DNA of 64,000 bases from Phytomonas francai (Eukaryota; Euglenozoa; Kinetoplastea; Trypanosomatida; Trypanosomatidae): contig MJCC01000001.1 in assembly GCA_001766655.1 (NCBI GenBank), positions 316,710-380,709 of the forward strand, written 5' to 3'. Under the pieces are notes generated by a model. The model did not search any database. It was not told the DNA's origin and worked only from the letters and a program-made list of their open reading frames with translations. This document shows, one piece after another, positions 1 through 64,000 of this stretch (within the stretch, counting starts at the first letter, position 1; every line of letters begins with the position of its first letter). The translations under genes were made by a program, and so were the position numbers.

Positions 1-1
1 G

Positions 2-742
2 GCCGAGCCCAAGCCCGCCTCCGAGGGCGTCCAGGACGGCGGGCCCTTCGCCGAGCCCGCCGGCGCGAAGGCCGGCCCGCGGAACCCCGCCCCCCACGGC
101 CTGCCGCCACCGCCGCCGCCCCATCAGGCCTCTCCCCTTCCCCTTCCCCGCCCCCCCGACCCCGCGCGCGGGGGGATCAAGGGGATGCACCTCGCCAACC
201 TCCGCGCGCACGCCCTGCCGGAGGCGAACGGGCGGAAGGTCTCCGACCCCTCCCCGCTGTTCAGGCGCCACGGCAAGGCCAGCCCGCTCGCGGGGCCCGC
301 GTCGCGGAAGGAGGCCGTCGGCCCCCCGCCCGCGCCCGCGCCCGCGCCCGCGAACGAATCCCCGAAGGCGCCCAAGAAGGAGGGCGTCAACCTAGACCAC
401 CTGCTGGAGGAGTTCGCGTCCGAGATTTGTACGCTTGGGCTGCAAAAGCAGGATAATTCCGCGCGTCCGGGGGAGAACCACGTCGCACCTTCACCGAAGG
501 AGGACCCTGTCAAACTTCTTTTGAAAAATGCCAGGCATAAGGCGCCGGCTATTCTTCCGACCAACGAAGAAGGGAAAAATGCCCATGAGGAGCCAGGAAA
601 CGGGAAGGGTCCCGCACAGGGCAATAAGTTTGATACGGAGAACACCTTGGGGAAAGGTAAACCGGAGCTGCTGCACCCGAACCTTTCCCCTTCCATTAGA
701 GCTCTTTTGAGCAAGTATAAATCGACGAAGCATCCACCTTAG
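2..742 (+). CDS. Hypothetical disordered protein, 5' end outside window
   Basis: The reading frame is open from the first complete codon at position 2 to the TAG at 740-742, so the gene starts upstream of the window. The first in-frame ATG seen is at 185, but nothing marks it as the real start. The visible part is low in complexity: rich in Pro, Ala and Lys, with a six-proline run near the left edge and an Ala/Pro dipeptide run around 330-350. A short helical patch (VNLDHLLEEFASEICTLGL) lies at about 388-446 and could be a binding helix. The 5' half is very GC-rich and the 3' half is not. No family was recognised. A long antisense frame over the same bases is a composition artefact. Confidence 0.6.
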   Translation, partial: AEPKPASEGVQDGGPFAEPAGAKAGPRNPAPHGLPPPPPPHQASPLPLPRPPDPARGGIKGMHLANLRAHALPEANGRKVSDPSPLFRRHGKASPLAGPASRKEAVGPPPAPAPAPANESPKAPKKEGVNLDHLLEEFASEICTLGLQKQDNSARPGENHVAPSPKEDPVKLLLKNARHKAPAILPTNEEGKNAHEEPGNGKGPAQGNKFDTENTLGKGKPELLHPNLSPSIRALLSKYKSTKHPP

Positions 743-1254
743 AGGTGTAACGGGAAGCAGCGTTCAATAGTAGGGAAGAATTTTAAATATCCTATCTATC
801 TATGAATCTATATCTATATATTGTTGGTTGTGAATCTTTTTTATCATGTTTTCTGATTATGTTTGCTATGTGCTGAAAAAATTGCTGTCTTCTCTTTTGT
901 TTAGCCAATCTATGTATAATTCCATCGGCAGCTGAGTGATATCCAACGCGGCGTCCCTCCCTCTACCTTTCTCCATCTCTTCTTGACTGCCATATTGACC
1001 CCCGACGCAGTTTGTACTTGTATATCATTTTACCTAACCTCGTGGTATTAATTCGTAGCATTACCCCTTCTTTAAATATTAGATCAGCTACTCCGCCCGC
1101 GAAGGTGTGTCCGCTTTTTTTTTTTTTTTTGGAAGCGCGAGTAAGTTTTCTCATTCTTTATTTTGCGTTTCACATTTAGTTGCTTTACCATTATAAAAAA
1201 CAAAAAAGAAAATAGTAGCCAATAACTTATATTACTTACTTAATACACGATAAA
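743..1254 (+). other. Intergenic spacer with poly(T) tract
   Basis: AT-rich spacer between the first gene and the P450 gene. It holds TATC-type low-complexity sequence near 790-825 and a 16-base T run near 1115-1130. No gene or structured RNA was recognised. Confidence 0.6.
1115..1135 (+). promoter_or_regulatory. Candidate trans-splice acceptor of the P450 gene
   Basis: A run of 16 T is followed within four bases by an AG (1134-1135), 119 bases before the ATG at 1255. A pyrimidine tract followed by the first AG is the usual spliced-leader acceptor form in trypanosomatids. The assignment is inferred from form and position only. Confidence 0.45.
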
Positions 1255-2973
1255 ATGAATTTCCTAAATGGAATCACGTTGCCTGCTCTCACAGAATACC
1301 TCTTGAGTGGGGCTGCTATACATATTGTTCTTATCGCAGTCGTTGCGTATTTTCTTGTCTTTGTGCTTTTACCAGGCATTCGGATGGATTACTACCTTTG
1401 CAAAATTCCAACGATTAAAGGGAGTGTTCCGATCTTGGGCCACGCGCTATTGCTCGTGGGCTCGGCTCCCTGGACGAAGATGGCGCGTTGGAGCTTCTAC
1501 CCGAATAAGAACGTCCCCGTTAAGGATCCCGACGCGAACGGCGATGGCGCCCCCGCGAAGCCCTGCCGTTTGGTTTACTTCAACGTCGCGGGGACGCGGG
1601 TGGTTTATCTGAACCATCCGGCCTTGATCAAGCGCGTTTTGTTGACGAATCAGCGGAACTACGTGAAGGCGATCGACGAGGCGTATAAGCATTTTATGTG
1701 CCTTCTCGGCACCGGGCTGGTGACCGCGGAGGGGGAGAAGTGGAAGACGGGGCGGCTGCTGCTCTCGAAGGTGATGCGGGTGGATATTCTGGAGGACCTA
1801 CCCGAGATGACCCTCCGCGCGATGTTTAACGTGATGGAGCGCCTGGACGGCATCGACGCGGCCACGCCTTTCGTCGATCTCAGCGAGGAGTTCCGCCACA
1901 TGACGCTCCGCGTGATCGGCGAGAGCTGCCTCTCGCTCACGCACGAGGAGACGGACCGCATCTTCCCGACGCTCTACCTGCCGATCATGCACGAGTGCAA
2001 TCGGCGGGTGTGGGCGCCGTGGCGGGCCTTCATGCCCTTCCTCGCGGGCTTCCGCGAGCGCCGGCGGTGCCTGCGGGAGCTCAACGACTGCCTGAGCGCG
2101 ATCATCCGGGAGCGGTGGGCGCGGCTGGAGGCGGGCGCGACCGCCGGCAAGTCCGACATCCTCGACCTCTGCATCGCGCAGCTCGGGGCGATCACGGCGG
2201 AGCGGGTGCGGAAGCTCCGGGACGACATCAAGACGATCCTCCTCGCCGGCCACGAGACCTCGGCCGCGATGCTGACCTGGGCGACCTACGAGACCCTGCG
2301 GCGGCCGGCCGTCCGCGCGCGCGTCGTCGCGGAGGCGCGCGCGCTCTTCGACGTCGACGGCTGCGCGCGGGCGGTGCGGACGCCGTACGGGGTCTGCGGC
2401 CTCCCCTCGCTCGAGCAGGTCGCGGAGCTGACCTACACGCCGGCCGTCCTGCGCGAGGCCCTCCGCGTGCACAGCGTGGTGCCGCTGGTCATGCGCCGCG
2501 CGGTCCGCGGGGACGTCTTGCCCGCCGCCGAGACCGGCCTCCCCGCCGACGTCTGGCTCCCGGCGGGCGCCGTCGTCGCCGTCGGCATCGAGGCCGTCCA
2601 CACGAACCCGGAGGTCTGGCCGGAGCCCGACCGCTTCGACCCCGAACGCTTCCTCGACGCCGACATCGCGAACGATACGAATCAGCTCCGCGGGAAGAAG
2701 CGGCACGGCGTCGGGAAGGCGATCGACCCGTACGGGTTCATCCCGTTCATCAACGGCCCGCGGAATTGCATCGGACAGCACTTCTCCCTCGTCGAGGCGC
2801 AGGTCGCGCTCGCGTTCTTGTTTTACAAGTGGGACCTCTCCCTCTACGGCGGGCCCGCCGCCGCGGGCGAGGACTCGGCCTGGCAGGACGAGGTGGGGCG
2901 CCACCACGACTACGTCATCCCACAGGTCCCACATGACGGGATAAAAGTCACTGGTAAACTCAGGGACGAATGA
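1255..2973 (+). CDS. Membrane-anchored cytochrome P450, CYP5122-like
   Basis: A 572-residue haem-thiolate monooxygenase. An N-terminal membrane segment (about 20-40) and a proline-containing hinge (IPTIKGSVPILGH, 51-63) point to anchoring on the ER face. The I-helix oxygen-binding motif AGHETS is at 331-336, the K-helix ExxR is E401/R404, a PERF motif is at 463-466, and the haem loop FINGPRNCIG (498-507) has Cys505 as the expected iron ligand. All core P450 motifs are intact, so it should be active. The length and anchor fit the trypanosomatid CYP5122 group, linked to sterol C4-methyl oxidation in Leishmania, better than the shorter CYP51. That subfamily call is inference from memory. The last two thirds are strongly GC-rich, giving long spurious frames on both strands. 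The ATG at 1255 follows a good pyrimidine tract. Confidence 0.85.
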   Translation: MNFLNGITLPALTEYLLSGAAIHIVLIAVVAYFLVFVLLPGIRMDYYLCKIPTIKGSVPILGHALLLVGSAPWTKMARWSFYPNKNVPVKDPDANGDGAPAKPCRLVYFNVAGTRVVYLNHPALIKRVLLTNQRNYVKAIDEAYKHFMCLLGTGLVTAEGEKWKTGRLLLSKVMRVDILEDLPEMTLRAMFNVMERLDGIDAATPFVDLSEEFRHMTLRVIGESCLSLTHEETDRIFPTLYLPIMHECNRRVWAPWRAFMPFLAGFRERRRCLRELNDCLSAIIRERWARLEAGATAGKSDILDLCIAQLGAITAERVRKLRDDIKTILLAGHETSAAMLTWATYETLRRPAVRARVVAEARALFDVDGCARAVRTPYGVCGLPSLEQVAELTYTPAVLREALRVHSVVPLVMRRAVRGDVLPAAETGLPADVWLPAGAVVAVGIEAVHTNPEVWPEPDRFDPERFLDADIANDTNQLRGKKRHGVGKAIDPYGFIPFINGPRNCIGQHFSLVEAQVALAFLFYKWDLSLYGGPAAAGEDSAWQDEVGRHHDYVIPQVPHDGIKVTGKLRDE

Positions 2974-3603
2974 ACGCGAAGGCGATTCGAATGGCGTTTG
3001 TCCCGATCCCTCATCGTCAAGATGCGTTTTCAGATCCAAGAAGCGCCTTTCTTTTGCCTCTTTCTTTCTCTGTTTGTGGGTGCGGGTGTGTGGGAGTGGG
3101 CATTGGATATGGAAGACGAAAACCTTTTGACTTTACAATTGAACCAAATGCACTTTCAATGCCTCTCTCTCTCTCTCTATATATATATATTTATATATAC
3201 ATATGCATATATATGCATTTTTTCAAAATTGTTCTTATAAATCAATAGGCATGTCGTAGATAATAATGGTGTTAATGGCGATCTTGTTATTGTCATTTTT
3301 TAATACCACTGTTATTTAGTTATTATGGTTCATTTTTTTTCTTCGCTTTCATGCTGTTTTCCTGTATCATACTTTCGCGAATTTCCGTAAGGCAGTTTCT
3401 CCCTGTACTGATCACTGCAATTCGAAGAAATCGAATTATCACGCCTAGAATTTTTCTAACCTTTTTTAATTGCTTCCAAAGGAACCGTATATTAAAAGGG
3501 GGTACAAATGCCCAGTAGAGGTAGTGCCATAATCAATAAAATTATTATTACTTGCGTTTCTGTTTAGAGCTCGTTTTACGTCCCATTATATTCTGGGCGG
3601 CAA
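2974..3603 (+). other. Intergenic spacer
   Basis: AT-rich spacer with a (CT)n(TA)n microsatellite near 3162-3216. Short open frames here are made of repeat sequence. No gene was recognised. Confidence 0.6.
3162..3216 (+). repeat. Compound (CT)n(TA)n microsatellite
   Basis: A CT run passes directly into a TA-rich run with some TATGCA units. It lies about 190 bases after the P450 stop, in the presumed 3' UTR. A similar compound repeat occurs at 13364-13409. Confidence 0.85.
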
Positions 3604-4713
3604 ATGACTTCCACAGGCGCCGCGGTTTCGGCCATACGGCACCTGAATCGACACCAGCGATTATTGCCTCTGGCGTTTAAAAATGTTCTGCTGGCGTGCG
3701 ATGCAGACCCTTATGGGGTGTGCCGCTGGATTCGACGCCATGAGCGGGGCAGGCGACCTCATTCCCCGACATTTCGTTCAGTGGCGAAGTATTTTAGCAT
3801 GGATAGGATGCCCGGAAACTCCAATGGGGAACTGCTTTCGCGCGATCTCTCACGTTCTTCGCCATCCCTCGTCACTTCCGACGTTGTCGAGGATATTCAA
3901 TTCATTGTTTTAGGGACTCCAGAGAGGGTCAAGATACATGGGAAAGCATATCCCTCTGAGCCTATCACGCATCTTCCGATTTCTTTGGAATCTTTGGCGC
4001 GATTTGTGCAACGCACGGCGGAGGCTAAAAACGTTCAGAGGGGCGCGAGCAGCGCTGAGCGGATGGATTTACTTCAGCTTCAGAGTCGTGCCTGCGATAT
4101 CCATCCCTCTCTAAGCGAATGTGTAAAGCTTCTTTTGCCCCCGCGAAGTGTGGATTTAATGATTGTGGACTTTTCGCACGACAACTTAGCCTCTTTTTTG
4201 GAAGATTCCTTGATCGTGGGCTCTTTTCTCCTTTCGCCGGATGGCTCTCTGCTGCTTGTGTATTCTGAGGACACAAGGGGTAAACCTCACATTATTGATA
4301 GTGATGGTGGAGACGCCTCTTCCGCGTCGGATTTGAGCCATTTTGCGAAGCTCAAATTTCGTGAATCCTACTGGAGACGTTTAGGCGGGGGAACAAGGTA
4401 CTTTTACGGTACCTCCAGCGCCGCCGGTTCGGAGGTCGGCCGCGCAGTGGATCGAAGTGACTTTCCTGGATTCCTACCTAAAGGAACGAGGCGCGCGCGG
4501 CGGTGGAACCCTTACGAACGACATAAATTCAAGCGTGCCGAATTTCTCGGACCATCTTTTACCACAGCTCGCCATACGAAAGAGTCACTTCAAAACATGT
4601 CAAACCGACTGCAGGAGGAGGAGGATACGCTGGAAAGGAAGAGCGAGGAGCTTTTTGGGGTGTCCTTTGAAATGGTTGAGAAGCAGTCGTTTTATTCAAA
4701 GCGCGACAACTAA
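3604..4713 (+). CDS. Hypothetical protein, possible degenerate FtsJ-like methyltransferase
   Basis: A 369-residue protein. The central stretch (about 183-285) follows the order seen in FtsJ/RrmJ 2'-O-methyltransferases: a hydrophobic strand ending in Asp (SVDLMIVDFSHDN), a helix, a strand after a turn (LLSPDGSLLLVYSED), then a late strand (GTRYFYG). In active FtsJ enzymes the second strand ends with a catalytic Lys and the last carries Glu. Here those positions read differently, so if the fold is right the enzyme is probably inactive. The Arg-rich N-terminus (RHLNRHQRLLPLAFK) could target a mitochondrion. Catalytically dead methyltransferases occur as mitoribosome assembly factors in trypanosomatids, which is one possible role. 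The fold call is weak; the gene itself is well supported by its length and its non-repetitive coding character. Confidence 0.6.
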   Translation: MTSTGAAVSAIRHLNRHQRLLPLAFKNVLLACDADPYGVCRWIRRHERGRRPHSPTFRSVAKYFSMDRMPGNSNGELLSRDLSRSSPSLVTSDVVEDIQFIVLGTPERVKIHGKAYPSEPITHLPISLESLARFVQRTAEAKNVQRGASSAERMDLLQLQSRACDIHPSLSECVKLLLPPRSVDLMIVDFSHDNLASFLEDSLIVGSFLLSPDGSLLLVYSEDTRGKPHIIDSDGGDASSASDLSHFAKLKFRESYWRRLGGGTRYFYGTSSAAGSEVGRAVDRSDFPGFLPKGTRRARRWNPYERHKFKRAEFLGPSFTTARHTKESLQNMSNRLQEEEDTLERKSEELFGVSFEMVEKQSFYSKRDN

Positions 4714-5113
4714 AAGGAGTAGGGAAACCTACTAATATGCGTTAGTAGGGTTGGGAGAGGGGGTATTGCGCAAACGGTGTGAAGAGGAGTGATCTGTATG
4801 AGACGGGGTGGTGGTGGGGAATCTCAAGAATACCTTACAAACATGGCTAGCATTCCCGTTTTTTTTTTTTTTTAATCTAGAAGAGGAAACGGAGTTATGG
4901 CAGTAGTAAAAAAATGAGTTGGTATGGCCCTGTGGGTTTAGTATCGTCGAAAAGCGTTTTGTTTCTACTCTTGACGGCAAAGGTCATTTTTTTGTTATTC
5001 TATCATTAAGTAACAAGGCAATCATATCGTTCTCTTTACAAACGTAGGTGTGCATAACCCATCACACAGGATAAAAATAACGTTTATCGAAACAAAGACG
5101 TGCGAGTTCTCCA
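4714..5113 (+). other. Intergenic spacer with poly(T) tract
   Basis: Spacer with a 16-base T run near 4859-4874 followed by TAG at 4879-4881, a plausible trans-splice acceptor for the gene at 5114. No gene was recognised. Confidence 0.5.
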
Positions 5114-5947
5114 ATGCGTTTGGTTTTGGTGCCCTATTGGGCTTTTGCCCTTCTTTTGTTTATTGTCATCCTCGGTAACAGCGTGGATGCTGCTGAGTTG
5201 ACTTCGGAGATTTACAGTAAGCTTGGCGGTCTGTGGAATGTGGAGGTGACCTCTCCTTGCACCTTGTTTGCTGACGGAAATGTAACTTTTGCAAACGAGT
5301 CCGCGACCGTCAACTGGATGAATCCCAAACTTACGCAACTGGTTACGGAGATTACCAGCGCTAAGGATGACACAGGTACGCTCAGCCTAAACGGTTTTCA
5401 CCCGTTCCTTGTCAATCGGAAGAAAAGCGTTTCGTATAAGATTTGCGAGTCCCAAAAGAACCATCTCGAGACTTCAGATCGTCCACTTTACGAAACCAAC
5501 CTAAAGTCTAGCGAGCTGACACAGTATTCCGGTGTGTTAGACGGCAACTGCGATCCTGCAAACAAGCGAACCCTTTTCATTCGCACCTTGGGTACGCCAG
5601 TGGAAGGGAAAAAGGTTAGCGCTTTGAAGCAAAAGGAGGTACTCCAGTATGTTGAGGTGCTCATCGATATTCAACAGTTGCCAAACACATGCTTTGCTAA
5701 ACCCGCCGAGGGTGTTGAGGAGGATAAGTCCCGCGTAGCGAAGCGACGGGGCCTACGTGCTGGTGCGAGTGAAACGGATTCACTCGATGTGTTGAGTAAA
5801 AATGGCCAGGTATCAATTCGCTTTATGAAAAAGTCACCCCCTAACCCGACCTTTTTTGAAAAGTATAAAAATTCGTTTAAATTCATTGCAGTGTTCTTAG
5901 GGTTTAGGATAGTCAACAGTCTCATCCAGAGACGATTTTCTCGCTAA
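5114..5947 (+). CDS. Signal-peptide type I membrane protein, possibly EMC10-like
   Basis: A 277-residue protein. Residues 1-27 form a signal peptide (hydrophobic FALLLFIVILG, small residues before the likely cleavage near Ala26-Ala27). The middle looks like a lumenal beta-rich domain with a few cysteines (for example YKICESQ and LDGNCDP) and N-glycosylation sequons (NVT, NES). Near the C-terminus FFEKYKNSFKFIAVFLGFRIV is a membrane segment with a short basic tail facing the cytosol. This layout, with two conserved-looking cysteines and an FF-KY stretch just before the membrane, resembles EMC10, the ER membrane complex subunit. The match is from memory and weak. A generic ER or cell-surface membrane protein is the alternative. 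Confidence 0.65.
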   Translation: MRLVLVPYWAFALLLFIVILGNSVDAAELTSEIYSKLGGLWNVEVTSPCTLFADGNVTFANESATVNWMNPKLTQLVTEITSAKDDTGTLSLNGFHPFLVNRKKSVSYKICESQKNHLETSDRPLYETNLKSSELTQYSGVLDGNCDPANKRTLFIRTLGTPVEGKKVSALKQKEVLQYVEVLIDIQQLPNTCFAKPAEGVEEDKSRVAKRRGLRAGASETDSLDVLSKNGQVSIRFMKKSPPNPTFFEKYKNSFKFIAVFLGFRIVNSLIQRRFSR

Positions 5948-6268
5948 AAGCTAGAGTTGATTTAATGAACTAAGTTATTTTTACCCCCTTCCTTTGTCGA
6001 GTATGGTTCTAACATTACCGAATAATAAGTGAGCTTTTTGGATATAATACTACGCGTTCTATCCTGGTGGCATCCAGAATGGACGTTGGATCCATACACT
6101 CCACTGCAATATGGCATGTGGTGCTGAAACCCTTGTTGCCTCTCTTCCTTTACCGATGTACTATATTGTTTTCATAGTCACTTAGATTATTCCTAAAAGG
6201 CGTAGACTATATTAGGAAACTAGAAGGTCCCTTTTTTTTTTTTTTTTGAAAGCCAATCTATAGCAAAA
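5948..6268 (+). other. Intergenic spacer
   Basis: AT-rich spacer ending in a 16-base T run. No gene was recognised apart from the acceptor listed separately. Confidence 0.5.
6232..6252 (+). promoter_or_regulatory. Candidate trans-splice acceptor of the 71-residue protein gene
   Basis: A 16-base T run is followed four bases later by AG (6251-6252), only 17 bases before the ATG at 6269. This supports the small frame downstream as a real gene with a very short 5' UTR. Inferred from form and position. Confidence 0.5.
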
Positions 6269-6484
6269 ATGGATAGTGCGAGACCAATGGATGGGGAGGA
6301 GCACAGTATTGTTTCCTACATTTTAGAACAGCAATGGCTCTTGTTCGCCATTCTAGGAGTCATTATAGTAGCTATAAGGCTCTACAATGTGAAGCAGCGC
6401 ACACACCACAATCAGCTACTTCGAGAAACTATTATGACCGAATTGGGGTATGCAAAACACGCACACAGGAAGAAGAATGAGTGA
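6269..6484 (+). CDS. 71-residue single-pass membrane protein
   Basis: A short protein with one membrane segment (about WLLFAILGVIIVAIRL, 24-39), an acidic N-terminus (MDGEEH) and a basic C-terminal tail (HAHRKKNE). Charge balance suggests the tail is cytosolic or matrix-side. No family was recognised. The case for a real gene is its own pyrimidine tract plus AG just upstream, the clean amphipathic layout and coding-like composition in an AT-rich spacer. It could be a small ER or mitochondrial membrane-complex subunit. Confidence 0.55.
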   Translation: MDSARPMDGEEHSIVSYILEQQWLLFAILGVIIVAIRLYNVKQRTHHNQLLRETIMTELGYAKHAHRKKNE

Positions 6485-6757
6485 CACTTTTGAGGAAACG
6501 AGTGCGCCTAGTGTAACTGTTATCAAGACTAACCGAACCGTATTCTATAAGCCCGTTGAAGCTCTAAAAATATTTAATAAACATTAACCTAGTTGAGGCG
6601 TGTATGTTGTAATGCTTAATAGTTCACTCTTTCCACTTCAAATCGCTTGATACGTTTGTCGGATATTTCTGATTTTTTTTCCTGAATCCGTGCGTAATTG
6701 GGCTATACAGTACTCTCATTAGGTTGCTAAACAGTAGATTGGATATTCTTAGGGATT

Positions 6758-9004
6758 ATGTCGTACCTTTCGATATCCGGGTTAGATCCCGAGGAGCAGG
6801 ATAATGCCTTGAGGAATCTCCTGCAGGCAGCCTCAGCCGCGAGCCCCCCTGAACCCGCGGCGAGCACCCCTCCGGAGGCCGTGGCGACGACGGCGCCCCC
6901 CGACAGGCGGTGGCCCCCTCCCGCGCGGGCGGCGGTGGCGGCGGCGGCGGCGGCCCCCGTGCGCGCGCGCTTCCACGCGGACCCCCCCGCGGACGTGGCG
7001 GCGCTCCCCCCCGTCGAGACCCTCGTCCACGCGAAGCTTCGGCGGGGCTGGACGGAGGCCCTCGGCCTGCGCGAGATGACCCGCATCCAGAAGCTCAGCT
7101 GGACCGCCGTCCTCGACCGCGCGCGCGACGTCGTCCTGCGCAGCGAAACCGGCAGCGGAAAGACGCTGGCCTACGCCCTGCCCACGCTCCACCGGATTTT
7201 GTGCGATTGCGAGGCGCGGCCGATCCGCCGCGACGTCGGCACGATCGCGATCGTGATGTGCCCGACGCGGGAGCTGGTCATCCAGGTCGAGGGCACCCTC
7301 ACGGCGCTGCTCAAGTTCGCGCCGTTTCTGACCGTCGGCGCGATCCACGGCGGGGAGAACCGGCATAAGGAGAAGTCCAGGCTCCGAAAAGGCCTCCCGC
7401 TCCTGATCACGACCCCGGGCAGGCTGCTGGACCACCTCAAGGCGACCGCCTCCTTCAACGTCTCGAACGTGCGCACCCTGATCATGGACGAGGCGGACCG
7501 GCTCCTGGACCTGGGCTTTGAGAAGGCGATCCGCGAGATCGTCGAGATTTTGCTCGCGCGCTCCGTGGACGCGGCGGGGCTGAAGCGGGTGCTCGTTTCC
7601 GCGACGATCACGGCGGGGGTGGAGCGGCTTTCGCACTTCGCCCTCCGCCCGAACCTCGCGCGCGTGGGCGAGACGCAGGACAGCTTCACGATTCCGGCGA
7701 CCCTGCGGCAGCACGTCGTGGTCGTCCCGACGAAACACCGCCTGGCCGTCCTCGTCAGTTTTTTGCGCGCGCAGCTCGACGCGGGCACGACGAAGATCGT
7801 CGTCTTCGTCTCGACCGCGGATTGCGCGGAGTTTTTGTACTTCCTGCTCTCCCGCCTAGAGTCCCCGTTTCTCAGGCGCACGCACGAGGGCAAGGCCGAG
7901 GTCCGCAGAGGTCACTCGAAGAAGTACAAGAAAATGCTGGAGGCGGGGAATCAGCACCTTTACGATCCAAGCGAAGAGGTGATCACCTTTGACGAGGACA
8001 GCGATGGCGACTCGCAGGAGCCCGCGATGGATCCGAAGGCGTCGCGGCGCGCGATGCTCGACGTGAACATTTTTAAATTGCACGGGAATATGTCGCAGGT
8101 GGATCGCGCTTCGGTCTTTCACGCCTTCAAGTTCGGTAACCCGGGCACGAAAAACGAAAAAGGGGTGCTTTTCTGCACAGACGTCGCCGCCCGTGGGCTT
8201 GACATGCCTCTTATAGACTGGATCGTTCACTACGACCCCCCGACGGATCCCACCGCCTACGTCCATCGGATAGGGCGAACCGCCCGAATCGGGAAAAGCG
8301 GCAACTCGATTCTTTTCTTAGCACCTCATGAGGCCGGCTACGCACGTTACCTTGCTAATTTTATCAGCAGCGACGGGCAGGAGGCGAAGCGCGCCAGCCT
8401 TGAGGAGGATAAACCACACCCGATAAGCGAGAAGAAATACGAAACGTATCTATTTTATCTCACAAAACTGGATCCCGGCTCAAATCACATGTGGATGCAC
8501 TCGACGGCGAAGCTAGAGAGGGCAATGACGCACCTCGTGATGCAGCAGTCGTCTACCGATGGCGAAAGTCGGGTAGAGAGGAAGGAAAACTTGTTCCGCC
8601 TCGCGCTTTTCGCGTATCAGTCATACATCCGCTCCTACGCTGGCATACCCAAAGACATCAAACACCAGTTCTTCTCGTCCACTGAACTTCATTTAGGCCA
8701 TTTGGTGCAAAGCTTTGGGATTGAAAAGAGCCCGACCGACGTTCAACGGCATTTGCAGAGTTATATTCGTGAGGATCGTGCCTTAGGACGGAGGGCGCAA
8801 AAATGCATCGCCCCAAGAGTAGGCGAGAACGGTGAAGGAGCACAAGGCAAGGCAAAACGTGAGCGCATCGAATTGGAGCACAAGGGTCGTTACCATAGTA
8901 TGCTTTCCCAGAAGCAGCGCAAGACAACCCGCGATTATGAGGAGAAACGGCGTGCAGAAGCCCCCCGGATCAGGCCTTTGCAATTTACGGAGTTTGATGC
9001 TTAA
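6758..9004 (+). CDS. DBP7: DEAD-box ATP-dependent RNA helicase, DBP7/DDX31-like
   Basis: A 748-residue helicase. Walker A TGSGKT is at 131-136, PTREL at 169-173, TPGRLLDHL near 219-227, DEAD at 244-247, SAT at 281-283, the second RecA domain starts near KIVVFVS (346-352), and motif VI HRIGRTAR is at 503-510. SETGSGKT before a Leu-Ala-Tyr stretch, the GGENRHKEKSRLRKG segment and a long C-terminal extension are typical of the Dbp7/DDX31 branch, which acts in the nucleolus in 60S ribosome assembly. A lineage-specific acidic insert lies near 385-430 between motifs IV and V. The N-terminal 85 residues are Ala/Pro-rich and poorly ordered, in a very GC-rich tract. RPF1 at 35.4 kb works in the same pathway. 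The subfamily call is less certain than the DEAD-box call. Confidence 0.88.
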   Translation: MSYLSISGLDPEEQDNALRNLLQAASAASPPEPAASTPPEAVATTAPPDRRWPPPARAAVAAAAAAPVRARFHADPPADVAALPPVETLVHAKLRRGWTEALGLREMTRIQKLSWTAVLDRARDVVLRSETGSGKTLAYALPTLHRILCDCEARPIRRDVGTIAIVMCPTRELVIQVEGTLTALLKFAPFLTVGAIHGGENRHKEKSRLRKGLPLLITTPGRLLDHLKATASFNVSNVRTLIMDEADRLLDLGFEKAIREIVEILLARSVDAAGLKRVLVSATITAGVERLSHFALRPNLARVGETQDSFTIPATLRQHVVVVPTKHRLAVLVSFLRAQLDAGTTKIVVFVSTADCAEFLYFLLSRLESPFLRRTHEGKAEVRRGHSKKYKKMLEAGNQHLYDPSEEVITFDEDSDGDSQEPAMDPKASRRAMLDVNIFKLHGNMSQVDRASVFHAFKFGNPGTKNEKGVLFCTDVAARGLDMPLIDWIVHYDPPTDPTAYVHRIGRTARIGKSGNSILFLAPHEAGYARYLANFISSDGQEAKRASLEEDKPHPISEKKYETYLFYLTKLDPGSNHMWMHSTAKLERAMTHLVMQQSSTDGESRVERKENLFRLALFAYQSYIRSYAGIPKDIKHQFFSSTELHLGHLVQSFGIEKSPTDVQRHLQSYIREDRALGRRAQKCIAPRVGENGEGAQGKAKRERIELEHKGRYHSMLSQKQRKTTRDYEEKRRAEAPRIRPLQFTEFDA

Positions 9005-9309
9005 GGCTTTTTTTTTCTGTTTGACGGTTAACTATAAGATTAAATTATAAAAATGGGAATCGAACATATGTTGCGCCGCAGGAAAGTTTCCTGGATCGAG
9101 AAACAGTACTCGATTTTGTTGTTCTCTCTTTTTGCTTTTCCATTTTTGTCTTATGGCCATAGTCGAGAGTAGATACATAGGAAACAATATGATGTGGCTA
9201 CGCCTGGAATGATGTGCAATTTTTTCCCCTCTGCTTTTTATTTTTATTCTTTTTACACATATTCGTGTTCTTATGACCAAAAACCATTCCTTTGTTTAGA
9301 TTTTCCTAT
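9005..9309 (+). other. Intergenic spacer
   Basis: T-rich spacer after the helicase stop with several short pyrimidine tracts. No gene was recognised. Confidence 0.5.
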
Positions 9310-10827
9310 ATGCGGGCGTTCCGATGGCTAAGTTGCTCATCTAAACTCCCTCAGGAAGTAGCGAAGCTCAGTAAAGCTATTAGAAAAGAGAACGCAGACA
9401 GCGTGCTGAGAAAGTTTACGAGCCCCCGGACACTATCAGATGAACTCGTCACGCTATCGGAGGAGCTACTACTGCACATCACCAACCAGGCCTACAACAT
9501 TATTCAACAGCATCAAATCCTCCAAATTTTTTCCTCACGCTTGATACGGTACGAGCCCGCCCTATTAAAATGCATCTGGAATATCCTCAAGGCTGATGTG
9601 CCGAAAATTCCCAATTCTAGTTCCCGTGACGGCTTGAACCCAGAGATTACACCAGCTGGATTAGCGTTCTGCACGGCTTCAACGTTTAGCATTCTTTCCC
9701 GGATGGGTATGATTGACGATCAACAAATGCTCGCCTTAGCCTTTGGGCGTTGCATTGAGCTGAGTTCGATTATGTCATTAAGCGCTGTGGCGAAAACGTA
9801 CGAGGCGCTAGGCGCACTTAAGAGAGATTATTTTAGCCTCACCGATGTGTATTTGTACGAATCCGATATGGACACGGCTTCGACAAAAAAAGAAGTTTTT
9901 GATGAGGTTCAGCTCTCGGATATCTCTAATCAGCCAAATATGGTGGATATTCTCTGCGGGGAGCTGGAAGCACGTCTAGCAGAGCTTTCCTCTCTGTCCA
10001 GCAGACCGTCTGTTATCGACGGGAGTTGTAAAATGGCTGAAGCCTCGTGGGGTTTGTCTAATGACCCACTATCAAATTCCTTGGAAGCGTTGACATTGGA
10101 TGCATCTGGATCTGACGGTGCGGCAAGCAATCCTAGCGAATACACGGAGAATAACGATTTATTCTCGTGTTTGATCATCATGAGCGCGCTGCAACCCCTT
10201 GGCGCGATCTCTCCGGATATTTTCAGAAGTCTTCGTGGCGTGATGGAGTCTTATAGCAAGGGTGGAGCGATTGCGTTGGGTGTAGAGGTTCTGGTTCAAG
10301 CTCTCAAGCACGTTTCCTGCGTCCATCAGCGCGTGCTTGATCCTTTGAATCATCAGGATAATCCTGAGTTTTCGGAGGCGCGTGCCGAGATGGTCCGTTT
10401 TTTGGTGTCGGGTTTACTTAGTCGTAAAAATCTCACGTTAACGTTACGACGTAACCCAACGCTTAATTTAGACATTCGAAGGCTTTTTGAGGAAAACCAA
10501 GTTCTGGTAGACTATGCTTTCCCATTGTGGGACCGAATACGATGTATTCACGTCGCACACAAACACGTCACTTCAGGTAAAAAGAGTCTTCTCCCTGAAA
10601 ACCAATTTTTAAAAATGCGTAAAATAAAGCTGAAGCGAACCACGCCTGACCCCTCCGAAGCGGAGCGTTTCATACCACCTCAGTTCAAGACGTGGAGAAG
10701 CCCTCAACACACGCCGCGTCGAAATCGCTCCAGCTCACCAGGCACTCCAAAAAAGATTCCGTTTGGAATACGCCGCATACCGAGGAATTATATTAAGAAG
10801 AAGCAGAGAAAGTACTGCCCGTTTTGA
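9310..10827 (+). CDS. Hypothetical protein, probably mitochondrial
   Basis: A 505-residue protein starting at the ATG at 9310. The frame is open six codons further up but only through a TTG. The N-terminus (MRAFRWLSCSSKLPQEVAKL) lacks acidic residues at first and could be a mitochondrial presequence. The first 200 and last 150 residues look helical, with short leucine-rich amphipathic segments like the repeat proteins common in trypanosomatid mitochondrial RNA processing. The middle (about 195-280) is Ser/Asp-rich and probably disordered. The C-terminus is strongly basic (RRIPRNYIKKKQRKYCPF), which fits RNA or ribosome binding. No family was recognised. A kinetoplast RNA-processing or mitoribosomal role is only a guess from composition. 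Confidence 0.65.
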   Translation: MRAFRWLSCSSKLPQEVAKLSKAIRKENADSVLRKFTSPRTLSDELVTLSEELLLHITNQAYNIIQQHQILQIFSSRLIRYEPALLKCIWNILKADVPKIPNSSSRDGLNPEITPAGLAFCTASTFSILSRMGMIDDQQMLALAFGRCIELSSIMSLSAVAKTYEALGALKRDYFSLTDVYLYESDMDTASTKKEVFDEVQLSDISNQPNMVDILCGELEARLAELSSLSSRPSVIDGSCKMAEASWGLSNDPLSNSLEALTLDASGSDGAASNPSEYTENNDLFSCLIIMSALQPLGAISPDIFRSLRGVMESYSKGGAIALGVEVLVQALKHVSCVHQRVLDPLNHQDNPEFSEARAEMVRFLVSGLLSRKNLTLTLRRNPTLNLDIRRLFEENQVLVDYAFPLWDRIRCIHVAHKHVTSGKKSLLPENQFLKMRKIKLKRTTPDPSEAERFIPPQFKTWRSPQHTPRRNRSSSPGTPKKIPFGIRRIPRNYIKKKQRKYCPF

Positions 10828-11096
10828 GACACGCGGTCGCTAAGCTGTATCAATTGAAGTCTAAGGAAATCGGTTTGTGTCTACCTAAGATTTTCTGTAA
10901 CTAATCTTATTTATTCAGCCGATAAGTATACCTGTGGAATATTTTTACGAAACGTTGACCGCTACATAAACAAAAAGGGAAAAAAGGAAGTGTTAGATGT
11001 GTGGAGTAAACATTCAGCCGGGCGAAACCTTCCCCAATATGGGTTATTTTTGTCTTTATTTTCTTTATCTTCGAAAAGATTTCATTGGCCTGTAAG

Positions 11097-13259
11097 ATGA
11101 AAGGTTGTTTTATTCATAGAAAACGTACTCAAGCCAAACATCATGACAAAAAACTTCCATCTATAGCAGGGTTATTACCCCCCATTAAGAAGCTCACAGA
11201 AGGGGATGCCCTCACGATCGCAGGTCCATCCAGTTCGAGGGCCTTAGTCTGCCTTTCTGAATCAAATGAGGCCCACGCCTTCCCACCACTGATAGAACCT
11301 TTTCAGGTTAATGAAAGGGACTACGGCGCGGACAACAAGGTGAGTTTATGGCCCTATCGCGGAAACCGCGCTCTCATCAGGCAAGCCGCACAAGACTGCC
11401 CTCAAATTAGCTCAAAAGCCCCTTTAGCCTTGCAACTCGAGGCTTTTATCCGAAAGGAGCATCGCCAGTACTTGCTAGATCATCCTGATTGTAGCCGCCT
11501 CAATACGCTGCATATTTTTAGGGAGGGCCTCTCCGCTTTTGTGGAGCACTTTAAGGAGTACAAACCTGTTCTTAGCCTCATTCGAGATGAGTACGACCTC
11601 ACCATTAAAGAAGTGACCGATCAGATGACACGAATGGGGGTTGAAAATTTAGAAAGCAAAAACGATCGTAGCGTCCACGCGATGGAGCTCATGCATCTAA
11701 AGGAAAGCCTCAACGCGACCATTCGCAACCAGGAGGCGCAGTTGCGCGCGACGCAGGGGATGGTGCACACGTTAAGAGATCAGCTCTCTGTCTCCGAGAG
11801 GCGCATGGCGCAGCTCAAGCTAGAAACTGAGCAGAAATTAAAAAGATTTGAGGAAGCCCAGAGTACAATTGCGATGCTTTCCAAGTCGTTGATTGAGGAA
11901 AGCTCCCGCACCGCAGAGGCGTTGAAGGCTTGCATGAAAAAAGATAGTGAGATGTCACTGCTGCGATCCCGCATCAAAGTCCTCACTGAGGAGGCCAATG
12001 AACTAAAAGATTACTTACGTGTTCAGACCCGAGCACAGATGGAGATGCGCGGTTACCTCACCCGGCCTCAGGATATTCCTCCGGAAGTCAACAAGGTGTC
12101 GTCGAGTACGGGAAGTTCCCATGTCAGCGCCGAAGCTAGCTACCCGTTGGAATACGTGCACCGGCTGCTCACGCGCATTGATACGCTGGAAAGTGAGCTC
12201 GCGCTATTACGTCAATCCAGTAGTGGGCGGATGAGCCTCAGCAACGGCAAATCGGATCAGGATACGCCAGTCTCGAGGGCTCTTAACTCTCCCGTGCCCC
12301 CCTCTGGTGCCTTTGCGCCATTTCGAGGTTTCCGTTTGGAGAAGGAAGATTTTCCTATAATACGAGAATGGCTTCGGCAGGAGGGGATCGGCGAGGCGGA
12401 GCTGGAGTGCTCAGATACGCTTCTCCCTCCAGGGCTCTGCCGGTCTGAGGAGCTCGCCTTTCTCAAGGCATGCGCGCCCGTCAAGAACAGACACCTACGC
12501 CAGGATGTCATTTTGCAACTGATCGAGGATATGTGGGATGCTAGAGAGCACCAGTTGAACTACTCGAGCTTCCAAAATTTCTTCCTTGAGTGGCTTACGG
12601 TGAAGAGTGGAAGTCTGACAGGGATGAAGGAGCTGGGGGTTAATCTCTTACAAGGTTGCCAGCGAAATTCTCACCATCCAGACTGCCGCGTTTTACTGCA
12701 GATTCTACGAGGCTTCTTGCCGGAGGAACTTGTCCGCTCCTGTCGTCAGCTGCTTCGCTCGCTAGTTGGAACATGCAAAATTTCAACCGAGCTGTTAGAT
12801 GGAGAAATGCCAATTAGTGCATTGAGTGATATAGTTCGAAGCGTATGGCCAGAAAAGTATCACGCCCACATGCTTCAGCTTCGCTTCTATGCCTATCGAC
12901 ACTCTAATCAGCCTGAGAAGGTGAATATTGACGATTTTCTTTCTCCAAATTCGTACTTTGTCACCCTTCTGAAGCATCAGTACTTTCGTGAGGTGGAGGA
13001 ATTCACTCTATGTGTGGTAGAGAAAGTGCGAGCGACTTGCAACGACGGTAGTGGGATGATTCCGGTTTCTAGTGTAATACAAATAATGCAGAAACTAGAT
13101 GATGGACTGACAGGTGAGTTTATTTCTAAACTTTTGTCGGATGCTTTTCAAAAAACAATTATGGATATTCGTTCGTCCGATGTTCCTCTTTCCGTAGCTG
13201 ATCTCGTTCAGCGCTTTCGTGGAAGCATTCTTCTTCGTCGTAAATCGCCTCCAGACTGA
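11097..13259 (+). CDS. Coiled-coil protein with TSNAXIP1-type N-terminal domain
   Basis: A 720-residue protein starting at the ATG at 11097 (upstream in-frame codons have no ATG). Residues about 108-180 (LEAFIRKEHRQYL ... FREGLSAFVEHFKEYKPVL ... IRDEYD) match the pattern of the translin-associated factor X-interacting protein N-terminal domain, found in ciliary and axonemal proteins. A heptad-rich coiled coil follows to about 340, then a Ser/Pro linker, then a helical C-terminal half of unknown family. A flagellar axoneme or basal body location is therefore likely; this is inference from the family. The gene lies alone between normal spacers and has ordinary composition. Confidence 0.75.
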   Translation: MKGCFIHRKRTQAKHHDKKLPSIAGLLPPIKKLTEGDALTIAGPSSSRALVCLSESNEAHAFPPLIEPFQVNERDYGADNKVSLWPYRGNRALIRQAAQDCPQISSKAPLALQLEAFIRKEHRQYLLDHPDCSRLNTLHIFREGLSAFVEHFKEYKPVLSLIRDEYDLTIKEVTDQMTRMGVENLESKNDRSVHAMELMHLKESLNATIRNQEAQLRATQGMVHTLRDQLSVSERRMAQLKLETEQKLKRFEEAQSTIAMLSKSLIEESSRTAEALKACMKKDSEMSLLRSRIKVLTEEANELKDYLRVQTRAQMEMRGYLTRPQDIPPEVNKVSSSTGSSHVSAEASYPLEYVHRLLTRIDTLESELALLRQSSSGRMSLSNGKSDQDTPVSRALNSPVPPSGAFAPFRGFRLEKEDFPIIREWLRQEGIGEAELECSDTLLPPGLCRSEELAFLKACAPVKNRHLRQDVILQLIEDMWDAREHQLNYSSFQNFFLEWLTVKSGSLTGMKELGVNLLQGCQRNSHHPDCRVLLQILRGFLPEELVRSCRQLLRSLVGTCKISTELLDGEMPISALSDIVRSVWPEKYHAHMLQLRFYAYRHSNQPEKVNIDDFLSPNSYFVTLLKHQYFREVEEFTLCVVEKVRATCNDGSGMIPVSSVIQIMQKLDDGLTGEFISKLLSDAFQKTIMDIRSSDVPLSVADLVQRFRGSILLRRKSPPD

Positions 13260-13364
13260 TTTACTTGCGTTTGCAAGCTGAAGGAAAGGTATTTTATAGA
13301 TTTCCCATTTTCAAAAACGCACAAAAAGGTACCGCGTGTGGTGAAATGCTTAGGAAAAGGGAGA

Positions 13365-13409
<45 letters not shown>

Positions 13410-13766
13410 GCTTGTACGTATTTCTCTTTTCAAGCTATATGTACAGTTACACCCTTAAGATGGTCTATATAGGCTATTTTTGTATAGATTTTCTGCTGTT
13501 CAAAATTGCTCTTAAATATCTTAATGTTTACTATTATGATCACGACACACCTGAATATATCTTTCAGGATAGCTGTTGGTGATCTAGCGTTTATAATTGT
13601 AGCCATCGCAAAAATGAGTACACAAACTCTATGAAACACGTTTTTTTTTTTGTCTCCTTATAAAGACATGTAATGACATTTTCCTTCCATAATTTGATAC
13701 CTTAAAAAATATTTAAAAGATTGAAGGGTTGAGTATTTATCCTTGATCGTAAAAAGGAGGGCTTGT
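13260..13766 (+). other. Intergenic spacer with microsatellite
   Basis: AT-rich spacer holding the CT/TA repeat at 13364-13409 and a short T run near 13640. An open frame running through the repeat is low complexity and not counted as a gene. Confidence 0.6.
13364..13409 (+). repeat. Compound (CT)n(TA)n microsatellite
   Basis: A CT run passes without a break into a TA run about 105 bases after the stop of the preceding gene. Same composition and order as the repeat at 3162-3216. Confidence 0.9.
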
Positions 13767-15062
13767 ATGCGTCCCTGGCGCTTTTTGCGAAGTATACTAG
13801 AGTCCCAAGAGCAATGGCGAGGGTATTTCGGAGGAAGTAACTTGCTGATTTCCTCCATGCGTCATATTAGCCATCCTATTTGCAATACCTCTACTGACAA
13901 CTGCACAAAAAGGGATCATATGCCAAAGTTTAATTCTGCAATGCGTCAGGCTCTTCTCCGCCGTTTGTGCTCACCGGAGCGTCCCTTACCGGCGAATTGT
14001 GTCTATAAGCAGTTAGTAAATTCCTCCCGTTTAGTGAAGGAATTCGATTTCTCTAAAAGTAGTAGACGACTAGGACGCCAGCATTCGGTGTTTCGATTTC
14101 TCCGTAGGCACAACGTCCTGATGCACAGCCTCCTTTTCTATATTCCAGAAACCGGCACGTGGAATAAGACCGGCGAGTTTGACCGCCTGACTCTTTATGG
14201 AAAATGCATTCTCTCTTCAGAGGTACGGGGGCGACTTCTGCATTTGTTTCCAGATATGCCTCCGCAGGCTTTTGCGCAGTGCACTGAAGGTCTTCTTTCC
14301 GACGATTCCTTAGTTGAGTTATTCGATACTTTGCACATGGAGCTCATCGTCGGATTGAGGCCGCCTAAAAAAGTTGGTGCCGAGAGTCCCCCTAAACAAG
14401 GTGCTCGGGGAGCAAAGCGCCTTAAAATACGCCTCAGTAAGGCAGAAAAAGTGCATATGGTGTTCGCGGTGATAGGCGAAATGCAGTGGTTTGTTGCGCG
14501 GACTAAAGCAACCGATCGCACGCACAACAATGCCCTTTTCCCTCCATCCGATGTCCTCATTCTTCACGTTCTTTGCGTACATCTGCTTGAATGCATGCCA
14601 GCTGAGGTAATCTTCCGGAACCTAGAGTCTCACCTCAAGGAGATTCGACAGGTTTGGGTGAATGAGCCCATGTCGTTGCCCACTCAGCTCCATTTGGTTC
14701 CTCGCACCCTATCCTCGCTGGCCCTATCCTCCGAACCCCACTCCCCTACCGCGGAGGAGCTTGCGCGGCGAATCAAGGCCTCGGCCGCGATTCAACCCAC
14801 TGCAGGTGAAGACGAAGTGGATTGCGGAAAGAATTTGGTAGGGGTGCGTCTGTTGACCACACGCCCCGACGCAAACTACGTGAAGTCCTTCATGAAGCCA
14901 AAATGCCGCTACGATCGGTTTGAAACGCATTGGTATAAGGTTCTTCAGGCAGACCGGAAAGGGGAGGCGCCACGCCTCAGTCGTGAGAAAACCGCACGAA
15001 CGGCTGATGTCGGGAACGTTTTTTCTCCTTCTGATGCTGGACAACGAGAGCCTTCACAATAA
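13767..15062 (+). CDS. RNase III-like (degenerate) protein, probably mitochondrial
   Basis: A 431-residue protein from the ATG at 13767; codons further up lack an ATG. The N-terminus (MRPWRFLRSILESQEQWRGY) looks like a mitochondrial presequence. Residues about 88-197 resemble an RNase III fold: a first helical part, then FDRLTLYGKCILSSEVRGRL (138-157) in place of the ERLEFLGDAVL signature, followed by an LSDDSLVELFDTL helix (177-189) like the conserved second helix of the family. The metal-binding Glu and Asp of the signature are not kept, so cleavage activity is unlikely. Inactive RNase III folds are known in the mitoribosomal protein mL44 and in kinetoplastid editing proteins; either role would fit. 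The fold call is by eye and moderate at best. The C-terminal 110 residues are poorly ordered. Confidence 0.65.
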   Translation: MRPWRFLRSILESQEQWRGYFGGSNLLISSMRHISHPICNTSTDNCTKRDHMPKFNSAMRQALLRRLCSPERPLPANCVYKQLVNSSRLVKEFDFSKSSRRLGRQHSVFRFLRRHNVLMHSLLFYIPETGTWNKTGEFDRLTLYGKCILSSEVRGRLLHLFPDMPPQAFAQCTEGLLSDDSLVELFDTLHMELIVGLRPPKKVGAESPPKQGARGAKRLKIRLSKAEKVHMVFAVIGEMQWFVARTKATDRTHNNALFPPSDVLILHVLCVHLLECMPAEVIFRNLESHLKEIRQVWVNEPMSLPTQLHLVPRTLSSLALSSEPHSPTAEELARRIKASAAIQPTAGEDEVDCGKNLVGVRLLTTRPDANYVKSFMKPKCRYDRFETHWYKVLQADRKGEAPRLSREKTARTADVGNVFSPSDAGQREPSQ

Positions 15063-15422
15063 TTTGCTGAGGCGGATTAAGATGGTCTACCGTTTTCTTT
15101 TTGCTCTTGGCGTTACTATTGGTTTCAACCCCATGAGCAATTTCTGAGCTGCTGGATACAGTTAAGTCGCGATTTGCTCAGGCAAGTTCTATGCTAAAGT
15201 GTGGGTGGCTCCAAGAAGATGTACTTTTGCTCCACTATTGGTTCATGTCTTATCTCTTTTTTTTTTGACTCCCCTAGGGTCAATCATTCCTTTAAAGCTT
15301 CCTTTACGCCAACAAAGAGTGCCTAGATCATATTTTCAATAATTATAGAGGTTAAAACGTACTAATAATAATACCTACAAGGAAGCAGACTTTCTAGATT
15401 TACCAATTAACAAATAATTAAA

Positions 15423-15459
<37 letters not shown>

Positions 15460-15481
15460 CACATACAAATACCTAACAGCA
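15063..15481 (+). other. Intergenic spacer with TA repeat
   Basis: Spacer with a 10-base T run near 15257-15266 and a TA repeat at 15425-15458 only 23 bases before the next ATG. No gene was recognised. Confidence 0.55.
15425..15458 (+). repeat. (TA)n microsatellite
   Basis: An uninterrupted TA run of 34 bases immediately upstream of the RRM protein start; it would lie in the 5' UTR or promoter-proximal spacer. Confidence 0.9.
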
Positions 15482-16960
15482 ATGCTATCAACCATTATAA
15501 CGAATGGTCTCTGTGCAGTGACGCCCTCTGCGAGCAGCTCAGCATCTATAACAGAGGCTACTCCCGGCAGCGATGTATCCTCTTTCTTTACCCACAGTCT
15601 TAATGATTCTTTCGAAGAGAAATTGCAGAGCAAGGCTTGGGTAAAAGTATTGGGGCTTGAAGATGGAATCACCAATGTAAGGCTTAAGAAGATGTTCTAC
15701 GCCTATGGTGCCGACGAGGCCTTCATTTGTATCGAGAACGGTCACATCGTTGGTTTTGTCGGCTTCGAGCTGTTTGACATGGCGAATATTGCCATCGACA
15801 AGATGAACGGATTCATTCCCTGCCTTCAGTCTCATCTGCTCTCGGTATCGTTGGTGTCGCTGGACCGGGTGATCGCGGCGCGGCTTAAATCACGTGAGAC
15901 ATGCACCTTCTCACCAAGGTTCTTTCCTAAGCTTTCGTTTGCCTCCGATTCTATCGAATCGCTGGTGTCGACTATTAAAATAAAATCCAAATACCAAGGT
16001 CTTTATGCTGTCGTTGACGAGATTATCGGGGATCTGAAACGGGCCTCTCCTTCGACGCGTGAAAAGATACTTACCTGTCTATTGGAGCTGCCCAAGAGTT
16101 GGACCAAGCTCGTGGAGTTTCGCAATATCCTTCTCCGGAAGCTCCTCCACTGCATTTTGGCGAGCCACGTTCTTGTCGCTATGCAAGCCGCCAACAGCGG
16201 GGCTGTGTTAGGCGGTCTCTTTAAAGCCGGGCAACTCCCGGGGGACCCGTTTCTTCTCGCGGTGCGGCTTCTGGAAAGCGGGATAAAGAATCCTGCCCAG
16301 GTGGATGGTATTTGCGCTATCGCGCACGTCTGCCATAGACTACCCCCTTCCCCATCGGAGACTTTTTTTTGGTCCCATCTTGGGCGGATGGTGTCCGATT
16401 TTGGTCACCGCACAGCCATCGGACGAACCCTTCTTGGACACCTTCGTCATCTCAAGCGCAACCCACAGGTTGTGATGAGCTTCCCTTACCCACTCACACC
16501 CCTGTTTGGGTCGATAGACTGCGCTGAATCTTCTCCATTGACAACTGACTTTTCCAAATCAGCAGATCAATCGCTTGTTTCAGACTTTAAGGAACAAAGA
16601 AGGAAGACGCTATACATTTCATGTTTACCTCCTACAATGCCTCAAAGTACGCTGATGAGCCTGCTTCTCCGGGCGGGCCCAGTGAATAAGGTCAGGGTGT
16701 GCTCGGGCAGAGAATCTGGATCACTTTTCGCTTTCGTTGAGATGTCTACGGTGGAGGGGGAGCTTTTCGCATTGCAATACCTGAAAAACCTCAACATAAT
16801 GGGCAGCTGGTTACATGTTCAGCCGGCGCGCAATCCGATCCAAGACAAGCAAGATGACGATGCGATTTATAAGGATGATGTTTTGATTCGGCCGTGTATG
16901 TTTGGAGTCAACTCCATGCCTATCGTTACCTGTGTATGCGGCAATTCCACCAAATGTTAA
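15482..16960 (+). CDS. RNA-binding protein with two RRM-like domains
   Basis: A 492-residue protein. An RRM-like domain is seen at about 52-125: a first strand WVKVLGLE (RNP2 position), a strand GHIVGFVGFELF (RNP1 position) and the helix ANIAIDKMNG. A second lies at about 374-450, with LYISCLPPTM as RNP2 and SLFAFVEMST as RNP1. Both keep the beta-alpha-beta-beta-alpha-beta order, though the aromatic RNA-contact residues are only partly present. The region between them is helical with no family recognised. The Ser-rich N-terminus and Cys-containing tail look flexible. In trypanosomatids, proteins of this kind usually act on mRNA stability or translation, the main level of gene control. A specific target cannot be read from sequence. 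Confidence 0.75.
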   Translation: MLSTIITNGLCAVTPSASSSASITEATPGSDVSSFFTHSLNDSFEEKLQSKAWVKVLGLEDGITNVRLKKMFYAYGADEAFICIENGHIVGFVGFELFDMANIAIDKMNGFIPCLQSHLLSVSLVSLDRVIAARLKSRETCTFSPRFFPKLSFASDSIESLVSTIKIKSKYQGLYAVVDEIIGDLKRASPSTREKILTCLLELPKSWTKLVEFRNILLRKLLHCILASHVLVAMQAANSGAVLGGLFKAGQLPGDPFLLAVRLLESGIKNPAQVDGICAIAHVCHRLPPSPSETFFWSHLGRMVSDFGHRTAIGRTLLGHLRHLKRNPQVVMSFPYPLTPLFGSIDCAESSPLTTDFSKSADQSLVSDFKEQRRKTLYISCLPPTMPQSTLMSLLLRAGPVNKVRVCSGRESGSLFAFVEMSTVEGELFALQYLKNLNIMGSWLHVQPARNPIQDKQDDDAIYKDDVLIRPCMFGVNSMPIVTCVCGNSTKC

Positions 16961-17648
16961 CGTGAAATTATGAAGTTATAGATAAAGAGAAGCGTTTATA
17001 CACATATACAGAGGCGAAATCCAAAGCCTAAACCTTTTCGAACGGCAATTAGTTTGTTCGAATAGCAACCATATATTGTTTTTACTATTTCACCATAGAT
17101 ATTTTCCATTTTCTCACTCTTTTATTTATTCTTAATAGAACTTCCCTTTTCCATCCTTTTTCACTGTTGGGGATGATTTTACCATAAGTATAAGAGTGTT
17201 GTAGCTTTATTTTATTTCAATTTTCCCGGCATGCAAATGCTGGGTTTCTTAAAAGTCATAAACTTTAGTCCAATAGACATTTGAAATTTACTCCACCTAA
17301 ATTTCGTTTGTATTTTTTCTATTTATATTTCTACTTTTTTTCCTTCAGGTTTAGCAAATAACTGTGCACCTATTCATAGAAGTGCTACAAATGTCCTTTT
17401 ATATCTATATTAATATCCTTCCTTTTTTTTTAATATGTTATCATTACCTTACACCAGTTATAGATTTGGGAAAAACATATCACACGTAATTTAAAATTCA
17501 GAATTGATAATTTTACTTGTCCCCATCTTAGATGCGAACTTATGCTAACACTTCCCCTTTTACGTTCTCACCCTGCTGATTTCTTTTTTCTTTTTTTTTT
17601 AAGAAATATTTTACTAGCGGTTAAAAAACATAGATATTGGTGACCGAG
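16961..17648 (+). other. Intergenic spacer
   Basis: Strongly AT-rich spacer of nearly 0.7 kb with many T-rich tracts. No coding frame or structured RNA was recognised. Confidence 0.55.
17587..17603 (+). promoter_or_regulatory. Candidate trans-splice acceptor
   Basis: A T-rich tract with one C interruption ends in AAG (AG at 17602-17603), 46 bases before the ATG at 17649. Inferred from form and position. Confidence 0.45.
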
Positions 17649-18302
17649 ATGACTTCTAACATCAACGCCCTTACGAGCTCCTCCCAGCCGGCTCTAATCG
17701 ATATATCCGGGCTTATGTTCAAAGTCAACAACATCCGCTATGTTATTCTGAGTCGTGCTTGCCCCGCTGCCCTCTGCGGCACTGACAAGCAATTCTGTAG
17801 TTCTGAAATGTTGCATTGGGACCAATATCGCACTGAACATAAAGTTAATGATGGAACAGGTTCAATGATGCAGCTGTACCGACCGAAAGGGATTCCCTTT
17901 GAAGACTATTGTTTCAACGAACCATCCGTTGTTGAGATGGAGGGGCAAAAATTCAAGTCCAAGTCCTTGTCTGTACGCCCTGAGCCGGAAAGCACCTTCG
18001 TCCCGAACTTCTGCTCTGAGATGCAACATTGGGATGACTTCCGTGAGGATAAAGGGATTTCTTTAGAAAAAAATGGGGAATCCATGACAACGCTGTTTAA
18101 ACCTTTTTGTGGTAGGAAATTACTGTTTTGGGATCACAAAGACAAATACATACGGTATATTGCACTAAGTGTTGCTATCACCCACTTTGATGAGGAGCAT
18201 CACTTTTACTGTTCTGAAATGGAACACTATGATGATTTTAACGTAATGAAAAAAATATCGAGTGAGTTGTCGATGAAAAAGGTTTATGGAATACATACTT
18301 AG
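17649..18302 (+). CDS. Unclassified protein with repeated CSEM-HWD motif
   Basis: A 217-residue protein from the ATG at 17649 (a TTG four codons upstream is not a likely start). A motif of the form F-C-S-E-M-x-H-W-D-x-F recurs: FCSSEMLHWDQYR (49-61), FCSEMQHWDDFR (121-132) and YCSEMEHYDDF (187-197), with a worn copy FCGRKLLFWDHKDKY (153-167). The first two are followed about 10-20 residues later by similar tails (SMMQLYRP, SMTTLFKP), so the real unit is about 70 residues repeated. Conserved Cys, Glu, His, Trp and Asp could bind a metal or a cofactor. It loosely recalls the FCS-EH---W strings of MerB-like lyases, but I do not claim homology. No signal peptide or membrane segment is seen. Confidence 0.65.
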   Translation: MTSNINALTSSSQPALIDISGLMFKVNNIRYVILSRACPAALCGTDKQFCSSEMLHWDQYRTEHKVNDGTGSMMQLYRPKGIPFEDYCFNEPSVVEMEGQKFKSKSLSVRPEPESTFVPNFCSEMQHWDDFREDKGISLEKNGESMTTLFKPFCGRKLLFWDHKDKYIRYIALSVAITHFDEEHHFYCSEMEHYDDFNVMKKISSELSMKKVYGIHT

Positions 18303-18678
18303 AATTCAAAAACACATATATACGCAAATTTGTTTGTCTTTTCGGCCTTTCAGGATATAAAACGCGGTTTTTCTTCTTTCATACCCACCTCTCCGCCTCT
18401 ATGCGGTTAATTTTGTAGGTGAACTTTACGGCCTTAAGTTATTGGTAAATCAATAACTATAGAATGTAAAATTTTTCCACAAGCTTAAGTTCCCTCTCCC
18501 CCCCCCCCCCCCCCAAACTATTTCTTTTGTCAAATTTCATTTTCTCCCCTTTTGAATCAATTCTTTCTATTAAAATAGTTTGTTTTTTTACCTAATTTTT
18601 TTATTTTCAAAAATTTTATTTGATAGATATTCTAATTATTTTTAGATTTTATTCCTGTTGTCCAAAAGTTTCACTTTT
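18303..18678 (+). other. Intergenic spacer with poly(C) run
   Basis: AT-rich spacer with a 17-base C run at 18498-18514, unusual in such a region. No gene was recognised. Confidence 0.6.
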
Positions 18679-21600
18679 ATGAACACTTTTGCAAGCGGGT
18701 TTGGTGCGTCTTCAGGGGCGGGGCTTATCGCCCCGAAACCGGCTACAGGTTTTGGACAACCTGCAGCCACTGGGGGGTTTGGCCAAGCTCCGACTGTTGG
18801 GGGCTTTGGACAACCGCAGCAACAGGCAACGGGAGGCTTTGGACAGCCAGCCGCCCCTGGGGGTTTTGGACAACCGCAGCAACAGGCAACGGCAGGCTTN
18901 NNNNNNNNNNNNNNNNNNNNNNNNNNNNNNNNNNNNNNNNNNNNNNNNNNNNNNNNNNNNNNNNNNNNNNNNNNNNNNNNNNNNNNNNNNNNNNNNNNNN
19001 NNNNNNNNNNNNNNNNNNNNNNNNNNNNNNNNNNNNNNNNNNNNNNNNNNNNNNNNNNNNNNNNNNNNNNNNNNNNNNNNNNNNNNNNNNNNNNNNNNNN
19101 NNNNNNNNNNNNNNNNNNNNNNNNNNNNNNNNNNNNNNNNNNNNNNNNNNNNNNNNNNNNNNNNNNNNNNNNNNNNNNNNNNNNNNNNNNNNNNNNNNNN
19201 NNNNNNNNNNNNNNNNNNNNNNNNNNNNNNNNNNNNNNNNNNNNNNNNNNNNNNNNNNNNNNNNNNNNNNNNNNNNNNNNNNNNNNNNNNNNNNNNNNNN
19301 NNNNNNNNNNNNNNNNNNNNNNNNNNNNNNNNNNNNNNNNNNNNNNNNNNNNNNNNNNNNNNNNNNNNNNNNNNNNNNNNNNNNNNNNNNNNNNNNNNNN
19401 NNNNNNNNNNNNNNNNNNNNNNNNNNNNNNNNNNNNNNNNNNNNNNNNNNNNNNNNNNNNNNNNNNNNNNNNNNNNNNNNNNNNNNNNNNNNNNNNNNNN
19501 NNNNNNNNNNNNNNNNNNNNNNNNNNNNNNNNNNNNNNNNNNNNNNNNNNNNNNNNNNNNNNNNNNNNNNNNNNNNNNNNNNNNNNNNNGGGTTTGGCCA
19601 AACTGGCACGGGTTTCGGTCAGCCACAACAACAGGCAACGGGAGGCTTTGGACAGCCACAGCAACAGGCAACGGGAGGCTTTGGACAACCAGCCGCCACC
19701 GGGGGATTTGGCCAGCCTCAGCAACAAACTGCTGGAGGCTTCGGACAGCCACAGCAACAGGCAACGGGGGGCTTTGGACAACCCGCGACCACTGGAGGAT
19801 TTGGTGCGGCGAAGCCCGGGGGGTTTGGCCAAACTGGCACGGGTTTCGGTCAGCCACAGCAACAGGCAACGGCAGGCTTTGGACAGGCTTCGACCACTGG
19901 AGGATTTGGTGCGGCGAAGCCCGGGGGGTTTGGCCAAACTGGCACGGGTTTCGGTCAGCCACAACAACAGGCAACGGGAGGCTTTGGACAGCCACAGCAA
20001 CAGGCAACGGGAGGCTTTGGGCAGGTTTCGACCACTGGAGGTTTTGGTGCGGCGAAGCCCGGGGGGTTTGGCCAAACTGGCACGGGTTTCGGTCAACCTC
20101 AGCAACAAACTGCTGGAGGCTTTGGACAACCCGCGACCACTGGAGGATTTGGTGCGGCGAAGCCCGGGGGGTTTGGCCAAACTGGCACGGGTTTCGGTCA
20201 GCCACAACAACAGGCAACGGGAGGCTTCGGACAGCCGCAGCAACAGGCAACGGGAGGCTTTGGACAGCCAGCCGCCCCTGGGGGTTTTGGACAACCGCAG
20301 CAACAGGCAACGGGAGGCTTTGGACAGCCAGCCGCCCCTGGGGGTTTTGGACAACCGCAGCAACAGGCAACGGCAGGCTTTGGACAGCCAGCCGCCACCG
20401 GGGGATTTGGCCAGCCTCAACAACCGGCAACGGGAGGCTTCGGGCAGGCCGCAACTGCTCCAGGCTTTGGACAACCGCAGCAACAAGTAGCTGGAGGATT
20501 TGGTGCGCTCCCAGGCACAAATTATCAAACGACTGTGGACTTTGGTAAAACTGCCCAAAGCTTCTCTTCTGGAACTACCCTAAATCAAGCCCTTTCTTTC
20601 ATGAATTTACCCGACTTCAATGTAAAGCCATACGGCGAAGCACTTTTAGTAGCATACGACCGTCAGGAACTAGCAAAACCAACATCTCAAGGAACAGCAC
20701 CGTTCTTGCCCACTGCCCTACAACCCATTCGATATCATTGGCTGACCCGTCGCCAACCACCACTTGATTCTGATGCTGGGATTGAGCAACACCCCGTACC
20801 GCTTTCTGTTAGCGCCATCTCGTCTTCGGCTCTAAAGGCAATTTTGGAGCCGCCCATTCAATTGGGCACAGATGGTGACAACAGAAAGGCGCAACATTTA
20901 GACGAATCGCCTCTCAGGTTAGATAACTTGTCTTCCAATAAGGACGCTACGCACGAGCCCAATTCTAGAATTCCATTTTCTTCACCAAACCCCTCTGCCC
21001 CAACATGTGATAACGCTGAGTATGATACGAACCCTTCGTTGGAGGAGCTTGCACTTATGCATCCGAATGAATTGCGACATCTTAGCCCATTTGCCATTTT
21101 TCGAAAAGATGGCAAGGTTCATATCGAGTTTTGCGAGCCCGTTAACCTGGTTCGCACTAATATTAGCGAGGCAATCGTCATGAATAGGGACGGACGCGTA
21201 CAATTCTATCCAAAGGGAGACACACCGCCTCATAAAGGGCTTAACGTGAAGGCCATTGTAACCGTTAATCATGTTATCAACATGACTGAGGGTCAATTGC
21301 GTAAAACATGCCTTGCTGAGGGGAATTGGTTTATCTCGTACCAGAACAATACATGGCGTTATGTTATAAATGATTTCAACAAGACGATTGATATTTCAAG
21401 GCATGAGGAGTCTAGTCATGAACAGGCTAACCTTTCCATTCAAAAGGGTGATGATGATGATGATGATAATGTCGAAGATGCAGAAATCTCTTCACCAAGT
21501 TGGCAAACAAATAATAAAGGGGACATTAGTCGTACAGTTTTTACCCAACCGTTTTCTAGCGAAGTGGAGCCGCCAGTAAGGTCTGCCCAGCTCATTTCAC

Positions 21601-23546
21601 CCGATACTATTGGTAGAGTAAAAGTAACCGTCAATAAGACCATCCTTCCGTCGTCGAAGCCGTCACGAGAACATTCATTAAATAAACAGGTGTTTAAGCT
21701 TCCATATGAGTTACCTGATATGGTTTCTAAAAGTAAAGAACACCAAGCAGAAGTTACGCCCTATTTTCCTGCGTGTTCGACCGAGCCTCCAGTGTATTAT
21801 GTTAATTATAAAAGTTCTGCTCTTCACAGAAATTTTGTCTCGAGTTCATCTTCAAAGCAACAGTCGAGAAGTTCCATGGCCTTGGCTCGTAGCTTTCGAG
21901 CTACTTGGCACATTTCTGGTCTTTTGGCGTATCCGTCCTTTGCCGCTATGCGAGACGGGTTGGAAATCAAACCGGATGTCGATGAGGTACATGGATGTGA
22001 TGCTGTTATAGATAGCCCCTTTAAATGGACATCTCCCTCAACCAAGCCTCTGACAGCGAGCTTTATATCGGTGCTCCGTTTATTAACCCGCGACATGCGC
22101 TTAATGCAAAATTTAGATCATTTGAATCGCGGAGAAATAAATGCTGAGTTGCAGAAGAATCACTATGCTCTGTTACATATTTCCCTGCATGGGGAAAAGT
22201 CCTCCACGACTTTATCTGAAGATAAGCTGAAGGAAATCCTCTCTATCATCGTCGAGCGGACGTCTAACCAAGCGTGTCTCTCACCCATTGAGTTTTGCTC
22301 CTTGAAGCAGTGCCAATCAGTGATCGGGCTGATAAGCGCACTCTACGCCTTGCCTGAATGTGATGAGGCGTTTCCCAACGCACTCGAGGAGACTCTCTAC
22401 CTGAGGCAGCTCCGGCGACGTCAACTGCGGAATTGGCTTTCCAGCGAACTGCACGATTCGTCCAACCGCAGTGGTGACGTTTATCCTTCGCGGTCGGAGG
22501 AGTTGGTGCAGATCATCCTCTCTCATAAGCTTAAAGATGCAAGCCGGCTCGCTGAAGACTTGAATGAAGTCACCCTCGCTCGTGTGATAGGTGTTTGTGG
22601 AGAGGGTAACCAGTTCGGGCAGTACGTGGAAATGGCCAGAGAGGGTTTTTCTAACGGCTCTATGGTTCGTGATCGGGTTGTGAGTTTACTCGCTGGCAAG
22701 GTTGAAACGTTTATACAAGAGGATGAATATACGTTTGAGAAAGAATTTTCGCAAGGTAGCGACTCTATTGTGGCTCATCACAACGCTGCCACGTGGAAGC
22801 AGCTTTTGGGTATTTTTGCCTTTTATGGCTGCGCACCTGACGCCTCTGCAGAGGGGATCGTCGGTGAATTTATGGACCGACTGCGTACTTCTTCACGCCA
22901 CTCAAAATCCTTGCCGCCGTATGCGGAGAGGCTTAGTAGTAAAACTCTCAAGGACCGCCGTGGCCGAGATGCGGTGCACCGTGGACACACCTTCCAGGAC
23001 GCCGCCTTCCTCCTCCTCAAGGGCTTTCTCGACGCTGGGGCGCCCCCCGCGGCGAGCCTGCACCCGCACGCGTCGAGTTATTCCCCCACGGATTACCTCA
23101 CGCCCTTTATCATCCTCTGCGTCGTGCGCGCGCTGGGACTGCGGCGCGATCGGCCGTACATGGACGCGGAGACCTCCGTCCTCCTTGGCGCCGCGGCCCA
23201 GTTGGAGCTGAGCGCGGAGAAGTGGTTCTGGGGCCTGCTGCCGCTCCACATGATCGAATCGTTTCGGGCGCGCTCGCGGGCGGTGCGGGATTTTTGCCGT
23301 CGAAACGCCCTGCGGGCGCGACGGCTGCGGGATTTACCGAGCAATGATGACTCTGCCGCGGAATTTGAGAAACTCCTGCGTTTACTCAACGTGAATCGGG
23401 CAGAGTTGGAGCCCATAGTAGCGCCTGTTGAGCAACCCAAAGAAGTTTCAGTAAGTATGCCAAGCCTCAAGACTCAGGAGGGTCTTCAGAAAGCTATAGG
23501 GTCCCTGCGAAATGCACTTAAGGAGCTAACTGTTGGTGAAGTTTGA
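18679..23546 (+). CDS. FG nucleoporin of the Nup98-96 type (Nup158-like), interrupted by a gap
   Basis: A nuclear pore protein reassembled across a gap. The first ATG is at 18679. Before the gap the coding frame starts at positions 1 modulo 3; after it FG-repeat coding continues at 0 modulo 3 straight into the C-terminal body, so the placeholder gap length is wrong by a non-multiple of three. Visible parts in order: about 39 FG repeats (mostly GGFGQP), a linker, a Nup98 autopeptidase-like domain (about 21060-21380; SPFAIFRKDGKVHIEF, then GLNVKAIVTVN and TWRYVINDFN), an acidic run near 21450, and a long helical solenoid like Nup96 (for example HHNAATWKQLLGIFAFYG). The cleavage tripeptide His-Phe-Ser reads Asp-Phe-Asn here, so the protein is expected to stay whole, as thought for T. 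brucei Nup158. A GC-rich patch lies near 22970-23330. Confidence 0.85.
18900..19589. other. Assembly gap inside the FG repeats
   Basis: 690 N bases. The flanking DNA is highly similar repeat units, which explains the failed assembly. The frame on each side shows that the true missing length is congruent to 1 modulo 3, so 690 is not exact. Confidence 0.95.
19590..20510 (+). repeat. FG-repeat coding DNA, near-identical tandem units
   Basis: Thirty-three FG motifs can be counted after the gap. Units encode mainly GGFGQPQQQAT, GGFGQPAAP or a longer cassette FGAAKPGGFGQTGTGFGQ, the latter seen about five times with almost identical codons. The DNA-level uniformity points to recent unequal exchange or gene conversion. 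Confidence 0.9.
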
Positions 23547-24029
23547 CTTAGATCTTCGTCATGTTTTGCAGTCTAGAAATAGGTGGTTTTATAAACTCAT
23601 GTTGAAGGTGAAGAGCGTGTGTGGGAGAATGGGGTGGGTTGATAAATGTGTACAATCGCTTATGGTGCATGACAGTGAACAATTATTAGCGTTTGTGAAC
23701 TGCAATTTTTATAAAGTAATTTTTTACCTTAAAAAAAACATCGAATACAAATCATCCTTTTACATTGTAACAATTATAAGCTAAATATATCGGGATGTGG
23801 GTATAAGAGTCTAAAATGGTTTGAGTATAGATGTAAAGGTGAGAGAAGGGAATTTGCCCCATTAGCAATACGATCTCTAATACATACTGCCACTTTCGTG
23901 CGCATAATTCATTTGATAGAATTAATTTTGCATTTTTTCTTTTTTTATTATTATTTAAAGAAACACAGACATTCGAAAATTCATAGGTATCTTAGAAATA
24001 AAAACAGTAGTGTTTCGTGTTCATGAGGG
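23547..24029 (+). other. Intergenic spacer
   Basis: AT-rich spacer. A short open frame at its left end (to about 23784) lacks coding character. An 18-codon upstream ATG frame (24023-24079) overlaps the next gene's start. Confidence 0.5.
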
Positions 24030-26096
24030 ATGGTAGTTCTCCAAATTCCAAGGGCCTCCATATATATTCATGGGAGTGATAAGATCGGAGGTTTCGACTA
24101 CTTTATGCGATGCCTGTATCGATACTGGTACCAAAAGGGATTTTGGGGAGTCGCTATTTCATCCATTGTTGACTTTTTAAACACATTGGTTGTGTTTTTA
24201 TTTACCTTCATATTTACCATGTATTTTCAATGGGAGTCGGCTTTGCATTGCACGGAAAGCGAATGCGCTGGAGTATTATTGTTCTGTAAACTTTCCAAAC
24301 CATACATTATCAAACGAAATATTATTGGATACACATTTGGGTTTGTATGTTTAACCTCGTCACTGGTCGCTACGATCTACGAAGGATGCTTAATGTTCTT
24401 CACGATCCGTTTTCAGCGTGAAGTGGACGATATATCGCGCCTGGCGGGTGTGGACACTGGATTTCGCACCCCCATCCATCGTTGGGCATTCCAAAAGCGT
24501 CGAGGAGTTTCTTTTCCTGAAGGTCATGAGATCCTAGGTGTAGAGTGTGACCGAGGCTCAGTATTAACTACAATGTCGTGGGATGTTTTCTTAGAGAAGA
24601 TCTGCACTTACCTCAACAAGACGAAAAAACTCAAGTTCTACCACGAGCCACTCGACGCGTTGCGAGCCGTGCAAGCTCTATTGCGGCGTGAAAACTTCCT
24701 TGTTGCTATCTATGATAGCCGAATACTAGATCGTGGTGCCCTGAGATTTTTAAGCCCTGATACCCTTTCCTTCGTCGTTTCGACAATGTTCGACCATTTT
24801 AACACTGTATACACGCGCTATGAGAGTATCTGGACGGTTCGTGCGCGCCTATTGGCCTACATTTCCGTGCATCTGTGTTTATTTTTATTTACTACAACCC
24901 ATATCATCGTCAAGGCTTTGGTAAAAAACGCGGGCCAGTTTAAGTCCAACTACAGGGGGTTTTCTCAACACGAGTGGAATCACTCCGCTTTCTGGCGGTT
25001 TCGCCTTTTCAACGAGGTTGATCACCTGCACCAGTGCCGCCTTGTCAACGCACGTGAGATAGCGGTACGAATGGTATCACGTCTTTCCGTTTCGGATAGC
25101 ATGAACCGCCTGATGCGGCGGATAAGCAGTACAGTTATCTTCATCTCTATTATTCTTTCCTTTCTCAACTCTTCCTTGCTTATCAATGGGCATTTTGCGG
25201 GTCTTTCTTTTGTGTGGTGGCTTACAATCTCGCTTTTGGTTTACACTTCGTTATCGGAGCCCGATCCACGCGAGCAGGAGTACGCCTACAAGGAGGATCT
25301 GGATAGGCTCGTGAGTGTCACCCACTTTTCAACCCCGGAGTGGTACGTCTCCGGGGACTCTTTTTACTGCCACATCTCGAAGCACTTTTTCAAGAGTCTC
25401 CTCCATATCATCCTGCAGGACCTCTTCTGCGACACAATGCAGCCTTTTTTCCTCCTTTGGGCTCTTCGCGATGGGAGCGTGGATAACCTGTTGGAGTTCA
25501 TGCGCCGATCATCGGTGTTTGTGGAAGGTGTTGGTTCGGTGGTGCTAGGGAGCGCGTTTGAGGGGATGGGAAACCAGATGGCGCATTTGGACGAGGTGAG
25601 CGATCCCGATGATCCTTCGAGCTCCGTTACTTTTCTGTCGACTGGAAAATCGATGGCGAAATTTCCCATGACAAAAGGGTTTCGCTCAAGGAGAAATGTT
25701 AAACTGTACCAGTCCGTCGCTAGTTTCGCTGCGGTGTATCCTCAGTGGATGGCGAAGCATACAGACGACGCCGCAGACACCTTTGGCCCTCTTCAGTTTT
25801 TTTTAAAAGAGCTCCGTCGATGTGTGGAGAGGAATTCGAGCGATTTTTCTCATAGTCAAGATACTGCTTGGTTGCAGAAATCATGGAATCCTTATTTTAG
25901 TACGCAGAGCTGCCCTGGACACAATTTATCGGAGGCCAACAACCCGGACTCGACACCGGTTTGGCAACCAGCAATGACATCGCATGAACGGGAACGTTTA
26001 TTCGTTGCGCAGCTGAACTTTGGCAATTTGTCCACCTATTCCCCTGAATCCGAAACTTATAGTACGGATAAGCACACTACATACGAGAAGGAATAG
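24030..26096 (+). CDS. ATG9: Autophagy protein 9, lipid scramblase
   Basis: A 688-residue multi-pass membrane protein matching ATG9 along its length. ATG9 scrambles lipids and rides on vesicles that seed the autophagosome. Hydrophobic segments are near 45-67, 100-122, 275-300, 365-385 and 390-408. Family landmarks include the N-terminal IGGFDYFMRCLYRYWYQKGF stretch, the WDVFLEKI region before a cytosolic helical part (LRRENFLVAIYD), the RLFNEVDHLHQCR motif (HFNELEHE in animals), and an HIILQDLFCDTMQPFFLLWALR segment followed by VFVEGVGSVV, equivalent to the conserved late membrane-embedded region. The C-terminal 150 residues are polar and probably disordered. The ATG at 24030 is seven bases into a short upstream frame, which could lower translation. 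Animal ATG9 is longer mainly in its tails. Confidence 0.87.
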   Translation: MVVLQIPRASIYIHGSDKIGGFDYFMRCLYRYWYQKGFWGVAISSIVDFLNTLVVFLFTFIFTMYFQWESALHCTESECAGVLLFCKLSKPYIIKRNIIGYTFGFVCLTSSLVATIYEGCLMFFTIRFQREVDDISRLAGVDTGFRTPIHRWAFQKRRGVSFPEGHEILGVECDRGSVLTTMSWDVFLEKICTYLNKTKKLKFYHEPLDALRAVQALLRRENFLVAIYDSRILDRGALRFLSPDTLSFVVSTMFDHFNTVYTRYESIWTVRARLLAYISVHLCLFLFTTTHIIVKALVKNAGQFKSNYRGFSQHEWNHSAFWRFRLFNEVDHLHQCRLVNAREIAVRMVSRLSVSDSMNRLMRRISSTVIFISIILSFLNSSLLINGHFAGLSFVWWLTISLLVYTSLSEPDPREQEYAYKEDLDRLVSVTHFSTPEWYVSGDSFYCHISKHFFKSLLHIILQDLFCDTMQPFFLLWALRDGSVDNLLEFMRRSSVFVEGVGSVVLGSAFEGMGNQMAHLDEVSDPDDPSSSVTFLSTGKSMAKFPMTKGFRSRRNVKLYQSVASFAAVYPQWMAKHTDDAADTFGPLQFFLKELRRCVERNSSDFSHSQDTAWLQKSWNPYFSTQSCPGHNLSEANNPDSTPVWQPAMTSHERERLFVAQLNFGNLSTYSPESETYSTDKHTTYEKE

Positions 26097-26433
26097 AAAA
26101 GGTGCCCCCCTCATCCCTTTCTTGGATTTCCAATCTTCAGAAACTATACCCGAGTATAATAACTTCTTTTTTATTTTATTTTATCTTGCTTTAGCTGCTT
26201 TATACAGAACAACATATTTCCTTGAGGCATTTTAATTCATTTGGCTTTTCACCAGAACGGATTTAGCCTTTTTAACTTTCAAATATTTAGTATAACAATA
26301 CTAACTGTATCAATAATGATTGAAAATAGCAATTTAGGGTGAGTCTACCCATTTTCTCAGTTTATCGCTTCTTTTCCGTGGTTTATCCCTTTTCTAAATA
26401 AATAAAAAGTCTGCTCAAAGCAAAAGATTCCGA
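26097..26433 (+). other. Intergenic spacer
   Basis: AT-rich spacer with T-rich tracts near 26160-26200. No gene was recognised. Confidence 0.5.
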
Positions 26434-26859
26434 ATGGATTCATTAGAGAAGCAGCTAGCCCATTTTTGGAGTCAGATAGAGGCTCAGCGCGATCAAAAAC
26501 TCAAAGAGAGCGGAGATGAGCTTGAAAAAGAGATTGAAAAGGAGCTTGGTGCGCTTTTGACGACCCTGCACGAGTCGATGGCTGATGATAAGCTAAACCT
26601 AGATTCAGAAATCGAACGAATTATGAAGATGGCGTGCCAATTTCGCGAAGGGGTCGAGATGTGGCAGTGTAAAGCCGAGGATGGGATTTCTTTGATCAAG
26701 GAGAAGCAACGTTCGTTGGCCGTGCTTGTGCAGGAGACCTCTACTCAAACGAGCGCACGCCGTGAGGAAATGCTTCAGCGGCAAAAACAGCGTACCGATG
26801 AGGTGCGCGAGTTGTGGCAAAAAATTCTTGCCGAGGCCGAAAGCTCTGCAACAGAGTAA
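26434..26859 (+). CDS. Small coiled-coil protein
   Basis: A 141-residue, almost entirely helical, charged protein. Heptad-like spacing of Leu/Ile/Met runs through most of it, broken near 70-85 (MACQFREGVEMWQC). Glu, Lys and Gln dominate. No signal peptide, membrane segment or known family was recognised. Its size and coiled coil would suit a cytoskeletal or kinetochore small subunit, but nothing in sequence selects one. Coding character is good and the frame is the only long one in its region. Confidence 0.6.
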   Translation: MDSLEKQLAHFWSQIEAQRDQKLKESGDELEKEIEKELGALLTTLHESMADDKLNLDSEIERIMKMACQFREGVEMWQCKAEDGISLIKEKQRSLAVLVQETSTQTSARREEMLQRQKQRTDEVRELWQKILAEAESSATE

Positions 26860-27357
26860 AAGGGATTAGGGATAATAACATCCAATAGAGGCCCTCCCCT
26901 CTTTTCCCTTTACCTGTCTTGTAGGTTTTCGGGAATTTATTCCGAGAGTGTGTATAACCTTTCATGACTTGCACGAGTTCTACAGAAGAAATCAAACCAT
27001 AGAGAACTGAATGATAGATTGTATTCATGCTGTGCATACTTAGTTTGAAATGTGTGTTTAAATTAGGTTGACTAGTTTGTATGCCAAAAAGATCATCACC
27101 CAAGAATGGGTAGAAATGTTTTTGGATCTACTATTATTCTTTCTAATTATATATATGTATATATTGCTTCATCATTTTAGATTAGAATTGATAATATAAT
27201 TATAAAGTTCAATATATTTAGCGGTATATACCTACATTACCTTTTAGGTCATATATATACATATAAATATATTAATATATATAATATTTGAACCACTCCC
27301 CCCAGAAAAAAAGAAGCCGCATCAAAACTTCAAAAAAAGGCTAGACCTATTTATATT
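26860..27357 (+). other. Intergenic spacer, TA-rich
   Basis: Spacer with TA-rich stretches between about 27145 and 27290. No gene was recognised. Confidence 0.5.
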
Positions 27358-28506
27358 ATGCAGTTCGGATCCTTTCAACGTGCTTTTTGTCTTTCGCGGC
27401 GTTTTTCAGCTTCGAAGGTGTTGCTATGTCCTGCCTATTTGCCTGAATACGGTGTGCCCCGTCGCTTCTTTACCACTGCACCGCGGTCCTTTAATAAAAT
27501 CGGCTGGAACTTTATACCTCGTCGCTGCATGGGATGTGCTCCGGGGTTTATTGGGTCTGCCTCCATGCCTTTTGCAGCGTCTTCGACTTTTACTAGTCGT
27601 CGTTTTCAATTCAGCTCTTCAGATCCCGAGGACTACTACGCTGTACTCGGCGTCAAACCAGACGCTACGCCGGAAGAGATCAAAGCTGCGTACAAGAGAC
27701 TCGTTCTTCAGTACCACCCCGATCGTAACCATGAACCTGGTGCGGAGGAGAAGTTTAAGAAAATTTCTGCCGCGTACAACGTTCTCGGGCGGAAGGATAA
27801 GCGCAATATGTATGACAGCCAACGCTCCGTCTACACCGCCCCCAGCAGCGGCGGCTTCGGAGGCGATAAACGCGCAGCCGCGGGAAGTTATGGATTTCCA
27901 GGAGGCTTTGCCTATCACCAGATGTCAAAAACCGAGGCGGACGCCCTCTTCAAGGAAATTTTTGGTGATATGAAACTCGACCAGATCTTCCGAAGCCTCG
28001 AGGAGGAACTCTACCGCAGCAGTGTGCTGCCGGGAACAGGTTTAGGCGGCAACCTAGGCCGGGACCCCTTTCGCTCATTTCAATCTACCAGTGAGTCGGT
28101 GAACGTGTTCGTTGACAAGGCTGGTAACCGCGTAGAGGAGCACACCTACAGCGATTCAAGTGGGAATCGCTACACCGTTCGCCATATCGTCGGCAAAGGA
28201 TCAGATCCCGCCGCGAGCGAAAGTTACGAACACTCTCATCGCAAACCCGACGGCTCGCGAAAGATGACGTTTGATGATGTATCATTGGATGGGTATTCGC
28301 GCTACGGAAAGTTTAAGCACAGGCTTGCGGGGTTTCGCTTTCAAGGAAGAAACCCAATGTTGGCGTTTTTTTCACTGGAAGTTTGGACTTTCGCAATTAT
28401 CGCAGTTTTCGTTACTATCATGTATTTTCTTCTAACTCACCCAAAGGTTTTACTTTTCGTGCTTTTTCTTACTCTTCTTGGGCGATTCTCATCGAGAAGG
28501 CTATAA
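27358..28506 (+). CDS. J-domain (DnaJ/HSP40) co-chaperone, membrane-anchored, probably mitochondrial
   Basis: A 382-residue J protein. The J domain spans about 91-153 with the HPD triad at 120-122 ([18 protein letters not shown]), so it should stimulate an Hsp70 ATPase. The 80 residues before it are rich in Arg, Ser, Phe and Ala with almost no acids, typical of a mitochondrial presequence. There is no zinc-finger region, which rules out class A. The C-terminus carries one or two membrane segments ([20 protein letters not shown] and [12 protein letters not shown]) and ends in RFSSRRL. Such an architecture fits a membrane-bound partner of mitochondrial Hsp70; an ER location is possible if the N-terminus acts otherwise. 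Specific clients are unknown. Confidence 0.85.
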
Positions 28507-28973
28507 AAGTGGTATGCTAATTTATTATTTTACCCTACCAGCAAAAATAAGTTTTTCCCTAGTTGATGTGAGTCTCATTGCCCCTGCTTCTTTTTGACAA
28601 GTTTTTCTTATCCAACTGAGAATTCTTTTCCTTTTTTCCTTTTCCAATTACATTTCGTCGTTTTAATGTAGGGCAGATTAGTGCATGATTGTTAAACAAG
28701 AGTTCAGTTCGATTTGAACAAAAAGTTCTAATAAAAATGCTTCAGTAGCGCAGCTTGGCTTCCAATGCTTTATTATTATTTGCCTTATTCTTCCTTCCTC
28801 TTACCTTTACCAGAGTATCACTATCTTAAAAACAATTATAGAAATTTTTTAATAAAAAAGTCATTCCCAACCTTAGCATTCGATAACATTCCTCTCTCGT
28901 GTGCGTTATCATCTACTATTAGCATTAGTATCGTAGTTATTCTTATTATTTTTGTTTCTTTTGCGTTCTCCTC
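28507..28973 (+). other. Intergenic spacer
   Basis: AT-rich spacer containing the acceptor listed at 28782-28813. A 70-codon frame at its right end is T-rich spacer sequence and not supported. Confidence 0.5.
28782..28813 (+). promoter_or_regulatory. Candidate trans-splice acceptor of ribokinase
   Basis: A pyrimidine-rich tract ends in CAG at 28811-28813, about 160 bases before the ribokinase ATG. Inferred from form and position. Confidence 0.45.
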
Positions 28974-29963
28974 ATGAACCGTGTTCAGAACTTTGAGAGC
29001 CAACTCCAAGACTTCTCCGCGGAGATCGTGGTGCTGGGCTCGTGTTTTATGGACTACATCGCCTACGTCGACCGTCCCCCGCAGATGGGCGAGACCCTTC
29101 ACTCGAAGTCCTTTTACAGGGGCTTCGGCGGGAAAGGCGCGAATCAGGCCGTGGCCGCGGGCCGCCTGAGCGCGAAGGTGGCCATGGTGAGCATGGTCGG
29201 CAGCGACGGCGACGGCGCCGGGTATATCAAGCAGCTCCAGGAGAGCGGCGTGGATACGCGGTTTGTCTTTCAGCACCCGAATAACGCGAGCGGACTGGCG
29301 ATGATTGTGGTGGATACTACCACCTCGAATAATGAGATCGTGATCTGCCCTAACGCGACTTCGAACCTCCTCCCCGAGTTCCTGCGCGAGCGGACGAACA
29401 ACTTCGCCAGTTTTCTGACGAAATCCGTCAAGTACATCATTTGCCAGAACGAAATTCCCTTGATGACGACGTTGGAGGTCCTGAAGGAGGCGCATTGCCG
29501 GGGGATTTACACCATCTTCAACGCCGCCCCGGCCCCGACGTCGAAGCAGGTGGGGCTGATAAAGCCCTACCTCCCGTACGTCTCGCTCTTCTGCCCGAAC
29601 GAAGTCGAGGCCTACCACATGACGGGGGTGAAGGTCACGGATAAGAAATCGGCGGCGAAGGCCGTCGCCGCCCTGCATGCGCTCGGCATTCAGGACGTCA
29701 TCATCACCCTCGGGGAGGCGGGTTTCGTGCTCTCCGAAAACGGCGCGAAGCCAGTCCACTGCAAAGGGAAGGTTGTGAGGGCCGTGGATACGACAGGCGC
29801 GGGGGATTGCTTCGTGGGCTCCGCGGCGTACTTCCTGAGCCGCGGGTATAACTTGCTGGAGGCCTGCACACGCGCGAACGAGTGCGCGGCGATCAGTGTA
29901 ACGCGGAAGGGGACGCAGTCGTCGTATCCGACGCCTTCGGAGCTACCCCCCGGTGTGATCTAA
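28974..29963 (+). CDS. RBKS: Ribokinase (PfkB family)
   Basis: A 329-residue sugar kinase phosphorylating D-ribose to ribose 5-phosphate for nucleotide and pentose phosphate metabolism. The first PfkB signature includes the ribose-binding [14 protein letters not shown] (52-65), and the second is [17 protein letters not shown] (272-288) with catalytic base Asp278 and the GAGD anion hole. The substrate-binding strand near the N-terminus ([23 protein letters not shown]) is typical of ribokinase rather than adenosine kinase or fructokinase. [13 protein letters not shown] (206-218) is the usual N-E containing metal-site region. Length is normal for the family. The coding DNA is GC-rich between very AT-rich spacers. 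No C-terminal SKL-type signal is present, so a glycosomal location by PTS1 is not indicated. Confidence 0.93.
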
Positions 29964-30606
29964 AATCATTTCCTTTTCCAATTTAACCAATCTTTTTTGA
30001 ATGAAAATCGTAATATATACATTGGAAAGGTAATTTAGTCCAATGATAATTGAATATGGTGCAAATAGTTTTTTTCGGAATATACACCAACAAAATGATA
30101 GATGCCATTTCAAAAGAAGAAAAAAACTTCTAATCAAGCTGATGAACGGGGGAAATTAATATTTTTATTTCGATGGTATTTTTGAACTTTCACAAACACG
30201 TAGACGAACTTTACAACCTGGGAGTGCACGTCAATGATGAGCAAAACGCATTATTGTTAAGTAAATAGAATATATTCGTTTAAAAATCTACCACCCTCTC
30301 TGTGCTGCATTATAGTAACAGTAGGTAGTAAGCAACAAAAAAGAGCAATTTTTTCGAAGGATTTCACACACACATTTTTCCTTTTCCCTTCCTCCTCCCG
30401 CACCCCCCACACACACACCTAGACCCACATCCCTCTTCAAACAGTTTTCAGTTGCTTCCCATAGAACGCTCGATTTGGAGCGGAGAGTGATTTCATTCGT
30501 CGCCTTATTTCCCCCTCAGTTTTTCCTTTTTTGAGGGGGGACTCGACGATTCTTGGTGTGTGGGGAGAGCAACCGAACGCGCCCCCTTGACGACCCCGGC
30601 GGCGCC
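29964..30606 (+). other. Intergenic spacer and GC-rich leader
   Basis: AT-rich spacer to about 30500, then a shift to GC-rich sequence that is open in frame with the next gene but lacks an ATG before 30607. No separate gene was recognised. Confidence 0.5.
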
Positions 30607-32511
30607 ATGGCGGACCCGCTCGAGCGCGCCCACCACCGCTCCCGCCAGGGCTCGCCGACCCCGCGCCGGCAGCTCGCCTCGCTGCCGGTGAACCAGCGCT
30701 CGTACTCGCGGCTGAGCTCGAAGGGGGTCCTCGGCTCGGACTCCCCGCTGCCCTCCCCGCTGCCCTGCTACCCCAGGCCCCGCAGCGTCACCTTCGCCGA
30801 CGAGCCCCGCGAGGAGCGCCCCTTCTACAACCCGACCCTCTCCCTCTCCCTCTCGCCCCCGCCGCCCTCCTCCGGGCCCCTCCCCGCCGCCGCGTTGAGG
30901 GAGGGCGAAAAGGGCGCCGCGGACGCCCGCCCCGCGCGGGCCTCGCCGGGGCCGAGTCGCGGCCGCTCGAACAGCCGCCAGCGCCTCGCGGCGCGCCGCC
31001 GCGAGGCGCAGCTCCACCACAGCTTCTACGACGACAGCTTCGTCGAGGAGTACGTCCTGCGCGCGCGATCGCAGCTCGACGACGCCGAGGCCGCCGACGC
31101 GCGGACCCGCGAGGCCGAAAAGACGCACGCCCGGCAGCCCGAGGCGCAGGCCGCCGACGCGAGCGACAAGATCGGCGCCCTCCAGCGCGCAAAGGAGGCC
31201 TTGTTGGCGACCGCCCTGCGCAGACGGTCCTCGCCGACCCCTCCCCCTCTTTCCCATCCCTTTTCTCCCTCTTCCCGTACCCCCTCCACCCTTTCGGCTA
31301 TGGGGACGGAAACGCACGGGGCAAAGTCGTCTGCGAGAGAGGGAAACGCGGCGGAGGGTGTTGGCATGACCTCCAACGCCGCCGCCGCCCTCCCCCCTCC
31401 CGCCGCTGCTGCCGTCCGAAAACCGAAAACCCATTCCGCCCGACGAGAATCCGTCCCGCTCGTTTCCGACGCCGTCTACTGCGAAGTTCCCGGAGACTTC
31501 TCCGAAACGGAAAGCAAAGGCGGCAGGGATGACGAGGAGAGGAAGCGGAGGAAGCTACAAGCGATCGTTTCCGATATTCTTGCCCAACGCAAACGAACGA
31601 AGAGCAAGCGCAGCGTGTTGGTGATTAACTGGTCGGACTTAGATTCAAATGGCGGCGACGGCGACTTGGGAGCGCCTCATGAGGAGGAGGGGGTGGAAGA
31701 GGATGGGATGACACATAATAGGGAGGTCGTGAGTGGGCGAAGGGGTGGGAGACGTGGGTTTGCCCTTTCTAAAAGCCGAAGTGTTCTGCTGCCTGACCCC
31801 CTGAAGGCCCCTTCCGCCACCCGCGAGAAAAGCAAAGCCTCTGTCAAGCGAACGGTCTCTATCCAGCAGCGTAACCCAAGCGTCATTCCGGATCTCGGTG
31901 AGGACTTGTACTTCGACGGCGACACGGCGGATCAGCCGATCTTACTTCCTCGTCGGCAACCGAAACGCCCTGTAGTCACTCGCTCATTATCGCAGCTCGA
32001 CCGGTTGACCGATGACGCCCTTTATGAGGAGGAGGAGGAGGAGGTCGCGCGTCGGGTGGTGCGCAAACCCCCTAAGATTACTCGCGGAAGAACGAAAAAA
32101 AACACCCAAGTCGTTCGCGCGAACGAAAAAGTCACCTTTCCTCCACCCCCAACACGTCGCCGTGGGAGACCCCCTTCTTCTCGTTTTAATCCTCACCACC
32201 GCAACGACGAGGAGGGCGCGGGGGAGGAGGACGAGGAGGAGGAGGAGGAGGGGGTCAATTACGTAGAGCCCTTTCCAAAGCCTACGCGAGCGAAGCACCC
32301 TCGTTCTGTCGCACCACCTGTTAAGCCGCCGAAGGCCAGTGCTGAGGATCCCATGGCGGTCTTTTTCGAGGCCGCCTTCCCGAGCCCGTCGAAGTTTGAC
32401 GATATGTTGATGCAATCGGGTGGACTTCCAGAAGCGCGGCGAAATTGTGGCCGAGGCCGTAGTCGGCAGCCTAATTTAATTCTTCCCGCTTCCATTATTC
32501 GTCAGCGATAG
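30607..32511 (+). CDS. Hypothetical disordered, charged protein
   Basis: A 634-residue protein from the ATG at 30607; the frame is open 18 codons upstream but only via TTG. It is low in complexity throughout: a Pro/Ser/Arg-rich first third with an SVTFADEPREE stretch, an alternating charged middle, several Glu runs (for example EEEEEE near 32030 and 32235) and Arg/Pro-rich segments. No domain, signal peptide or membrane segment was recognised. Many SP and TP sites and basic patches would suit a phospho-regulated cytoskeletal protein, but this is a guess. The first 600 bases are very GC-rich, giving long false antisense frames; codon use becomes ordinary later while the same frame stays open, which supports it as coding. 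Confidence 0.6.
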   Translation: MADPLERAHHRSRQGSPTPRRQLASLPVNQRSYSRLSSKGVLGSDSPLPSPLPCYPRPRSVTFADEPREERPFYNPTLSLSLSPPPPSSGPLPAAALREGEKGAADARPARASPGPSRGRSNSRQRLAARRREAQLHHSFYDDSFVEEYVLRARSQLDDAEAADARTREAEKTHARQPEAQAADASDKIGALQRAKEALLATALRRRSSPTPPPLSHPFSPSSRTPSTLSAMGTETHGAKSSAREGNAAEGVGMTSNAAAALPPPAAAAVRKPKTHSARRESVPLVSDAVYCEVPGDFSETESKGGRDDEERKRRKLQAIVSDILAQRKRTKSKRSVLVINWSDLDSNGGDGDLGAPHEEEGVEEDGMTHNREVVSGRRGGRRGFALSKSRSVLLPDPLKAPSATREKSKASVKRTVSIQQRNPSVIPDLGEDLYFDGDTADQPILLPRRQPKRPVVTRSLSQLDRLTDDALYEEEEEEVARRVVRKPPKITRGRTKKNTQVVRANEKVTFPPPPTRRRGRPPSSRFNPHHRNDEEGAGEEDEEEEEEGVNYVEPFPKPTRAKHPRSVAPPVKPPKASAEDPMAVFFEAAFPSPSKFDDMLMQSGGLPEARRNCGRGRSRQPNLILPASIIRQR

Positions 32512-33265
32512 CGAGGGATGAAAAATATACACTAAAGGTTATATCCGCTAAAAAAATTTGGGAGGGTAGAGAGGGCGTCGTACATATTCCTCTTTTAGAA
32601 ATAGAAGTAGAAGCGGATGTGAGGGATGTTGAGAAATAAAATTCTATTGTTTTCACTGTTTGTTTATGTTTCTTCTTGTCCCGCTTGCTTAGATGCGACT
32701 CATTTTTGAATCCATGCTAGAATGTATAACAACAGCAGTACATGCAGTTTGCTGTACGGCACTCAAACTCGTTTTCCCATTGTGTTAGTTAGAACCTAAA
32801 CAAGAAAATGCATATCAACACACACATTGACGAATCGAGTGACATTTGGAACTGTTAAGTTCTTAGAAGTATGAATAAATGAAACTAATACATAGGTAGA
32901 TGCTCCGGTATTTTTCACTAACAAGTCATTTCGCGCCTTAATGCCACAACGCATCTTGAGGGTGGTAATTGTGGGCATGAAAATAGATTTTCTTCCTTTT
33001 GTAGGCTATATAGAAGGCAGTGTTTTTTTTTTCAACCAATCTATTTACTTTATCTTTTTTTTTATAAATTATTATCACATCCCTTTTTTTTAGAAAAATA
33101 GGCCTTGAGTTGCTGTTTACTACTATTATTATTGTTCATGTCCCTCCCCCCCCCCCCCTGCACACACTCTTTTGCCTCCCTATTTCTTTGAGTTTAAAAA
33201 TCCTTTCCCTTTAGACTTCACGGATTATCTTTTGAGCCCTTTTGTGTGTGTTTAAGGCATCGTGC
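32512..33265 (+). other. Intergenic spacer with poly(C) run
   Basis: AT-rich spacer of about 0.75 kb with several T runs and a 13-base C run at 33146-33158. No gene or structured RNA was recognised. Confidence 0.55.
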
Positions 33266-34990
33266 ATGACATTAAACGAGGATGCCTCTGGCGCCATTCC
33301 GACTCTTCTGATCCCCGACCACTTTGTCTCTGCGGTCGTGAGCAGCGGCGCGGAGCTCGTTGTCGAGCACCGCGAGGGTGACCCCCCCACAACGCGTCTC
33401 TTTCTCCACATTTTTGACGAGTTTGAGCGCCAAGAGGCCCTCGAACGCGGCGCGGCGGCGGCTACGACGGATCTCATGCGCAGTGTCCATCTGGCGAAGC
33501 TGGGCGAGCTCAGCTGGGCGCGTTCGACGGTGTGGGCGGACTGGCGGATGCGGGAGTTTCTGCCGAGCAGCGACCCCGTCCTTTGGCCGTCGGGCGACCG
33601 GCTGCGGGAGATGGCGGCGGTGGTCCGGCAGCTGAAGGTGTTCGCCGATCGCCCGCCGGACCGCGCGGGGGCGGCGGACCTGTCGCGGGCCGTCGAGCTC
33701 CTCGACGCGGAGGCGCGGCTCGCCGGGCTGCACGCGCTGCGGCCGGCGCCGGTCNNNNNNNNNNNNNNNNNNNNNNNNNNNNNNNNNNNNNNNNNNNNNN
33801 NNNNNNNNNNNNNNNNNNNNNNNNNNNNNNNNNNNNNNNNNNNNNNNNNNNNNNNNNNNNNNNNNNNNNNNNNNNNNNNNNNNNNNNNNNNNNNNNNNNN
33901 NNNNNNNNNNNNNNNNNNNNNNNNNNNNNNNNNNNNNNNNNNNNNNNNNNNNNNNNNNNNNNNNNNNNNNNNNNNNNNNNNNNNNNNNNNNNNNNNNNNN
34001 NNNNNNNNNNNNNNNNNNNNNNNNNNNNNNNNNNNNNNNNNNNNNNNNNNNNNNNNNNNNNNNNNNNNNNNNNNNNNNNNNNNNNNNNNNNNNNNNNNNN
34101 NNNNNNNNNNNNNNNNNNNNNNNNNNNNNNNNNNNNNNNNNNNNNNNNNNNNNNNNNNNNNNNNNNNNNNNNNNNNNNNNNNNNNNNNNNNNNNNNNNNN
34201 NNNNNNNNNNNNNNNNNNNNNNNNNNNNNNNNNNNNNNNNNNNNNNNNNNNNNNNNNNNNNNNNNNNNNNNNNNNNNNNNNNNNNNNNNNNNNNNNNNNN
34301 NNNNNNNNNNNNNNNNNNNNNNNNNNNNNNNNNNNNNNNNNNNGCCTCGAGGCAGCGGGGGGGCCTGGCGCGGAGTGCCCGCCCGGGGTGGCGGTCGCGA
34401 CGGCGCGGGATCCGGGGTCGCCCGAGGCCCGCGCGCGCGTGCTCCGGGCCCGCTTCTTGAGCCCGGTTTTGAAGGACATCCCGCTCGAAGCGTGCTGCTC
34501 CGTCGCGGAGGAGGTCCCACTCAGCGGGGAGAGCCTGCTTTTCCTCGTGACGGCGCCTTTTAACCCGCATGTCGTGATCCACGGAAGCCGCGTCGAGGAG
34601 GGGTTTACAGGATCGCAGGAGGTTTTTGAGCGCTTTAAGCGCCAGCGCGAGGATGTGGCCGAGGAGCAAACCGTGATGCAGCTGCGCACGGCCTACGAGC
34701 ATCTGTACGAGGACTCCAACGGTGCCGAGCAGGAGGAGCGGACGGCGGCCGTCGGAACCTCAGAAATTGCATCGTTTAGCTCATCCGCGCTGACGGGCGA
34801 GGAGCTGACGGCGGCGTTTGAGCGGAGGGTTTTGGAGGTTCTCACCGTGGGACCCCTAAGCAAAGCGGACCTTGCCGCCCACCCATCCCTTTCGGAATGG
34901 AAGACTCACTCCTCGTTCGATGGTCTTTTAAAGTCGTGTTTGAGAAAGCACGCGGTCTATGAAGGACGGAAATACACGTTAAAAGAATGA
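33266..34990 (+). CDS. Hypothetical protein interrupted by a gap
   Basis: The ATG at 33266 opens a frame that stays in phase across the gap to the stop at 34988-34990. The visible N-terminal part (about 163 residues) begins with a beta-like stretch (AIPTLLIPDHFVSAVV, then TTRLFLHIFDEFERQ) and continues helical and Ala/Arg-rich. The part after the gap has a short strand-rich section (SLLFLVTAPFNPHVVIHGS), a coiled helix (EVFERFKRQREDVAEEQTV) and a C-terminal 65 residues that look like a winged helix (EVLTVGPLSKADLAAHP ... LLKSCLRKHAVYEGRKYTL). Winged helices of this kind end several transcription and trafficking proteins, but no family was recognised. The placeholder length is compatible with the frame, though it may not be exact. 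Most of the gene is GC-rich. Confidence 0.6.
   Translation: MTLNEDASGAIPTLLIPDHFVSAVVSSGAELVVEHREGDPPTTRLFLHIFDEFERQEALERGAAAATTDLMRSVHLAKLGELSWARSTVWADWRMREFLPSSDPVLWPSGDRLREMAAVVRQLKVFADRPPDRAGAADLSRAVELLDAEARLAGLHALRPAPVXXXXXXXXXXXXXXXXXXXXXXXXXXXXXXXXXXXXXXXXXXXXXXXXXXXXXXXXXXXXXXXXXXXXXXXXXXXXXXXXXXXXXXXXXXXXXXXXXXXXXXXXXXXXXXXXXXXXXXXXXXXXXXXXXXXXXXXXXXXXXXXXXXXXXXXXXXXXXXXXXXXXXXXXXXXXXXXXXXXXXXXXXXXXXXXXXXXXXLEAAGGPGAECPPGVAVATARDPGSPEARARVLRARFLSPVLKDIPLEACCSVAEEVPLSGESLLFLVTAPFNPHVVIHGSRVEEGFTGSQEVFERFKRQREDVAEEQTVMQLRTAYEHLYEDSNGAEQEERTAAVGTSEIASFSSSALTGEELTAAFERRVLEVLTVGPLSKADLAAHPSLSEWKTHSSFDGLLKSCLRKHAVYEGRKYTLKE
33755..34343. other. Assembly gap in a GC-rich coding tract
   Basis: 589 N bases flanked on both sides by strongly GC-rich coding sequence. 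The gene at 33266-34990 remains in one frame across it. Confidence 0.95.
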
Positions 34991-35415
34991 TCCATATAGG
35001 GGATCCTAAAAGGAGGGAAAAGGCGGTAAGTATGCAAAGGGCCTTTTCAGACGATTAAAACGTATGAGCGATATGGATACTATTTATTTTTTGTGTGTGT
35101 CGAGAGGGTGGGCGGGGTGTGGGGGGGGAGCAGGGGTGCAATTTGATGTGAGTTTTTTTCTTTTTTTTTCACGCCCATATTACTCAAAACGGACGGATTT
35201 CGATTTTCTCACCTTACTTTCCCCCAGTTCTCTCCCTTACCCCTTCTTTTGATTTTTTTTCGAAACCGCTACTTGGTTATAGCGCATAAACGCTGATGAT
35301 GCAGAATTTCGCGTTTAATAAAGAATAACCTGTGAGATAACCGCATCTGTGCACGCTAACCGTTGCATATTATTTCTTTTTCCTCTTGCTTCTTTTGGCA
35401 GTAAAACAGTTTAGA
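34991..35415 (+). other. Intergenic spacer
   Basis: Mixed spacer with a G-rich patch near 35105-35135 and T-rich tracts. No gene was recognised. Confidence 0.5.
35370..35401 (+). promoter_or_regulatory. Candidate trans-splice acceptor of RPF1
   Basis: A long pyrimidine tract (T and C, about 25 bases) ends in GGCAG with the AG at 35400-35401, 14 bases before the ATG at 35416. This decides against any upstream non-ATG start in the same frame. Confidence 0.6.
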
Positions 35416-36408
35416 ATGGGCAAGGGTGCGCGCTCGAAGAAGAGCGGTCGCCCAGCTGTAAAGCGACAGTACAAACCAGATAGTGATGCGTTGGAGGTAG
35501 ACCCCGTGTTGGTTGAGCGATTTCGCAACACGCGCCAGCCGATTCGTAAGTCTGCTCTGTACACTGAGATCTTAAAACAGAAAAAGGATACCAAGCGCTC
35601 CCGGCGTGAGCTTCGAGAGCGGGAGCGTAAGACGCTAAAAGACAAGGCCCCCGCAAAGGAAGTTCCTAAGACGAAGGAGCGGCTTCGCTATCCTGATATA
35701 ACCATCGTTGAGGACAAGAATGATGTCGAAATCATCAGGGATGAAGCAGACGACGAATTCTCTAGTTTTTTTAAGGAAAGGAAAAACCCCAAAATTCTCA
35801 TCACCACCGGGCAGCATCCGTGTTTCCGAACGAAGGAAATGGTAAAGGAGCTGATGTGGCTGCTACCCCACACAACCTACCGCCCACGTAAGTCGTACAC
35901 ACTGAAAGAAATTACGCAATTTTGTATTAATCGCGAATTTACCGACTTGCTCGTCGTGACGGACCGTCTGAAGCAACCCTTCAATCTTATAGTGTCGCAT
36001 CTTCCCGAAGGGCCAACCGCGCTCTTTCGAGTTTCCAATTTTCTAACCTATAAACAGCTCGAAGATCCGGCACCGCGAACGAAGCACTATCCGGAGCTGA
36101 TTTTGAAGAACTTTGATACCCGGCTAGGTCGCCGTATCGCCCGGGTGTTTGAATGTTTGTTTCCTAGCACGCGCGATTACGCCGGTCGTGCGGTAGCGAC
36201 CTTTCATAATCAGCGTGATTACATCTTCCTGCGCACGCACCGGTATATTTTCGATAGCCTGGAAGCGGTGCGGCTGCAAGAGATGGGGCCGCGTTTCACG
36301 CTTCGGTTGCTATCCTTGCAGTCCGGCACTTTCGATGCTCAATTTGGCGAGTACGAGTGGTTTCGGAAGAAAGAACACGATTCGGATAAACTGGAGTGGT
36401 ATTTGTAA
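35416..36408 (+). CDS. RPF1: Ribosome production factor 1, Brix domain
   Basis: A 330-residue nucleolar 60S assembly factor that helps recruit 5S RNP and rRNA intermediates to pre-60S particles. The basic N-terminal region (about 1-90) is followed by the Brix domain at about 124-315. Diagnostic stretches are KNPKILITT (123-131), EFTDLLVVTDRLKQPFNLI with SHLPEGPTALFRVSN, LILKNFDTRLGRRIARVF, VATFHNQRDYIFLRTHRYIF and LQEMGPRFTLRLLSLQ, ending in GTFDAQFGEYEWF. These match RPF1 more closely than IMP4, SSF1, BRX1 or RPF2. Length is near the family norm. The first ATG of the frame lies right after a strong acceptor. Confidence 0.93.
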   Translation: MGKGARSKKSGRPAVKRQYKPDSDALEVDPVLVERFRNTRQPIRKSALYTEILKQKKDTKRSRRELRERERKTLKDKAPAKEVPKTKERLRYPDITIVEDKNDVEIIRDEADDEFSSFFKERKNPKILITTGQHPCFRTKEMVKELMWLLPHTTYRPRKSYTLKEITQFCINREFTDLLVVTDRLKQPFNLIVSHLPEGPTALFRVSNFLTYKQLEDPAPRTKHYPELILKNFDTRLGRRIARVFECLFPSTRDYAGRAVATFHNQRDYIFLRTHRYIFDSLEAVRLQEMGPRFTLRLLSLQSGTFDAQFGEYEWFRKKEHDSDKLEWYL

Positions 36409-36916
36409 TTTATTAATCCATACTGTTATATGGGCGCAAGTCGGTGCACGAGCCCAAGTGTACGAGGTGACATTCTGCCACTGTTAATGCGCGGATTCTT
36501 ACTATTGCTCCTTGGTCTGGTAAAAAGTCTACACAGAGGCGGGTATAATCTCTCTTGCACATTTTGGTCTTTTACTTTTAGGATTATCATTGTTATGGTT
36601 AAGAACGATTAATGACGGCGTAAAGATAATTCCATTCACCATTAAAAGTACAGTTCTGGCTATCAAACCTAGACCGTGTTCGATGTTTCTCCTGCGGCTC
36701 ACTAAACTTTAAAAATATCCAGAACTATCATTTTCATCAACTTCTCCTCGACTTTCCTCCCCCTATTCTACTACTGATTCACTACAAACTGAATAGCGTA
36801 TCTCGTATATTGATACTTTTCTGTGTAGAATTGTACTTAATGTAGATTTGACTGTTGGCGACAGCAAGCAGCAGTTTCCCCTTTCTCCTCTCTCACGGGT
36901 GGTTGGTAAGGAATAA
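36409..36916 (+). other. Intergenic spacer
   Basis: Spacer with pyrimidine-rich stretches just before the next gene (about 36868-36895). No gene was recognised. Confidence 0.5.
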
Positions 36917-38167
36917 ATGTCGTCGTCTGACCAAGTGTTGCATATTATGGAACAGCTCAGTCGCCAAAACCCTTTTAGCGGGGTTTCGGGTCTTGTTGAT
37001 CCGTTGCGGCCTGATGAGAAGAACATCCCGAGCGACCTTCCCTCCGAAGAGCGGCTTCCTTTTGTTCAGCAGCAGATCAATCTTCTCTGCTACAACCGCC
37101 TCCCCCAGACCTTTTTTAACCTGAAGAAGTATCGTCCCCTGGGGAGCATCCTCATGACGGGCAAGGAGACGCTGCAGGAGGCGCTGCCGATTCGCTGCCT
37201 TGAGGCGACCTTCGTCGCGCTCTACCTCACGCAAGGGATGGAGGATGTCGTACGGATCCCGCTCTCCTTCCGCACCCAGGTCAAGCGCACGCGCTACAGC
37301 CACATTGTCCTCGTCGTGCACCTTCGCAGCCCCACGCCGCGCTACGGCACCCTCGGCCTCAGCCGCAAACAGACGCTCATGTACAGGCCCCTCATCTTCC
37401 CCTCCCTCTTCGACCTCGTGCTGGACTACAAGCAGGCCTACCAGAGGCTGGGCCACCAGCTGCTCGACATCCGGCTCGGCCTCGCCGTCCCGCACGAAGC
37501 GGACTTCGCGCACGCGATCTGCTGGCGCTTCGTCGCACTCCGCTTTGAAGGGTTCGACGAGCAGGCCAAGCAGGCGGCCCCGAAGGCCTCGCCCACGGCG
37601 GGCGGCAGGGCCTCCTACGGTCTTGGCATTTCGTCGCTAACGGCGGACGCCTCCTTGCTGGCGAATCTCTCAGGAGATAACGTGGCGGATGCGCTGGGGC
37701 AATCCCTCCCGGACGCGGACGGAGGAGCCTCAAGTCCTTCGTTTGCCTCGATGCCAAACCTATCGGAGAGGAGTGTCGGCTCCGCCGCGAGCTCGCCGAC
37801 CAACGAGGACGCGGCGTCTCTCATGAAGCCGACCCACGAAGATTCCCGCGGCGACGAAGCGTTGGACCCGGCGGGGCAAACTTCCATCGAAGCGGATCGA
37901 GCCAATTACCAATCCTTGGGTATTTTCTTGTCCAAGTATTCCCACCTCTTACCCACCATGTCTAAGCAATACAATAAGCTACGCTATCGAGGCGCGATTG
38001 GCGTAAATAGCAAGATCTTTTTTTCAAGCCTTGAGGAGTTTGATAACCCAAAGTCCGAGAATAAACGACGCGTTGAGTGCATTGAAAAGCTGTGTTCACC
38101 GTTGGATTTAAGTGTCCTGAAGGCCGTATCCCGCTTGAAGCCGTCAAAAGAAAATGGAAAGAAATAG
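36917..38167 (+). CDS. VASH: Vasohibin-type tubulin tyrosine carboxypeptidase
   Basis: A 416-residue enzyme that removes the C-terminal tyrosine of alpha-tubulin (detyrosination), a major mark of trypanosomatid subpellicular and axonemal microtubules. The transglutaminase-like triad is intact: Cys94 in LPIRCLEATFVALYLT, His129 in RYSHIVLVVHL and Ser149 in YGTLGLSRKQTLMYRP. The Cys-His distance of 35 equals that in human VASH1, and the His-Ser distance is three longer because of a small insert (RSPTP). The stretch LVLDYKQAYQRLGHQLLDIRLGLAVPH also follows the vasohibin pattern. After the catalytic core the protein carries a 200-residue Ser/Ala-rich extension not seen in animal enzymes. No SVBP partner was seen in the window. 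Part of the core lies in GC-rich DNA. Confidence 0.9.
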   Translation: MSSSDQVLHIMEQLSRQNPFSGVSGLVDPLRPDEKNIPSDLPSEERLPFVQQQINLLCYNRLPQTFFNLKKYRPLGSILMTGKETLQEALPIRCLEATFVALYLTQGMEDVVRIPLSFRTQVKRTRYSHIVLVVHLRSPTPRYGTLGLSRKQTLMYRPLIFPSLFDLVLDYKQAYQRLGHQLLDIRLGLAVPHEADFAHAICWRFVALRFEGFDEQAKQAAPKASPTAGGRASYGLGISSLTADASLLANLSGDNVADALGQSLPDADGGASSPSFASMPNLSERSVGSAASSPTNEDAASLMKPTHEDSRGDEALDPAGQTSIEADRANYQSLGIFLSKYSHLLPTMSKQYNKLRYRGAIGVNSKIFFSSLEEFDNPKSENKRRVECIEKLCSPLDLSVLKAVSRLKPSKENGKK

Positions 38168-38826
38168 AATGATTCGGCTCCTGTTGCTTGTGCTTTAGTA
38201 TCACATAAAGGAAGAATCCTTTCCCTTTCCCAGGTAGTTCCATTTCTGCGTATCTGAAATCAACACTAAGGCTATCCAGACTCGTGGATGCATCACCGAG
38301 GGGCGCTGGGCAAGTTGACTATCCTAGTATCGAGTACAATGGTAATTGGGATAATGAGGCGACTTTCTTTGGGAGCGCGCTGTCGTCTGCGTGTGTAGGT
38401 GGCGCGTGCACTGCTCTTCCCAGCACTCTTTCACATGACGACCGGATGAATCTATAAGGACAGAAAGGTGGGCTAAGATATGACACAGAGTTTTATTATT
38501 GCTCTAAAAAAAAAGCGACATTGCTAATTTTACATTATCGTATGAATGAACCAAACCCTTGTAGATATTCTCTCCATACAAAGATCATTGGGCTTAAAAG
38601 ATGTTTTTACATTTGGGTCCAGTATTTCATCACCTCTGCATATATCTTTAATACATCGGTACTTTTCTTATTTTCTTCTCGCTATTAAGACCACATTTGT
38701 GAATCAATATTGGGAAAAAGCCAACTAAACGAGGAGGAATTTTAGTTTTCCATCCAAAATTTAGGCTACCCACAAAGTTTTTCTTTCCCCATTTCCCCCC
38801 TCCTCCCTCCATAATTAGGCACCTTC
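38168..38826 (+). other. Intergenic spacer
   Basis: Spacer whose left part (about 38240-38470) is less AT-rich than typical spacers here. No tRNA, snoRNA boxes or coding frame could be supported. Confidence 0.5.
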
Positions 38827-40398
38827 ATGAATAGGTGTGTTCCCGCGCCATGGCTCCTTGCAAAGAACAGCCCGCTTATCTGTTTCCGCGTCGACCGTCG
38901 GACCATCGTGACGAACATCGAGTTGGTCCTCGCGCAAACCTCCGGCCCCTTCCTTCTCTGGGCGTACGTCTTGCCCGCCGCGAGCTACCAACCCGCGGAC
39001 GACGTTGACGCCCTACCATCGCCTTATGTGCTCTCGGGCGGGGTGGCGGCGGGGGGTGGAGACGGGGAGGTGCAGACGCTGCCCGCCCTTCAGCAGCGCT
39101 GGGAGCTCGCGGCGGGAAGCCGGGTCTCCTTGCTGATCGCGCCGAGGAGCGCGGCAAGGGAGGCGGTGCGGCGCAGGCTCGCGAGCGCGATCCTCTGCTC
39201 CAAGCACGCATCGCGCTCCCTGAAGAGGTCCTCACGACGTTCAACGCGGGCTGAATTCCCGTGTGAAGGCGACGAGGTGGTCGACCTTCATGGGGTTCTG
39301 GAGGTGCGCCTAGCCGGCCTGAGTGTGGGGCTTCCGTTTTTAGCTGAGGAGCCCGAGTGGCGACCGCTGCTTGTCCGGCGGTGGTTCGAGCTAAAGAGCT
39401 ACGTGCACGAGGCGACCATTGTGGAGCAGCCCGTAACAACGTACGGCTCCTCTGCTTTACAGGAAGAAGAGGAGTCTTTTGGCATGCGCCAGGGCGATGT
39501 GAAGGAGGCGGTCGCCGTGAAGGTGGATGGGAGTTTGGTGAAGTGGTGCGACGGGTCCATTGGTCTAATGGATGAGGTGATGTTTTTCTATCGTACGTAC
39601 AAACCTGCTAGGGCAGACAAGGTCGTTCGAGTTCGGCGGCACCCCCAGCGCTACTCCGACGTAATTGGTGAGATCCCGTTTGGACTTGAGGTGTATAGCT
39701 TTGGTAGAAGAACGGACAAGTTCACTGGCGAGCAGTACGCCTTGATTTACCTACCAGACGATCCATCTTATTTGCCCTACGTCAAAACCTACGGGTTGAT
39801 TTCTTGTGGCGCGCTCTGGGTTTGGGGGTGGTCTAAGATTGCTGGCGCAAGCGGGCTTCCATTTCTTGTCGAGGTGGAGCCGTCCTGCAAATTGAAAGCT
39901 GCCTATATGATACCAGACGAACGAACGAAGTATCTACCACTTCCGAAGGGAAACCTTTTTACTAGTGCCCGAGATAATAAAGGTGTACGCATACGCAAGA
40001 AGCCTTCCCTTAAATCAGAAAAAATTGGTCACCTCCAGCCTAACGAGGTAAAGGAAGCCATCGCTCTTTTGAGTGTGGAAAAGAATCACGTGGCGCCATC
40101 GGCAAGTGAGGTTGAAAACTCCAACGAATCGTCTAACATTACTAAGAATTCTGAGTGTTTTGAATTTGTCGAATGGAAAGATGGTGGGTTTTCTTTAATC
40201 CGTAATGCGCACGACACATTTTTAACTAAAGTTGAGCTAATTAAAGGTGCAGAAGCGATTTTGCCACCATCACCGCATTTCGAGTTGCCACAAAGCATAG
40301 AAGGGTCGTGCAATGCTCGCAATGACGTGTCGACCGACACATTTGAGAGAGATCGGAAGCGATTTAGGAGGGATGAGCAATCTTTCTTTCTCTTTTGA
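38827..40398 (+). CDS. Hypothetical protein with SH3b-like segments
   Basis: A 523-residue protein, unrecognised as a family. The N-terminal third is beta-rich and GC-rich (ICFRVDRRTIVTNIELVLAQ ... FLLWAYVLP) and resembles a small sandwich domain. The later part holds two stretches like bacterial-type SH3 (SH3b) repeats: DKVVRVRRHPQRYSDVIGEI with a following EVYSFGRRTDKFTGEQYALI, and GVRIRKKPSLKSEKIGHLQ with a following FEFVEWKDGGFSLI. In such repeats a V-R-x-x-P-S-x-x-S start and a W-near-the-end are common. The C-terminus is polar and charged. No membrane segment or signal peptide was seen. Function is not inferred. Confidence 0.65.
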   Translation: MNRCVPAPWLLAKNSPLICFRVDRRTIVTNIELVLAQTSGPFLLWAYVLPAASYQPADDVDALPSPYVLSGGVAAGGGDGEVQTLPALQQRWELAAGSRVSLLIAPRSAAREAVRRRLASAILCSKHASRSLKRSSRRSTRAEFPCEGDEVVDLHGVLEVRLAGLSVGLPFLAEEPEWRPLLVRRWFELKSYVHEATIVEQPVTTYGSSALQEEEESFGMRQGDVKEAVAVKVDGSLVKWCDGSIGLMDEVMFFYRTYKPARADKVVRVRRHPQRYSDVIGEIPFGLEVYSFGRRTDKFTGEQYALIYLPDDPSYLPYVKTYGLISCGALWVWGWSKIAGASGLPFLVEVEPSCKLKAAYMIPDERTKYLPLPKGNLFTSARDNKGVRIRKKPSLKSEKIGHLQPNEVKEAIALLSVEKNHVAPSASEVENSNESSNITKNSECFEFVEWKDGGFSLIRNAHDTFLTKVELIKGAEAILPPSPHFELPQSIEGSCNARNDVSTDTFERDRKRFRRDEQSFFLF

Positions 40399-42163
40399 GT
40401 TGTGTGCGGTGATGCAACTCATCCGAGGTGCGTGCTCTCAATGTTCAGGTCTGACTAGCAATCTTTTTCATATTTGCTGATCAGCAACTGTTTTTCCGTG
40501 TAATTGTTCGTTAAATTTATTGACATGTTTATATTTACAATTTTAAAATTTTCAACTGTCGCATTGAAATCTTTTAATTTTGGACCTTTTTCTTCGCGGC
40601 GCTGCTAGACTATCTTCAAATGTATTCATTTATTTTTAGAGAGATGCATCAATTCTCAGACACAAAAAGAAAAGGTTTGATGGTATACTAGAGGGTATAT
40701 TCCTTAAAAATAATCAAAATGATACTATTACATAATTAAATTTCCGATAATATCGCTAGACAATTTGAGCGTCTCCAGTATGCATCGTAAGACCGGTACT
40801 CTGTTTTCTAACAACTGCATCAATTGCTTGCGTGAGAAAGCAATAACGTAATCGCGTCTTATAGGGGTGGAGGGCGCAATGGTGAAGGAGCTGTGCTGCG
40901 AACCAGGGCGTACGCGCCTCTGTCTCTGCTGTTGCTGGGGTGCCTTGATTAGCCTAGTTGATCATCAGAGACAGGCGTTGTTGTCTAATCTGAGATCCAT
41001 ATGCGGCATGGCCCGCGTTTAGGACTGAGGTCTTGACGGATTGCGATTCATTCATGTAAACCATTCTAAAAAGGCTTTTTATCAAAATGTGGAGTCGTAT
41101 ATCAGCAGAACTTCAATCGTAAAGGGACACCCAAGGCCTTTAAAATTATGTTTCCCAAGCGTTCAGCAGCGTTCCGATAGCTTATTATTATTATTGAATT
41201 ACCCTCATCTGACCCCGATCCCATGCCATATCATTGAGCACGCTGTCAAAGTGCTGTTCGGTTTCTTTTGTTATAATTATTATCTTTTCTTTAAAGTGTA
41301 AACATCTGTTGTTTCTTTTGGTTCCGAATTTCACCAATCTTAGTTTAGGAGTCGCGGTAAAATAGCCATCTAAACTATTTAAATGGAATGTTTTTGTATA
41401 TGTTAGAATTCCTCAAGAAAGCACAGTGTCATGAGGTACACGCGTTGATTTAGAAGAAACGATTCAATGCACCTGTACATGTGATGAAGGTCAATTTATC
41501 ATTACAGAGGCATTTCTATAATTTCCTATTACAATGTAAATCTTGTATAAATCTTTTTCTTTTTATCGAAACATACTTTTTACCTATCCAAATCATTTTG
41601 TTAGTCCGAAAAAGAATCCATTGCGTCACAGTGGTCTAACACATATATATGGAAGAGTTTTGAATTTCAGCTAGATCCACATGCTGTGAACACAAAAAAT
41701 GTTTAAACTGGTTAACAGTATTCACACATTTCGAATATCTCTTTTCTTTTATCTTCATCTGGTTATATAGTTTCTGTGCTTTTTGATTCTTACATTATTT
41801 CTTAATTAAGCGAGACATACAGTGAATAGGCAGTAGAAGTTGATAATTAGGAAGTTTAAATAATACGTAATTTGATTCCTTTAGTTGTTGAAGTTTCTCC
41901 CATTAGGCAATTTCTTTACGTTCTAGACGAATATTTCCCCTACTCGTCAAGAATTCTATATATATTAGTAATAAAAACATTATTTTAAAATTGTATCGAT
42001 TACTTTATTCTTGTTATTCGTTATTTTTTGCGATATACTATATCTTTTATTTTTTGGGTGGTTATTAGAATATACTACTGTAAGCAACGGTTAGAGACTT
42101 TAGCTTAAAAACAAATAAAGCGAAAGTACTTAAGAGGAGCAATTGACCGCAAAATCATTTTTG
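40399..42163 (+). other. Long intergenic spacer upstream of the giant calpain
   Basis: About 1.8 kb without a supportable gene. Most is AT-rich. The block at about 40770-41240 has near-balanced composition and short inverted repeats. An 86-codon frame at 41041-41301 lacks any recognisable feature. No acceptor as clean as those upstream of other genes was found; T-rich tracts near 42000-42055 followed by TTAG at about 42067 are candidates. Confidence 0.5.
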
Positions 42164-45100
42164 ATGGAAGTTCCCGATAGCGGAAAGATCTTCTGCGACG
42201 AAGAGTTCGACGAAAATAACGCTCAAATTTCGGAAGAATGGATTTCAATCCATGAACTCTACCCGCGCGGTATTAGTCAGCCTCTGCTCCCCGAGACCCT
42301 CTCGCGTGCGCAGTTTTCCCAGGGCAACCACTACGAGTGCTTCATCCTCTCCGCGTTATCTACGCTAGTGAGCCGCCACCCTGAGGTGATTCGCAACTGC
42401 TTTATCACGAAGACGCCGCGGCGGGACGGGCGGTACACCTTTCAGTTCTTCCGCGGGGATGCGTGGGTGCAGGTCGAGATCGACGACCGGATCCCGATGG
42501 AGGACGGTGAGACCCTCTACTGCCGCTCGCCGACGGAGCACTGGTGGCCGCTGCTGCTGGAGAAGGCCTACGCGAAGTTCTACACGTCGTACAGCAACCT
42601 CGATGGGTGCACGCTGCAGGAGGCCTACCACGACTTGACGGGCAACCCCGTGCTGAATATCCCCATGAACCCCAAGCTTGCCAAGGCTATCGGTGTAGAT
42701 GTCACAGAGGGCTCGTATTGGCTGGATCTATCTATGAAGATTAACAGCGGCTACTATGTGGCTTCAGTTCTGACCGAACGCAGAGATTTGGATCCTATTG
42801 GGATACAGAATGAGCAACATTACGGCCTTCTAGAGGTTCTATCCTTAACAGGAACCTCTTCCGTCAATGACATCGTTGTGCGTTTGTATAACCCTTTTGA
42901 AGAGTATGTGTACAAGGGGCCGCTTAATAGCAAGGACGAAAATTGGACAGATAAACAACGCGCCAAGTACAGGGTCGATGACCCACATTCCATTTTCTTG
43001 CCGTTGAGTATGTTCTTCAAGATCATAAACTCCTTTCAGCTCTGTTGCATGGCGGTGGAACCTCAGGCGACGTACTTCAGGGACAAATGGCGTGGCAAGA
43101 CGGCCGGCGGAAATCCGTCAAATGTGACGTGGCGTAAAAATCCCATCTACTTGATTCAAAACACAGCCTCCACTGATGCGGAGATTGTGGTTTCGATCAA
43201 GCAAGATGATCAGCGTCGCTTTATATTTCATGATGGACAAGATTATCTTCAGTGCGGCCTTGTTCTTCTCCATTATACTTACCGCAATCCAATTCCCACT
43301 TTCTGGATCACTACAAATAATCACAAGCCTACTCATAAGAGCCTGTTCTTTAAGTCACGTGAAGTTTCTCATCACTTCACCATTCCACCCAATATGTTGT
43401 GCTACTTGGTACCCTCAGCGATGCACAAGGGGGAGGAGTCGGAGTTCTTTCTGGCGATACACCGCATGCTCAACACGGAGTGCAGCGAATTGACGGTTGA
43501 GAAACTACATGTACCAGGGATTAATTGGGATAGTGATGTAAAAAAGGATCTGAAGCTGCGTCATGAGGAAAAAGGTCGCATCGACTTTTATGTGGACAAG
43601 GAGACCGACATTCATATCCTCTTGCATCACTTGAAATCACATGTAAATCCCCATACAGGTGGTGATGCCATGGTAGAGGACTATGTGGGCATGTATTTGT
43701 ACGACGACCGTGATGACCGGATTGCTGGAGTTCACGCCGCTACGAACTACCGCGAGACGAGCATCATCCATCATCTGCCTCGGAGTGGGCGCTACGCTAT
43801 TTTATTGACGTGCCCGCGTGGCAAAGACCATGTCCCCGTACGAGTTGTCATTGCTACCTCCTACGAATCTGACTCACGCATAGTCGACACGCCGGAGAAC
43901 GCCATTATGTTTGATGACGAGGACGAAATCATTGAAGAAGGCAATGGTGCTCTACAGGAACGTAATCCCATTGACTATTTCCCCGTGCCTTACGAAAAAC
44001 CTCGTCTGACTGAAGTCCCGGATAGCAACACCCCTTTTGAGGACCGCAGGTTCATGATGAAAAACGATATTACAAACGAGCCATGGGTGCACATCAGCGA
44101 CCTGTACCCCGGGGGCAGGAACCAGCCCCTCCTTCCAGGGACGCTGAGCCGCGACCAGTTTGAGCAGGGCGTGCACGACCAGTGCTGCTGCCTGACGGCA
44201 TTCGCGGCGCTTGTGGAGTACCACCCTGAGGTGATTCGCAACTGCTTTATCACGAAGACGCCGCGGCGGGACGGGCGATACACCTTTCAGTTCTTCCGCT
44301 ACGGTCAGTGGGTGAAGGTCGAGATCGACGACCGGATCCCGATGGCGGACGGTGCAACCATCTACTGCCGCTCGCCGACGGAGCACTGGTGGCCGCTGCT
44401 GCTGGAGAAGGCCTACGCGAAGTTCTACACGTCGTACAGCAACCTCGATGGGTGCACGCTGCAGGAGGTGCTACACGATTTCTCTGGTCAGCCAGTGATC
44501 AATATCCCCACTGATCCTGATCTTGCTAGCGAAATTTTCTGCGACATTAAGGACCCGAGTTTCTGGGTTGAACTTAATGAGAGCCTTCGGCGAACTCCTA
44601 TTACAGCCCTCACGAGGATCGGAATGCCTGAGCATTTTGGCTTGCATGACAACGATTCGTATGGTGTGCTTGGTTTTATTTTCCTTAATGATGTTTCTCA
44701 AATAGAGCTCTCCGATATTCTCGTAAAATTGTATAGTCCGTTTTCCGATACATCCTATATCGGGCCCATGAACGTGCGTGACACTAATTGGACGGAAGAC
44801 ATGCGTGCTATTTGTCAACCTGATGACAATCGTATCGTTTACATGCCAGTTCCCGTGTTTTGCGATGTCTTTCACAGTTTACAGCAGTTGTATGTAGAAG
44901 GTCCACTAGATTCTTACTTCAACTTTAACAGCGAGTGGGGTGATACTACAAGCGGTGGGAATCTAACGCTAACGACATGGCGCGAAAATCCGCTCTATTT
45001 GGTTCGTAACACGGCAGATGAGCCAGTGCAAATTATCGGGATGATTCGTCAGCCTGATAAGCGGAGCCGATTCCATTGCCTGACAAGCCAAGAGTTGAGC

Positions 45101-48100
45101 TACATCCAGTGTGGGCTAATTTTGGTGGAAAGCACTAACCGAGAACGCATCCCCACGTACTTGGTTACACCAAACAATCACTTGACTGTTCACAAGGGAC
45201 TTTTTTTAAACAGCAGAGAGGTGGCAAATATTATAACGGTCCCAGCTTCTTCCATGTGTTATCTCGTGCCTACCACAATGATAAAAACAAAGGGAAAGTT
45301 TATTCTGTCTTATTGGATTTTGAGCCATGACAACGCCAAGGCACTGAGTATTGAGCGTGTTAATGTAAAGGTGGCACGCCATCTACCCGCAATCACGCAC
45401 ATTGATCTTGGTAGCGGGAGGGAGCGCGTAGATTTCATCGTAGATGTCCCGACAGACATTCACATCCTTCTCAAGCAGGAACAAGCCTTTAAAATGGATA
45501 TGGGAGGTGATGTCATCGCCAAGGACTTTGTCGCGCTTTATTTGTACGACGAAGCTGACAAGCTGCTGTGCGGCGCAATGACTGCAATGAATTACCGCGA
45601 AAACGCTCTGGTACACCACCTGGCTGCTCCTGGGCGGTATGCACTGCTCATTACCTGTCCTGGAGCTCAAAGCCCCGTTCCATGCAAATTGGACATCGTT
45701 GCGCAGGAGGAGGCCCACGTCCGCATAACGGACCTCCCGGATCACGCCAAAGAGCTAATTGTGATCGAGCTGTCGTTCCTTGATCAGGAACCGATGGGTG
45801 TGCCACTCACGGATCTTCCATTGGATCAGGACCAAATCTTTCAGGAAGGATTGGAAAGTCTCAGGCAGATGTGCGGCTCGCAGAATCACGACCCGGACAG
45901 CATTGTTGATATGGAGAATCTCTTAAACGAGCGAGTCTATGAGCTAGCCAAGATGAAGATTGGAAGCCAGCGTGAGAAGTACTTGCCCAATCTTAATCTG
46001 AAAGAGTTGAATCTGTACCTAGACTCTAACCCAGATTACATGAAACTAGAAAGCATGCGCTATTTACTCATTAAGGATCCAAGAAGCACGGGCAAGTTGC
46101 GCAAGATTGAGAATATGTTGCATGATTTAGCTAACACTATCTCAGAGCGCACAGTGGGATTGGATCTTGCCTTTCTTCACACTAAGTACGAAAACATTCC
46201 CACAGGCTTCCTCCAGCTCATCTCTAATCCCGAATTTTATGAGTTGGCGCAAAAGCGTTCAGATTTAATGCAGGACCCCGCCCTTAATACTCTTGAAATT
46301 CTCAGACTCGAGGAAATCATGCACGCACGCGCTCGACAGATTTCCTTCGATATGCATAAACGGGAGCGGCACTATCTAGATCCGGTGCCGTGTTCGATTC
46401 CATTGCAACTGCTTCCCCTTAATGAGGACGAGGAGCTTTGCGCGATGGAGAGTCAGCTTCGATCACTGGATATAAGGTTACAAAAAAACGCCAATATGGT
46501 TGAAACATTAAGGATTTCGATCAGCAAACGTGTTCATGAAATCGCTAGAGCGTTGAAGGAGCGTCTGCGGAAGCAGTTCCTCGATCCAAAGCCGCTGGGG
46601 ATTCCGGTGGAGGATTTAGCACTTGACAGTGACTCACAATTTTATTCAAAGGAGTTGAGGCTAATTGTTTTCTATCTGAAGGACTCAGTTAATCATCAGG
46701 GCGAGATAACAGCTCTACAAAAGGAGCTTAATAAGCGTGCTGAAGAGTTGGCGCTAGCCTCAAAGACGGAGTTGCATGCATACCTTGACCCTGCGCCGTA
46801 CGGATTTCCTCTGGAGGCACTTGAGCTCGAGTCCAACAACGAGTACGTGACGCTCGAATCCCAACTACGCGTTTTGAAGCGTGATGTAAAGCAGAACGCC
46901 AGCGCGATTCATGAACTTCAGCGTACCATGAACGAGTTGGTGCGGGCTATCGCGTCCGCAAAAGCTGCTCAGGACCGCCAGTTCCTGGATTCTGAACCAG
47001 AGGGACGTGATCTGAGCAGCCTCCAATTGGATGAGGATCGGAAATTCATGCAGTTAGACGTCTTATGTCGCCAACTTCGATACAACCAAGGCGATCCAGC
47101 AGAGATAAAGAATAAGGAGGATGAGATGAACAGCTATGTGCATGCTCTAGCGTATCAGATGAATGTCAATGAGCGACCACAGTACCTACAGCCCACCTTC
47201 CGGAGCATACCATTTGAGGATCTTCCACTAGACGAAGATCCAGAATTCGTTTCGCTAGAAAAACAGCGTCAGGTGCAGAAAAGGGGCCCACAGCAAAATA
47301 CCCTGGCTATTGGCAAAACCGAGAAAAAGCTCAATGAACGCGCCATGGAACTTGCCAGGCGGCAGCTCGCCGCCGATCGCTCCTTTTTAGACCCAGAGCC
47401 GCAGGGCTTGCCGCTTCACCTTTTGCCCTTAGATTCAGACGAATATTTTTGCTCTTTAGAGGCGCAACGCGCGGGGTTGAAAAAAGGAGGACGGCGCAAT
47501 GCCAGGGCCATCGCGACTCTTGAGGAGCAGCTTAATCTTCACGTGCATCAGCTTATGCTGGAGCTGAAGGAGAAAGAGCGGGCCAAGTTTTTGCAGTCGC
47601 GGCCCATTGGCATCCCATATGGAGACCTTCCTTTGAATGAGGACAGGGAGTTCTGTGATATGGAGGTGCAACGTTTACTTTTGAAAGGGTCGTCTCGGGA
47701 AAACGCCAAAGCGATTCAGGCGCTTGAGGATGCCTTGAATGCGCATGCCCTTGAGTTGGCCAAGAAGAAGAAGCTAGAGGATCGTGCTTTCCTAAACTCG
47801 TGCCCGTTGGGTTTACCCCTGGAGGAGCTGGGGCTTGATTCGATTCCTGGGTTTCTTGAGAAGGAAGCAAGACTACGGGTGCTCCGACGGGAACCCGTAG
47901 ACAATGCCGCGGAGATCACTTCGTTGATGGAGGAGCTAGCCTCCATGGCAAAGCAAATTGCGGCTGAGGAGCTGGAAAAGCACCGCAACTTTCTTGATCC
48001 CAATCCGAAGGGCCGCCTTCTGAAAGAGCTTCCCCTTAACACGGACACGGTATTTCGCGATCTGGAGAATGAGTACCGAAGTTTAATGAAGTATCGCAAA

Positions 48101-51100
48101 CAGGAGTACCAAATGTTTGCGGATTTAGAGGAGCTAATGAACGAACGCACCTACGAACTTGCCAAGATGTTAAATGCTGCAGAGCGGGAAAACTATTTAA
48201 ATCCCAAACCAAGGGGTATCGCGCACCAGAATTTGCCTCTTGACGATGACCAGGAATTTTCAAAGCTGGAGGAGCAGCGTGCGCGTTTGTGTCGTTTTCC
48301 CGACAAAAACAAAAAAGCAATTGATGAGATTGAGCTCGCGCTGAACTTGCGTGCTGAGGAGATTGCTCAGGAGCAAATTGAGGCAGATCGCGGGTTTTTG
48401 GACACGGAGCCGGAGGGCATTCCTATCAAATACGTGCCTCTACACGAAAACGCGAAATTCTTCAAGTTGGAGGAGGAGCGAATGGCTCTTAAAACCCAAG
48501 GCATACTAGCAAACGATCACCTTATTCGTCAGATCGAAGACGAGATGAACCTTTATGCGCACGACATAGTCAAGTTCCTGAAGAAAAAGGTCCGAAAGGA
48601 TACTTTACCAGAGTTCCCAGGAGGTGTTAGCCGAGATATTCTCCCGCTAGATGATGACATACCGTACAGTGACCTTGAGATCGCTTTTATTCGAACACGA
48701 GGCGAGGGGGGGAACCCTGAGAAGGAGAAGAATCTGTTGGATGCCATGATTAAACGTGCCGCCGATCTGGCGTCCATGGTGCGTGAGGATGAACGTGCAC
48801 ACCTCAACATTCCGTTCGGCTTTTTACCGAGCGAATTACCACTCGATGAGTGTGAGCAGTACCTTGCCGTTGAGGCGGAGTTGTGTACGCTGCATGCCAA
48901 ACCCGACTCGGATCCACAAAAAATCGACGCCAAGGTAAATACGCTTAACGAATTAGTTTTTGGATTAGCAAAGGCCCAGGCTACGGTGGAGCGTCAGTTT
49001 CTCGATCAGGAGCCGGAGGGCCGTGCCTTGGAGGAGCTCAAGATAGACGAGGATGCGACCTTCGGTAAGCTCGAGGAGCAGTACCGCCGCGCGAAGAGGG
49101 ATCCGTACAGCGACCAGGAGGAGTTGTCATCCCTGGAGAAGGCCATGCGCGACCGGGTTTGCGAATTAGCCCATCAGAGGAACGCCGCCGAGCGCGCGAG
49201 CTACCTGAACCCGAGGCCGCACAATATTCCTCTTATGGAGTTGCCTCTTGACAGCGATGCGATCTTCATCGAGCTCGAGGTTCAGCGCGCGAAACTGTGC
49301 CGTGAGCCGACCTGGAACGAACAGGCGATTAAAATTATAGAGGATGCTCTGAATGAGCGCGCGATTCAATTAACGGAGGAGGCCATCAAGAAGGATCGCA
49401 TTTTCCTCAAAGACGAGCATGAGGGCTTGCCCCTGCGCCAGATACCCTTTGAGCAAGATAGCGTATTTTTACAGCTAGAGAAGAAACGCATGGCTCTGAA
49501 GAATAACCCCAAAGCCAACCGTGCGTTAATCCGAGACGTGGAGGAGCAGCTGAACGAGCAGGTTGGATTTTTGGCGCGTGAGTTGAAGGAGAAGTACCGC
49601 AAATTCTTGAACCAGAGTCCTTTAGGTATTCCCATTCAATATCTGCTACCTCGGATGGAGGAAGACCAACAGCTACGCGATCTGGAGGAGAAGTATCGTG
49701 ATGCAATGCAGGGTTCGTCGACGGAAAATGTCACCTCGCAGCTGCTTAATCAGATAAATGATCGCGTTCGCGAGATCGCACAGGCTGTGCACGAGGCTGA
49801 GCGGGACTTCTTGAACCAGGAGCCAGAGGGCATACCACTTTCTGCGCTCCCTCTTAACGAGGACAGGGCCTTTATCACGCTCGAAAACACGATTCGAAAG
49901 ATCAGCAAAGAGCGACCGAGAGATCCGCGCCTTGAAGAGCTGCGCACGGAGCTCGAGGATCGTGCCCGGAAGCTGGCGATTGAGTCTCGTAAGCAGTACT
50001 GTGATCCTTCGCCGTGTGGGCTTCCGCTGGAGCTTTTGGCGCTCAGCGAGGAGAAGGGCTTCATCGCGCTCGAGGCGCAGCTGCGGCGTCTGAAGCAGAA
50101 TCCGGTGGCGAATCGTCAAAAACTTAGCGAGCTGATGCGGCAGCTTAACGACAAACTCGCCGCGAAGGCCAAGGCGATGCTGGAGGGGGACCGGGGCTAC
50201 CTAAACAGTCAACCCGAGGGTGTCTCACTCGAATATATCGCCATCGATCAGGATGAAAAGTTCCACCAGATGGAGATACAGCGGCTGAAACTCAAGTCAG
50301 AGAGTGAGTTTTCCAACGCTAAGGCGATTCTAGAGCTAGAAATCAAGCTCAACGAGCGCGTTCACGAGCTGGCGAAGGAAATGAAAGAGAGAGAAATATC
50401 CGACTTGGGGCAGGATCCCATGGGTATTCCTTACAGCATTCTTAAGCCGCACGAGGACCCTGAATTTGCCACGATGGCTGGCCGGTTGCGTCTCCTGAAG
50501 CTAAAGCCATGCACCAACGCGGCTGCCATAAAGGAGCTGAAGGAGTCCATGAACGGGCGTGCGGTGCAGCTCGCGATGCTGAAACTCGAGGAAGAGCGCA
50601 CGCACCTGCGGCTGAGCGTTGAGGGCATCCCGCTCGCGAACCTGCCGCTGACGCCGGACCCCAAGTTCCACAAGTTGGAGTTGGAGCGCATCGCGCTCAA
50701 GTCCCTGGACCCTGCGCAGAGCGCGAAGCGGATTGAGGAGCTCGAGGCGCAGCTCGCGAATCGGGCTCACGAGTTGGCCGAGGCCCAGAAGCGCGAGGAC
50801 CTCTCGGGCCTCGACCCGAGCCCGGAGGGCGTCCCGCTCGCGATCCTGGACCCGCACGCCGATCCGACGTTCGCCGCCGACCTCCTCGCCCTGCGCGCGT
50901 TGCGGGCGAAGCCGCTCGCGAACAAGGCCGCGATCGAGGAGCTCAAGGCCCGCCTGCAGGCCCGCTGCCGCGAGCTCGCCTGCGAGCGTCTGGCGAAGGA
51001 ACGGGCGGCCTTCCTGCCGGCCGCCCCGCGCGGGGTCCCGCTCGAGCGCCTTCCGCTCGCGAGCGACCCCGCCTTCCGCGGGCTGGAGGCCGAGCGGCTC

Positions 51101-54100
51101 GCGCTCGCGTCCGCGGGGGGCGGGAGGCTCGCGCGTGAGCGGGCCGCGCTCGAGGAGCGCCTCCGCCGCCGCGCGGACGAGCTCGCGGGGCTGTGGGAGC
51201 TGCGCGAGGTCGAGGCCCTCGGCGACGCCGCGGCGGGCCTCCCCTGCGAGCTCCTGCGGCCGCACGACGACGCCGTCTTCGCCGGGATGGCCGCGCGGCT
51301 GCGGGCCGGCGTCGAAACCGAGGCCGAGGCCGAGGAGCTCCGCCGCGGGATGGCCGCGCGGCTGCGGGCCGGCGTCGAAACCGAGGCCGAGGCCGAGGAG
51401 CTCCGCCGCGGGATGGCCGCGCGGCTGCGGGAGCTCGTGGGGGCGGCGCGGCGGGCCGCGCGCGCGGAGTTTCTCGAGCCCGCCCCGCAGGGCGTGCCGC
51501 TGGGCGACCTCCCCCTCGACGCCGACGTCGGCTTCCGCGATCTCGAGTGCGAGCGGCTTCGCCTGCGCGCGCGGGGGCCGCCGTCGGACGCCCGCGTCCT
51601 GCGCGCGATCGAGGCGGAGCTGACGAACCGCGCGCACGCGATGGCGCTCGCGGCGATCGCGGTGGACCTCGGGGGGCTGACGGCCGACCTGCGCGACCTG
51701 CCGGCGGCCGCGCTTCGCCTCCACGACGACGCGGCCTTCCGCGCCCTCGCGGACGAGCGGCGGGCGCTTCGGGCCGACGCGGCGGCCGACCCCGCGCGCG
51801 TGGCCGCGGTCGCCGCCCGGATGGACGCCCGCGCGCGCGAGCTCGCCGACGCGGCGATGGACCGCGGCTACCTCGACGCCGACCCGCGGGGGGTCCCGCT
51901 CGCGATCCTCCCGCTCGACACCGACGCCCTCTTCCACGACATGGAGGTCGAGCACGCGAGGCTGCGCCTCAAGCGGCCGCCGCGGAACGAAAAGAAGCTC
52001 CGCGAGCTCGAGGAGCACCTCAACGAGCGCGCCTACGAGTTGGCCGCCATGCAGCTCGTCGAGGACTTGTCGGGGGTCGACCAGGCCCCCAAGGGCATCC
52101 CGCTCGAGCTGCTTAACCCCGCCAGCGACCCGACCATCGCCGCGATGATCCCCTCCCTGCGGGACCTCAAGAAGAGCCCCGATGCCAACGCGGGCGAAAT
52201 CAAGGCGCTCGAGGACCTCATGAACCAGCGGGTCTATCAGCTCGCCGACGAACTTTTGGACGGCGACCGCGACTACCTCGATCCGGAGCCGGCCGGCGTC
52301 CCGCTGCGCTATCTCCCCCTCGCCGAGGATATCGACTTCTCCACAAAGGAGGTCGAGCGCGCAAAGCTCAAGGCGAAGGGCCCCGTGCAAAATGCTCGAT
52401 CCATTCAGGAGCTCGAGTTCGCCCTGAACGAGCGCGTTCATCAGCTCGCCGAGCGACGAATAAAGGCGGAACTGGCCCTCTTCAAGCCCCATTACGAGGG
52501 CATCGACACGACCTCCCTGCGCCCACACCGCGATCCCATTTTTGCCCAACTCATCGTCCAGATGCGGGCGTTGGAGAGTGAGGGTAAGTCGAATGAAGCC
52601 AAAAAACTCCTACCGGAATTGGATGCCCGCCTGGAGGAACTGACCAAGGAGCAAAAAGAAGGTGACCTGTGGTTTCTCAAAAAGGAGTTCGCGGGCCTCA
52701 GCATCGAGGATGTGCCGTTTGACTCCGACGCTGAGTTTATCCAGTTAAATAATGAACGCATCGATCTTAAGGCGAGTAGTCCCCGGCAAAACATGCAGCG
52801 GATTCGTGATCTTGAGGACCAGATGAACCGTCGTGTCTGCGAGTTAGCGGGGGATATTCTCGACCACGACTTCGACGGCGTCGAGGGCAGCCCCTACGAT
52901 GTGCCGCTCAATTTGTTGAATCTGCGCGAGGACCCGAAGATTGCGCGAATTCTTCCCGAACTTCGTCGTGCGAAGCGTAGCGTTCGGAGCTCGAAGGCGG
53001 CCGAGGAGCTGCTGAAAAAACTCGTGGACCGCGTCGACGAGCTCGCGCGGATCGCCGTGCAGGGCGACCGTCCCGCGTACCTCGACCCCCGGCCCGGCGG
53101 CGTAATGCCGAAGGACCTCCCGCTCGATACCGACCCCGTTTTCCACGCCCTGGAGGCCGAGCGGGCGCGGCTGAAGCTGAGCCCTCCCGCCGAAAACACG
53201 ACCCGAATCGACGATTTCGAGGAGCGTCTCCGACAGCGAGCGCGGGAACTCGCAAAGGAGGTCATCGCGGGGGATCTCAAGAACTTGGACCAGACCCCGG
53301 GCGGCTTCCCCGTCGAGTTTATCAAGCCGCACGACAACGCCGACTTTAGCCAGCTCGCGCTATGGGCTCGCGAGCTCCGCCGAGACCCGAACTGTAGTAA
53401 GTACAAACTGAAGGAGTTGGAGGAAAAGATGAACGCACTGATTGCTGAAATGGCGGAGCAAACCGTGAGAAAGAATCGCGGTTTTCTGGATCCCGTTCCT
53501 GCCGCGATGTCGCTCGACGTACTTCCTCTTTCGGAGGATCCTGTCTTTCACAACTTGGAGATTCAAAGGGCGGTGCTCCAAACAAAAGATGCCCAAAAGA
53601 ATGCAGGCAAAATTGCGAAACTGGAGGCGAAGCTGAACGAGCGTTTTCATGAGCTCATCAAAGAGCAAAAACGCCGAGATTTGAGTATGCTCAACGAATG
53701 TCCGAATGGGGTGCCCTCGGCGCTGCTGAATCCACACGATCATGAGGAATTCGCCTCCTGCCTCGTCGAGCTGCGGCAACTGCAGAAGAACTACGCACAC
53801 CGCAGTGGCCCTCGGCTGGAAAATGTGCAGACCACGCTGAACGACTTGCTCAATCATCTTTCCATGGCGTACCTTGCCGAGGACCGTGCACGCTACCTGG
53901 ACCCCGACTCACAAGGCATCCCTCTAAACCTCCTCCCGCTTGACCACGATGCCAAGTTTAAGGCGCTCGAGAGTGAGCGATTAAATCTGATCCACAGCGA
54001 CCCGCAGGGAAGCAAGGACGCCATTTTGAACCTCGAGGCGTCTCTCAATGCACGCGCAAAGGAGCTCATGCAGGAGCTCCTGCGAAGCGATCGCGCCTAT

Positions 54101-57100
54101 CTCAATCCGAATCCGGAAGGCATACCGCTCTCCGCTCTCCCGCTTGATGCCGATCGCGTCTTTGTGGATCTTGAAAGTCGACGGCTCATGCTCAAGTTGA
54201 AAGACCCAATCAAAAACTCTTCGGAGATCTACGAGTTGGAGGTTCAGCTGAACGATCGCCTGGTTCAGATTGCTCAGGATAAAGTCGAGGAAGAACTTCG
54301 TTTCATCGACGAGTGCGTGGAGGACATCCCGGTGGCGATGCTTCAACCATACAACGATGCTCAGTTTCTGCGTGCGATGAATACCCTGCGGGGAATGAAG
54401 AAGGATGACCCCAACACCGATTCCCAGCGAATGAAAATCATGCAGGACGCCAAGAATCGCGTTCATCAGCTGGCGAGCGCTGCGCTTCGGGGTCATCGTC
54501 GTATCTATTTAGACCCCAATCCGAGGGGTGTGAGCCTCAACAGCATCCCTCTCGATAGCGATCCGTCCTTTCACCAGATGGAGGTGGAGCTTGCGAAGCT
54601 GAAGCTGAAGAAATCGTATCAAGACCGGACGAGGATTGCCGACCTCGAAGGACGACTTAATGAACGGGCGTATGAATTGGCCAGCAAGATTCTGGAGGAC
54701 GACTTGGTGGGGCTGTATGACAGGCCATTTGGCGTCCCTGTAAAGATTTTGGACCCCCATAAAGATGCAAAATTCAGCTCGCTGGTGCTTCAACGGCGTC
54801 ATGCTCCTGCGAAGGACGCAAACTCTTCGCATGAGTCTTCCATGGTAAGTCTTCTGAATCAGCGCCTGGAGGAGTTGGCGAAGGAATTGCTGGTTCGGGA
54901 CCGCGCGTCGTTTTTGGAGTTCAATCCCTCCGGGACGCCATTGTTTCTCCTGCCCTTGGACACCGACGCCGAGTTTCACGAGATGGAGGTGGAGCGTCTG
55001 CGGCTGAAGGCGGAGGACCCCGGCATGCACAGGATCCAAATCTCCAATCTCGAGCAATCCCTCTGCGATCGCGCCCGCGAGCTGGCAAAAGAGGTACTTT
55101 CCTATGACCGTGGCTATCTAGCCCCCGTTCCCTGCAATATTAGGATTTCGGAGCTTCCTTTGGACACCGATGTGCTCTTTCACAAGATGGAGATCGAACG
55201 CGCGAAACTGGTCGCGCAGGACTCGCAGAGGAATGCGAGTCAAATCGCCAGGCTCGAGAACAACCTCAACGACCGTGCGTACGAGCTCGCCCTGAAGCAG
55301 CTGGATGAGGACTTGGAGGGGTTGGATCCGAAACCACGCGGCATCCCGATTGAATCCCTCAACCTACACACCCATCCCGAGTTCAGCGCCTACCTGCCCG
55401 AGCTGCGTAAACTCAAACTGAACCCATCGCTGAACGCGCCAAAAATCAAGGATCTTCACGCCAGGATGGACATGTGCGTCGACGGCCTGGCAAGACAGGA
55501 GATTGATGAGCTGCGTTCCTTTTTGGGGGCGCATCTCGAGGGCGTGAACCTTGCCCAGTTTTCCCTCGATAGCGATAAGACCTATACCGACCTTGAGGAG
55601 AATCTGCTTCTCCTCCTCTACGGCCCCTCCCCGGACGATGAAAAGATTAGCTCTCTGAAAGAGCAGATGATCGGCCGCGTTCGTGAGCTGGTGCGCGAGA
55701 AGATCCAGCGGGATCGCGGGTATTTGGATTCGGAGGTGGATGGGGTCTTCATTGCGTTTCTCCCCCTGAATACGGACGAGCGCTTTTGCAAACTGGAGGC
55801 GACGCGCGCGAAGCTGCGCGCGGACCCCCACGCGAACGCCGAGGCGATTTCGACTATCGAGGACCAACTGAGAGACCGCGTACGCGAGCTGGTCCTTGAA
55901 CGGAAGCATACCGACCGCGCCTTCCTCAACGAGACCTCGCACGGCATCCCTAAGAAGTACTTACCCTTCGAAACCGATATCGCGTTCAGGAAAATGGAGC
56001 AGCAGCTCCGTCGACTCAAGCAGTACCCTCATCGAAATGCGGCGGCGATAGAAAAAATTCAGTCTTTGATGCAGGACTCCGCCGATGAGTTGGGTGAGAT
56101 GATCCTCAAAGGCAACCGCGATTATTATTTAGATCCCGCACCGGAGGGCATTCCCATTATGGAGCTGCAGCTCGACAACGACCCAACCTACCACGAAATG
56201 GAGGTAAAATATGCTCTACGCAGGACGGATGGGGTGCTAGACGATGCAGATGAAATGACCGCCTTGAAGAGGGCGCTTAACAAGCGAGCTCACGAGCTTG
56301 CAAAGGAGCAGAGAGCGAGGGAACGAGCCTTCTTAGATCGGACACCAGAACGCATTCCCATCGAGGATATACCGCTCGATTCGGACCCCAATTTCCTGCG
56401 CATGGAAGACTACCTCCGGACCCTCAGGAAAGATCCACGCCATAATAAAGCGGTGATTAAAGAAACCGAGGAAAGAATGCAACACTGGCTCCACGAACTA
56501 GCTAAAGGGATTCTGTTAAAAGACCTTGCTTGCTTGCCGGCGACCAAGTACCGCGGCATACCGAGGGAGTTCCTCAATTTGCATGAGAACAAAAAATTCA
56601 GAAGCTTGGCTGATAAACGCCGCGCTGCGTTGAAAGAGGAAGAAGACTTAGCTCAGATCCAGTCCATTGAGGGAGAAATGGATGCGATTGCCGTGGGGGT
56701 CGCGAACGAACTAATTGCTGCCGGGCGAGCCTTTCTCGGAAAGGTCATCGAGGGCATGTCCGTTAGTGATCTGCCGCTGGATGATGACAAGGAATTCCTC
56801 GCTCTTGAGGCAGAGCGGTACCGCCACACCAGAAGCCAGCAATTTTCCAAGAACAACGAAACCATCCTTCACGATCTGGAGGGGCGGATGTTCGATCGCG
56901 TGAACCATTTGGTAAAGGAAGAGTTCACCAAGATGCGTGGGACCCTGGACCAGGAGCCGGAGGGCCTGCCTCTCAGTCAGGTCCCGCTTGACTACGACCA
57001 TGAGTTCAAAGAGGCTGAGATCACGCGCTATAGGCTAATGAAGGAGCCGAATCCAGACTTAAGGAGGATTGCAGAGCTTGAGAAACGCATGAACGACCGC

Positions 57101-60100
57101 GCACGCGAACTGGCGAGTAAGGAGCTGGCGAAGGACCAGAGTTTCCTTAATCCGGTGCCTCTGGGGGTAGCCCTCTCATGTCTTCCTCTTCGGAGCGATC
57201 CCTATTTCAACGAGCTAGCGAGACAGCGGCAGGCGCACAAGAAGACGAACCAGCGTAACCCGGAGGCTTTGCGCAAACTAGAGGATCAGATGAACGACCG
57301 CGCGTACAAGCTTGCGCAGGAGTACCTTAACCGTAACCGCGAATACCTCGACCCCTACCCGCAGAACGTGCCCCTCGAGGACCTTCCACTCAACCGGGAC
57401 CCCATCTTCCGCGATATGGAGAATGAGCTGCTTAGGATGAAGAAAGACGCCATGACGAATCAAGATGCCATTTTCAAACAACAGGATGACCTTCGCAAAC
57501 GCACTGAGGAGCTTGCACTGGAGTTGCTGCGCAAGGAGAGGGCTTTGCAGGATCAGGCGCCGCTCGGTGTGCCGCTGGACGAGCTGCCTTTGAACTATGA
57601 CCCCTTCTTAAACGCGTTGGAGCGTAAGCGACGTTATGAGAATCAGAATCCAAAACCGAACTCCGAGACTCTTTTTAGAATAGGAGAGGAGATTGAAAAA
57701 CGGGTTCTTGAAATCGCTGAGGATTATTTGAGCAAGGAACGGGCTTTCTTGGATCGAAACCTCAGCGACATCCCACTCTCCAGCTTGCCGCTAAACACCG
57801 ACCGCGACTTCTTGAAGATGGAGAGGGAGCTGCGGACGATGAAGAAGCAGCCAGTGAAGAACAAAGTCGCTATAGAGGATTTTATGGAGCGCATGCACGA
57901 ACGTGTCCAGGCGCTCGTGCAGGAGCAGCTTCAAAGTGACCGAAAGTTCCTAGATCCCGAGCCCCTTGGTGTTCCTTTAGCGATCTTGCCACTGAATCAT
58001 GATTTCACCTTCAAATCACTGGAAAACCAGCGTCGGACGCTTATGAAAGATGTTCTACCCGACATGAAGAAGGTTTCCATCTTGGAAAAGCAGCTCAATG
58101 ACCGCGCCCATGAGCTTGCGCAGGTGCTACTTGACGAGGGGCGCGCATTCCTGCCGCAGATCATACAGGGTGTGCCGCTGCAGGAACTGTGCTTGAACAA
58201 AGATAGGGCGTTTCGATCAATGGAGAAGCAGATGTGGAAGCTCAAAAATGATCCGGGCAATTATGTCTTGACGATCGAGGAATTGAAACGAAAGATGGAG
58301 AAGCGTGTGGTGGGGCTTGCTAAGCGCTACATAATGGATGGGCTCGTTCATTTAAGTCCCGAGATTCTGGGGGTACAACTGACGGAGTTGAATTTATCTA
58401 CAAACCCGGATTTTCTCAAGTTGGAGCAGGCCTGCGCCAAGGCAAAGCGGGATTCCAACATGAAGGATCTCGAAAAGCTAGAGCATGAGCTTAACGAACT
58501 CGTAAAGTGCATTGCTAGGGAGTTTCTTAAACATGAGCGTTCCTTCCTCGAACAGGAGACGGAAGGGGTCCCGTTGGATTCCCTCCCGTTGGACCGCGAC
58601 GCGGAGTTCCGCGTGCTGGAGACGGACTACCGCCGACTGAGCAAGGACCGGTTCACAAACGCCCGGACCCTCGAGTGGCTCAAGTACGCCATGGCCCAGC
58701 GGGTCCGCGATCTGGCGCGGCTGCGAAAAGGCTACGAGGACCCGGACTTCCACGCCGCGAACGCGTGCGTGGCCGAGGAGTGGCGCCACATCCACGACCT
58801 CTTCCCCGACTGCGTGCGCAGGGGGCTGCTGCCGGAGCGCACGCACCCGTCCGACGTGTGCGCGGTGGCGGGGGGGGCGGCGTCCGTCCTCGCGCCCGTC
58901 CTGGCGGGGCTCGCGCGGCACCCGGTGCTGCTCGCGCGGCTGATCCTCGAGGCCCCGAGCGGGCGCGGGCAGCCCTTCCGCGTCATGCTCTTCGACGCCG
59001 CCGGGGGGGCCGTCCCTGTCGCCGTGGACGGCCGCGTGCCGTGCGAGGCGGGGGGCCGCCCGGCCTTCCTGCGCGTCCCGCCCCGCGCGGCCTATGCGCT
59101 GCTGCTCGAGAAGGCCTACGCGAAGTTCGTCGGGGGCTACCGCGCGCTGCGGACCCGCCACGCCCACNNNNNNNNNNNNNNNNNNNNNNNNNNNNNNNNN
59201 NNNNNNNNNNNNNNNNNNNNNNNNNNNNNNNNNNNNNNNNNNNNNNNNNNNNNNNNNNNNNNNNNNNNNNNNNNNNNNNNNNNNNNNNNNNNGCCGGGTT
59301 CTGCCGCCGCCTCGCGCGCGGCCTCCGCGAGGGCGACGTCGTCGTCGCGATCGCCGGCCCCGAGGCCGGCGACGGCTTCCGCGCCCGCGCGGCCTACCCC
59401 CTCCTCGACGTCCTCGGCCACGATTCCGACGCGGCGGACGGCCTCGCGCTGCGTTTGCTCGACTGCCAGCCCGACGGGGCCGCCGACGGCGCGGCGCGCG
59501 AGCGGGTCGTGCCGCTGCCGACCTTCCTCGCCCACTTCGCGAGCCTCCAGCGCTGCCGGGTGAACTGCGGGGACCGGCTGAGCGCGCCGGGCGCCTGGAC
59601 GGCCGAGAGCGCCGGCGGCACCGCGCGCTTCACCACCTTCCGCCGGAACCCCGCCTACCTCGTCGAGAACCACGGCGTGCGGGCCGCGACGATACTCGCG
59701 GAGCTCCGCCACGGGGCGCCGATGGGCGGGGCCGACGGGGAGGGCGAGCGGTACCCCTTCACGGGCATCGCCCTCCTCCAGCCCCTCGACCCGAAGCTCC
59801 CGCCGACGCCCTTCGTGACGGCCGCCACGCACCGCTCCCTCCGCAAGGGGCTCATGCTCGACGCGCGCGATGTCTGCGTCGAGATGGAGCTCCCGCCGAG
59901 CTCCGTCGGGTATCTGATCCCCTTCACCAAACAGCGCGGCACCCTCGGAAGGTTCACCCTCTCCATCTACCCCGGGCTCTCCGACGTCACCTTGACGCCG
60001 ATACGCCACGCGGGGCTCACGTTTACCCCGCTCCACTGTCTACTTACTGTCCCGAACGACGGCGCCGAGGCGCGGGTTGATTTTTCGCTCGATCGTGTGT

Positions 60101-60501
60101 GCGATGTGCATATTTTGATCCACCAAAACAAGGTCACGGACCCTAAAAGCATCGAGCGCGGTGATACCATCGGCGAAAATGAACTCGTGATGGCGGTATT
60201 TAACGAGTACGGCATCCGGGTCGGTACCACAAGGGGTGCCTCGAACTCACGTGAGCAATTGCTCGTCTTTAAAGCCCCCCAGGGTGGTCTCTACTCTCTC
60301 GTCCTATGCAGCACTCGCTCCACGACAGAGGGACCATGCACCGTGAATGTGGACATCTACACGTCTAAGGATACTCATAGCGAGCTCGTACCCGTCTTTC
60401 CCGACGCCAAACCGCTCAAATTGCTCGCTAATGGCCGTTTCCCAGTCAGTCGCAGACAGCCGACGGGGTCGACTATCTCACGCATTGGTAGCCCGCGTTG
60501 A
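42164..60501 (+). CDS. Giant calpain-like protein: two calpain modules, 64 GM6-type repeats, third degenerate module
   Basis: About 6,100 residues from the ATG at 42164; codons upstream in the frame lack an ATG, and the paralogue at 62637 starts at the same residue. Module 1 (to about 43980) has the calpain core with Cys59 (HYECFIL), His219 (NEQHYGLLEV) and Asn243 (LYNPFEE), then beta-sandwich domains. Module 2 (from about 44008) has the Cys but Ser at the His and Asn positions. Then come 64 repeats of about 67 residues, of the GM6 kind known from a T. brucei flagellum attachment zone protein. After 58739 a third calpain module begins (EEWRHIHDLFPDCVRRGLLP); it is cut by a gap and continues in another frame, so the placeholder gap is inexact rather than the gene broken. 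Its Cys is replaced too. The likely role is structural, at the flagellum or subpellicular cytoskeleton, with proteolysis at best in module 1. The stop TGA at 60499 precedes a G run. Confidence 0.9.
45776..58738 (+). repeat. 64 tandem GM6-type protein repeats (about 200 bp each)
   Basis: Units follow the pattern FLDPxPxGIPLxxLPLDxD, then xFxxLExxRxxLK, a short variable stretch, LExxLNxRxxELA and a helix ending in DR. I counted 64 by eye. Most are 66-68 residues. At DNA level neighbouring units are well diverged, unlike the near-identical repeats of published GM6-type genes. From about unit 23 to unit 48 two unit types alternate (see findings). Units 25-31 lie in a sharply GC-rich stretch. Confidence 0.9.
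51283..51431 (+). repeat. Exact 63-bp tandem duplication inside repeat unit 28
   Basis: Every base from 51283 to 51368 matches the base 63 further on, giving about 2.4 copies. It encodes MAARLRAGVETEAEAEELRR plus Gly twice, then a partial third copy, and lengthens unit 28 by 21 residues without changing frame. Confidence 0.97.
59168..59292. other. Assembly gap in the third calpain module
   Basis: 125 N bases. The calpain frame is at 2 modulo 3 before and 1 modulo 3 after, so the true missing length must be a multiple of three. By comparison with module 1, around 40 residues are expected to be missing. Confidence 0.95.
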
Positions 60502-60511
60502 GAAGACGCAT

Positions 60512-60531
60512 GGGGGGGGGGGGGGGGGGGG
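60512..60531 (+). repeat. Poly(G) run of 20 just after the calpain stop
   Basis: Twenty consecutive G bases starting 10 bases after the TGA. It could be a G-quadruplex former in the 3' UTR or a length-inexact sequencing feature. Confidence 0.9.
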
Positions 60532-62410
60532 AATAAAAAAGAAGAGGAACGGTTCTCTCTTTTTTTTGTTATCCATCTCCATGGAATTAACCATCGGTTG
60601 ACCGTACCAAAAAATTTGAACCCTCGCAGGTTTTGCACATTTTTTCAATAGTGCTATGTTTTTTTTTTGTATGTGTCATTTTTTACTCTATTTTTACTTT
60701 AGAGCATGTTAACTTGTTGATTCAATTCCATAGGTGAGGTATGACTTTGTTTACCTCTTGCAGTTGTTTATTATTATCATTTTATTTTAAGATATTCAGA
60801 TCTTAGCTTTGTATTGTTGAAATCATACGTTAATAGGGAGAAGTGGGGAGTGAATGAAGAGAATTAAAATTTAAAGAGATCAACATTAAGCGAGAGAAAC
60901 CGTTTCCTATATCCTCCAAGCTGGTAAATTGATAATCTTTTAGCCTTTATTCCTTTTTTTCTATAATAATAAAAAAACAGAAACTAATATATTTATAAAA
61001 TGAATCGCTATTTTTGTATGAAGGCTAAATAAAAACCGTTCATGTGGTTTGAAACTATGTGATTTTGTTGATTTCGAACTGATTTCTTTTCTTTTTTTTT
61101 TTCCAGGAAAAGTATATGTAACCATTAAATTATACATACATACATATATGTATAATATTCCCTTTTCACCTTTTGGAAGAGGTTCATCAATGTTGCGCTA
61201 TTTTATCAGAAAAAGAATTATATATTGCTTTGTATAAATAGCATTAAAGACAAGCAACAATATGTTTTCTGTTAAATGCTTTGAGCTCCATTATTTATTA
61301 ACGTAATGGACGATATAACTGCACATCATCAAATATCTTATTTTATACAGTTAATTTTGCTCAAATGTGCAGCTGGATTTGATTCATGCTATACTATTAC
61401 ACGAGTAAGAGATATATATTCTAACGCCCATAGCTGTAGAATTATGCTAAAATAGATACTTAGGATACCTAGTGAAGTGATGGCAGGTAAACCAGGGAAC
61501 AATAATAACCAAAAAAGCATCATCAAGTTTGGGGAGACTATGATGGTTGACTTCTTTTTTCGTGATTTTGAGAACTTGACCCACAATAATGGCTGTGAAA
61601 GATCAAAATGAGAAGGTTTGTCAAATAGAACTTTTAAATTTTGGCCTTCTTTATCCTTGGGTAGGGATTTTTAAAGGGAGACCAATTTTTACTACTTTTT
61701 TTTCTACCTTTTCAGTACAAAAATGCCTCGTACGGCTTACACATCATTTTTTTAAGATTTTTTTGTGCCCTCATTTAGGAGGAAGCTTGTTAACTCGTTT
61801 GAAGGTATTTTAATCAGGACAATTACCTTTTTTTTAAAAGGACAAAATGTCAAACATGCATTTATTACTATTTATTTTTACTATCCTTTATTTTCATAGT
61901 GGATTGTTAGGTTTCTTTTTCTATTCATTTCAGTTTTTCTTCTATAAGGGTTAGGGAAACGAGTTGAAATCATTTTTACTACCTATTACTTTTGTTTTTT
62001 TTTATATAAGCTTTTTTTATCATGATTTCGTAATGCGTTGAGTTTTAAACTACATTGTTTCTCCATAATAGGGGTTATTATAAAGGCATTTCAAAAATAT
62101 ACAAATAACTATAACGAATAAAGATACATTTGACAAGTTATTTTACATTTAACGAAAAGGGGCGATCGTAAAAGGGGATGATACTATTTACATGTATAAT
62201 ACTTTTTCATCAGAAGTCCTTACTGAGAGGCTCAAAAGAATAAAAGTTTATTGAACCAGATCATAGAGGGGAAATCTGTCATCCATCGTTTTTTTTACCT
62301 GTACTAGTCTTTCCTTAAATTCCATGTTCAAAAAACATCCACCATTTTGTAATGTTTAAGGATTTTAGCGTACCTATAAATACGAACTGAAAACATTTTT
62401 AACTATTGAT

Positions 62411-62433
62411 CTCTTTTTTTCTCTCTCTTGTAG
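62411..62433 (+). promoter_or_regulatory. Candidate trans-splice acceptor of the second calpain gene
   Basis: A continuous pyrimidine tract of about 20 bases ends in GTAG (TAG at 62431-62433), about 200 bases before the ATG at 62637. It is the cleanest acceptor-like site near the calpain genes. Confidence 0.6.
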
Positions 62434-62636
62434 GTTTCGACTGACTTAAGAAGAAAAAGTCAAGTTCCATATTACTAAAGCCTCTTTATTTAGTGATCTT
62501 AAGCTTTCTTAAATGCTCTGCTTATTCTTTATCAACATTACAGCTACACGTATACACACTATCTAAATAATAACAGAAAGCCAACTTTCAGAAAAGTTAA
62601 CATTTTCTCATAAAGGTGTCCCAAACGGCGTCCATA

Positions 62637-64000
62637 ATGGAAGTTCCCGATAGCGGAAAGATCTTCTGCGACGAAGAGTTCGGCGAAAATAACGCTCAAA
62701 TTTCGGAAGAATGGATTTCAATCCATGAACTCTACCCGCGCGGTATTAGTCAGCCTCTGCTCCCCGAGACCCTCTCGCGTGCGCAGTTTTCCCAGGGCAA
62801 CCACTACGAGTGCTTCATCCTCTCCGCGTTATCTACGCTAGTGAGCCGCCACCCTGAGGTGATTCGCAACTGCTTTATCACGAAGACGCCGCGGCGGGAC
62901 GGGCGGTACACCTTTCAGTTCTTCCGCGGGGATGCGTGGGTGCAGGTCGAGATCGACGACCGGATCCCGATGGAGGACGGTGAGACCCTCTACTGCCGCT
63001 CGCCGACGGAGCACTGGTGGCCGCTGCTGCTGGAGAAGGCCTACGCGAAGTTCTACACGTCGTACAGCAACCTCGATGGGTGCACGCTGCAGGAGGCCTA
63101 CCACGACTTGACGGGCAACCCCGTGCTGAATATCCCCATGAACCCCAAGCTTGCCAAGGCTATCGGTGTAGATGTTGTAAGCGCTAGCTACTGGATGAGT
63201 ATCGGATATTCTCTGACGCAGGGAGAATATATCGCTTCGATGCTCACAAATGCAGCTGCTGAAGATTTAGGAATGCAGAATGACCAAGTGTACGCAATTC
63301 TTGGTATTTATTCAATGGAACCACTCAGTTCCACTGCTCTGGAGGATATATTTATACAGCTTTACAACCCCTTTGAGGCTGATGAATACACAGGCTCATT
63401 GAACCCCAAGGATCCCTTATGGACACAAGAGTTGATTGATAATTATGGTGTAGGTGATCATAATTTAATCTTTATCCCATTGAACCTTTTTTCGAGAATA
63501 TGCCTATCCTTTCAGCTCTGTTGCATGGCGGTGGAACCTCAGGCGACGTACCTTAGGGACGAATGGCGTGGCGAGACGGCCGGCGGAAATCCGTCAAATG
63601 CGACGTGGCGTAAAAATCCCATCTATTTGATTCAAAACACAGCCTCCACTGATGCGGAGATTGTGGTTTCGATCAAGCAAGATGATCAGCGTCGCACTGC
63701 CGATCCAGAACAAAGTGCCAAATACATCCAGTGTGGCTTTATATTTCTTCGCCCTACTTTCTCTAAACCTCTGCCAACCCTTTTCCTTACCAGCAACAAT
63801 CATCAGCCGATCTTCAAAAGCCTTTTCCTTAATTCACGGGATATGTCCGGCATAATTACAGTTCCATCGTATTCTATGTGCTACTTGGTACCCTCAGCGA
63901 TGCACAAGGGGGAGGAGTCGGAGTTCTTTCTGGCGATACACCGCATGCTCAACACGGAGTGCAGCGAATTGACGGTTGAAAAACTACATGTACCAGGGAT
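62637..64000 (+). CDS. Second calpain-like gene, 3' end outside window
   Basis: An open frame from the ATG at 62637 to the window edge (about 454 residues) equivalent to module 1 of the giant calpain gene. It begins MEVPDSGKIFCDEEFGENN and keeps the Cys (HYECFIL, codon at 62811) and the Asn (LYNPFEA), but the His position reads Val (NDQVYAILGI, codon at 63288), so this module is predicted inactive. It is a patchwork: 62637-63175 differs from 42164-42702 by one base, then a diverged stretch, a near-identical block 63507-63695, another diverged stretch, and near identity again from 63877. Whether it also carries the repeat array cannot be seen. It makes the locus a tandem calpain array. Confidence 0.9.
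   Translation, partial: MEVPDSGKIFCDEEFGENNAQISEEWISIHELYPRGISQPLLPETLSRAQFSQGNHYECFILSALSTLVSRHPEVIRNCFITKTPRRDGRYTFQFFRGDAWVQVEIDDRIPMEDGETLYCRSPTEHWWPLLLEKAYAKFYTSYSNLDGCTLQEAYHDLTGNPVLNIPMNPKLAKAIGVDVVSASYWMSIGYSLTQGEYIASMLTNAAAEDLGMQNDQVYAILGIYSMEPLSSTALEDIFIQLYNPFEADEYTGSLNPKDPLWTQELIDNYGVGDHNLIFIPLNLFSRICLSFQLCCMAVEPQATYLRDEWRGETAGGNPSNATWRKNPIYLIQNTASTDAEIVVSIKQDDQRRTADPEQSAKYIQCGFIFLRPTFSKPLPTLFLTSNNHQPIFKSLFLNSRDMSGIITVPSYSMCYLVPSAMHKGEESEFFLAIHRMLNTECSELTVEKLHVPG

What the first reader, a model, noticed from the sequence alone, without database searches (positions are those of the whole stretch)
62637..64000. Second calpain gene is a mosaic of near-identical and diverged blocks relative to the first
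Seen directly: 62637-63175 matches 42164-42702 with a single difference (62683 G for 42210 A); 63507-63695 matches 43031-43219 with six differences; 63877-64000 matches 43398-43521 with one. Between these blocks the two genes share only scattered protein similarity. Identity begins exactly at the ATG. Block edges are abrupt and offsets shift by three bases at each, so the diverged stretches differ by whole codons. This is the pattern of repeated gene conversion between tandem paralogues, with selected segments, including the His region, escaping it or being diversified.
Basis: partly seen in the sequence, partly recalled or inferred. Interest (0 to 1): 0.75.

Follow-up and report, generated by a model that had tools for sequence, protein, structure and literature searches.

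The report
Gene conversion between giant tandem calpains
Two neighbouring giant calpain-like genes of a relative of the plant parasite Phytomonas have repeatedly overwritten parts of each other while other parts stay different, and protein comparisons suggest that partly the same stretches are overwritten in Leishmania and Leptomonas too.

Summary
The genes are tandem giant calpain-like proteins with two calpain domains, then a DUF7623 repeat array. They share five near-identical blocks (gene 1 codons 1-179, 290-352, 413-457, 469-594, 616-778) with 4 synonymous differences in about 378 sites; elsewhere synonymous sites are saturated (about 342 in 437). Upstream flanks are unrelated up to the ATG. 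Repeated ectopic gene conversion is the best explanation.

(2) Partly the same segments are homogenised between paralogues in Leishmania and Leptomonas, at protein level. (3) Two left-out segments, most of PC2 and of the first beta-sandwich of domain one, are the best conserved parts in gene 1's orthologue group, suggesting selection keeps paralogues distinct there; the long diverged segment downstream is not.

Partial conversion in trypanosomatid tandem arrays is known (PMC1855330), so this is a clean new member of a known kind.

The parts
42164..59562 (+). Gene 1 (g1): giant calpain-like protein, open frame of 5799 aa as assembled; 125-N gap at 59168-59292, frame after the gap unresolved (an open frame continues to about 60501)
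   Evidence: Pfam Peptidase_C2 (2 stretches) and Calpain_III; 24 DUF7623 stretches in 45764-50500
62637..64000 (+). Gene 2 (g2): 5' part of the tandem paralogue; the full gene is G000:C11:379346-393184, 4612 aa, no N inside
42164..42700 (+). Block B1 in g1 (codons 1-179; PC1 half-domain plus about 18 residues of PC2)
   Evidence: 0 synonymous differences in 118.7 sites; domain map
62637..63173 (+). Block B1 in g2
42701..43030 (+). Diverged segment D1 in g1 (most of PC2, with the His and Asn columns); pS 0.82 against g2
63174..63506 (+). Diverged segment D1 in g2
43031..43219 (+). Block B2 in g1 (end of PC2, start of first beta-sandwich); 6 base differences, more than in the other blocks
63507..63695 (+). 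Block B2 in g2
43220..43399 (+). Diverged segment D2 in g1 (most of first beta-sandwich); pS 0.79
63696..63878 (+). Diverged segment D2 in g2
43400..43534 (+). Block B3 in g1
63879..64000 (+). Block B3 in g2, within the window (runs to 64013 equivalent)
43568..43945 (+). Block B4 in g1 (second beta-sandwich), 126 of 126 codons identical to g2 (64047-64424 equivalent, outside the window)
44009..44497 (+). Block B5 in g1 (PC1 of the second calpain domain), 161 of 163 codons identical to g2 (64491-64979 equivalent, outside the window)
42380..42634 (+). Interdomain conversion core in the first calpain domain of g1 (codons 73-157): pS about 0.09 to the second domain, GC3 78/85
44222..44479 (+). Interdomain conversion core in the second calpain domain of g1 (codons 687-772), GC3 75/86
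62853..63107 (+). Interdomain conversion core in the first calpain domain of g2 (codons 73-157)

Best explanation
The two genes are tandem paralogues of a giant calpain-like cytoskeletal protein family (H49/GM6-like), older than the split of this organism from Phytomonas EM1 and Hart1 and probably older than the split from Leishmania. Ectopic gene conversion, most simply mis-templated repair between sister chromatids or homologues, repeatedly copies segments between them, and earlier also between the first and second calpain domains. Tracts end where homology ends (at the ATG, because the flanks are unrelated) and where the paralogues are too different. Two of the left-out segments, most of PC2 and of the first beta-sandwich in domain one, differ between paralogues but are highly conserved within gene 1's orthologue group, so I infer that conversions covering them are selected out. 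Shown: near-zero synonymous divergence in blocks against saturation outside, discordant trees, unequal block ages, interdomain conversion, GC3 enrichment of the four-copy core. Shown at protein level only: partly the same blocks in Leishmania and Leptomonas. Inferred: the molecular mechanism, GC-biased repair, selection against conversion in PC2, the cytoskeletal role.
For: Blocks: 4 synonymous differences in about 378 sites; elsewhere about 342 in 437. Upstream flanks unrelated. Block B2 more diverged than the other four together (Fisher p 0.0002). Interdomain core, codons 73-157: 5.3 synonymous differences in 57 sites, against pS 0.67-0.89 in the other segments of g1 domain one against two. 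B4+B5 tree: g1+g2 100/100, L. tarentolae a+b 100/99, Leptomonas a+b 100/98; AU tests reject clades of a, of b, g1+a and g2+b (largest p 4.0e-5). Diverged-segment tree: g1 with a-orthologues (82/88), g2 with b-orthologues (94/97). Downstream segment with EM1 and Hart1: g1+EM1 and g2+Hart1 each 100/100. Best within-species paralogue identity exceeds mean Leptomonas-Leishmania orthologue identity by 0.06-0.35 at residues 41-160 and 481-760, by 0.04 and 0.06 in two other 40-aa windows, and is lower in the rest. GC3 of the core 153/171 against 309/612 in diverged segments, p 2e-22.
Against: Only one assembly and no reads were available. The nearest genomes (EM1, Hart1) have gene models that begin inside or after the block region, so block identity between paralogues could not be seen in a second Phytomonas. 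Deep orthology of g1 and g2 is moderately supported: the branches joining g1 to a and g2 to b fall short of the tool's threshold, the AU test of {g1,g2} gives p 0.049 and of {g1,EM1,g2,Hart1} p 0.114, so duplication within the Phytomonas lineage is not excluded. By plain identity g2's downstream segment shows no preference for a, b or c of Leptomonas (40, 39, 40%). Outside this genome the evidence is protein only, partly from draft or partial models. The paralogue-orthologue comparison sets the best of three paralogue pairs against a mean, which favours the paralogues; by means alone B5 stays above (0.88 against 0.78-0.83) but B4 does not (0.83 against 0.81-0.84), because only the a/b pair is converted there. 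T. cruzi and T. theileri pairs are alike over a different extent, PC2 included, and their overlap with the window's blocks is not beyond chance (0.16 and 0.35 of shifts). B2 and B3 are not homogenised in Leishmaniinae and the B4-B5 linker is, so boundaries recur only in part.
Confidence: 0.86

Rival explanations
1. Assembly artefact: one set of block sequences was copied into both loci, or contigs were joined wrongly at shared k-mers.
For: The assembly has N gaps, one in the 3' part of gene 1, and beside another gap 129 bp is repeated exactly on both sides, so local duplication by assembly may happen here. Block B4 is identical in both genes.
Against: No N lies in 42164-59167, 59293-64000 or g2. 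Four of the five blocks are not exact copies (1, 6, 1 and 2 base differences; B4 none), and B2 is significantly more diverged. A k-mer mis-join swaps flanks; it does not make five alternating in-frame blocks with both alternatives of every diverged segment. In the diverged segments g1 is nearest to Leptomonas a in D1, D2 and D5, g2 nearest to b in D1 and D2, and trees agree. Past B5, g2 runs into sequence that Hart1, a separate genome project, also has after the same motif. Comparable mosaics occur in other species' proteins.
Confidence: 0.07
2. Recent duplication followed by replacement or very fast divergence of selected segments, rather than old paralogues homogenised in blocks.
For: AU tests do not firmly reject g1 and g2 as sisters in the diverged segments (p 0.049; p 0.114 for the four Phytomonas rows); g2 is on a long branch.
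Against: Diverged segments are saturated at synonymous as well as heavily changed at nonsynonymous sites, which selection on the protein would not do in the time the blocks took to gain 4 synonymous changes. g1 pairs with EM1 and g2 with Hart1 at 100/100, so the two genes predate that split. Upstream flanks are unrelated.
Confidence: 0.05
3. Purifying selection alone keeps the blocks alike.
For: PC1 and the second beta-sandwich are well conserved across the family.
Against: Near-zero synonymous divergence in g1/g2. In four Leishmaniinae sets the best paralogue pair averages 0.98 (B4) and 0.94 (B5) where Leptomonas-Leishmania orthologues have 0.78-0.84.
Confidence: 0.01
4. Conversion with a homology threshold only: faster-evolving parts drift out of reach of conversion and selection plays no part in which segments are left out. 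This rival concerns the cause of the pattern, not conversion itself, so its odds stand beside those of the best explanation.
For: Proposed in general for trypanosomatid arrays in PMC1855330 (section 11 read). Fits the unrelated flanks, the fast g2 lineage, and the long downstream segment D5, which in the a group (0.80) is no better conserved than the blocks.
Against: In the a group the excluded segments D1 and D2 are the best conserved between Leptomonas and Leishmania (0.97 and 0.95) and blocks B1, B4 and B5 less so (0.89, 0.84, 0.83). In b and c the contrast is weaker or reversed (D1 0.72 and 0.82, D2 0.56 and 0.84).
Confidence: 0.35

Closest known systems
Partial gene conversion in Trypanosoma brucei tandem arrays (PMC1855330; passages and section 11 read)
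   Same: Tandem duplicates, chimaeric copies (21 of 47 arrays in that paper), elevated GC3 in its invariant arrays, less conserved parts of genes suggested to escape conversion.
   Different: The word calpain does not occur in its main text. Here two old, distinct giant genes show five alternating tracts, an added interdomain layer, and partly the same tracts in other genera.
H49/calpain of Trypanosoma cruzi (PMC3214072; abstract and passages)
   Same: Two CysPc copies in the N-terminal region, 68-aa repeat array, domains II-III at the C-terminus, altered catalytic triad; homogenising recombination suggested for its repeats.
   Different: That paper invokes unequal crossing over or conversion for the repeats; here blastn finds only one 72-bp match at 82% between the repeat arrays, and it is the calpain domains that are homogenised.
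ClpGM6 of T. brucei (PMC4827413; passages)
   Same: Giant calpain-like protein (over 660 kDa) of the flagellum attachment zone; its depletion shortens flagellum attachment and changes cell form. Likely the same family, by my reading.
   Different: Nothing is known of location or knock-down in this organism; conversion is not discussed in the passages seen.

Membership tests
Giant calpain-like proteins of trypanosomatids (H49/GM6 type) | Two N-terminal CysPc domains | tested here: met
   Peptidase_C2 with 2 stretches in each gene; fold model of g1 1-615 matches m-calpain, E 2.8e-22
Giant calpain-like proteins of trypanosomatids (H49/GM6 type) | Long array of about 68-aa repeats | tested here: met
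   DUF7623: 24 stretches in the scanned part of g1 and 9 in the scanned part of g2
Giant calpain-like proteins of trypanosomatids (H49/GM6 type) | C-terminal CysPc plus domain III | tested here: met
   g2: Peptidase_C2 and Calpain_III at the C-terminus; g1 only in pieces around an N gap
Giant calpain-like proteins of trypanosomatids (H49/GM6 type) | Location at the flagellum attachment zone | not testable with these tools
   No imaging data
Catalytically active calpain | Cys-His-Asn triad | tested here: not met
   First domain of both genes: Cys and Asn kept, His column is Gln; second domain: Asp (g1) and Gln (g2) in that column (residues, register)
Gene conversion between tandem paralogues | Synonymous divergence in blocks far below that outside | tested here: met
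   4/378 against about 342/437
Gene conversion between tandem paralogues | Conflicting trees for blocks and flanks | tested here: met
   the placement of g1 and g2 in the flank trees is only moderately supported
Gene conversion between tandem paralogues | Blocks confirmed in single long reads or other isolates | not testable with these tools
   No reads, one assembly

The most novel reading that the evidence does not exclude
Across trypanosomatids the PC1 halves and the second beta-sandwich of the tandem giant calpains are kept nearly identical within each species, by recurrent conversion among up to six domain copies, because the paralogues co-assemble in one cytoskeletal structure through these modules, while PC2 gives each paralogue its identity. 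The locus would then be an exchange system between shared and private modules, maintained since before Leishmania and Leptomonas split and marked by a GC-biased repair footprint.
Probability: 0.17. Interest if true: 0.65.

Novelty: new member of a known kind. Interest (0 to 1): 0.45.

Why it matters
A giant calpain-like protein of this type, ClpGM6, affects flagellum attachment and cell form in T. brucei (PMC4827413, passages). If partly the same modules are overwritten in one species after another while others are kept apart, the locus gives a natural test of which parts of a pseudoprotease are interchangeable and which give a paralogue its role. It also warns that calpain family trees built on whole CysPc domains mix two histories, and that assemblies without long reads may break or collapse here.

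Tried and rejected
First I tabulated the residue aligned at g1 H219 as the catalytic His and thought g1 had kept a Cys-His-Asn triad. The alignment to human m-calpain puts the catalytic His column one residue earlier (Q218, two before the conserved Tyr), so I dropped that idea.

Donors elsewhere in the genome: a protein search with the first calpain domain gave 12 matches, 7 of them at this locus; the other five are 32-36% identical over 86-111 aa. A DNA search with the first block gave 4 matches, all at this locus. Both tools score only their best candidates, so these are lower bounds. As a control I took one other tandem calpain pair (contig C33, 671 and 683 aa): 37% identical in protein and no plus-strand blastn match between them at E 1e-3, so not every tandem calpain pair here is converted.

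The segmentation also called one 5-codon 'block' (codons 921-925); I did not count it. A fold model of g1 1-615 (pLDDT 87) with the m-calpain alignment places PC1 to about 161, PC2 about 162-297 and two beta-sandwiches after (my reading of the secondary structure). Block edges follow the PC1/PC2 boundary closely only in the second domain (B5 ends at 778); B1 runs about 18 residues into PC2. NCBIfam gave nothing for the two N-terminal parts.

Papers: nine searches listed, by title and start of abstract, no paper on gene conversion between calpain domains or genes; long lists were seen only in part. PMC3214072 names conversion as one possibility for its repeats. By term search of the main text, 'conversion' does not occur in PMC7912814 or PMC3563603, and occurs once, about autolysis, in PMC6759280. 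PMC4413820 was searched for terms only. This is absence in an open-access library only.

Full report
WHAT IS THERE. The window lies at G000:C11:316710-380709 of a 17.4-Mb, 37-contig genome. Among the proteins returned, those most alike are Phytomonas sp. EM1 for g1 and Phytomonas sp. Hart1 for g2; over their full overlap g1/EM1 is 71% identical (4753 positions) and g2/Hart1 71% (3881 positions). The organism is therefore a Phytomonas-like trypanosomatid; the species is not known to me. Gene 1 (g1, 42164-59562 as assembled) and gene 2 (g2, 62637 onward, C11:379346-393184, 4612 aa) are tandem on the same strand. Both have two N-terminal calpain protease domains (Peptidase_C2, two stretches each) with Calpain_III, a DUF7623 repeat array and, seen whole in g2, a C-terminal Peptidase_C2/Calpain_III unit. 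This is the architecture described for H49/calpain (PMC3214072, abstract and passages).

OBSERVATION. A two-state segmentation of the codon alignment gives five blocks: g1 codons 1-179, 290-352, 413-457, 469-594, 616-778 (plus one 5-codon call at 921-925 that I do not count). Synonymous differences per site (Nei-Gojobori) are 0/118.7, 2/41.7, 1/27.3, 0/82.7 and 1/107.8, together 4/378. In the six diverged stretches they are 56.7/69.2, 30.5/38.8, 4/6.5, 8.7/15.3, 72.7/92.3 and 169.4/215.2, together about 342/437. The longest run of identical codons is 163; in 10,000 shuffles the maximum was 23. The sequence upstream of the ATGs is unrelated. After codon 778 blastn finds one more between-gene match, 72 bp at 82% in the repeat arrays.

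MORE THAN ONE EVENT. Block B2 has 6 differences in 189 bases against 4 in 1539 for the other four blocks (Fisher p 0.0002), so it was probably last homogenised earlier. A second layer links the two calpain domains within each gene: codons 73-157 of the first domain differ from the second by about 5.3 synonymous changes in 57 sites (pS 0.08-0.10), while the other segments of g1 have pS 0.67-0.89. At protein level residues 73-98 and 118-150 are 96-97% identical between the two domains in g1 and g2, against 62-85% in the 26 other family members aligned.

GC FOOTPRINT. The four-copy core has GC3 153/171 in g1, against 309/612 in the diverged segments D1, D2 and D5 (p 2e-22; fourfold sites 69/77 against 120/264, p 7e-13). 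Blocks exchanged only between genes (B2-B4) are barely raised, 140/234 (p 0.017); the stretch of B5 before the core is raised too (56/71), that of B1 less (47/72). This fits GC-biased repair where most copies exchange, but composition alone does not prove it: other sharp GC-rich islands, for which I sought no conversion partner, exist in the window. PMC1855330 reports elevated GC3 in its invariant T. brucei arrays (section 11).

RELATIVES. From 45 proteins returned I took 28 for alignment with g1 and g2; the rest were strain duplicates, truncated or more distant entries, or not needed. Three orthologue groups appear in Leishmaniinae (a, b, c). Trees of the diverged segments (25 rows; 22 rows) put g1 with a (82/88) and g2 with b (94/97), both short of the tool's star. 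The AU test against {g1,g2} is marginal (p 0.049). On the downstream segment alone with EM1 and Hart1 added (24 rows), g1+EM1 and g2+Hart1 are 100/100, and {g1,EM1,g2,Hart1} as one clade is not rejected (p 0.114). So the two genes predate the split from EM1 and Hart1, and probably, not certainly, the split from Leishmania. In the B4+B5 tree (22 rows) g1+g2 are 100/100, L. tarentolae a+b 100/99, Leptomonas a+b 100/98; clades of a, of b, g1+a and g2+b are all rejected (largest p 4.0e-5). Rows of the 30-row alignment left out: EM1, Hart1, L. major b and c, L. mexicana c, these and L. mexicana b, L. Namibia a, T. melophagium a, L. major b and c, L. mexicana b and c, L. Namibia a, T. melophagium a. 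One 'species' set mixes L. donovani (a) with L. infantum (b, c); the second T. theileri row and some others are partial models.

RECURRENCE. In four Leishmaniinae sets the best paralogue identity exceeds the mean Leptomonas-Leishmania orthologue identity at residues 41-160 and 481-760 (by 0.06-0.35 in 40-aa windows); two other windows are +0.04 and +0.06, and the remaining windows are negative. Best-of-three against a mean favours the paralogues; by means over all pairs B5 is still above orthologues (0.88 against 0.78-0.83), B1 about level (0.89 against 0.80-0.89) and B4 level (0.83 against 0.81-0.84), because in B4 only the a/b pair is alike (0.98-0.99). These regions are, roughly, blocks B1, B4 and B5 of the window's pair. 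B2 and B3 are not homogenised there, and the linker between B4 and B5 is (a/b 100%) although it is diverged in g1/g2. Overlap of identity tracts with the window's blocks, as fraction of circular shifts reaching it: Leptomonas 0.023, L. tarentolae 0.022, L. braziliensis 0.049, L. donovani/infantum 0.009, T. cruzi 0.16, T. theileri 0.35; four lineages (Phytomonas-like, Leptomonas, L. tarentolae, T. cruzi) jointly p 0.0008. The tract criterion also picks up conserved stretches between orthologues (same call), so and the trees are the better evidence. Trypanosoma pairs are alike over a different extent, PC2 included.

WHAT IS LEFT OUT. By alignment to human m-calpain and a fold model (pLDDT 87, pTM 0.85; best PDB match m-calpain, E 2.8e-22), B1 is PC1 plus about 18 residues; D1 is most of PC2; D2 most of the first beta-sandwich; B4 the second beta-sandwich; B5 the PC1 of the second domain, ending near its PC1/PC2 boundary. 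In the a group D1 and D2 are the best conserved parts between Leptomonas and Leishmania (0.97, 0.95) against 0.89, 0.84 and 0.83 for B1, B4 and B5. The other large excluded segment, D5, is not (0.80), and in b and c the contrast is weaker or reversed (D1 0.72 and 0.82; D2 0.56 and 0.84). So in gene 1's group D1 and D2 are not simply fast-evolving; I infer selection against overwriting them, while D5 may just be out of reach. The catalytic His column is Gln in all 28 first domains and Cys and Asn are kept there (register), so protection of proteolysis is unlikely to be the reason.

CONTROL AND ARTEFACT. One other tandem calpain pair in the same genome (C33) shows 37% protein identity and no nucleotide block. 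The assembly has N gaps and one exact 129-bp repeat around a gap, so caution is right, but there is no N inside the block region of either gene, four of the five blocks are not exact copies, and five alternating in-frame tracts with orthologue-consistent flanks are not what a mis-join gives.

VERDICT. Gene conversion, repeated, between genes and between domains: confidence 0.86. A known kind (PMC1855330), an unusually clear case, with a likely wider pattern that is shown here at protein level only.

Noticed in passing
window 50551-52150 and 58551-60000 (inside gene 1); also 1-500, 1851-2800, 6751-7450, 22951-23300, 30501-31400, 33401-34650, 38901-39300: Sharp GC-rich islands (0.35-1.6 kb, peak GC 0.69-0.86, most flanks 0.38-0.59). 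In gene 1, codons 2801-3400 have GC3 0.89-0.98; at 2901-3300 the Gly/Ala/Arg/Pro content is 0.43-0.53 against 0.26-0.46 in the EM1 orthologue and identity to EM1 drops to 0.47-0.60 from about 0.70-0.81 on either side; codons 5501-5668 behave alike. Looks like local GC-biased hotspots that drive protein change.
   Followed up: partly
window 51283-51431: Perfect 86-bp overlapping direct repeat with a 63-base shift (21 codons) inside the GC-rich island of the gene 1 repeat array; the EM1 orthologue has an 18-residue alignment gap there.
   Followed up: no
window 36917-38167: Vasohibin-family gene, E 2.3e-50, two genes upstream of gene 1; that vasohibins are tubulin carboxypeptidases is recalled, not from a call.
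   Followed up: no
L022 638-766 and 1378-1506 (G000:C33): Identical 129-bp sequences on both sides of an N gap, probably a scaffolding artefact of this assembly.
   Followed up: no
Phytomonas Hart1 protein P0035, residues 1-11: Its model starts in the second calpain domain with MEEGETVYCRSP-like letters, closer to the first domain of g1/g2 than to their second, hinting at interdomain conversion in Hart1 too.
   Followed up: no
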